From Ruminiclostridium sp. (lineage in GTDB: Bacteria; Bacillota; Clostridia; Oscillospirales; Ruminococcaceae), in the NCBI GenBank assembly GCA_017942025.1, contig JAGAVH010000056.1, forward strand, positions 1 through 33,484: 33,484 nt of DNA. The letters run 5' to 3'. The notes beneath the pieces were generated by a model, which did not search any database, had not been told where the DNA came from, and saw only the letters and a list, made by a program, of their open reading frames with translations. The position numbers and the translations under genes were made by a program. Within the stretch, counting starts at the first letter, position 1. Every line of letters starts with the position of its first letter. Of the stretch, positions 1 through 33,484 are shown piece after piece.

Positions 1-1014
1 CGTGAGCATTTTTCTCCAGAAATAATATGGGAAAAAAGAAGCTTTGTATTTGATGATAAGATTTTTGGAGTAGTATATACTCATTCTGCAAAAGAAAAAC
101 CAATTATATGTAAAAAAGATGAAGGCGAACTAAGAAAATCTGCTATATATTATCGATACAATTCTCAAAATTCTGAAATTGACTATCCTGAATTGCACGC
201 TATTATTGAATTTGAGAAGCAAAAAATCAATGAACAATGGATGAAAACTATTCGACAAATTGGAGATTCTGGCATTACAAGAACTGCGTTATTAGACCTT
301 AATAGTGGAAAAATGACTGGTGCAAACACATCCTTGTATGTTGATGAAACATTGCTTGACGAAATTGCGTTTGTACAAGAAGGCTCTTTCGTTGAAACAG
401 GTGGTAACCCTGCATTGAAGGTTGTAGGTCAAGTACAAACCGTTGTAGGTGCACAAAGAGTATTAGTAGAACAAGAACGAAATAAAGCTATAAATGCAGA
501 TGAAATTATTAAAAGCTTTATTACTCAAGAAAAAGTCAATAATCCGTTAGAGTTTATAAAACAAATCTGCTATCAAAGTACTGGAAATATGCCAGTTTAT
601 TTCTTTTTAAAACTGGCAGAAAAAAACAATGATGAAGGTCTATCTTTTATCAATCAAATTCCAATAAATTCTGCCGCTAAAGATTTATTAAAACGAAGAA
701 TTACACAACAAGAAGTGAAGTTTTATAGAGTGGCAAACACAAATACTTTTGCCGCAAAACAAAAAAGACTATACATCGAATCAATTATAAACGAAGAATT
801 GATAATCCCTTCCTCTGAACAAGAACTAAAATATTGTTTATCCGCAATAAGAGGAATGGAAAGAGACGAAATCATTCAACATAAGGATTATATATTAAAT
901 GTTGCTTATGAAATATATAGCAACTACTTTAATGATAAACCGTTCTCGTCAATAAAAAGTGAGTTCAGATATATGCTTTGTTGGATTGATGAAGCGATGT
1001 ATATGGAACGTTAG
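1..1014 (+). CDS. AlbA_2/Schlafen-type nucleic-acid-binding protein, 5' end outside window
   Basis: The frame is open from base 1, so the N-terminus lies outside the window; 337 codons and the stop are visible. The first ~65 visible residues look like the end of an AlbA_2 (divergent AAA-4/Schlafen) domain: a GVVYTHS strand, KPIICKK, then GELRKSAIYYRYN, the late signature of that fold. The remaining ~270 residues are charged and mostly helical, with no motif I recognise. AlbA_2 proteins bind nucleic acid and are common in accessory and defence islands, but the role here is unknown. Codons are AT-rich, as in the McrBC-like genes downstream and unlike the chromosomal genes after 7500. A 424-bp repeat begins 39 bp after the stop. 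The family call is moderately sure; the function is not known. Confidence 0.65.
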   Translation, partial: REHFSPEIIWEKRSFVFDDKIFGVVYTHSAKEKPIICKKDEGELRKSAIYYRYNSQNSEIDYPELHAIIEFEKQKINEQWMKTIRQIGDSGITRTALLDLNSGKMTGANTSLYVDETLLDEIAFVQEGSFVETGGNPALKVVGQVQTVVGAQRVLVEQERNKAINADEIIKSFITQEKVNNPLEFIKQICYQSTGNMPVYFFLKLAEKNNDEGLSFINQIPINSAAKDLLKRRITQQEVKFYRVANTNTFAAKQKRLYIESIINEELIIPSSEQELKYCLSAIRGMERDEIIQHKDYILNVAYEIYSNYFNDKPFSSIKSEFRYMLCWIDEAMYMER

Positions 1015-1053
1015 TGGTTATCATTTCTATTTTATGTCAATAATTATAATATA

Positions 1054-1477
1054 TGCAGAAATGTATCACTGGTCTTTGTTGGTCTTTACTTGGTCTTTAT
1101 TGCACGAAAAAAGTTGCAAAAGACTTCTTAATTTTACAAAATCCGACTGTAAATTACCCAAAGCACAGCAGAGTATAAAACAGTCGATATGTGCATTGAT
1201 TACGCTGAATTACCATAATCCACAACAGGTAATTTACAGTAACTTTTAATGCTCAGTTTGACAGCAAGAGATAACATACTGTCATTGCAAACCGCAATGC
1301 TATGCGGAAAATCAGACGTTCAACTTTCAAATGGTCTTTATGTGGTCTTTGGATTTCTCTGTGTGTCAGGATTAAAATCAGAGTGTGTAAAAGCCTCTGC
1401 ATAACCTTAAATCACAAGGGATAATCAACGGATGTCAGACTTGATTTGAAATGAACGGTGCGACTCAAAGAGATAAT
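1054..1477 (+). repeat. Direct repeat, left copy (A)
   Basis: By hand alignment this copy differs from 6980-7405 at about 24 positions plus a 2-base gap. It contains three GGTCTTT motifs at 1071, 1081 and 1092 (10-11 bp steps) and two more at 1333 and 1344, and it ends in a stretch with GAACGGTGCGACTC. Homology starts and stops abruptly at both ends. A 62-codon frame inside is not treated as a gene because most differences between copies change the amino acid. Confidence 0.9.
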
Positions 1478-1494
1478 TATTTTATCAAGAAAAT

Positions 1495-1645
1495 GGCTTG
1501 TTTACAGGGTTTATGCCTTGTTGCAAGCCTTTTTTGATATCCGTTTGATGTCTGAACGATAGAAAAATAGCAAAAAAGCGGTTGATTTTACGGTCAGCCG
1601 CCTTTCATTTTGCAAGAGAAAACCGCCCGATAATATAACGGACGG
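1495..1645 (+). other. Non-coding stretch with three hairpins after repeat A
   Basis: No plausible gene is seen between repeat A and the remnant at 1658. Three hairpins can be drawn. The first pairs ggcttg (1495-1500) with caagcc (1524-1529), followed by six T, and is terminator-like. The second pairs gcggttga (1578-1585) with tcagccgc (1594-1601), with one G-U pair. The third pairs ccgcccg (1623-1629) with cggacgg (1639-1645). They probably are left over from genes lost at this site. Confidence 0.45.
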
Positions 1646-1657
1646 CTTTCAATATAG

Positions 1658-1858
1658 AAATATGCCGATAAAATCAAGACCAATCCTTACTGGAATGTTT
1701 ACAACAAGGCTTACAAGCAGCATTATGCCCGATACCTTAAAAAGAAGATGACGCAGGCTGAGTTTTCAGAGTGGGCGGATTATGCTCTTGAACTCAGAAG
1801 CAAGGCTGAAAATAGCGAGATTGAGTTTGAGGAGTATAGGGTGAGGATTAGGAAGTAG
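1658..1858 (+). pseudogene. Start-less remnant of a small conserved protein
   Basis: After an in-frame stop at 1655-1657 the frame runs 66 codons to TAG at 1856-1858. It has no start at its beginning; the only in-frame ATG is deep inside. The translation contains NPYWNVYNKAYKQHYARYLK followed by a charged helical tail with AEFSEWADYALELRSKAE, which looks like genuine protein sequence. I recall similar NPYWN-YNKAY segments in small proteins near clostridial mobile elements but cannot name the family. It is most likely the 3' end of a gene truncated by insertion or deletion. Codon use is less AT-rich than in the McrBC-like genes, which suggests a different origin. Confidence 0.5.
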
Positions 1859-1937
1859 AGTGAAAATGGTTGTATTTCGCTAAAATCTTTCGTAGTCATT
1901 TGCAACAAGAAAATAGGGAGAAACAACTCAAAATTTG

Positions 1938-1966
1938 TTGCATTTTGTTGTGATTTGTGTTATAAT
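1938..1966 (+). promoter_or_regulatory. Sigma-A promoter of the McrBC-like operon
   Basis: TTGCAT at 1938-1943 and a perfect TATAAT at 1961-1966 are separated by 17 bp. Predicted start is near 1973, giving a ~90-nt leader before the ATG at 2064. AGGAGG at 2051-2056 is the ribosome site. The strong -10 suggests constitutive expression. Confidence 0.7.
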
Positions 1967-2063
1967 ATCAATCGAGAATGGTTATCTATTTTAAATCCAA
2001 TGAGATTTATTAGTTCACTATAAAAGTTCCATTGTTTTAAATTCTCTCTAAGGAGGAAATCTT

Positions 2064-5000
2064 ATGAAACACGAGCAGCTTCTTAATGAGTTGTTTAAAT
2101 TCATTAAGCTTATACCTGATAATATATTATCTGAATGCATAGAAAGTGTCGAATATCCCAATAGGACAGAACGACGAAAATATGATAAATATAAATCCTT
2201 AGACAGTAAAATTCAAGCATTTTTGCAAAATATGCCTTTTAGAGTGCAGTTAATAGAGAATTTGTATGCTCGATATAGTGACAGTACAGATTCTGAAACG
2301 CTTAGTTATGATGAGATTTTATCTGCTATAAATTCTACTAATTACATATCCAAAATCCTGTTAATGTTGCATCGTTGTTGTGATGATGAATTTGACAAAA
2401 AGCATTTTTCTCATTTTATACAATCAGTGCCTTTCCAAAAAACAATCAATAATGAATGGGAAAAAGAGCAAACTGCCATACCGCCTGCTTTAGAAAATAC
2501 TTATGAGGAGAAAAGCAAAATGACATATTATTTAGGATACATTGAATCAAGAAATACCTTTTACAATTTTAAGCCTAAGTTTGTTTATGATGCCAACGAT
2601 GCAGCGATACAAGAACTTAATCAATACGACCTCGAAGATATTTTTCCTATATATGGTTCACTTAATCTTGCTTATAAAATGTTCGGAGAATCACACGAAT
2701 TCTTAAAATCGCTTAATGTAGATAAAGTAGAAGATGTAAGTGATACAAAACCTTGCACAAGCATATATGCTATCAGAATAGAAGAAGATAAGTTAGAGGA
2801 TTCAGGAAACGATAAAATATTAAAGAAGCTCGACTTACAGAAATTATGCGATAATGGCGAAGATTTGAAAGAAAGAATAATTCCTGTTGCTAATTTCAAT
2901 ATGTATAAAATAGTAACACCAAAAGAAAATATCACGAACGAATCTTTTGCCGGGATGATTTTGATTAATGAAAAAGATTATCCTGCAAATGAACCCGTAT
3001 TACTTGAATACGGAAATGAAAGAAAGCTTTTTGGTCCTTTTATTTTGCAAGAACGTTCTATAGATGGCGAAAAATATGTACGTCCCGATATAGCCGCTCG
3101 AAAGTATTATCTTGAATATTTTAGAGAAGATGACTATGAGTTTGTACCTTTTGCAAAACGTCCATATACGCATATGCAGGAATCTGTTTATACTGATATT
3201 GCATATATAAAAACCAAACCTCATTATTATGATGTCATTTCAGATTCGGTTCTTCTTACAAAATTAACTGATTCTATTGATACCAACTTGCTCACTTCCA
3301 ATCCTGACGAATTTGAAAGATTATACTCAACTTCGCCATTCTTAGGGAATATCCCTGTCGAAATACGAAATGAACGTATCGGTAAGATTCAGGAGATTTT
3401 AAAAAACACCACTGAATACGATGATATAAAAAAGAAAGCTTTAAGTACACTTGTAGATAGTATTGACGACAAATTATTAGTAAGTAAAATCCAAGATAGC
3501 AAATTATATAAAGATTTGCAGTCAAAATATACGGATTTACAAAGAAACACTGAGGACTTAAGCGATAAAAATAATACATTAGAAAATGAAAAGAAAAATT
3601 TAGAACAAAAAATCGAACTACTTGAAGCTGAGCGTACTACCATTGACACAACAGCTGTTGATAGTAAAAAAATCGAAGAATTGGAAAACGAAAATATACA
3701 GCTTAAAGACAAATTATCTCTCGTTGAAAAATTCGACGAAATATCAAACAAGTATACTGAGTTGCAAAGTAAATTTTCCGATGAGAAAAAGCTTTATGAT
3801 GCCAAAGTCAGAGAAGTTGACGAAAAAAGTAAGGAACTTCAGGAAATCCAAAATAAAATCAAGGACTTTATTACTGAAGAATTAAATAAAGCCGGTGCTA
3901 CTAAAATGCTTCGTACCGCATTTGACCCGTATATTTCAAACGCAATGATAGAAGCTGCTGGAAATTATCGTGTTGACGAAGAAGCAACCCAATATAAAAT
4001 CATTTCTGATGAAATGTTGAAACTTGAATGTGAAACGATAGAAAAAAATATATTAATTGATTTACTTGTTGAAGGTGTTCAGAAATTTCGTGATTACGAA
4101 AAAAATGATATACTCAATATGTATATTTGTCTTTCACAGAATTTTCTTACTGTATTTTCTGGAGAACCCGGAACAGGTAAAACCTCAATATGTAATATAC
4201 TTGCAAACAGTTTAGGTCTCAATAAATTTGGTTACAACAGCAATATTTCAAAAAATAGATATGTTCCTGTATCAGTCGAACGCGGTTGGTCATCAAAAAG
4301 AGATTTAATAGGATATTTTAATCCGCTGACAAAAAAATACGACAGAAGCAATGCGAAAATCTATGATGGATTAATGATACTGAACGAAGAAAATAAGGAG
4401 TCAAAATTCCCTTACTTAATTCTTCTTGATGAAGCTAATCTCAGCCCCATGGAATATTACTGGGCTGATTTTATGAGAGCTGCTGATAATTCTGAAAACG
4501 ATGTATTTATAAATATCGGTTTAGATAAAGATATTTATATTCCCAAAACTTTACATTTCCTTGCAACTATTAATAATGACCAAACAACAGAACAGCTATC
4601 TCCTCGTCTTATTGATAGAGCGTGGATTGTAAAACTACCAACAAACCGCCGTATTGTAGAAGCGAATGTTAGCGTGGATGAATGCTTTAACAATCGTGTT
4701 TTATGGAGCGATATAGAAAAAGCATTTGTTGTTTCAGAATCTAAAGAAATGTCATTAAAAGCTGTGGCAGAACAAATCTATAAATTGTTTAACGAACACC
4801 ACCTTACGGTTAGCCCACGAGTTCAACAAAGCATAAAGAATTATGTTTGTGTAGCACAAGAAATTATGGAAGACGAAATCGGTGTTACCAAAAAACAAAA
4901 AGCATTAGATTTTGCAATCGTTCAAAAACTTCTGCCTAAAATCAACGGATACTATAAAGATTACGAACTTTTGTTTAAAAAGCTTATTCCAATATGTGAT

Positions 5001-5090
5001 GAAAACAGTTTAAAAATGACAAAAGAAGCACTGATTTCTATGGAAGAATTCCAAAGACAGAATATGGGGTACTGTCAGTATCTTGTTTAA
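2064..5090 (+). CDS. McrB-like AAA+ ATPase with long coiled coil
   Basis: This 1008-residue protein starts at an ATG 7 nt after AGGAGG. Residues 1-475 are an uncharacterised N-terminal region. Residues ~478-610 form a long coiled coil rich in E, K and L heptads. An AAA_5/McrB-type motor follows: Walker A GEPGTGKTS at 700-708, Walker B LLDEAN with D789 and E790, sensor-1 asparagines N837/N838, and candidate arginine finger(s) R848 and R852. The McrB GTPase signature MNTxDR is not intact; the site reads ATINNDQTTEQLSPR, closer to MoxR/dynein-like ATPases, so the nucleotide could be ATP. In McrBC systems this motor drives the nuclease encoded next door, here 15 bp downstream. The N-terminus would be the target-recognition part by analogy. 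The coiled coil recalls CoCoNuT-type type IV systems. Confidence 0.8.
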   Translation: MKHEQLLNELFKFIKLIPDNILSECIESVEYPNRTERRKYDKYKSLDSKIQAFLQNMPFRVQLIENLYARYSDSTDSETLSYDEILSAINSTNYISKILLMLHRCCDDEFDKKHFSHFIQSVPFQKTINNEWEKEQTAIPPALENTYEEKSKMTYYLGYIESRNTFYNFKPKFVYDANDAAIQELNQYDLEDIFPIYGSLNLAYKMFGESHEFLKSLNVDKVEDVSDTKPCTSIYAIRIEEDKLEDSGNDKILKKLDLQKLCDNGEDLKERIIPVANFNMYKIVTPKENITNESFAGMILINEKDYPANEPVLLEYGNERKLFGPFILQERSIDGEKYVRPDIAARKYYLEYFREDDYEFVPFAKRPYTHMQESVYTDIAYIKTKPHYYDVISDSVLLTKLTDSIDTNLLTSNPDEFERLYSTSPFLGNIPVEIRNERIGKIQEILKNTTEYDDIKKKALSTLVDSIDDKLLVSKIQDSKLYKDLQSKYTDLQRNTEDLSDKNNTLENEKKNLEQKIELLEAERTTIDTTAVDSKKIEELENENIQLKDKLSLVEKFDEISNKYTELQSKFSDEKKLYDAKVREVDEKSKELQEIQNKIKDFITEELNKAGATKMLRTAFDPYISNAMIEAAGNYRVDEEATQYKIISDEMLKLECETIEKNILIDLLVEGVQKFRDYEKNDILNMYICLSQNFLTVFSGEPGTGKTSICNILANSLGLNKFGYNSNISKNRYVPVSVERGWSSKRDLIGYFNPLTKKYDRSNAKIYDGLMILNEENKESKFPYLILLDEANLSPMEYYWADFMRAADNSENDVFINIGLDKDIYIPKTLHFLATINNDQTTEQLSPRLIDRAWIVKLPTNRRIVEANVSVDECFNNRVLWSDIEKAFVVSESKEMSLKAVAEQIYKLFNEHHLTVSPRVQQSIKNYVCVAQEIMEDEIGVTKKQKALDFAIVQKLLPKINGYYKDYELLFKKLIPICDENSLKMTKEALISMEEFQRQNMGYCQYLV

Positions 5091-5105
5091 ATAGGATGAT
5101 GAATT

Positions 5106-6923
5106 ATGAGTAGCTTTACACTTCATTTAAAAAATAATAATGATACTACAATTCTTCCGTTGATTCAAAAGGAATCCGAGGAACCTATCAAAGACTATTT
5201 TGATAAAGGAAATGGAGAGTATATATATAATGATTATTATTATTCTCTGCATATAATTGATGAATTAGGCAATGCAGCTCCTGTTGACAAATTGTTTGTT
5301 AATAATGAAATAATTGACGATGTTGCCTTTTTATCTGGACGTAGAGCTTCTTGCATTTTTCTCGAATGTTTTGGAGTAGTAAAAATTGAAGTTATAATCA
5401 ACGGTGAATCTTATATAACACATAATACAAGAATTGTTATGAAAGAAAACGCCATTAGTACCAATATCGTAAATATGATTGATTATATTTATGAGAATTG
5501 CGATGATTATCTGTACGAAGAACATAAACACTCTAAAACTGGCGTGGGCGTGATGCCAAATTCCAATATCTCTATAGATACAAAACTATCGCTACTCGAA
5601 GAAATATATGATGTTTATATCAAAAGTTATCATATTTTGAAACATTCCGCACAAAACAAGCTTATAAACACAAACAAAATCGGTAGCTTTAATGAGTTGC
5701 AAAGCATTAGACAAAATACGATTAATTACATTGTTAATCATCCAGAGGAACTACAACCTGTTAATTACAATTCAGGCATATCTGTAAACAAGCAGTATTA
5801 TGAACCGCAAAAAACTTTAGTGCAATCGGTAGCATATTCCTGTGATATTTATGAAAACCAGGTTTTGGTTGGCTTTTTAAAAACAATTGTACAAGAATTA
5901 GAGGAAATAAAGCTTTCAGTTGAATTTCACAAAAATCAAAATACATCTCCTTATAGGCGAAACGGATATGTTGATTCGGCGTACTACATCTATACTAAGA
6001 ATATGAAAATGCTGAATAGCTATATGGAAGTTCTGAGCGATTGGATAACAAAAATAGAAAAACTTTATATAGAATACAAAAGGATTCTAAACGTTTCAGA
6101 ATTAAATGTTGTTTCTGTTCCAAGATACACCAATATATTCAGACGTATTATGCCATACAATATCGTTTTCGAAAAAATATTGAAATGGTTTAATTGCGGA
6201 AACTATGACTTGTCAAAATCAGACTTGCTGTTAAGCTTTATATCAATCAGCAAGATATACGAGTATTTTTGTTTGATTAAGATTAATCGCACTTTAGAGA
6301 AATGCGGTTATAGTTTGATTTCAGGGTTTCCTTTTAAATACTCGGAAAGCCGATATTATCGTAATACCATATACAATAATACATTTGAATTTTTAAAAGA
6401 TGATACTAAAATTACAGTTTACTATCAGCCGATTATTTATGGTAAAACAAATAATCGTGAAAGGCCGAACGGAATAGGTTTATTTAGGAACACATCAATT
6501 AGCATTACTGACCCTACCGCACTCGCTATGCTCGATGAACGCGAAGCAAAACAGGGTAGTTGCTATACTCCAGATTACCTAATAAAAATCAGTAATAACA
6601 ACAATACAAGTTATCACATACTCGATGCAAAACACAGTAGTCCCAATAATGTCAAACGATATCAGTTACCATATTTAGCGTTTAAGTATCTTTTCTCAAT
6701 AAGCGCTTTCCCAAACGGTGAAAATGTAGATAGTATGTGTATCATTTGTGGTAAAACAACGCACAATTCTTCAGAAAATATATATGACATTGCAGAAACA
6801 ATGGATATTAACGTACATCCTATGGCGCATATATGCAATGTCACAGGTGATGATATCGATAACGATAAAGATTTAATTGAATACATTGGAAAAATCGAAG
6901 AATTAGCTTCTCGGACTATTTGA
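5106..6923 (+). CDS. McrC-like DUF2357 protein with PD-(D/E)xK nuclease core
   Basis: This 605-residue partner lies 15 bp after the ATPase stop, so the two are surely co-transcribed. The N-terminal ~150 residues are beta-rich, as in DUF2357 proteins. The middle is helical, with a stretch around residues 210-330 (KQYYEPQKTLVQSVAYSCDIYENQVL) that matches the DUF2357 pattern. The C-terminal third holds the nuclease signature: P489-D490 in YTPDYLIK, then D507-A508-K509 in YHILDAKHS, the PD-(D/E)xK spacing. It probably cleaves nucleic acid when activated by the upstream ATPase. The target (modified DNA, other DNA or RNA) cannot be read from sequence. A hairpin at 6946-6971 follows the stop. Confidence 0.78.
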   Translation: MSSFTLHLKNNNDTTILPLIQKESEEPIKDYFDKGNGEYIYNDYYYSLHIIDELGNAAPVDKLFVNNEIIDDVAFLSGRRASCIFLECFGVVKIEVIINGESYITHNTRIVMKENAISTNIVNMIDYIYENCDDYLYEEHKHSKTGVGVMPNSNISIDTKLSLLEEIYDVYIKSYHILKHSAQNKLINTNKIGSFNELQSIRQNTINYIVNHPEELQPVNYNSGISVNKQYYEPQKTLVQSVAYSCDIYENQVLVGFLKTIVQELEEIKLSVEFHKNQNTSPYRRNGYVDSAYYIYTKNMKMLNSYMEVLSDWITKIEKLYIEYKRILNVSELNVVSVPRYTNIFRRIMPYNIVFEKILKWFNCGNYDLSKSDLLLSFISISKIYEYFCLIKINRTLEKCGYSLISGFPFKYSESRYYRNTIYNNTFEFLKDDTKITVYYQPIIYGKTNNRERPNGIGLFRNTSISITDPTALAMLDEREAKQGSCYTPDYLIKISNNNNTSYHILDAKHSSPNNVKRYQLPYLAFKYLFSISAFPNGENVDSMCIICGKTTHNSSENIYDIAETMDINVHPMAHICNVTGDDIDNDKDLIEYIGKIEELASRTI

Positions 6924-6945
6924 GTGATTTTGTTTAAATGACAAA

Positions 6946-6971
6946 GAGCCGACCTCAAATGAAGTCGGCTC
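6946..6971 (+). terminator. Terminator-like hairpin after the McrC-like gene
   Basis: gagccgac (6946-6953) pairs perfectly with gtcggctc (6964-6971) around a 10-nt loop, 22 bp past the stop. The T-run is poor (aactt), so efficiency is doubtful. Repeat B starts 9 bp later. Confidence 0.6.
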
Positions 6972-6979
6972 AACTTATG

Positions 6980-7405
6980 TGCAGAAATGTATCACTGGTC
7001 TTTGTTGGTCTTTACTTGGTCTTTATTGCTCGAAAAAAGTTGCAAAAGACCTCTCAATTTTACAAAATCCAACTGTAAATTACCCGAAGCACAGCAGGTT
7101 ATAAAACAGTCGATATGTTCATTGATTACACTGAATTACCATAATCCACAACAAGTAATTTACAGTAACTTTTAATGCTCAGTTTGACAGCAAGAGATAA
7201 CATACCATCCTTGCAAACCGTAGTGTTATGCGGAAAATCAGACGTTCAACTTTCAAATGATCTTTATCTGGTCTTTGGATTTCTCTATGTATCAGGCTTA
7301 AAATCAGAGTGCGTAAAAGACTCTGCATAACCTTAAATCACAAGGGATAATCAACGGTTGTCAGACTCTTGATTTGAAATGAACGGTGCGACTCCAAGAG
7401 ATAAT
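6980..7405 (+). repeat. Direct repeat, right copy (B)
   Basis: This is the second copy of the 1054-1477 repeat, ~94% identical and in the same orientation. GGTCTTT motifs recur at 6997, 7007 and 7018, and the second cluster is partly degraded (GATCTTT then GGTCTTT). It has two extra bases (ct) near 7367 relative to copy A. Sequence after 7405 is unrelated to that after copy A, so 7405 marks one junction of the island with the chromosome. Confidence 0.9.
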
Positions 7406-7462
7406 CAAAGCCCTTACAACGTACTTTACGTACCTTGGGGCAGACAATATTATTTCAACAAC

Positions 7463-7494
7463 AACCCCCTTGTCGCAGGACAAGGGGGTTTTTA
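7463..7494 (+). terminator. Strong terminator without an intact upstream gene
   Basis: aacccccttg (7463-7472) pairs perfectly with caagggggtt (7481-7490), followed by T-rich sequence. No gene lies between the right repeat and this hairpin. It probably belonged to a chromosomal gene displaced or destroyed by the island, or it insulates the next promoter, whose -35 box starts 6 bp after the stem. Confidence 0.75.
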
Positions 7495-7495
7495 T

Positions 7496-7524
7496 TTGAC
7501 ATCCCTTCCATTTAATGCTATAAT
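7496..7524 (+). promoter_or_regulatory. Perfect consensus sigma-A promoter for the DUF6440 gene
   Basis: TTGACA at 7496-7501 and TATAAT at 7519-7524 with exactly 17 bp between them. The transcript starts near 7531. GGAGG at 7539-7543 precedes the ATG at 7551, so the leader is only ~20 nt. High constitutive expression is expected. Confidence 0.85.
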
Positions 7525-7550
7525 ATAATAAAAACTGCGGAGGCACTAAA

Positions 7551-7742
7551 ATGGCATACAACGAAAGATTTATAAAAATTTATTCACAAGGCGTTGCCAA
7601 TATATCGGAAATTTGGGTAGACAGAGTAACAGGTGTAAACTACTTATTCCATGCGGCAGGCTATGGCGGAGGTCTTACCGTACTTCTTGACAAGGACGGA
7701 AAGCCTGTCATCACTCCCCTTCCCGAAAACAACAACAACTGA
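7551..7742 (+). CDS. DUF6440 family small protein
   Basis: This 63-residue protein begins 7 nt after GGAGG. Its sequence runs ERFIKIYSQG, then EIWVDRVTGVNYLFHAAGY, then GGLTVLLDKDGKPVITP. That is the whole DUF6440 pattern: a small beta-rich domain with an I-x-VD-x-TGVNYLF core and a terminal LLDxDGKPV. The family is widespread in Firmicutes and its function is unknown. It has no signal peptide or membrane segment. It is a single-gene unit with a perfect promoter (7496-7524) and its own terminator (7753-7784), so it is probably abundant. Confidence 0.8.
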   Translation: MAYNERFIKIYSQGVANISEIWVDRVTGVNYLFHAAGYGGGLTVLLDKDGKPVITPLPENNNN

Positions 7743-7752
7743 TTTATCATCT

Positions 7753-7784
7753 ATTCCCATCGGCTACATCGGTGGGAATTTTTT
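7753..7784 (+). terminator. Intrinsic terminator of the DUF6440 gene
   Basis: attcccatcgg (7753-7763) pairs with tcggtgggaat (7769-7779; one G-T pair) around a short loop, followed directly by a run of T to 7784. It starts 10 bp after the stop codon. Confidence 0.8.
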
Positions 7785-7884
7785 ACCACATCATTTTACG
7801 CTATCCCTCTTCCACGCTCCGAAATCCCTTTTAGATATTTTTCACAAAAATCCATTTATTTTTCATACATAACAGCGGAACAGG

Positions 7885-7913
7885 TTGACAAAACTAACTT
7901 GATGATATATTAT
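7885..7913 (+). promoter_or_regulatory. Sigma-A promoter of trkA-trkH
   Basis: TTGACA at 7885-7890, 17-bp spacer, TATTAT at 7908-7913. The predicted transcript starts ~40 nt before the trkA ATG. Confidence 0.7.
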
Positions 7914-7963
7914 ATATTATAATTGTGTATAAGATACATTCCATTGCTTTGAAAGGAAACAAC

Positions 7964-9322
7964 ATGAAAATAATAATAGTAGGATGCGGTAAAGTTGGAA
8001 CCGCCCTGGCAGGAGAATTAGGCAAAGACGGAAACAGTATATCTGTTATCGACACCAATGCCGACCGTGTAAATGACATCGTCAACAAATACGATGCTAT
8101 GGGAATAGTGGGTGATGGTCTTGACCATCTGACTTTAAAAGAGGCAGATATAGAGCACGCTGACTTATTTATTGCAATGACCGGCTCAGACGAACAGAAT
8201 CTTCTGTGCTGTCTTATGGCGAAAAAGACAGGTAACTGTCAGACCATTGCAAGAGTAAGAAGCCCAAGATACAGCAAAGAAGCTCCTTTTATCAAGGACG
8301 AGCTTGGTCTTGCTATGGTAATAAACCCTGAATATGCGGCAGCAGCGGAAATTGCAAGAATACTCCGTTTTCCCTCTGCAATCAAAATCGATACGTTTGC
8401 AAGGGGCAGAATAGAGCTCCTTAAATTCAGACTCCCTGAAGACAGCCCCCTTGTTGGACTTGCAGTAAAGGATATCGTCTCAAAGCTCCATTGTAATGTA
8501 CTTATCTGTACAGTAGAACGTGGCGAAGAAGCATATATCGCTAACGGCGACTTTGTGTTTGAAAGTAAAGATATTATATCTATAATAGCTCCCCATAAAT
8601 CCGCAAACGAATTCTTCAAGAAGATAAACTATAAGACGCTATCTGCGAAAAACGTTATTATTGCGGGTGGTGGTAATATATCGCACTATCTTTGCAAGAC
8701 CCTCAGTCGTTCCTCAAACATATCAGTAAAGGTCATAGAAAGAAAACTTGAACGTTGTAAAGAACTCAGTTCAGAGCTAGAAACCACAACCGTAATTCAC
8801 GGCGATGCCTCAGACAAAGCCTTGCTTCTTGAAGAAGGTCTTGAAAACGCAGATGGTTTTGTAGCACTAACAAATCTTGATGAAGAAAACATCTTCCTCT
8901 CTCTTTTCGCAAAACAGGTGGGCAACGCAAAAGCGATAACAAAAATAAACCGTATAGACTTTGACGAGGTAATAAGTCGTCTCGACTTAGATACTACGAT
9001 CTATCCTAAAAACATCACAACCGAAACCATCGTAAGGTATGTAAGAGCCGCACAAAATGCTATCGGTAGCAATGTAGAAACCCTTTACAATGTTGTAAAG
9101 GATAAGATAGAGGCGGCTGAATTTATAATAAAAGAAGGCTCAGCGATAACAGGAGTTCAGCTTTCCATGCTTAAATTCAAACCTAATGTACTTATTGCAG
9201 CGATACTCAGAAACGGACAAGTCATCGTTCCACGAGGAAACGATATGCTACAGCCCGGAGATTCTGTAATAATCGTATCCGATATTCTCGGAATGAAGGA
9301 TATCACGGATATACTGAAATAA
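7964..9322 (+). CDS. trkA: Trk potassium uptake regulatory subunit TrkA
   Basis: This 452-residue cytoplasmic NAD(H)-binding subunit gates the TrkH potassium channel. Two tandem RCK halves are visible. The first begins MKIIIVGCGKVGTALAGEL (Rossmann GxGxxG, with acidic D39 after strand 2 in VIDTNADR). The second begins around residue 230 with VIIAGGGNISHYL. Each half ends in a TrkA_C domain (KFRLPEDSPLVG; ITGVQLSMLKFKPN). I chose the ATG at 7964, preceded by GAAAGGAAAC, over an in-frame GTG at 7925 with no ribosome site. That start also gives the usual family length and puts the glycine loop at residue 7. trkH follows 11 bp later. Confidence 0.95.
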   Translation: MKIIIVGCGKVGTALAGELGKDGNSISVIDTNADRVNDIVNKYDAMGIVGDGLDHLTLKEADIEHADLFIAMTGSDEQNLLCCLMAKKTGNCQTIARVRSPRYSKEAPFIKDELGLAMVINPEYAAAAEIARILRFPSAIKIDTFARGRIELLKFRLPEDSPLVGLAVKDIVSKLHCNVLICTVERGEEAYIANGDFVFESKDIISIIAPHKSANEFFKKINYKTLSAKNVIIAGGGNISHYLCKTLSRSSNISVKVIERKLERCKELSSELETTTVIHGDASDKALLLEEGLENADGFVALTNLDEENIFLSLFAKQVGNAKAITKINRIDFDEVISRLDLDTTIYPKNITTETIVRYVRAAQNAIGSNVETLYNVVKDKIEAAEFIIKEGSAITGVQLSMLKFKPNVLIAAILRNGQVIVPRGNDMLQPGDSVIIVSDILGMKDITDILK

Positions 9323-9333
9323 GGAGCGGCACA

Positions 9334-10767
9334 GTGAACTATAAAATGATATCTTATATTCTTGGCTGGATTCTCATATTTGCCGCTGCCTTTATGACAG
9401 TACCTATGATAACAGCAATAATTTACGAAGAGGTTACTTTTTTCTATTTTTTAGGCACTGCTATCGTTTGTCTGATAATCGGCAGATTGCTGACCTTCAA
9501 AAAAAGAAAAAACACTAATCTTTATGCCAGAGAAGGATTTATTATTGTGGCGCTTAGCTGGATAGTCCTGTCTCTCTGCGGCACAATACCTATGTGGCTT
9601 TCAGGAGCTATTCCCTCCTTTGTGGATGCCCTATTTGAAACTGTATCAGGCTTTACGACTACGGGTGCAAGTATCCTTAATGACGTTGAGGCAATGCCTA
9701 AATGCATACTCATGTGGCGTAGCTTTACCCACTGGATAGGCGGTATGGGTGTACTTGTTTTCATAATGGCATTTCTCCCTCTGTCAGGCGGTAATAATCT
9801 GCATATTATGAAGGCAGAAAGCCCGGGGCCTGTTGTCGGCAAGCTTGTGCCAAAGATCAAAACCACAGCATTTATCCTTTATGCAATTTATTTTGCACTG
9901 ACCGTACTGGAATTTATCTTTCTTTTATTCGGTGGAATGAGCGTATTTGATTCTGTAAACACGGCTTTTGCTACAGCAGGTACAGGTGGCTTCGGCTTCT
10001 TAAATTCAAGTATGGCGAGTTTTTCTCCCTATATAAAGATAGTTATTACAGTGTTTATGATACTGTTCTCAATAAATTTCGGTTCGTACTATCTTATTCT
10101 TATAGGAAAGCTAAAGGAAGCTATAACAGTAGAAGTAAAAGTCTTCTTATTTATCGTAGCTACGGCAATTACCATTATAACAATAAATATAAGCTCTATG
10201 TACGCAAATGCAGGAGATGCTCTGCTTGACTCGTCTTTTACAGTCGCATCCCTTATTTCTACAACGGGCTTTGGTGTAGCTGACTTTAATCAATGGCCTG
10301 AGCTTTCAAGGACATTACTCGTACTGATAAGCTTTATAGGTGCTTGTGCAGGCTCTACGGGCGGCGGTTTTAAAGTATCAAGACTTGTTATACTGTTCAA
10401 AGGTATCAGAAAAGAGCTTAACACTCTTATCCATCCAAGACAGGTAAAGAAGATAAAGATGGATTCTCACACTGTAGACTCAGAAACTATAAGAAGCGTA
10501 AACGTTTATCTTATTACCTATGTGGTCATTTTCGTTGTTTCTATCGTGCTCATTTCCTTTGAAAATCACGATATGATAACAAACTTTACAGCAGTTGCGG
10601 CCACCTTCAATAATATAGGTCCCGGACTTGAAATGGTCGGCCCTACGCAGAACTTTGCATTCTTCTCAGATTTTTCAAAGATAGTATTTATATTCGATAT
10701 GCTGATTGGCAGACTTGAGCTATTCCCTATGCTCTTACTGTTCAAGCCTTCAGTTTGGAAAAAGTGA
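9334..10767 (+). CDS. trkH: Trk/Ktr potassium channel subunit TrkH
   Basis: This 477-residue integral membrane protein has about ten hydrophobic segments and four pore-loop repeats with filter motifs: SGFTTTGASIL, FATAGTGGFGF, ISTTGFGVADF and FNNIGPGLEMVG. These form the K+ pathway of the TrkH/KtrB superfamily. It starts at GTG (9334) after AAGGAGCGGC, 11 bp downstream of trkA, and the two are one operon. The length is typical of TrkH. The protein works with TrkA in K+ uptake at the cytoplasmic membrane. Confidence 0.95.
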   Translation: MNYKMISYILGWILIFAAAFMTVPMITAIIYEEVTFFYFLGTAIVCLIIGRLLTFKKRKNTNLYAREGFIIVALSWIVLSLCGTIPMWLSGAIPSFVDALFETVSGFTTTGASILNDVEAMPKCILMWRSFTHWIGGMGVLVFIMAFLPLSGGNNLHIMKAESPGPVVGKLVPKIKTTAFILYAIYFALTVLEFIFLLFGGMSVFDSVNTAFATAGTGGFGFLNSSMASFSPYIKIVITVFMILFSINFGSYYLILIGKLKEAITVEVKVFLFIVATAITIITINISSMYANAGDALLDSSFTVASLISTTGFGVADFNQWPELSRTLLVLISFIGACAGSTGGGFKVSRLVILFKGIRKELNTLIHPRQVKKIKMDSHTVDSETIRSVNVYLITYVVIFVVSIVLISFENHDMITNFTAVAATFNNIGPGLEMVGPTQNFAFFSDFSKIVFIFDMLIGRLELFPMLLLFKPSVWKK

Positions 10768-10773
10768 TAAATT

Positions 10774-10806
10774 TAACCCCACGGTTTATAAAAATCGTGG
10801 GGTTAT
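10774..10806. terminator. Bidirectional terminator between trkH and the convergent small gene
   Basis: taaccccacg pairs perfectly with cgtggggtta across a 12-nt AT-rich loop. T-rich sequence follows on the plus strand and a matching A/T run flanks it on the minus side. It serves both trkH and the convergent gene ending at 10813. Confidence 0.8.
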
Positions 10807-10812
10807 TTATAT

Positions 10813-11064
10813 TCAGTTTGTAAAGGTACTCTGAACGAGATTGCCTATAACATAAAAAGCATATTCGCTCTTCCCTGTTATCGGGTGATTGTAAATCACG
10901 TAGCTATATCCGAATCCGTTATAGTTATTATCGCCATCCTTTATGCAGAAAAGAGGCTTATTTCCGTTTGCAACAAGCAGAAAATCTGTGATACATACAG
11001 AAAAATATATCAGAATAACAGCAATAACCGAGCATATAACAACTTTTACTTTACTCATAGGCAT
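10813..11064 (-). CDS. Small single-pass membrane or exported protein, uncharacterised
   Basis: This 83-residue protein has a hydrophobic segment at residues ~7-31 (KVVICSVIAVILIYFSVCITDF) near the N-terminus. A polar domain follows with NGNKPLFCIKDGD and GFGYSYVIYN. The layout (N-terminal anchor, then xKPIFxIK and GxGYxVIxYN) is that of a common, unnamed Firmicute membrane protein family. The ATG at 11064 directly abuts the proS stop codon, so translation is probably coupled to proS; a second ATG six bases on is also possible. The function is unknown. Confidence 0.6.
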   Translation of the reverse strand: MPMSKVKVVICSVIAVILIYFSVCITDFLLVANGNKPLFCIKDGDNNYNGFGYSYVIYNHPITGKSEYAFYVIGNLVQSTFTN

Positions 11065-12789
11065 TTATGAATTAGCCTTATCCATAAGCTCCTTGATTAT
11101 TTCAAGAATCTTATCCTTTGTTTCCTCTACGGGTACTTTATATGAGAAGCTCTTGTCACGGGCTGTTATTTCACAGCAGTTTTCCTTTAAGTTTCTGGGG
11201 CTTACTACCACTCTTACAGGAACGCCGAGAAGATCGGCGTCAGAGAACATAACGCCTGCACTTACCTGTCTGTCATCGTAGATTACTTCAGCGCCTGCGC
11301 TCTGAAGATCGGCATAGAGCTTGTCAGCGCAAGCCTTTACCTCTGCGTCGTCAGAACGTACAGCACAAACGTGTACCTGCCAGGGAGCAATAGGCATAGG
11401 CCAGATAGGACCGTAATCATCATGGTGTGCTTCGCATACGGATGCAGCAAGTCTGCCTACACCGATACCGTAGCAACCCATAATAGGATTATGTGCTTCG
11501 CCGTTATTATCAAGATAAGTCATATTCATTGTCTTTGTGTACTTTGTGCCGAGCTGGAATATGTTACCTACCTCAATACCCCTTGAAATGGAAATGCTAT
11601 GCTTCTTACAGTTGGGGCAGATACCGCCTTCAAGAATTTTTGCAAAATCGTGATATTCTACATTACCGCAGTCACGATCTATATCAAGACCGCTGTAGTG
11701 GTATTCTTCCTTGTTACCGCCGCAGATAAGGTTGTTTGTGTTCTGTAAAGATGTGTCGAATAAAACTGTGCAGTTATCAGTGATACCTACAGGGCCTGTA
11801 AAGCCTGCAAAAAGTCCGCAATCCTCTGTAACTACTGCAGGGTGGATTTCACAGCCCACGAAGTTTCTGAGCTTTGTTTCATTAACATCTACGTCGCCTC
11901 TTACAAATACAACGATGTAGGAATCATCTTCATTTCTCTGGTAGATTACTGCCTTACAAGTCTTCTGAGGCTCTACCTTGAAGAAGTTGCATACATCCTC
12001 GATTGTGTGTACGTCGGGTGTGTGTACAAGCTCCATTGCAGCTGAAATATCATCACGTGTATTTTCGATAATGCTTTCTGCCGCTTCCATATTAGCGGAC
12101 ATACCACATTCGCTACAGATAGCGATAGAGTCTTCACCGATGGGAGTGAGAAGCATAAATTCGTGGGATACGCTACCTCCCATCATACCTGAATCAGACT
12201 TTACGGATACAACATCAGGCACGCCTGCACGCTTGAAAATGCGTTCATAAGCCTTGTGGCACTTGTCGTAGTATTCCTCTAAATCCTCCTGGGAGGTATG
12301 GAAGGAATAAGCGTCCTTCATTGTAAATTCACGTACACGGATAAGGCCGCCTCTGGGACGTGCTTCGTCACGGAACTTGGTCTGAATCTGATAAATCATA
12401 AAGGGGTACTTTGTATAGCTCTGACCATATTCACGAACGAGATGTACAGCCGCCTCCTCGTGAGTCATACCGAGCACCATCTGATTTCTGTTTCTGTCAG
12501 AGAATCGTAAAAGCTCACTGCCAATGCTTTCGTATCTGCCGGATTCTTCCCAGAGAGTTGCAGGCATAACGACGGGGAACTGTACTTCCTGACCATCGAT
12601 AGCATCCATTTCTTCTCTTATGATCTGCTCAATCTTTCTTGTGATTCTCTTTGTAGGCATATAGGATGAGAATATGCCGTTAGCCATATACTTGATATAG
12701 CCGCCTCTTACCATTATAGCATGGCTGTCAATCTGGCAATCAGAGGGTCTGTCTTTAAATCTGTCGCCAACTAATTTTTCAAGCTTCAT
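11065..12789 (-). CDS. proS: Prolyl-tRNA synthetase, bacterial type with editing insertion
   Basis: This 574-residue class II aminoacyl-tRNA synthetase charges tRNA-Pro. Motif 2 is RDEARPRGGLIRVREFTMKD and motif 3 is CYGIGVGRL. Between them sits the editing INS domain, which clears Ala-tRNA-Pro. The C-terminal anticodon-binding domain runs from PWQVHVCAVR to the end. I chose the ATG at 12789, which has GGAGG 8 nt upstream. A longer in-frame reading would run through the T-box terminator and antiterminator. Length is normal. It is controlled by a proline T-box at 12806-13056 and followed immediately by a small membrane-protein gene. Confidence 0.97.
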   Translation of the reverse strand: MKLEKLVGDRFKDRPSDCQIDSHAIMVRGGYIKYMANGIFSSYMPTKRITRKIEQIIREEMDAIDGQEVQFPVVMPATLWEESGRYESIGSELLRFSDRNRNQMVLGMTHEEAAVHLVREYGQSYTKYPFMIYQIQTKFRDEARPRGGLIRVREFTMKDAYSFHTSQEDLEEYYDKCHKAYERIFKRAGVPDVVSVKSDSGMMGGSVSHEFMLLTPIGEDSIAICSECGMSANMEAAESIIENTRDDISAAMELVHTPDVHTIEDVCNFFKVEPQKTCKAVIYQRNEDDSYIVVFVRGDVDVNETKLRNFVGCEIHPAVVTEDCGLFAGFTGPVGITDNCTVLFDTSLQNTNNLICGGNKEEYHYSGLDIDRDCGNVEYHDFAKILEGGICPNCKKHSISISRGIEVGNIFQLGTKYTKTMNMTYLDNNGEAHNPIMGCYGIGVGRLAASVCEAHHDDYGPIWPMPIAPWQVHVCAVRSDDAEVKACADKLYADLQSAGAEVIYDDRQVSAGVMFSDADLLGVPVRVVVSPRNLKENCCEITARDKSFSYKVPVEETKDKILEIIKELMDKANS

Positions 12790-12805
12790 TGTTTTTTCCT
12801 CCATA

Positions 12806-13056
12806 AAATAAAATAAGCCCTGAGAAACCTCAGGGCGAACTGTTACTATAGTCCGTGGTACCACCTAAATTCGGTAAAAACCGCACTCACAAAGTACAAA
12901 TATACTTCTTCTCTGTAACGGGAGAACCCGACGCCGCTTATATCACGGGTGGCTCAAAGACGGGACAGGAAATTTTCTCTTTAAGGGCTTTCACCTGCCG
13001 CCCTCTCTCTGAAAAGACAAAACAACCTTGTTTCTTATCACAGCCTTTTAAATATC
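12806..13056 (-). promoter_or_regulatory. T-box riboswitch, proline-specific, controlling proS
   Basis: On the minus strand the leader contains the T-box core AGGTGGTACCACGG (12854-12867), followed by a terminator hairpin (12806-12838: CCCTGAGG, loop TTT, CTCAGGG, then T-rich). Stem I shows the usual AGAGAG near 13009-13014. In the specifier loop the context TCCCGTCTTTGAG places CCC, a proline codon, at 12962-12964, by analogy with the spacing in other T-boxes. Uncharged tRNA-Pro would favour the antiterminator and switch proS on. Confidence 0.92.
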
Positions 13057-13062
13057 GTGTTA

Positions 13063-13091
13063 ATTCTATCATAAAAACAGAAGTTTGTCAA
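13063..13091 (-). promoter_or_regulatory. Sigma-A promoter of the proS T-box transcript
   Basis: Read on the minus strand, TTGACA (13091-13086), a 17-bp spacer and TAGAAT (13068-13063). Transcription would start near 13056, just before stem I of the T-box. Confidence 0.8.
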
Positions 13092-13171
13092 GTATCATTT
13101 TCATTTTAATAATGCTAATTTTCAGGTTATATAAAAAATTTCAGAATTTATAAAATTTTTTATAAAACCCC

Positions 13172-13200
13172 TTGATTTTTATTTCGTTATGTGTTAATAT
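13172..13200 (+). promoter_or_regulatory. Probable promoter of the alpha-xylosidase gene
   Basis: TTGATT at 13172-13177, 17-bp spacer, TAATAT at 13195-13200. The predicted start near 13207 falls just before the inverted repeat at 13213-13248, leaving a ~110-nt leader. Confidence 0.55.
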
Positions 13201-13212
13201 TGGAGTATAGTA

Positions 13213-13248
13213 AACGATTACAATGCTTTTCAAAAAAGAGTAATCGTT
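13213..13248 (+). promoter_or_regulatory. Inverted repeat in the alpha-xylosidase leader (operator or hairpin)
   Basis: aacgattac (13213-13221) and gtaatcgtt (13240-13248) are perfect 9-bp inverted arms separated by 18 bp, starting ~6 bp after the predicted transcription start. The position suits a repressor operator or a 5' stabilising hairpin. No regulator gene is adjacent. Confidence 0.5.
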
Positions 13249-13317
13249 ATTCTTCTTCCAAGGTAGACAGAAGAAAAATAAAAAGTATTTTCAGAAAATG
13301 AAAGGTTGGTATTTGCT

Positions 13318-15627
13318 ATGAAGTTTTCAGACGGCTTCTGGATGAACAAGCAGGGTTACGATGTAAACTATGCTACACAGATTTATGAAATCAAGACAAC
13401 AGAAAACTCAATTACAGTTTTCGCTACAAACCAGTGGATTGGCAACAGAGGTATGACTCTGGGCGGTCCCGTACTCGAAATCACATTCACATCTACTCTT
13501 GCTAACTCCATCAAGGTTACAATCGAACACTACAAGGGTGCTGTAAAGAAGGGTCCTTACTTCAATCTTTATGAAGACAAGAGCTTCAAGCCAGTTATCA
13601 CAGAAAAGGAAGGCTACTGGGAGCTTTTATCCGATAAGACATCCGTTCGTATCGGCAAGGCCGGTTCTGCATGGGATGTAAAGTACTTCTACGAAGACAA
13701 GCTTCTTACTAAGGAAGGCTGGAGAACAACCTCCTACATAGAAGAACAGCAGTGGCTTACAAACTACCGTATGCAGGGCACTCCCGCAGAACGCTTCTAT
13801 GCTCATCAGCAGACAGACTGTCCTGCAAGAATAAGAGAAATGCTCAACATCTCTGTAGGTGAAAACATCTACGGCTTCGGCGAAAAGTTCTCTACCTTTG
13901 TAAAGAACGGTCAGACTGTAGAAGTATGGAACAACGACGGTGGTACATGCTCAGAACAGACATATAAGTCTATCCCCTTCTATGTATCTTCAAGAAACTA
14001 CGGTGTATTTGTAAACCATCCCGAAAACGTTACCTTTGAAGTTGCAAGCGAAACAGTATCCAAGGTTGCTTTCTCTGTTCAGGGTGAGCGTATGGAATAC
14101 TTCGTTATGGGTGGTTCCAGCGTTGCTGACGTTATCGGCGTATATACAAACCTTACAGGTAAGCCTGCCCTTCCTCCTGCATACACATTCGGTCTGTGGC
14201 TTACAACATCCTTTACAACAAGCTACGACGAAGAAACCTGCACATCCTTTATTGATGGCATGGCTGAGCGTGATATTCCTCTCGAAGTATTCCACTTTGA
14301 CTGCTTCTGGATGAAGGAATTCAACTGGTGCGACTTTACCTGGGATAAGAGAATGTTCCCCGATCCCAAGGCTATGCTCACAAGATTAAAGCAGAAGAAT
14401 ATCGAGATCTGCGTATGGATCAACCCCTACATTGCACAGCAGTCCTCTCTCTTTGACGAAGGTATGGCTAACGGCTACTTCATCAAGAACAAGGACGGCG
14501 GCGTATTCCAGTGCGATATGTGGCAGCCCGGTATGGCTATCGTTGACTTTACAAATCCTGCCGCTTATGACTGGTACAAGAGCAAGCTCAGAGCGCTTTG
14601 CGATATGGGTGTTGACGCATTCAAGACTGACTTCGGCGAAAGAATTCCTACAGACGTTACCTACTTTGATGGCTCTGACGCTACAAAGATGCACAACTAC
14701 TATACATACCTCTACAACAAGTGTGTATTTGAGGTACTTGAAGAATACTATGGCAAGAACAAGGCTTGCTTATTCGCTCGTTCCGCTACAGTAGGCGGAC
14801 AGCAGTTCCCCGTTCACTGGGGCGGCGACTGCTTCTCCAACTACGAATCTATGTGGGAAACACTCCGTGGCGGTCTGTCACTCTGCTTATCAGGCTTTGG
14901 TTACTTCAGCCACGATATTTCAGGCTTTGAGGCACAGGGTACTCCCGACCTTTACAAGAGATGGTGTGCATTCGGTCTTATGTCATCCCACTCACGACTC
15001 CACGGCAACAGCTCCTACAGAGTTCCCTGGAACTTTGATGAGGAATCCTGCGACGTTCTCCGTCACTTCACAAAGCTCAAGGGTCGCTTAATGCCTTACC
15101 TCTTTGCAAATGCAGTAAAGGCTCACGAAAAGGGTATTCCTATGATGAGAGCTATGGTTATGGAATACGGCTACGATCCTGCCTGCTTACCTCTTGACAG
15201 ACAGTATATGCTCGGTGATAACCTGCTTATCGCTCCCGTATTCAACGAAGAAGGTATTGCTCAGTTCTATCTGCCCGAAGGCAAGTGGACAGACATCCAG
15301 ACAGGCGAAGTATTAGAGGGCAAGAGCTGGCACGAAAAGAAGTTCGACTACTTCTCAATGGGTATGTACGCAAAGCCCAACTCTATCATTGCTTATGGTG
15401 ACTTTACAAGAAACTTTGCATATGACTACGTTGAAGGTGCAAAGCTTGTAGTTTACCAGCTTGAAGACGGCAAGAGTGCAGAGTGCAAGATCTACGATAA
15501 GGAAGCAAACTTAGAGCTTACAGTAACAGCTACAAGAAATGGTGATACAATCACAGTTACAAGCACAGGTACTGATAAGAGCTTCACAGTTGAAAGCTCC
15601 GAAGGTCTTAACATCGTAATGGCATAA
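13318..15627 (+). CDS. GH31 alpha-xylosidase (YicI type)
   Basis: This 769-residue glycosidase releases alpha-linked xylose, for example from isoprimeverose or xyloglucan fragments. The nucleophile region reads KTDFGERIPTDV, with D438, the same arrangement as in E. coli YicI. The acid/base is D504 in HWGGD. HDISGFE and HSRLHGN line the sugar subsites as in GH31. There is no signal peptide, so it is cytoplasmic. The ATG at 13318 follows GAAAGGTTGG; an upstream in-frame start lacks a ribosome site. Codons are strikingly biased (AAG, GAC, CTC, ATC, GGT), unlike neighbouring genes, which implies very high expression. A tiny ORF follows 5 bp after the stop. Alpha-glucosidase activity is the main alternative, but the motif favours xylose. 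Confidence 0.9.
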   Translation: MKFSDGFWMNKQGYDVNYATQIYEIKTTENSITVFATNQWIGNRGMTLGGPVLEITFTSTLANSIKVTIEHYKGAVKKGPYFNLYEDKSFKPVITEKEGYWELLSDKTSVRIGKAGSAWDVKYFYEDKLLTKEGWRTTSYIEEQQWLTNYRMQGTPAERFYAHQQTDCPARIREMLNISVGENIYGFGEKFSTFVKNGQTVEVWNNDGGTCSEQTYKSIPFYVSSRNYGVFVNHPENVTFEVASETVSKVAFSVQGERMEYFVMGGSSVADVIGVYTNLTGKPALPPAYTFGLWLTTSFTTSYDEETCTSFIDGMAERDIPLEVFHFDCFWMKEFNWCDFTWDKRMFPDPKAMLTRLKQKNIEICVWINPYIAQQSSLFDEGMANGYFIKNKDGGVFQCDMWQPGMAIVDFTNPAAYDWYKSKLRALCDMGVDAFKTDFGERIPTDVTYFDGSDATKMHNYYTYLYNKCVFEVLEEYYGKNKACLFARSATVGGQQFPVHWGGDCFSNYESMWETLRGGLSLCLSGFGYFSHDISGFEAQGTPDLYKRWCAFGLMSSHSRLHGNSSYRVPWNFDEESCDVLRHFTKLKGRLMPYLFANAVKAHEKGIPMMRAMVMEYGYDPACLPLDRQYMLGDNLLIAPVFNEEGIAQFYLPEGKWTDIQTGEVLEGKSWHEKKFDYFSMGMYAKPNSIIAYGDFTRNFAYDYVEGAKLVVYQLEDGKSAECKIYDKEANLELTVTATRNGDTITVTSTGTDKSFTVESSEGLNIVMA

Positions 15628-15632
15628 GGCTT

Positions 15633-15767
15633 ATGAACGATGAAAAGACAGTTCTTGATAATGAGAAGCCTGCAGACGATATTGCCGAAAAAGAACAGGC
15701 AATATGGGATATGAAGCAGGAACTTGAAGATTATCTTGAAGAGCAAGGAATTTATATAAGACAATAA
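15633..15767 (+). CDS. Tiny acidic protein downstream of the alpha-xylosidase
   Basis: This 44-residue frame starts at ATG 15633, 5 bp after the xylosidase stop, with AAGG 5 nt before it. The product is rich in E, D and K. Its second half (AIWDMKQELEDYLEEQGIYI) looks like an amphipathic helix, and it has no membrane segment. The spacing implies co-transcription. I do not recognise a family. It could be a conserved small helical protein or a chance frame; the plausible ribosome site and protein-like composition favour a real gene. Confidence 0.5.
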   Translation: MNDEKTVLDNEKPADDIAEKEQAIWDMKQELEDYLEEQGIYIRQ

Positions 15768-15770
15768 ATC

Positions 15771-15800
15771 TGAGGCACACTTCTTTACGAAGTGTGCCTC
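15771..15800 (+). terminator. Left bracketing hairpin of repeat copy 1
   Basis: gaggcacacttc pairs with gaagtgtgcctc around a 5-nt loop, immediately after the tiny ORF. There is no T-run. The same 30 bases recur at 16042-16071 on the far side of the structured repeat. Confidence 0.7.
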
Positions 15801-15801
15801 G

Positions 15802-16041
15802 CAGCGTGTAGACAAAGTCTTGTCTACACGCTGTCAGACGATGAAAAACGCACGCAGACGAGGAAACTGACGCTGTCGGCGTACGATGGTACGGTAAGCG
15901 TCAGTTGACGAAGTAAGCAAAAATGCTTTAGGGAAGCCGTTTTCGGCTTCCCTAAACTTTTTGTATCACGTATTTATATGCTCGCAAAATAAGTACAAAT
16001 TTTTACGCATTTTTGCGGTGCGTGAGTTTGTCTTCAGTCTG
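15802..16041 (+). repeat. Structured intergenic repeat, copy 1 (short form)
   Basis: This is a 240-bp non-coding element between convergent genes. Its parts in order are: a 14-bp palindrome cagcgtgtagacaa / ttgtctacacgctg (15802-15833); a 10-bp stem aactgacgct (15865-15874) with agcgtcagtt (15897-15906) enclosing a cgtac/gtacg hairpin; a terminator-like hairpin (15927-15956) followed by T; and a right end with GTGCGTGAGTTTGTCTTC. The ends are imperfect inverted repeats (cagacga...cgcac against gtgcg...cagtctg). Copies 2 and 3 are at 26855-27188 and 33344 to the window end. It has no coding potential. Confidence 0.88.
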
Positions 16042-16072
16042 TGAGGCACACTTCTTTACGAAGTGTGCCTCA
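16042..16072 (-). terminator. Right bracketing hairpin of repeat copy 1; terminator of the anti-sigma gene
   Basis: This carries the same 30 bases as 15771-15800. It lies 6 bp beyond the 3' end of the minus-strand gene ending at 16079 and is preceded on that strand by an A/T run, so it can serve as that gene's terminator. Confidence 0.7.
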
Positions 16073-16078
16073 GTTATT

Positions 16079-17215
16079 TTATGGTTTAACTTCCTTAGAT
16101 TCTGTAAAGCCTTCATCGGCTATCCGCGTCGTTTCTTCGGCATATTCATCGCCGTTTGCAGGAAGCCATATTGTCTCCCCGGAGCCAACAATATACGATA
16201 CCGTACTGCTTTCACCTGTATATTCAGGCTTTGGCTTATCATCTGGATTATCCTCATAGACGTACTTTATGATATAGCCTTCAAAGTTCTTTTCTACGTA
16301 GTCGATAAATTCCTTTGCTTTTTCCTTGCCGATAAAGAAATACTTTCCGCTGGACAGGGTGTTGGTTGTAAGGTATCCGTTTTCATCCACGTTCATAACG
16401 ATATTGTTATATCCGGAGAATTTTATGCTTATACCAATATGCATTGTTTTTCCTCTGTTAAGAGTGTACTTTATATCCTCATCGGCATCCATAATCGTAA
16501 TAGGAATATCTTCTATATCGGAAAGTAGTATTTCCCATACCGCTTTACTCACGTCACCTTCAAAGGTTATATCATCCGACGTCTTACCGTCATCTCCCCA
16601 GTTTTTACAGGTTATCTTTCCGCTGAAGGAGAGATTATCCTTTAAATTAAGGTCATTTATAAAGCCTTCAAGAGTACGGGGAGTGTAAAATCCCTTGCCG
16701 TAAACGTAGTATTTGTCGCTTTCTGCAAATTTTACCGCTACTGCAAAGCCTTCGGAAACCTTTGATATTTTGTAGACCTCCACGTCTGTCGTGTAAGTCT
16801 TTTCGGTGTAATCGTCATAGCCTGAAGCTGTTGCAGACGCTATCTTTTCCGCAACAAGAGAAGCATCGATATCTGTACAACGAGAGCCGTAGGTTTCCTT
16901 TGAAAGCGTGAGCGTTCTATATTGTTCTTCAATTGTGCGCTCGTGCCATTTGGGTACATATGCAGAATCCATTGACGTTGTTATATCATCTGCATCAAGA
17001 TAAATATACTTTATGGGATATCCTCCCTGACCGTTCATCGCAAACAACACACCGCCTACAGCAACGGCACAGATACAAGCAGCCGCCGTTCCCAGCACCG
17101 CAAAATTCTTATACCAGGGCTTTTTTGTTTTTTCATTTGCCGCTGAGGTTATCATATCATCGGGTATATCGGATATGACCTTCATCAGTCGCATTTCCTT
17201 TTTATTATCCTTCAT
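16079..17215 (-). CDS. Single-pass membrane anti-sigma factor (putative)
   Basis: This 378-residue protein has a short N-terminal cytoplasmic part (residues 1-37), one membrane helix at ~38-60 (VLGTAAACICAVAVGGVLFAM) and a large extracytoplasmic domain. It lies 12 bp after an ECF sigma gene and has its own AAGGAGCGC ribosome site. This position and topology are classic for a membrane-bound anti-sigma that holds the sigma factor inactive until an envelope signal arrives. The outer domain has acidic, repeat-like beta segments but no family I can name. No zinc-binding ZAS motif (HxxxCxxC) is visible in the cytoplasmic part, so it is not a classical ZAS anti-sigma. Confidence 0.7.
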   Translation of the reverse strand: MKDNKKEMRLMKVISDIPDDMITSAANEKTKKPWYKNFAVLGTAAACICAVAVGGVLFAMNGQGGYPIKYIYLDADDITTSMDSAYVPKWHERTIEEQYRTLTLSKETYGSRCTDIDASLVAEKIASATASGYDDYTEKTYTTDVEVYKISKVSEGFAVAVKFAESDKYYVYGKGFYTPRTLEGFINDLNLKDNLSFSGKITCKNWGDDGKTSDDITFEGDVSKAVWEILLSDIEDIPITIMDADEDIKYTLNRGKTMHIGISIKFSGYNNIVMNVDENGYLTTNTLSSGKYFFIGKEKAKEFIDYVEKNFEGYIIKYVYEDNPDDKPKPEYTGESSTVSYIVGSGETIWLPANGDEYAEETTRIADEGFTESKEVKP

Positions 17216-17227
17216 AAGCGCTCCTTT

Positions 17228-17788
17228 CTAAACCGCAATACCATTATCCGTAAGGAACTTTTTAAGATTGTTTCTGGTGCGGTTTAATATAGTAGTAACG
17301 TTGGTTTCTGTAACACCAAGCCTTTTTGAAATACTTTTTACATCATCACAGAAGAAATAGCGACGGACGAATATATTTCTGTCACGGTCGGAAAGTCCGT
17401 CTAAAAAATCGGTTATCGCATTTTTAAGGGTATCGTCTGCCGATTCTTCTACGTTATCCATTGACGGAATACATTCGGACAGTTCGGATAAAAGTGCGTC
17501 GGTGCTTCCGTTTCGCCTGCTTCTTAAATTATATCTCAGCTTATCAAGAGAAATATTTCTTGCGATACGGCAGACATAAGCCGTCAGGTTATCGGGCTTT
17601 GCAGGAGGGATACTGTCCCAGACCTTTAAATAGGTATCATTTACACATTCCTCTGCATCTTCCTTATTTCTTAAAATATTATAGGAAATGCTTCTGCAGA
17701 GCTTTTCATACTTCTTTGATAAAGCCGAAACCGCTTCTTTGCTTCTGCTTGTAAAAAGCTCGATTATTCTGATATCCGTAATATCCAT
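17228..17788 (-). CDS. ECF-type RNA polymerase sigma factor
   Basis: This 186-residue sigma-70 family protein has region 2 with EDAEECVNDTYLKVWDSIPP and LTAYVCRIARNISLDKLR (core binding and -10 recognition). Region 4 is LSDRDRNIFVRRYFF followed by the helix-turn-helix SISKRLGVTETNVTTILNR (-35 recognition). I chose the ATG at 17788, preceded by GGAGAG. An in-frame ATG at 17824 would sit at the predicted transcription start of the ECF-like promoter (17832-17857). It forms an operon with the putative anti-sigma gene 12 bp downstream. Confidence 0.9.
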   Translation of the reverse strand: MDITDIRIIELFTSRSKEAVSALSKKYEKLCRSISYNILRNKEDAEECVNDTYLKVWDSIPPAKPDNLTAYVCRIARNISLDKLRYNLRSRRNGSTDALLSELSECIPSMDNVEESADDTLKNAITDFLDGLSDRDRNIFVRRYFFCDDVKSISKRLGVTETNVTTILNRTRNNLKKFLTDNGIAV

Positions 17789-17831
17789 TGCCACTCTCCT
17801 TTCTGCACCCTTTGAGCTGCTCATAAATAAA

Positions 17832-17857
17832 GACGATAAATTTGCATCTATGTCACA
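17832..17857 (-). promoter_or_regulatory. Candidate ECF-dependent autoregulatory promoter
   Basis: On the minus strand, TGTGACA (17857-17851) and CGTC (17835-17832) are 15 bp apart, preceded by a T-run. CGTC is the usual -10 core of ECF promoters. The predicted start is near 17825, giving a ~37-nt leader to the ATG at 17788. Confidence 0.5.
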
Positions 17858-17879
17858 AAAATTTTCAGATATTTTAAAT

Positions 17880-17902
17880 AAGCCCGGCAGAACGCCGGGC
17901 TT
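17880..17902 (-). terminator. Terminator of the surface-glycan operon
   Basis: aagcccggc pairs perfectly with gccgggctt around a 5-nt loop, 8 bp past the glf stop. On the minus strand it is followed by ATTTAAAAT. Confidence 0.75.
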
Positions 17903-17909
17903 GAACTAT

Positions 17910-19022
17910 TTATTCGCTTACCTTGCCGAATTCCTTTTTAACTGTTTCAAGAGCCGCAACGATAACCTTATCCATATCGTAGTACTTGTATTCACCAAGT
18001 CTGCCGCCAAAGATAACGCCTTCTTCCTTTTCCGCAAGCTCCTTGTACTTTGCATAAAGACTGCCGTTCTTTTCATCGTTTACGGGGTAATAAGGCTCGT
18101 CACCGGGCTTCCATTCTGCAGAGTATTCTCTTGAGATGATGGTTGTAGGCTGTGTGCCGTATTCAAAGTGCTTATGCTCGATAATTCTTGTAAAGGGTGT
18201 ATCGCCGTCCGTGTAGTTTACAACTGCATTACCCTGATAGTTTGACGTTTCAAGCTCCTCTGTTTCAAAGCGAACGCTTCTGTATTCGAGATTACCATAG
18301 CAGAAATCAAAGTATGCGTCAACAGCACCTGTATAAACCACCTTATCAGCAAGAGCATTGAGGCTTTCCTTATCCTGAAGATAATCGATACCGAGTCTTA
18401 CCTCTGCACCCTCTAACATTCTTTCGATAATCTGTGTATATCCACCCATAGGAATACCCTGATAGCTATCGTTAAAGTAGTTATTGTCGTAGGTCATACG
18501 AACGGGAAGGCGCTTTATAATAAATGCAGGTAATTCCTTGCAGTCTCTTCCCCACTGCTTTTCTGTGTAACACTTTACAAGCTTTTCATAGATATCTCTG
18601 CCGACAAGAGAAATAGCCTGCTCTTCAAGGTTTTTTGGTTCGCCTTTAATTTCAGCCTTCTGCTCGTTGATGATAGCCATAGCTTCGTCAGGGGTAGCAA
18701 TTCCCCACATCTTTGAGAAGGTGTTCATATTGAAGGGGAGGTTGTAAAGCTCGTTCTTATATCTTGCTATCGGAGAATTTGTAAAGCGGTTGAACTGTGC
18801 GAAGCGCTGGATGTAATCCCATACAAACTTGTCGCTTGTGTGGAAGATGTGCGCACCGTAAACGTGAACGTTGATACCGCTGCGGTTTTCCGTGTAGATA
18901 TTGCCTGCAATATGATTTCTCTTATCAATTACAAGACAGGTCTTGCTGTTCTTCATTGCTTCGTAGGCAAAGACAGCACCGTAAAGTCCTGCGCCTACAA
19001 TAAGATAATCGTATTTTGCCAT
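17910..19022 (-). CDS. glf: UDP-galactopyranose mutase
   Basis: This 370-residue FAD enzyme interconverts UDP-galactopyranose and UDP-galactofuranose. The FAD-binding loop VGAGLYGAVFA is near the N-terminus, followed by VIDKRNHIAGN. GAHIFHTS, FTNSPIARY, LPFNMNTF and EKQWGRDCKELP are hallmark Glf motifs. I chose the ATG at 19022, which has GGAG 8 nt upstream and gives the canonical MAKYDYLIVGAG start; a longer in-frame extension is only a run of K/R residues overlapping the upstream gene. It is the last gene of the five-gene glycan operon, so the polymer probably contains galactofuranose. Confidence 0.95.
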   Translation of the reverse strand: MAKYDYLIVGAGLYGAVFAYEAMKNSKTCLVIDKRNHIAGNIYTENRSGINVHVYGAHIFHTSDKFVWDYIQRFAQFNRFTNSPIARYKNELYNLPFNMNTFSKMWGIATPDEAMAIINEQKAEIKGEPKNLEEQAISLVGRDIYEKLVKCYTEKQWGRDCKELPAFIIKRLPVRMTYDNNYFNDSYQGIPMGGYTQIIERMLEGAEVRLGIDYLQDKESLNALADKVVYTGAVDAYFDFCYGNLEYRSVRFETEELETSNYQGNAVVNYTDGDTPFTRIIEHKHFEYGTQPTTIISREYSAEWKPGDEPYYPVNDEKNGSLYAKYKELAEKEEGVIFGGRLGEYKYYDMDKVIVAALETVKKEFGKVSE

Positions 19023-19035
19023 TGCGACTCCGATA

Positions 19036-19836
19036 TTATTTCTTCTGTTTTTCTTTCTTTTCTTTTGCTTTTTTCTCTTCGATGGTGGAATTGTATTCAT
19101 CACAGACCTTGTTTATATCGCCCGACATTACCACTTCGCCGTTGTTGAGCCATATAGCCTTGTCGCACATTTCCTTTACTGTAGTCATATTGTGAGATAC
19201 AAAAAGGAGAGTGGCGCCCTTTTCCAGCATTTCCTTCATACGCTTCATACATTTTTTTCTGAAAAGCACGTCGCCTACTGAAAGGACTTCATCGACGATA
19301 AGTACATCAGGTTCAACCATAGTTGCTACCGAAAATCCGAGTCGGGACTTCATACCCGAAGAAAAGTTCTGAACGGGAGAATCAAGAAAATCCTCCAGCT
19401 CTGAAAACTCGACGATATCGTCAAATTTTTCGTCTATAAACTGCTTTGTATAGCCTAATATACATCCGTTGAGATATATATTCTCCCTTGCGGTAAGCTT
19501 GGGATCGATACCTGCTCCAAGCTCAATCAGGGATGCTATACTGCCATCGACCTTTACGCTTCCCTTATAAGGCTTTAAAATACGGCTGATAACCTTTAAA
19601 AGTGTGGATTTTCCACTTCCGTTGGTGCCTATTATCGCCCAGGCTTCGCCCTTTTTTATCTTCAGATTTACATCCTTCAGGGCTATGAACTCCTGAAACA
19701 TAAGCTGTCTGCGTATCAGTCTGACAAAATACTCCTTGAGATTGTCAACCTTCTGATTAGCCTTATTGAAACGGACTGTTACATTATCAACATCTACTAT
19801 ATACTGAGGAGCTTTTTCCTTTTCTGTATTTTCCAT
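19036..19836 (-). CDS. Polysaccharide ABC exporter ATPase (Wzt/TagH-like)
   Basis: This 266-residue ATPase has Walker A GTNGSGKST (70-78), ABC signature NFSSGMKSRLGFSVA (~157-171), Walker B LIVDE (179-183) and switch H215 in FVSHN. The long N-terminal extension before Walker A and the SSGMKxR signature are typical of polysaccharide and teichoic acid exporters. It lacks the C-terminal sugar-binding domain of long Wzt proteins and instead ends in a short Lys/Glu-rich tail. AAGGAGG lies before its ATG. It pairs with the permease encoded 9 bp upstream and would power export of the undecaprenyl-linked glycan. Confidence 0.92.
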   Translation of the reverse strand: MENTEKEKAPQYIVDVDNVTVRFNKANQKVDNLKEYFVRLIRRQLMFQEFIALKDVNLKIKKGEAWAIIGTNGSGKSTLLKVISRILKPYKGSVKVDGSIASLIELGAGIDPKLTARENIYLNGCILGYTKQFIDEKFDDIVEFSELEDFLDSPVQNFSSGMKSRLGFSVATMVEPDVLIVDEVLSVGDVLFRKKCMKRMKEMLEKGATLLFVSHNMTTVKEMCDKAIWLNNGEVVMSGDINKVCDEYNSTIEEKKAKEKKEKQKK

Positions 19837-19845
19837 ATTGCCTCC

Positions 19846-20733
19846 TTAAATATACAGTATGAATTTATCCTGTGATCTTTTGAAAAAGAACACGCCTATA
19901 GCGAGCATAAGTATCGCATAGCCGAATCCCAGCAGGAAATCAACCGGAGTTACTACTGCCCACTGAGGCACCGTTTCAAGCGTCGGTACCCAGATAAAAT
20001 ATCTGAATTGTTTTATATAGATATAAACGGGATTGCAATATTCAACGAAATGAGCGAGATAAAGCGCAAACGGTGTAACTCCTGCATTTATCTGATCCTT
20101 TGCCTTATCGTAAAACATTCCTACATCATAGAATATTGCAGAGCAATACATCAGCATTGTAGAAAATGCATTATACACATATCTTATATCTCTGAAGAAT
20201 ACGTGGAGCTGTGCCATAAGAAAGCCTAGTCCCATAGAAAAAATGTATGCTTCAACAACTACAATGATTATGCCGAAATTCCAGAAGGAAAAAAGCAGTC
20301 TTCCCTCTATTATTGAAAAAACAAGCATAACGATAATAAGCGCACCCATACTGAAAATAAAGTCCACAGTTGTGGAGGTTATCTTGGAAAGAGGGAACAT
20401 AAATTTCGAAACGTATGTCTTTTTAAGCAATGATGTGTTGTCCGTTATAGCTCCCAGTGCCTTGCTGACCGCTGTGTTAGCAAGCTCGAACACCGATCTG
20501 CCCGCAAGCAGATATATCGGAAACAGCGCTATCTCTCTCTTGAAAAGGAATGAGAAAACTATCGCCATAATTATCATTATAAGAAGCGGGTTCAGTATGC
20601 TCCATACATAACCCAGAAAGCTTCTTCTGTATTTCAGCTTTATATCTCTTTTAACAAGCTGAACCAGAAGGTCTTTATATCTGAATATTTCAAAAAAAGA
20701 GCCTTCCTTATATTGTCTTGGTTTTGTTGCCAT
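19846..20733 (-). CDS. Polysaccharide ABC exporter permease (Wzm/TagG-like)
   Basis: This 295-residue ABC-2 type membrane protein has about six hydrophobic segments. The N-terminal DLLVQLVKRDIKLKYRRSFLGYVWS motif with WSILNPLL is a strong marker of O-antigen, teichoic acid and galactan export permeases. It overlaps no neighbour. The ATPase partner follows 9 bp downstream and a glycosyltransferase gene precedes it by 22 bp. Its role is transport of the lipid-linked glycan across the cytoplasmic membrane. Confidence 0.92.
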   Translation of the reverse strand: MATKPRQYKEGSFFEIFRYKDLLVQLVKRDIKLKYRRSFLGYVWSILNPLLIMIIMAIVFSFLFKREIALFPIYLLAGRSVFELANTAVSKALGAITDNTSLLKKTYVSKFMFPLSKITSTTVDFIFSMGALIIVMLVFSIIEGRLLFSFWNFGIIIVVVEAYIFSMGLGFLMAQLHVFFRDIRYVYNAFSTMLMYCSAIFYDVGMFYDKAKDQINAGVTPFALYLAHFVEYCNPVYIYIKQFRYFIWVPTLETVPQWAVVTPVDFLLGFGYAILMLAIGVFFFKRSQDKFILYI

Positions 20734-20755
20734 TGAGTCCTCCGTCAGTTATATG

Positions 20756-21790
20756 TCAGCTGAAATTATGATTTTTTCTCAGCTTGTTATAAAGCCATGA
20801 ATTAGATATCTTTTCCCAGGTTTTTTTGCTTATATGCAGTCTGTTCATAGCTCTGAATATTTTATACTGTTTTTGGGCAAGCAAGTAGGCTTCGGGAAAC
20901 TCCGTCTTAAAGCGTTCCATCATACTGTCACCCATCTGTCTGCCCTTTTTCTTATTCTTTTCTACAAGCATAACAGTTGTGATATAGCTGAGCAATAAGC
21001 TCTGAACTTTTCTTGCAAAGTATCTTTTGCCGTGCTCGTCCATTTTATGTGATTTTTTATACTCGGATGTAAGGCGTGTAAGGACAGTATCAATATGAGA
21101 TATCCTTTTCAGCTGATTTTCATCCGATACACTCTGATTTACATCACCTATGCGGTAATGATAAAGGAACATATCAAGCGGTGTTATACTTTCTGCATAA
21201 CAGCACGGAATAGTTGCGTATTCGTAATCTTCGTAGAACACGTGCTCTGAAAGCTTGATGCAGTTTTCCTTATAAAAGCTGTTTTTATAGATAATACCGT
21301 GGAAGGTAAGACTTCTGTCGAAGCTCTTCCAGTTATCTATTATCTGCGAAAAGGTATAGGGTACTCCGAATTTTTCGGGGTAGGTCTTCCACTTCTTCAC
21401 TTCGCCGTCAGATATATCTATAGTGTAATGGTGACAAAGCACCACATCGCTGTCGGTATCCTTCAGTACTTCGATAAGCTCCGGCAAATTATCGGTTTCT
21501 ATCCAGTCATCTGAATCTATGACCTTTACGTATTTGGCTTTTGCCGCTTCAAGCCCTGTATTGAGAGCGCCACCGTGCCCCTTGTTTTCCTGATTTATAA
21601 GGCGGAACACATCGGGCTTCTTATCGCAATATTCCCTTGCTATATCCGCTGTATTATCCGCTGAACCGTCGTTTACCACAATCACCTCGATATAATCCTT
21701 TGCTTCTTCGCAAAGAAAGGAATCAAGGCACTTGCGCAGAAATTTCGCAGAGTTATATGACGGAATGATAAATGAAAGTATTTTGTCCAT
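20756..21790 (-). CDS. Family 2 glycosyltransferase
   Basis: This 344-residue GT-A enzyme opens with SFIIPSYNSAKFLRKCLDS. VIVVNDGSADNTADIA (nucleotide-sugar binding), NKGHGGALNTGLE and the metal-binding KVIDSDDWIE follow. The catalytic domain covers residues ~1-220 and the remainder is a helical, basic C-terminal region. It is predicted to add a sugar to the surface glycan built by this operon; donor and acceptor cannot be read from the sequence. It lies 22 bp from each neighbour. Confidence 0.9.
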   Translation of the reverse strand: MDKILSFIIPSYNSAKFLRKCLDSFLCEEAKDYIEVIVVNDGSADNTADIAREYCDKKPDVFRLINQENKGHGGALNTGLEAAKAKYVKVIDSDDWIETDNLPELIEVLKDTDSDVVLCHHYTIDISDGEVKKWKTYPEKFGVPYTFSQIIDNWKSFDRSLTFHGIIYKNSFYKENCIKLSEHVFYEDYEYATIPCCYAESITPLDMFLYHYRIGDVNQSVSDENQLKRISHIDTVLTRLTSEYKKSHKMDEHGKRYFARKVQSLLLSYITTVMLVEKNKKKGRQMGDSMMERFKTEFPEAYLLAQKQYKIFRAMNRLHISKKTWEKISNSWLYNKLRKNHNFS

Positions 21791-21812
21791 ATCTCACCTT
21801 ATATAAAAACCC

Positions 21813-22631
21813 TTATGACTTTTCTTGCTTTGTCCTGCTGAGCTTTGTCAGTCTGTTTTCTCTGATACCACTCATTATCGCTTTTAGAGCCTTTGTAGGC
21901 GATATATCCGCACTGTACATTTTCTTTTTTCTTACGATGTAATAAAAAGCATACAGCACAGATAAAGGCAATCCTAAAATATATCTTGTGGTATTGCCTC
22001 TGTCCTTAAAGAATTTTTCATTGAATCCCTTGAACCAGGTGGAGCTTTCCTGCCCCACGGTTGCAATTTCAGACGGCACATAATATATTTTAAGCTTTGC
22101 TTTTAAACTATCCTTTAAGAATTTAAGCTCCTCCTCGGCACCATTGCCTGTGCCTGCACCAAGCAGTTCATCAAATCTGACACCGCTGTCAATAAGAGAT
22201 TGCCTTTTGAAGGATATTTGCCAGGAGCTTACCTTCATAATCTTCGGAAAACCGAGTCTTATTATCTTGTCGGGGAAGGATGGCGGTCTGTCTGCCATTT
22301 TGAAAATTATTATATCAGCATCGGGAAGAAGGTTATAAGCGGAAACTATTTTCTCTATATAATCCTTTTTAAAGACCTCGTCATCATCACATAGCAGACA
22401 TATATCGCCCTGTGATTTTTCTATAGCCATATTGCGGCTTTTGGTAAGTCCTCTTTCTTTGACGCTGTACATACGGGCAAGTCCGTTTTTTGTTCTCAGC
22501 TCATCATAATCTTCTTTGTTGCACTGATTTATAACAACCGCACTTCCTGTTATCCTGCTGTCATTTATTATATCCATATCCTCTTTATGCATACAGGATA
22601 AGAGCACTTCGAGCTTCATTCTGCCACTCAT
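21813..22631 (-). CDS. Family 2 glycosyltransferase, first gene of glycan operon
   Basis: This 272-residue GT-A-like protein lacks the usual N-terminal PxYN motif. It reads LEVLLSCMHKEDMD and carries RGLTKSRNMAIEKSQGDICL followed by the DxD-type LLCDDDEV, as in a divergent GT2 subgroup seen in capsule clusters. The later SSTWFKGFNEKFFKDRG is a typical acceptor-side motif of that subgroup. The ATG at 22631 is preceded by GGGAGG at the right spacing; the internal ATG at 22619 lacks this. It is the first gene of the operon, behind the promoter at 22690-22718. The sugar it transfers is unknown. Confidence 0.83.
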   Translation of the reverse strand: MSGRMKLEVLLSCMHKEDMDIINDSRITGSAVVINQCNKEDYDELRTKNGLARMYSVKERGLTKSRNMAIEKSQGDICLLCDDDEVFKKDYIEKIVSAYNLLPDADIIIFKMADRPPSFPDKIIRLGFPKIMKVSSWQISFKRQSLIDSGVRFDELLGAGTGNGAEEELKFLKDSLKAKLKIYYVPSEIATVGQESSTWFKGFNEKFFKDRGNTTRYILGLPLSVLYAFYYIVRKKKMYSADISPTKALKAIMSGIRENRLTKLSRTKQEKS

Positions 22632-22689
22632 CAGAATCCTCCCTTTGCGGTTTCAATTCTTTGCTCACGGCATATTTATACAATTTACT

Positions 22690-22718
22690 ATTATATCATA
22701 TAACCCCTGTTATGTCAA
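22690..22718 (-). promoter_or_regulatory. Perfect consensus promoter of the glycan operon
   Basis: On the minus strand, TTGACA (22718-22713), 17-bp spacer, TATAAT (22695-22690). The transcript starts ~50 nt before the first glycosyltransferase ATG. The structured element 22725-22893 lies just upstream. Confidence 0.88.
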
Positions 22719-22724
22719 GCAAAG

Positions 22725-22893
22725 AAGCCGTATTATAAGAACCACACGCCGTTACCGAAATCATAGATTTCGACGGCTGAGAGAACCTTGTTATATATGT
22801 TTGTGCTTCGCACTTGCAACCTATCGGTTGCTTTATGGGAACGAGTTCCCATAACATATATTTTAAGAATGCCGGGACCTTATAATACAGCTT
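22725..22893 (-). repeat. Structured non-coding element with inverted ends and a cloverleaf
   Basis: The ends pair: aagccgtattataag (22725-22739) with cttataatacagctt (22879-22893), 14 of 15 positions, the odd one being G-U in minus-strand RNA. Inside are a hairpin (gccgt/acggc outer and cgaaatc/gatttcg inner, 22748-22777) and a four-stem cloverleaf (22793-22861). The cloverleaf has an outer stem atatatgtt/aacatatat enclosing gtgc-ttc-gcac, gcaacc-tatc-ggttgc and tatgggaa-cgag-ttcccata. It lacks tRNA landmarks. It could be a small MITE-like repeat or a structured RNA after the histidine kinase gene. Confidence 0.65.
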
Positions 22894-22915
22894 TTTACAG
22901 TAGAATATGTTTTAT

Positions 22916-24217
22916 TCAGTTTATCTTCATTATCGCATTGGAGACAAACACATTTCCGATTATCTCCCACTTGTAAAATCCACCGTTCTCTTTGCATACC
23001 TCTTTTACGATTTCCATACCGAGTCCGTGGAATTCATTGTTCTCCTTATCTGTCAAAAGTGTGCCGTTCTTCCTTTTTACTCTGCTGAAGGTGTTTCTGA
23101 CTATTACCGTAAAATAATCCTTATACATGAACACCTTTATTCTGACATCGGGGTTATCTGAGCTGAGCGTCGCTTCTATAGCATTATCAAGAAGATTTGA
23201 AAGCACGGAAGAAATTGCAGATGAAGGAATAGCCATTTCAGGCAAAGTTTCCAGAGAATATTCAAAAAAGATGTTATTTCCCTCACATACCGCCGCTTTG
23301 TATGCTATCATAGCGTCTACAAGTCCGTTTCCTGTAGTCTGATGAAGCGAGGGCTGAAGCTTATCAGCGCTTATATTTATCTCGCTGAGCATTTCCTTTG
23401 CCTTTTCATATTCACCTTTTTCAAGAAAAGAGCTGACAGAGTAAAGATGATTCTTTATATCGTGACGTATCTTTTTTGTTCTGTTTGACGCCTGAAACTG
23501 TATTGCAAGCTGTTCTTTTACTGCGTAAAAATCCGAATACAGCGCACGCATATTATTTTCCTTTTTGTAAGAGGAACATATTTCTGCAAAGAAATTCACT
23601 ACCAGTATGCTCATAGCAAGGAAAGAAAGTCCGAGTACAAAGAACAGGAAAGAATTCGGGTTTTCCGTGCCATCCGCAAGATAAAAGCATCCGAACACCG
23701 TGGTAATAAACATAAACACCGTCATTATAAAGGCAAAGTGCATCCACACGGAGCGGAACACCTTTAAATCCTCCTGGGATAAAAGCCTGTAGACAATGTA
23801 CATCGCACCGCCCCAGAGCGAGGTCATCAGAAAAGCGATGATAAAATGATTTATCGGATTTATATTATATGCAATATTGAAATCCTTGCCCATTATCATA
23901 TCCAGCAGACTCCGTATTACTATCTCCGAAAGCAGATTCATAAAAAGCGAAGTCACCGCAAGCGAAAAGGATATATATGGCTTTGCTCCGAAGACGAATA
24001 CGCCGATAAGCGTAATCACAGCTGCAAGAATCAGCTGTCGCACCCATAATATTCCGGTTGTATACACAAGCATCAGCGCACCTGCCAGCACAAAAAAGGA
24101 AATTCCGCACGCTATGTTTATCTTCTTGCTTTCTCCCGCAAGCTTAAAAAAGAATGCAAGTATAATCACGGATTTTATAACCGATATTATCAAATCTGCA
24201 TATATCACAATAATCAC
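22916..24217 (-). CDS. AgrC-like sensor histidine kinase
   Basis: This 433-residue kinase has about six N-terminal membrane helices (residues ~5-215), a short coiled linker, a DHp helix with H252 in KIRHDIKNHLYSV, and a GHKL ATPase domain. The latter has an N-box SNLLDNAIEA (340-349) and a G-box HGLGMEIV (397-404). This is the HPK10/AgrC class that partners LytTR regulators and usually senses peptides. It starts at GTG (24217), overlapping the upstream regulator's TGA by 4 nt (GTGA), so translation is coupled. No agrD/agrB-like genes are nearby, so the signal is unknown. Confidence 0.9.
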   Translation of the reverse strand: MIIVIYADLIISVIKSVIILAFFFKLAGESKKINIACGISFFVLAGALMLVYTTGILWVRQLILAAVITLIGVFVFGAKPYISFSLAVTSLFMNLLSEIVIRSLLDMIMGKDFNIAYNINPINHFIIAFLMTSLWGGAMYIVYRLLSQEDLKVFRSVWMHFAFIMTVFMFITTVFGCFYLADGTENPNSFLFFVLGLSFLAMSILVVNFFAEICSSYKKENNMRALYSDFYAVKEQLAIQFQASNRTKKIRHDIKNHLYSVSSFLEKGEYEKAKEMLSEINISADKLQPSLHQTTGNGLVDAMIAYKAAVCEGNNIFFEYSLETLPEMAIPSSAISSVLSNLLDNAIEATLSSDNPDVRIKVFMYKDYFTVIVRNTFSRVKRKNGTLLTDKENNEFHGLGMEIVKEVCKENGGFYKWEIIGNVFVSNAIMKIN

Positions 24218-24960
24218 CCTACCTTTGACGCTATATAATCTGTTATTTTTTCTAAAAGCTCCTTGACCTTTCTTCTGCTGAGAGGTACGGTTTCACCGTT
24301 ATCAAGCTCCACATCAATGCGGTTTACGGATTTTATCTTTGAGATATTTACAACATAACCTCTGCACACCTCGAAAAAGCCCTTTTCAAGATATTTATCC
24401 TCTATCTTAGAAAGTCTTTTTCCGTATTTGCCGCACAAACGATATTGCTTTGAGCCTGTATTAAGGTACATTTTTCTGTTCAGACAGCTAAAATAAAAGA
24501 TGTCATCGACAGCTATACGGATAGATGAGTGTTCGCCGTTTTCCTCCGTTTCAAAAAGCTCATAATCAGGCTTGAACCTCTGAAATTCTCCTATAACCCG
24601 TATAAACTCCTTTTCCATATCTGACTTTTCCATATCCTTAGGCAAAAAAGCGTTTATGCGATAAGGAATGGTACTGTATATTTCTGATTTATAGGAGGTT
24701 ACAAAAAGCAGAAAAAAACTGCTGTCAAGGACTCTTAATTTCTGTGCTACCTCCTTACCGTTTATAACAGGCATATCTATATCAAGTATCACAACATCAC
24801 AGCCGTTTAACTGTTCAAAATCCTTTATAAGCACGTTGCCGTCGGTGTAGGTATATATATCAGCCATAACTCCGCTTCTGGCTACCGCAGACAAAAGCAC
24901 AGGCTTTAATGTATTTTCTATGTAATCCTCATTATCATCACAAAGTGCAAATTTTATCAT
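24214..24960 (-). CDS. LytTR-family response regulator (AgrA-like)
   Basis: This 248-residue regulator has an N-terminal receiver with acidic pair D8/D9 (CDDNEDY), phospho-acceptor D60 in VILDIDMPV and a conserved T/S and K further on (FVTSYKSEIY). From ~residue 140 a LytTR DNA-binding domain follows: VDDIFYFSCLNRKMYL, EVCRGYVVNISKIKSV and the terminal VPLSRRKVKEL. GGTGATG lies before the ATG. It is the first gene of a two-gene operon with the AgrC-like kinase. Two LytTR-like direct repeats (25032-25062) just beyond the -35 box suggest that it activates its own promoter. Confidence 0.92.
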   Translation of the reverse strand: MIKFALCDDNEDYIENTLKPVLLSAVARSGVMADIYTYTDGNVLIKDFEQLNGCDVVILDIDMPVINGKEVAQKLRVLDSSFFLLFVTSYKSEIYSTIPYRINAFLPKDMEKSDMEKEFIRVIGEFQRFKPDYELFETEENGEHSSIRIAVDDIFYFSCLNRKMYLNTGSKQYRLCGKYGKRLSKIEDKYLEKGFFEVCRGYVVNISKIKSVNRIDVELDNGETVPLSRRKVKELLEKITDYIASKVG

Positions 24961-24991
24961 TTCATCACCACTTTATATTTCCTTTAATATA

Positions 24992-25020
24992 AGTATAGCA
25001 CATTCAAAAAAACAGTTCAA
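24992..25020 (-). promoter_or_regulatory. Promoter of the two-component operon
   Basis: On the minus strand, TTGAAC (25020-25015), 17-bp spacer, TATACT (24997-24992), ~31 bp before the regulator ATG. Confidence 0.7.
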
Positions 25021-25031
25021 TATGCTTTTCT

Positions 25032-25062
25032 TACCACTCGGTATCAAAAATTGACCATTCAG
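25032..25062 (-). promoter_or_regulatory. Tandem LytTR-like binding sites
   Basis: taccactcgg (25032-25041) and gaccattcag (25053-25062) are imperfect direct repeats 21 bp apart, two helical turns. They lie 11 bp upstream of the -35 box of the AgrA-like gene. ACCATTCAG resembles the ACAnTTnAG half-site of ComE/AgrA-type regulators. The placement fits an activator. Confidence 0.5.
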
Positions 25063-25081
25063 TCACTTTGATGCAAAAAAA

Positions 25082-25110
25082 ATCCCGGAAAGCTTATTTT
25101 CCTTCCGGGA
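25082..25110 (-). terminator. Terminator of the isochorismatase-like gene
   Basis: tcccggaa pairs perfectly with ttccggga across a 12-nt loop. On the minus strand it is followed by a run of eight T (25075-25082 region), 12 bp past the stop. Confidence 0.85.
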
Positions 25111-25121
25111 ATGATATGATA

Positions 25122-25634
25122 TTACACGTAGCTTACGCCTGCTTTACCAAGCTTTTTTCGTGCCTTGTTTATTTTCTTTTGAGGAAAGACCGTTGCTGTT
25201 CCCTTACGGATAATTTCCGCCTTTATTCCTCGCTTTGCGGCACCTAATGCGGTAGAGGTCACACAACCGCACTCGTCAAGTCCGCAAAGGCAAAGAGAAT
25301 CGTACTCTTTTTCTCTTACCAGCTTCAGCAGTTCCTTGTTTGAAAGAGCGTCACCGAGAAGCTTATCAAACACGTAATCCGAAACTATATCAAGTCCGCC
25401 GTAAAGCTCCGCACCCTCCGTACCTGCCAGCGAATAGCCAAAAAGAAGACGATTTGTAGGTAAATTCTGAATAATATGGCGTATATATATGATATCACAG
25501 CCTTTTTCCTGATACTCTCGTATAAGCCCGTTTACATTTCCGACAAGCTCCTCTGTGTTATATGCAAAAATCGGTTTTCTCTTTTCGCAAAGATAATCGT
25601 TCTGCATATCGATTACTATAAGTGCCTTTTTCAT
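25122..25634 (-). CDS. Isochorismatase-family cysteine hydrolase
   Basis: This 170-residue hydrolase has the catalytic triad of the nicotinamidase/isochorismatase fold: D9 in VIDMQNDYL, K91 in VFDKLLGDAL and C124 in ECGCVTSTALGA. The family cleaves amide or vinyl-ether bonds of small molecules such as nicotinamide, N-carbamoyl compounds or isochorismate. The metal-binding DxHxxxH of true nicotinamidases is not visible, so pncA function is not assumed. It is a single-gene unit on the minus strand with a strong terminator and is divergent from cysK. Confidence 0.85.
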   Translation of the reverse strand: MKKALIVIDMQNDYLCEKRKPIFAYNTEELVGNVNGLIREYQEKGCDIIYIRHIIQNLPTNRLLFGYSLAGTEGAELYGGLDIVSDYVFDKLLGDALSNKELLKLVREKEYDSLCLCGLDECGCVTSTALGAAKRGIKAEIIRKGTATVFPQKKINKARKKLGKAGVSYV

Positions 25635-25797
25635 AACTTTACCCCTTCCTTTTTTAACACTAAATGTATTTTATTTACATTCCTTTCCGATTATAGCATT
25701 TATCTTATATCAAGTCAATACGCACATTGTAAATTATAAAGAGAAAAGTAACGTTTTTTTCGAAATTTTAATAAAATAAATATAACAGTTTTTTCTA

Positions 25798-25827
25798 TTG
25801 ACTTAAAGTATGGTTTTATGTTATTAT
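25798..25827 (+). promoter_or_regulatory. Probable promoter of the cysteine synthase gene
   Basis: TTGACT (25798-25803), 18-bp spacer, TATTAT (25822-25827), ~50 nt before the ATG at 25884. A small hairpin aaaccg/cggttt (25851-25858 area) follows in the leader. Confidence 0.6.
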
Positions 25828-25883
25828 ATAAGATGGCGTTCAAACCGCAGGTCGGTTTATACAGACGAAAGGACAAAAGACAT

Positions 25884-26816
25884 ATGATATATGACAATAT
25901 TTTAGAGGTTATAGGACACACTCCTCTTATCCGTCTCAACCGTATGGTTGATGAGGATAGTGCGGAGATACTCGTTAAATTTGAAGGACTCAATGTAGGC
26001 GGTTCAATAAAGACAAGAACTGCTTATAATATGATAACAGAGGCAGAAAAGCAGGGTATAATCAACAAGGATACGATTATTGTTGAGCCTACCAGCGGAA
26101 ATCAGGGTATAGGACTTGCACTTGTGGGTGCAGTAAAGGGTTATAAGACAATTATAATTATGCCCGACTCTGTAAGCTGCGAAAGAAGAATGCTGGTTCA
26201 GCACTACGGTGCAGAGGTTATACTCATCCACGATGCAGGAAATATCGGTGACTGCATAGACGAATGCTTAAAAACCGCAGAGAGAATGAGAGATGAAAAC
26301 CCCAACGTATATATCCCTCAGCAGTTTGAGAACAAAGCAAATCCCATGGTACATAAGTATCATACAGGTCTTGAAATTCTTGAGCAGGCAGGTAAGGAAA
26401 TCCACGGCTTCTGTTCAGGCTTCGGTACAGGCGGTACAATAAGCGGTATCGGTGAAACCTTAAAGGCGGTTTATCCTGATATTGAAATATGGGCGGTTGA
26501 ACCTGAAAACGCCGCAATCCTGGCAGGCGGTACTATAGGTACACACCTACAGATGGGTATCGGCGACGGTCTTATCCCCGGCAATCTGAATCTCAACATC
26601 TACAGCAATGTTTATATAGTATCTGACGAAGAGGCTATCCGTACAGCTAAGGATCTTGCAAGACTTGAAGGTATCATGTGCGGTATCTCCAGCGGTACAA
26701 ACGTAGCCGCCGCAAAACAGCTGGCAAAGAAGCTTGGCAAGGGCAAAACAGTAGTTGCGGTTCTTCCCGATACAGCAGAAAGATACTTCTCCACTCCCCT
26801 TTTTGACGGCGAATAA
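25884..26816 (+). CDS. cysK: Cysteine synthase (O-acetylserine sulfhydrylase)
   Basis: This 310-residue PLP enzyme makes cysteine from O-acetylserine and sulfide. It starts IGHTPLIRLNR. The PLP lysine is K43 in GGSIKTRTA, where most family members read SVKDR. The substrate loop is EPTSGNQGIGLA, the phosphate-binding loop GTGGTISG, and the C-terminal end ERYFSTPLF is diagnostic of cysteine synthase. I chose the ATG at 25884, preceded by GAAAGGA; an upstream in-frame start at 25818 lies inside the promoter region. Length is normal for the CysK/CysM group. It is followed by copy 2 of the structured repeat. Confidence 0.92.
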   Translation: MIYDNILEVIGHTPLIRLNRMVDEDSAEILVKFEGLNVGGSIKTRTAYNMITEAEKQGIINKDTIIVEPTSGNQGIGLALVGAVKGYKTIIIMPDSVSCERRMLVQHYGAEVILIHDAGNIGDCIDECLKTAERMRDENPNVYIPQQFENKANPMVHKYHTGLEILEQAGKEIHGFCSGFGTGGTISGIGETLKAVYPDIEIWAVEPENAAILAGGTIGTHLQMGIGDGLIPGNLNLNIYSNVYIVSDEEAIRTAKDLARLEGIMCGISSGTNVAAAKQLAKKLGKGKTVVAVLPDTAERYFSTPLFDGE

Positions 26817-26823
26817 AAATCAA

Positions 26824-26851
26824 GACCGTGTGAATGAAAATTCACACGGTC
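26824..26851 (+). terminator. Left bracketing hairpin of repeat copy 2; cysK terminator
   Basis: gaccgtgtgaat pairs perfectly with attcacacggtc around gaaa, 7 bp after the cysK stop, followed by ctttc. The same stem, with a different loop, recurs at 27190-27213. Confidence 0.75.
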
Positions 26852-26854
26852 TTT

Positions 26855-27188
26855 CAGCGTGTAGACAAAGTCTTGTCTACACGCTGTCAGACGATGAAAA
26901 ACGCACGTCAGCCATTGTTTTTGACCTATTCGGTCAAAAACGTCAACTGCTCCGTTGGTGTACGAACGGCAAGGATGCCGTAAAGCGAACACCAAAAGTG
27001 CATCACGATGATGCACAACAAAGTGTTCGCATAAGGTACGGTAAGCGTCAGTTGACAAAGTAAGCAAAAATGCTTTAGGGAAGCCGTTTTCGGCTTCCCT
27101 AAACTTTTTTGTATCACATATTTATATGCTCGTAAGACAAGTACAAAATTTTACGCATTTTTGCGGTGCGTGAGTTTGTCTTCGGTCT
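26855..27188 (+). repeat. Structured intergenic repeat, copy 2 (long form)
   Basis: This 334-bp element shares both ends with copy 1 and has ~100 extra bp in the middle. Visible structures are: 14-bp palindrome (26855-26886); gtttttgacc/ggtcaaaaac hairpin (26917-26941); gtcaactg (26942-26949) pairing with cagttgac (27049-27056) around two arms, ttggtgt/acaccaa with inner cggca/tgccg (26955-26995) and gtgcatca/tgatgcac (26998-27016); then the terminator-like hairpin (27074-27103) with a T-run. It lies between convergent cysK and the 5'-nucleotidase gene. No coding potential. Confidence 0.88.
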
Positions 27189-27189
27189 G

Positions 27190-27213
27190 AGACCGTGTGA
27201 TTATTCACACGGT
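27190..27213 (-). terminator. Right bracketing hairpin of repeat copy 2; 5'-nucleotidase terminator
   Basis: gaccgtgtga pairs perfectly with tcacacggtc around ttat, 7 bp beyond the end of the minus-strand gene at 27221, with A/T-rich sequence on the gene side. The stem is shared with 26824-26851. Confidence 0.75.
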
Positions 27214-27220
27214 CCTTTAT

Positions 27221-29077
27221 TTATCTTCTTTTATTTTTAAGGGAAATTGCCGCTAAGCCTGTAACCAGAGCTGTAATAATAACTGTATCAAAGGACACAT
27301 TTACACCTGTGGGAGGATTTACGGGAGTGCTGTCACCGGGGATGCTTTCATCCTTATCATCCTCGGTATCCTCAGGCTCCTCAGGTACTTCCGTACTTTC
27401 GCCGGGTACATTTTCATCCTCGGGCTTACCACTAGTGAAGGTGATTCTGCCTATGCCGTAAGGGTTGTCATAGCCTGTACCTGCCTTAATAGTGCCGCCG
27501 AGTGTTTCCGTTATGTACTTTATGATAACCTGATAGTCGCTCATTATCTCATCAAGAACAAGCTCGGCGTCATCAAGCATTGTATATCCGCCGCCGCCGG
27601 ACTTCAGCATATAGTTGTGGGAGGCGAGGGTATATTTCTTTTCCATATCTATTTCTTCGCCGTTTATCTTTATATCATAAACTCTGCGCTCACCGTCGAT
27701 CTTTATAAAGGTTCCGCCCTCATCCGTCACAACAGGAGAGGGTATGCTTGTATCAACTCTGAAGGTAACACCCGAAACCTGAAGGAAGGAGCCATCCTCT
27801 TCTATTTCCGCAAGTCTCATTCCGTGTTCAAGGGCATCAGCTATCTGCTGTCCCGTAACCTTCTTCATACAAAGCATATTACCAAAGGGATGAACGTTAA
27901 TGATATCCATATAGGTAACGTCACCCTTTTTGATGTTTTCTCTGATACCGCCACCGTTTACAAAGGCAACGTCAGCCCCCGTAACCGCTCTGTATGCGTC
28001 TGCGCATAAGTCGCCGAGGTTTGTTTCTTGTCTGCGTATAAGTCTGTCGCCGGTTTCAGGGTCGTATATCACAAGGTCAACCTCGCTGTTTGCGACTACC
28101 TTGCCGAATTCTTTATCAAGCTCCTCGTAAATTGAATCAACATACGCCTTTGTATCTGCGTCCTCTTCATCTATGGAGTTTATAAGCTTACTTGCGATAC
28201 CGCTGTCTGATACTGTGACCTGTGCAATATTCTGAAGCTTTGTTCCTGTAGAGGTAAGAAGAACGGTATCTCCGTCTTTGTTCACAAATTCCTTTTCGTT
28301 GACTGTGAGATGTGCGTGAGCATCAAGATAGAAATCGATGCCGTTTGTATTTTTGATTATTGCGGTGGCATCCCAGTTGTCAAGTCCCTCTCCGTAGCCT
28401 GTATGAGCAACAGCAATTACATAATCAGCGCCCTCTGATTTTGCAGAATCTACCGCAGTCTGTACAGCCTCATATAAATCCATTCCCTCATTATCACCTG
28501 AAAAGCCGTAGATGAATTTTCCGTTTTCATCCTTAAAGTATGCAGGTGTTGAGGAGGTAATAGTATAGGGAGTTGTGATACCTACAAAGGCAATATCAAT
28601 ATCATCTGCTGTTATCATCTTATAAGGAGGCAGTACAAGCTCGTCTGTTCTTAAATCCTTAAAATTGCAGGAGATGTAATCAAGGGTGCTGTTTTCAGCA
28701 ATAGACAGAAACTGCTCCATGCCGAAGTCAAACTCATGGTTACCCGGTATGCAGACATCATAGCCGACATACTCCATAATATCCACTACAAATTCGCCGT
28801 CGGACACAGCGCCTATAAGACCTCCCTGAATAGCGTCGCCGCCATCTACAAGGATAACAGTTTTGCCTTCCTCTTCAAGTGCCTTTTTTTGTGCTACAAG
28901 CGAAGAAAACCCAAGAACGCCTTCTTCCTTCTGACAAGCATTGTGAATATCGTTGGTATAAAGAATAACTATACTGTCATCCTTCTGCACGTTTTCCTCC
29001 GCAAAGGCAGGAATAACCGTAGCAAACGCCATAGCAGAAGAGACAACAAGGGATAAAAGCTTATTAAATATCTTCAT
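27221..29077 (-). CDS. Secreted 5'-nucleotidase / 2',3'-cyclic phosphodiesterase family protein
   Basis: This 618-residue protein has a signal peptide (residues 1-~26, ending PAFAEE). The metallophosphatase domain has YTNDIHN, LVDGGDAIQG, GNHEFDFG, VAHTGYG and DAHAHLTV, the dimetal site residues. The 5'-nucleotidase C-terminal domain has ETNLGDLCADAYR and FVNGGGIREN, and a substrate-binding HNYMLKSGGGGYTML. An acidic, proline-rich linker then leads to NPPTG, a hydrophobic helix and KNKRR, the layout of a sortase sorting signal. It probably dephosphorylates extracellular nucleotides at the cell surface for nucleoside and phosphate salvage. It stands alone, with a copy of the structured repeat downstream. 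Confidence 0.92.
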   Translation of the reverse strand: MKIFNKLLSLVVSSAMAFATVIPAFAEENVQKDDSIVILYTNDIHNACQKEEGVLGFSSLVAQKKALEEEGKTVILVDGGDAIQGGLIGAVSDGEFVVDIMEYVGYDVCIPGNHEFDFGMEQFLSIAENSTLDYISCNFKDLRTDELVLPPYKMITADDIDIAFVGITTPYTITSSTPAYFKDENGKFIYGFSGDNEGMDLYEAVQTAVDSAKSEGADYVIAVAHTGYGEGLDNWDATAIIKNTNGIDFYLDAHAHLTVNEKEFVNKDGDTVLLTSTGTKLQNIAQVTVSDSGIASKLINSIDEEDADTKAYVDSIYEELDKEFGKVVANSEVDLVIYDPETGDRLIRRQETNLGDLCADAYRAVTGADVAFVNGGGIRENIKKGDVTYMDIINVHPFGNMLCMKKVTGQQIADALEHGMRLAEIEEDGSFLQVSGVTFRVDTSIPSPVVTDEGGTFIKIDGERRVYDIKINGEEIDMEKKYTLASHNYMLKSGGGGYTMLDDAELVLDEIMSDYQVIIKYITETLGGTIKAGTGYDNPYGIGRITFTSGKPEDENVPGESTEVPEEPEDTEDDKDESIPGDSTPVNPPTGVNVSFDTVIITALVTGLAAISLKNKRR

Positions 29078-29195
29078 ATTAAAAATCCTTTCCTGTTATT
29101 TATATTTATTCTAGCATATTTTTCTCGTTTTTTCCAGCATAAATTTTATCTTTTTATCAGAAAGCGTACAAAATTGTTATATAAGTTAAAAATCC

Positions 29196-29224
29196 TTGTA
29201 AAGTAGAAAAAAATGTGATATAAT
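29196..29224 (+). promoter_or_regulatory. Promoter of the FGGY kinase operon
   Basis: TTGTAA (29196-29201), 17-bp spacer, TATAAT (29219-29224); start near 29231, ~35 nt before the ATG at 29265. Confidence 0.75.
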
Positions 29225-29264
29225 TTATATAAATTCAACTCTATTGACATTACGGAGAATTATC

Positions 29265-30854
29265 ATGGATATAAAAGAAGCTATTATAAACGGCAAAACC
29301 TCACTAGGCATTGAGCTTGGCTCTACAAGAATAAAGGCTGTACTTGTTGACGGCACAAACTCCCCTATTGCGCAGGGCTCTCACTCCTGGGAGAATGAGC
29401 TGAAGGATGGAATATGGACTTATTCGCTTGACAGCATACACAGCGGTATCAGAAGCTGTTACGCTTCGCTCATTGCAGACATAAAGAAAAAATATGATGT
29501 TGTCCCTGAAACCTTCGGTTCTATCGGCGTAAGTGCGATGATGCACGGATATATGGCTTTTGACAACAACTGGACACTTCTCACTCCCTTCAGGACCTGG
29601 AGAAATACAATCACGGGAGAAGCTTCAAAGGAGCTTACTGAGCTCTTCAACTTTCCTATTCCACAAAGATGGAGTATTGCTCATCTTTATCAGTCTGTAC
29701 TTGAAAATCAGGCACATTTAAAGGATATAAAGCATCTCACCACACTTGCAGGATATATCCACTACAGACTGACAGGAGAAAACGTTCTTGGTGTAGGTGA
29801 AGCATCGGGTATGTTCCCTATAGATAGCAACACACTTACATATGACAGTGCAATGGCAGAAAAGTTTGATAAGAAAGCAGCAGAAAAAGGCTTTGACAAA
29901 GCACTTCTTTCTCTTCTTCCTTCTGTTCTTTCCGCAGGAGAAAACGCAGGTATGCTGACCGAAGATGGTGCTTCTTTCCTTGACGAAAGCGGCACACTTA
30001 AAGGCGGTATTCCCATGTGCCCTCCCGAGGGTGACGCAGGTACGGGTATGACCGCCACAAACAGCATCACCCCTGCAACAGGTAATGTATCCGCAGGCAC
30101 ATCGGTATTTGCTATGGTGGTACTTGAAAAGCCTTTATCAAAAGCCTACGGTGAAATAGACGTGGTGACCACTCCAACAGGCGAAGCGGTTGCTATGGTG
30201 CATTGCAACAACTGTACCTCAGAGCTTAATGCATGGGTAAATATATTCAGAGAGTTTTCTCAGCTTACAAGAAACAATATAAGCGATGCCGAACTTTACA
30301 ACACACTTTTCAACGTTGCTATGAAGGGTGATAAGGACTGCGGAAAGCTCCTTGCCTACAACTATCTTTCAGGTGAACACGTAACCGGCTTTGACGAGGG
30401 CAGACCGATGCTGGTTCGTACCCCTGACAGCAATTTCACTCTTGCAAATCTCATGAGAACAGAGCTTTATACCGCACTCGGTGCATTAAAAACGGGACTT
30501 GACATTCTGCTGAAGAAGGAGAGCGTCAGGGTTGAAAGTATAACAGGTCACGGCGGTTTTTTCAAGACTGAAAACGTCGGTCAGAGCATTTTAGCGGCGG
30601 CTGTAAACGCTCCTGTTTCGGTTATGACAACAGCAGGCGAAGGCGGTGCCTGGGGAATGGCTATCCTCGCATCCTATATGATAAACAAGGATAATGACGA
30701 AAAGCTCAGCGACTATCTTAACAGCAAGGTTTTCGCAAACGCCGAAATAAAGACGCTTGCTCCCGATAAGACAGATACAGAGGGCTTTGAAGAGTTTATG
30801 GAGCGCTATACAAAGGGCCTTGCTATAGAAAGAGCGGCAATAGAAAATCTATGA
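29265..30854 (+). CDS. FGGY-family carbohydrate kinase
   Basis: This 529-residue sugar kinase has two actin-like domains. The N-terminal phosphate loop is [18 protein letters not shown]. The second domain has the ATP loop [13 protein letters not shown] and ends with [14 protein letters not shown], as in xylulokinase and ribulokinase relatives. The MMHGYMAFD and FRTWRNT segments match the xylulokinase substrate region only loosely, so the sugar cannot be fixed. I chose the ATG at 29265 (ACGGAGA upstream). The stop overlaps the next gene's start (ATGA), so the two are translationally coupled. Confidence 0.85.
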
Positions 30855-31429
30855 CGACGGTATATTTTGTAAGGCACGCCCAGTCCGACAGATTCACGCA
30901 GGACGACAGAACAAGACCTCTCACAGCAGAGGGACTTTCCGATACGGTAAAAATTACAGAGGCGCTTTCGGATAAGGGTATAACCCATATCATTTCAAGC
31001 CCCTACAAAAGAACAATCCAGACAGTTACCGACCTTTCTGAAAAGCTCGGACTTCCTATAGAAACAAACGAGGATTTAAGGGAAAGAAATGCAGGCAAAT
31101 GGCACGGAGAAAATTTCAAGGATTTTATAAAAGCGCAATGGGCGGATTTTGACTACCACATTCTGGACGGCGAATGTCTTAATGAGGTGCAAGCCCGTAA
31201 TATAAAGGCGTTACACTATTATCTTGACAAGTACGATGGCGAAAAGATTGCTGTTGCCACTCACGGAACGGCATTAAGCACAATAATAAACAACTACTAT
31301 CCCGATTTCAATTTTGATAGCTTTATGCGGATAATCGATTATATGCCCTATGTTGTAAAAATCGAGTTTGATGATAAAAAGGCACTCAGCCTTGAAGAAA
31401 TACTTATTATAGAAAAGGAGTACAAATAA
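30851..31429 (+). CDS. Histidine phosphatase (phosphoglycerate mutase-like) family protein
   Basis: This 192-residue enzyme has phospho-acceptor H9 in [27 protein letters not shown] and the second catalytic histidine in ATHGTALS. It is too divergent to be the glycolytic mutase; such proteins usually dephosphorylate sugars or small metabolites. Coupling to an FGGY kinase (4-nt overlap) suggests it removes or balances a phosphorylated sugar from the same pathway, which is inference. Its stop overlaps the next ATG (TAATG). Confidence 0.85.
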
Positions 31430-32079
31430 TGGCTTCACGTCTTATGCATTTATATGTAGGCAAGCTACTTGCCGATAAGCTTGATATCCAGGATAAAAAC
31501 AGATTCTTATGTGGTATTCTTCTGCCTGACGCATATCTTTCAGGCGACAAGACTGATTATAATACCCATTATGTTAATCTGAGCAATGATCACAAAACAA
31601 TGGATTTCGGTAAATTCTTTGAAGAATACAAGGAAAAGATTCTGACAGACGAGCTGTACCTTGGCTACTACCTCCATCTTGTGCAGGACTGTGCCTACAG
31701 ACAGTTCATCTACTATGCTCTTGACCTTCTGAAGCTACGTGGAAATCCTGATTTTCTTGATAAGCTGTATGCAGACTTCCATAGTCTTAACGCCTATATC
31801 TACGGTAAGGCAGGAAAATTCACACTTACAATTCCTGATAATTTTGAAAATGAAGAAATAAACAAGCTCTGTCCCTTCCAGCTGGAAGAATTTTTTACAA
31901 AGCTTGAAAATGACTATCTCGATACTCCTGCTTCGGAGCATAATTATATCTCCCCGAAAATCTGCGAGGAGTATTTTACAAGATGCTTAAAGAGCTGTAT
32001 TGAAGAATACGAAAACATTAAAGCTGATAAAATTCCCAATGCATGGAAATACTGCTGGAGAAATCAGCTGACAATGTAA
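31429..32079 (+). CDS. Zinc-dependent phospholipase C-like protein
   Basis: This 216-residue protein has the small zinc-dependent phospholipase C / S1-P1-like layout: H7 near the start (RLMHLYVGK), GILLPDAY, a THY motif and GYYLHLVQDCAYR, which supply His/Asp metal ligands. There is no signal peptide, unlike secreted bacterial PLCs, so it is intracellular and its substrate is unknown. It is the third gene of a tightly coupled operon with a sugar kinase and a phosphatase, which argues for metabolic rather than toxic activity. Confidence 0.7.
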   Translation: MASRLMHLYVGKLLADKLDIQDKNRFLCGILLPDAYLSGDKTDYNTHYVNLSNDHKTMDFGKFFEEYKEKILTDELYLGYYLHLVQDCAYRQFIYYALDLLKLRGNPDFLDKLYADFHSLNAYIYGKAGKFTLTIPDNFENEEINKLCPFQLEEFFTKLENDYLDTPASEHNYISPKICEEYFTRCLKSCIEEYENIKADKIPNAWKYCWRNQLTM

Positions 32080-32094
32080 AGGAACAATAAAGGA

Positions 32095-32255
32095 TAACAA
32101 GGTTATTCACGGAAGCCTGTGAAAATCAGGCACGAGCCCGTCGCCGTGATGTACAATATTTTCAGCCTACCGTCAGCCGTAATGACGGGAAACAGCCATT
32201 GGATTTTTCTGAGAAGGCGGTTGAAAGGTACCAAGTCGGAATACCTGGATAGCTT
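32095..32255 (+). promoter_or_regulatory. Cobalamin riboswitch
   Basis: The conserved pieces appear in order: GGAAGCC (32111-32117) with its hairpin partner and GCACGAGCCCGTCGCCGTGAT, GCCATTGG...GAGAAGGCGG (32195-32220), and the B12 box AAGTCGGAATACCTG (32233-32247). The region to 32341 (cctctg...gtgagg) holds the expression platform; no long T-run is seen, so control may be translational. It controls the DUF4430 lipoprotein and ECF S-component genes, which should be off when cobalamin is plentiful. Confidence 0.93.
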
Positions 32256-32341
32256 TTAAAAGTCCTCTGTAACAGCGAGTGCCTGTGAGGATGGTTATAT
32301 ATTAAAAATATGGTCAATCCATAACGAAAGGAAAAATTAAA

Positions 32342-32791
32342 ATGAAGAAAATTTTTAAAAGATCCTTATCGTTACTGCTGAGTCTTGCGCTTATTACGGC
32401 TATAGCGCTTACAACCGGTTGTAATGATAACAAGGAAACCCCAAAAACCTCGGACACCTCCATATCCGAAAGCCAGAAAGAAATCGTCGTAAAAGGCGAA
32501 GGAAAGACAAAGTTCAGTTTTTCCGTTACCGATAAGGACGGAAACACCACGGATTTTGAAATCAACACCGACAAGACAATCGTAGGAGAGGCTCTTCAGG
32601 AGCTTCAGCTCATCGAAGGTGACGAAAGCGAATATGGTCTTTTTGTAAAGAAGGTAAACGGCATAACCGCTGATTTCGACGTAGACAAGACCTATTGGGC
32701 ATTCTACGTAAACGGTGCTTACGCTTCTTCGGGTGTAGATACTACGGAAATCAAGGAAGGCGAAAGCTACGCCTTTAAAGTAGAAAAATAA
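32342..32791 (+). CDS. DUF4430 (transcobalamin C-like) lipoprotein
   Basis: This 149-residue protein has a lipoprotein signal peptide with lipobox LTTGC (C27), then a flexible Ser/Thr/Lys linker and one DUF4430 domain (residues ~50-148). The domain contains GEALQEL, GLFVKKVNGITADF and the YWAFYVNG-YASSGVD core that resembles the C-terminal cobalamin-embracing domain of transcobalamin. It is anchored outside the membrane and probably captures cobalamin or corrinoids for the downstream S-component. The ribosome site is AAAGGAAAAA. Its stop overlaps the next ATG (TAATG). A cobalamin riboswitch precedes it. Confidence 0.92.
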   Translation: MKKIFKRSLSLLLSLALITAIALTTGCNDNKETPKTSDTSISESQKEIVVKGEGKTKFSFSVTDKDGNTTDFEINTDKTIVGEALQELQLIEGDESEYGLFVKKVNGITADFDVDKTYWAFYVNGAYASSGVDTTEIKEGESYAFKVEK

Positions 32792-33309
32792 TGAAGCTAA
32801 GCATCAGAGAAACAGCAATATTTGCAATGCTGGGCACCCTTATGTACCTGTCAAAAATATTGCTTGAATTCTTGCCCAACATCCATCTGCTTGCGGTACT
32901 GACTATCTCCTATACGGTAGTTTACAGACAAAAGGCGCTGTATCCCATTTATGTATATGTGCTTCTGCTGGGACTTATGAACGGCTTTAGTATGTGGTGG
33001 ATACCCCATTTATATCTGTGGACGATACTCTGGGGCGTTACGATGCTGTTACCGAAAAAAATGCCTAAAATGGTAGCTCCGATAATATATATTATAGTCG
33101 CAGGCTGTCACGGCTTTTTATACGGCACTCTTTACGCACCTGCTCAGGCGATAATGTTCGGGCTAGATTTCAACGGTATGATTGCGTGGATAATAGCAGG
33201 GATTCCCTTTGATATCACCCACGGAATAAGCAATATGATAGGCGGACTTCTGATAGTGCCTGTCATTTCAGTAATACGGCTTGCCGAAAGAACTCACGCA
33301 AAATCATAA
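32791..33309 (+). CDS. ECF transporter S-component, probably for cobalamin/corrinoid
   Basis: This 172-residue membrane protein has five to six hydrophobic helices. The N-terminal RETAIFAMLGTLMYLSK matches helix 1 of S-components, where the small-residue AxxxA-type face contacts EcfT. It is coupled to the DUF4430 lipoprotein gene by a 1-nt overlap and shares its cobalamin riboswitch, so the substrate is most likely cobalamin or a precursor such as cobinamide. No EcfA/EcfT genes are in the window, so it probably uses a shared energising module encoded elsewhere. Confidence 0.88.
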   Translation: MKLSIRETAIFAMLGTLMYLSKILLEFLPNIHLLAVLTISYTVVYRQKALYPIYVYVLLLGLMNGFSMWWIPHLYLWTILWGVTMLLPKKMPKMVAPIIYIIVAGCHGFLYGTLYAPAQAIMFGLDFNGMIAWIIAGIPFDITHGISNMIGGLLIVPVISVIRLAERTHAKS

Positions 33310-33319
33310 TAAAAAATTA

Positions 33320-33343
33320 TCAGGTCACCGAAGGGTGACCTGA
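33320..33343 (+). terminator. Terminator of the cobalamin uptake operon
   Basis: tcaggtcacc pairs perfectly with ggtgacctga around gaag, 10 bp past the S-component stop. It borders copy 3 of the structured repeat, as bracketing hairpins do at copies 1 and 2. Confidence 0.75.
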
Positions 33344-33484
33344 CAGACTGAAGACAAACTCACGCACCGCAAAAATGCGTAAAATTCTGTACTTATCTTG
33401 CGAGCATACAAAACATTAATACAAAAGTTTAGGGAAGCCGAAAACGGCTTCCCTAAAGCATTTTTGCTTACTTCGTCAACTGAC
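33344..33484 (-). repeat. Structured intergenic repeat, copy 3, reverse orientation, cut by window end
   Basis: Reverse complement of the right ~140 bp of copies 1 and 2: it starts CAGACTGAAGACAAACTC, contains the acgca/tgcgt region, the terminator-like hairpin (33428-33457), and ends inside the TTGCTTACTTCGTCAACTGAC segment. The remainder lies beyond the window, so the second bracketing hairpin cannot be checked. Confidence 0.88.

Follow-up and report, generated by a model that had tools for sequence, protein, structure and literature searches.

The intergenic repeats described here are probably non-autonomous, MITE-like DNA elements, whose insertion machinery responds to the fold of an intrinsic terminator and not to its sequence (probability about 0.8). 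They were found in the window, that is, the whole 33,484-nt stretch of Ruminiclostridium sp. DNA that was analyzed. The elements are short, non-coding, and present in many copies, with terminal inverted repeats and a target duplication, the length of which is set by a hairpin.

Copies in the window and their distribution

The three copies lie where the initial annotation had placed them (Table 1), except that copy 2 ends at 27189, and the end given earlier (27188) was 1 nt short. In a repeat search of the window, the copies pair at 88–100% identity over segments of 53–88 nt. The central hairpin and the conserved right end (GTGCGTGAGTTTGTCTTC) are present as described. The ends were said to be imperfect inverted repeats, and CAGCGTGTAGACAAAGTC and CAGACTGAAGACAAACTC of copy 1 are indeed equal at 14 of 18 positions. 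The 14-bp end palindrome was also found, whereas copy 3 shows none, with the window stopping before it. Every frame of ≥90 aa overlapping copy 1 or copy 2 enters from the flanks.

Table 1. Positions of the elements, their parts, and the flanking hairpins in the window
Feature	Position	Strand	Evidence
Element copy 1 (240 nt, short form)	15802..16041	+	Read directly, repeat pairing, genome matches
Left-end palindrome of copy 1 (first 18 nt, left terminal inverted repeat)	15802..15833	+	Covarying helix 1
P2, variable-stem hairpin with conserved inner loop, copy 1	15867..15904	+	Helices 5 and 6
5' arm of the GCAAAAATGC/GCATTTTTGC stem, copy 1	15917..15926	+	Helix 7
Internal terminator-like hairpin, copy 1	15927..15956	+	Repeat pairing, helix 8
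3' arm of the GCAAAAATGC/GCATTTTTGC stem, copy 1	16007..16016	+	Helix 7
Right terminal inverted repeat, copy 1	16024..16041	-	Read directly, repeat pairing, right-end search
Left copy of duplicated terminator-like target hairpin, copy 1	15771..15800	.	Exact 30-nt match to 16042-16071
Right copy of duplicated target hairpin, copy 1	16042..16071	.	Identical to 15771-15800; single at empty site
Element copy 2 (335 nt, long form with additional stem-loop modules)	26855..27189	+	
Left copy of duplicated target hairpin, copy 2	26822..26853	.	Flank comparison, empty site
Right copy of duplicated target hairpin, copy 2	27191..27214	.	Unduplicated in G021 and G026
Element copy 3 (cut off at the contig end)	33344..33484	-	
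Target hairpin at right end of copy 3	33320..33343	.	Resembles left-end hairpin of the copy on contig C22 (L009)

The prediction of very many copies genome-wide was borne out by 40 matching places in the window's genome, a count that includes contig-end copies and may take halves of one copy twice (e.g., on contigs C22 and C3). This number, the fold z of −13.8 for copy 1 with its hairpins, and the 51 right ends found in the same genome against 0 control matches confirm that the repeat family is real and not a product of chance. Besides copies and truncated forms, an end-pattern search of this genome returned a tandem array (L071) and a mini-element (L074). The complete elements used for the flank comparison are 236–338 nt long.

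Among the assemblies compared, which are mostly fragmented MAGs, the family is present in 10 of the 71 genomes of the window's genus; one of the genomes searched, G001, holds two copies. The window's element type also occurs in two further genera. By eye, the same architecture was recognized in 9 of 10 copies read in G234, where at least 12 are present, and in 2 of 3 copies in G103 of the third genus. A match in G081 reads like a plain terminator and was rejected as a family member. Plasmids searched with copy 1 and one class B element gave no match, nor did phages searched with one class C element; a phage-labelled unannotated record (MT835999) matched weakly (78% over 128 nt). Searches of viral contigs gave 0, 0, and 3 matches; of these three, L367 has an end resembling class B, and the remaining two look like chance.

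Sequence comparison places the elements at terminator-like hairpins, for the most part between genes that converge: 45 of 68 lie between convergent frames, compared with 36 of 270 background junctions. The 3' end of a neighboring frame faces the element in 67 of the 68.

Duplicated hairpins and empty sites

The left and right flanks match in 70 of 81 complete elements (cut-off above the 99.9th percentile of mismatched pairs), while the hairpin varies from site to site. The duplicated stretch is 18–36 nt long and coincides with a stem-loop. The hairpin starts ≤2 nt from the element in 69 of 71 cases, the far end of the duplication lies ≤2 nt from the hairpin foot in 67 of 71, and the lengths are correlated (r = 0.91). 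Because the hairpin is duplicated whole on each side, the size of the duplication would be set by hairpin shape and not by a fixed count of bases. The hairpins flanking copy 2 have identical stems and different loops, and left and right loops fit better when inverted in 7 of 73 elements. The duplication around copies 1 and 2 is absent from the initial annotation.

Eleven of the 81 flank pairs fell below the cut-off. By eye, L010, L216, and L222 have the same stem with an altered loop. In L026, L030, and L040, the partner hairpin adjoins another element copy, implying recombination between copies or misassembly. The others are L032, L194, L117, L202, and L237, of which L032 and L194 apparently represent the same site in a pair of genomes. 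With matching hairpin pairs in many assemblies, chance and misassembly are rejected as overall causes.

In a check for empty sites, proposed earlier, relatives were found to have a single terminator hairpin where the window has hairpin–element–hairpin. One hairpin was found at 3 of 3 window sites in G021 and at 2 of 3 in G026. In G026, the alignments of the two flanks of site 2 share 28 nt, corresponding to the hairpin. Site 1 is empty with a single hairpin in both genomes, and the loop in the window is inverted relative to these empty sites. The left gene of site 1 is also located on contigs C66 of G026 and C113 of G024, where both the single hairpin and the right neighbor are different; the evidence from G026 at site 1 therefore comes from contig C50 only, and G024 is not comparable there. 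Judged from these alignments, the family is mobile. The empty sites also rule out that the hairpin pairs are older than the element.

Element ends, interiors, and the search for a parent

Terminal repeats and hairpin duplication are shared by elements whose interiors are unrelated. No BLAST similarity was detected between interiors of different classes, and 24 of 29 pairs chosen by their ends alone show hairpin duplication. Since the ends and the duplication are common to unrelated interiors, the ends appear to define the mobile unit. Both terminal repeats change in concert between species, being GTAGACAAA/GAAGACAAA in G000 and GTCGAAAAA/GTCGATAAA in the copies read in G052 and G053. In L020 and L110, the interiors are swapped at one and the same site. 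End searches in G052, G234, and G053, with loci read in G052 and G234, yielded new interior classes and no transposase.

The window's type (class A) has a covarying fold, in which 27 of 70 pairs show double changes, a level reached by 0 of 500 shuffles. G–U cells exceed A–C cells by 37 to 11 (25 to 10 in distinct types), favoring RNA of the element + strand, in which the conserved fold would act. No Rfam family reached the gathering score, in line with the earlier remark that no named family fits. A plain DNA element has no need of such a covarying internal fold. The initial annotation had offered two alternatives, a non-autonomous mobile element with terminal inverted repeats or a structured RNA. 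The former is supported by the empty sites, the copy number, the target duplications, and the unrelated interiors with common ends; the latter is partly true of the window's type, as regards covariation and strand bias.

No autonomous copy was found in the stretches around end matches in the window's own genome, G021, G026, G052, G234, and named contigs. The longest element there is ~480 nt, which is too short for a transposase gene. Because the parent was not found in incomplete genomes that were read only around end matches, MITE-like is the safe term. Two candidate parents were rejected: L256, from an end-consensus search of G021 and G026, is an element end adjoining an ordinary cluster of ArsR-type, permease, and thioredoxin-like genes, and the 2.7-kb end pair in L306 is a chance end match within a gene.

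No transposase of the families PF01609 and PF13751 was found in the eight genomes with at least three element matches, apart from fragments. PF01609 was detected in 0 of the 8. PF13751 occurs in 17 of the 71 genus genomes and in 1 of the 8, namely, G049, with two short matches, one of them above the cut-off and lying in a frame of 70 aa at the edge of a contig; it is absent from G000, G021, G024, G026, G051, G052, and G053. In G001, a PF01609 gene is present in broken form, and PF13751 matches weakly. A reverse transcriptase (PF00078) is present in 4 of the 8 genomes. It is ~406 aa long in the four closest carriers (G000, G021, G024, and G026) and was typed RT_UG26 in G000. RVT_1 was not detected at E ≤ 0.001 in G049, G051, G052, and G053, two of which are 98–99% complete.

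Proposed insertion mechanism and comparison with known systems

Here, we propose that insertion takes place at extruded terminator hairpins, with joining at the two 5' feet, and that fill-in would leave one hairpin copy on either side of the element. Since the two feet lie near each other in the folded DNA, a stagger that is spatially short would become 18–36 nt along the sequence, and because the terminator is kept on both sides, the insertion may be nearly harmless to the host. The inverted loops (7/73 and site 1) count against simple fill-in, which would not give them. The proposal can be extended to a candidate enzyme in Ruminiclostridium-like Clostridia that recognizes extruded cruciforms of terminators and cleaves at both 5' feet, this one putative transposase or recombinase serving all of at least four unrelated non-coding element types with shared ends, and the window's type spanning three genera with a deeply conserved RNA fold; we put this combination at roughly even odds. 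That duplication length tracks stem-loop length is evidence from nature that extruded hairpins serve as insertion targets, and the elements would record, across whole genomes, where hairpins form in living cells. They also suggest a route to place DNA at gene ends with a hairpin kept on each side. The putative enzyme and the class A fold pose direct, testable questions.

In IS1272 and TnSha1 (IS1182 family), transposition is "stem-loop replacing": IS1272 recognizes stem-loops by shape, confirmed terminators included, the targets share no sequence and measure 21–85 bp in model A, and the stem-loop is deleted with no duplication (PMC4923244, PMC5678879). Wan et al. (2017) sketched duplication of the entire stem-loop as a hypothetical branch. 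The present elements might accordingly be MITEs of a lost or unassembled relative of an IS1182/IS1272-type transposase, but this is unlikely, because IS1272 removes the stem-loop that is duplicated here, and the main carriers have PF13751 only as the G049 fragments and PF01609 in 0 of 8. RNA-mediated, SINE-like spread, with + strand RNA reverse transcribed by a host or prophage enzyme and primed at nicked terminator hairpins, would fit the covarying fold with its strand bias, the variable-length target duplications, and the ~406-aa reverse transcriptase of the four closest carriers. It is improbable in view of the four carriers in which RVT_1 was not detected, the common ends used by unrelated interiors, and the matching inverted repeats at both ends, which change together. 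A structured RNA or terminator module that is resident and immobile, multiplied through gene conversion and with hairpins kept by selection for termination, would explain a fold conserved far past a passive element's need and the interior swap at one site, but it is contradicted by the single-hairpin empty sites and made highly improbable by the patchy presence (10/71), the hairpins that differ between sites yet match on both sides, and the unrelated interiors with common ends.

DNA transposons usually duplicate a small, constant number of target base pairs, and the duplications of MITEs are short and fixed, as set by the parental transposase. IS200/IS605-derived palindromic elements, REP/BIME, and PATE have hairpins at or near their ends, and we know of no target duplication in them; the present elements are distinguished by inverted-repeat ends and stem-loop duplication. 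Group IIC introns likewise insert at terminator-type stem-loops, but, to our knowledge, reverse splicing makes no matching target duplications on both sides, whereas the elements here have matching flanking duplications, and half of the main carriers gave no RVT_1. A structured DNA target is described in one report (PMC10190682).

The small repeats RUP, BOX, and SPRITE are short and occur in many intergenic copies, with no transposase gene, inverted-repeat ends, and structured transcripts; SPRITE is enriched near gene 3' ends and is itself terminator-like, its duplication was not establishable, and the portions available mention for none of them the hairpin duplication seen here (PMC3049150, PMC10969869). 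The BrickBuilt and 464/PgRS elements of Porphyromonas gingivalis are MITE-like, with similar terminal repeats and dissimilar interiors; 3 of 4 complete copies have target duplications unequal in length or sequence, the available text describes no stem-loop target, and one copy reportedly leaves a nearby natural terminator intact (PMC4596501). The present elements resemble them in ends and interiors and have a stem-loop as the target. Like IS1272, they target stem-loops, often terminators, by shape and not sequence, and the target size is variable; unlike IS1272, which codes for its transposase, they duplicate the whole stem-loop, and no transposase was found. ISfinder reportedly lists duplications of 0–60 bp for IS1182, and if this is true, some IS1182 members may already duplicate stem-loops. 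A search of the open-licence literature turned up neither this element nor a natural case in which a whole stem-loop is duplicated, and the hairpin-length duplication fits the branch that Wan et al. presented only as a possibility.

Hairpin duplication at the insertion sites

The three copies of the repeat family lie in the window where the initial annotation had placed them (table), apart from the right end of copy 2, which reads 27189 rather than 27188. The window is one entire contig (C3) of the own genome, G000 (80 contigs, 83% complete). A BLAST search of G000 using the right half of copy 1 as the query returned 41 rows. Of these, 40 are copies, some at contig ends and with halves of a single copy possibly counted twice, and the other is the internal hairpin matching itself in reverse. 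The right-end pattern (20 nt) occurred at 51 sites versus 0 in the reversed control, and the left-end pattern at 47 sites versus 5 control hits. From the own-genome loci, 37 distinct complete elements were extracted, mostly of 239–242 or 306–336 nt. In locus L071 (~2100–2880), units of roughly 100 nt form a tandem array terminating in an element right end.

Among the 40 G000 copies, most complete ones were bracketed by two copies of one hairpin, which varied between sites. The flanks were analyzed for 81 complete elements from the own genome, genus relatives, and named contigs; this set is distinct by sequence, contains a few cases of one site in two genomes, and excludes five more elements with short flanks. 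The left and right flanks matched above the 99.9th percentile of randomly paired flanks in 70 of the 81. Measured in 71 usable cases, the duplications span 18–36 nt. The far end of the duplication falls no more than 2 nt from the hairpin foot in 67, the hairpin begins no more than 2 nt from the element in 69, and duplication length and hairpin end are correlated (r = 0.91). By these measures, the duplicated unit is the stem-loop. The better match between left and right copies was in the same orientation in 56 of 73 cases and inverted in 7, with 10 ties.

Among the 11 pairs under the cut, L010, L216, and L222 retain the stem but have a changed loop, as judged by eye. The partner hairpins of L026, L030, and L040 adjoin another copy (L087 and L035, L034, L088), a pattern suggestive of recombination between copies or of misassembly. 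L032 and L194 seemingly represent a single site in two genomes, the hairpins being unlike in each, and the remaining pairs are those of L117, L202, and L237. L053 (own genome) and L224 (a JAFQUH contig) apparently represent one site with opposite element orientations, where two unlike hairpins stay on their genomic sides, apparently by inversion between palindromic flanks or by two insertions. Isolated relatives of the element in L100 (G029) and L101/L263 (G001) lack the usual hairpin pair; in L100, one arm of a single hairpin lies on each side of the element.

A 19.8-kb piece of the window was aligned to 71 genus genomes, and the corresponding stretches were read. Empty sites in close relatives, proposed in the initial annotation as a check, were found as single hairpins at sites 1–3 (those of copies 1–3) in G021 and at sites 1 (contig C50) and 2 in G026. 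At site 1, the hairpin is GAGGCACACTTC..GAAGTGTGCCTC in both relatives, its loop being the reverse complement of that in the window; the left gene also occurs in G026 (C66) and G024 (C113) with another single hairpin and another neighbor. At site 2 in G026, the flank alignments overlap by 28 nt, which is the hairpin. At site 3, where the window holds just one side of the element, the hairpin in G026 differs from that in G021. In G024, site 3 is occupied, and the site 2 contigs break inside the element.

Of the 81 elements, 68 had readable neighbors (the other 13 were dropped). The neighboring frames are convergent for 45 of the 68, co-directional for 15 in one sense and 7 in the other, and divergent for 1, against a background of 36 convergent junctions of 270 at 60 loci (binomial p about 1e-23; frames of ≥100 aa called by a simple rule).

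Ends, interiors, and fold

The end repeats in G000 are CAGCGTGTAGACAAAG (left) and CAGACTGAAGACAAAC (right, given as the complement), and those in the copies read from the relatives G052 and G053 are CAGCTTGTCGAAAAA and CAGACTGTCGATAAAC; the two ends vary together. A search with CAGNNTGTCGANAAA gave 150, 144, and 43 hits in G052, G053, and G234 (another genus) versus 3, 0, and 3 in the control. In loci read from G052 and G234, the same ends surround interiors other than that of the window (class A): class B (G052, about 175 nt, or more where a module is nested in it), class C (G052, 480 nt), and class D (G234, about 226–248 nt). With 11 representatives trimmed by 25 nt at each end, BLAST similarity (E ≤ 0.001) was found within classes and none between them, despite a nested module shared by some A and B copies. 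In pairs chosen by the ends alone, the flanking hairpins matched above the 99th percentile in 24 of 29; one of the five misses is a fragment of the composite L311, and L320 falls exactly on the cut. The interior appears dispensable for hairpin-duplicating insertion, which favors a DNA transposon system whose enzyme acts on the ends.

The nested module, as read by eye, combines a GGCAAGGATGCC-type hairpin with a long stem whose loop is conserved around ACGA; the stems vary. It is found in either orientation within class A as well as class B, as an independently mobile unit might be. L020 (own genome) and L110 (G026) have the insertion site and left end in common and different interiors, which suggests that interiors are exchanged between copies. 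The class D interiors (L321, L359, and L361) appear to resemble GC-rich interspersed repeats common in gut Firmicutes; if they are the same, the mechanism may be far wider.

The class A consensus fold (35 diverse short copies) has 70 pairs with 98.7% of cells paired and both-side changes in 27 pairs; 0 of 500 shuffles reached any measure, and slid structures scored far lower. G-U cells exceed A-C cells by 37 to 11, or 25 to 10 by distinct type (p = 0.017; one isolated pair omitted, kinship of the copies weakening the test), which favors a plus-strand RNA. No Rfam family matched at the gathering score. The covariance search of relatives suggested in the initial annotation, run with a 118-nt core, strict filters, and no more than 12 candidates scored in each genome, hit 5 of 297 family genomes: G000, G001 (2), G234 (at least 12), G103 (a third genus, 3), and, weakly, G081. 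By eye, the hairpin pair was present in 9 of 10 copies read in G234 and 2 of 3 in G103.

Candidate enzymes and other features of the window

Eight genomes with at least three element matches (G000, G021, G024, G026, G049, and G051–G053) were taken as carriers. The IS1182-type transposase family PF13751 occurs in 17 of 71 genus genomes and within the carriers only as fragments in G049; PF01609 occurs in 25 of 71 and in none of the eight. Reverse transcriptases (PF00078) occur in 24 of 71, with one of about 406 aa in G000, G021, G024, and G026; PF00078 was not found in the other four carriers. The G000 enzyme was typed RT_UG26, and the other three are of the same length. The longest element found, about 480 nt, is too short for a transposase gene. 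Elsewhere in the window, two genes between direct repeats look like an McrBC-type defense pair.

Coordinates of the features (window positions unless a locus is named)
Feature	Position	Strand	Remarks
Copy 1	15802–16041	+	
Copy 2	26855–27189	+	
Copy 3	33344–33484	-	cut by contig end
Copy 1 flanking hairpins	15771–15800, 16042–16071		identical over 30 nt
Copy 2 flanking hairpins	26822–26853, 27191–27214		similar
Nested module	about 26964–27035		long copy, by eye; also in L314, L318, L319, L320, L336, L367
Direct repeats	1050–1477, 6976–7405		300 nt at 94% and 38 nt at 97%, in register
Gene between direct repeats	2064–5090		weak AAA match
Gene between direct repeats	5106–6923		DUF2357 plus PDDEXK_7
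Cobalamin riboswitch	32111–32244	+	44.6 bits; upstream of frame at 32342
RT_UG26-type reverse transcriptase	L294 1575–2795	-	own genome; adjoins SAP/DUF6434 protein

Mechanism and comparison with known systems

The sequence comparisons show that the elements are mobile and duplicate a stem-loop, and we infer that they are joined in a DDE-like manner. They look like pathway b, a hypothetical branch drawn by Wan et al., realized many times. Stem-loops, several of them terminators, are also the targets of IS1272 and TnSha1, which delete them with no duplication (PMC4923244, PMC5678879), whereas the present elements duplicate the whole stem-loop. BrickBuilt of Porphyromonas gingivalis (PMC4596501) is a partial precedent with shared ends, unlike interiors, and unequal duplications.
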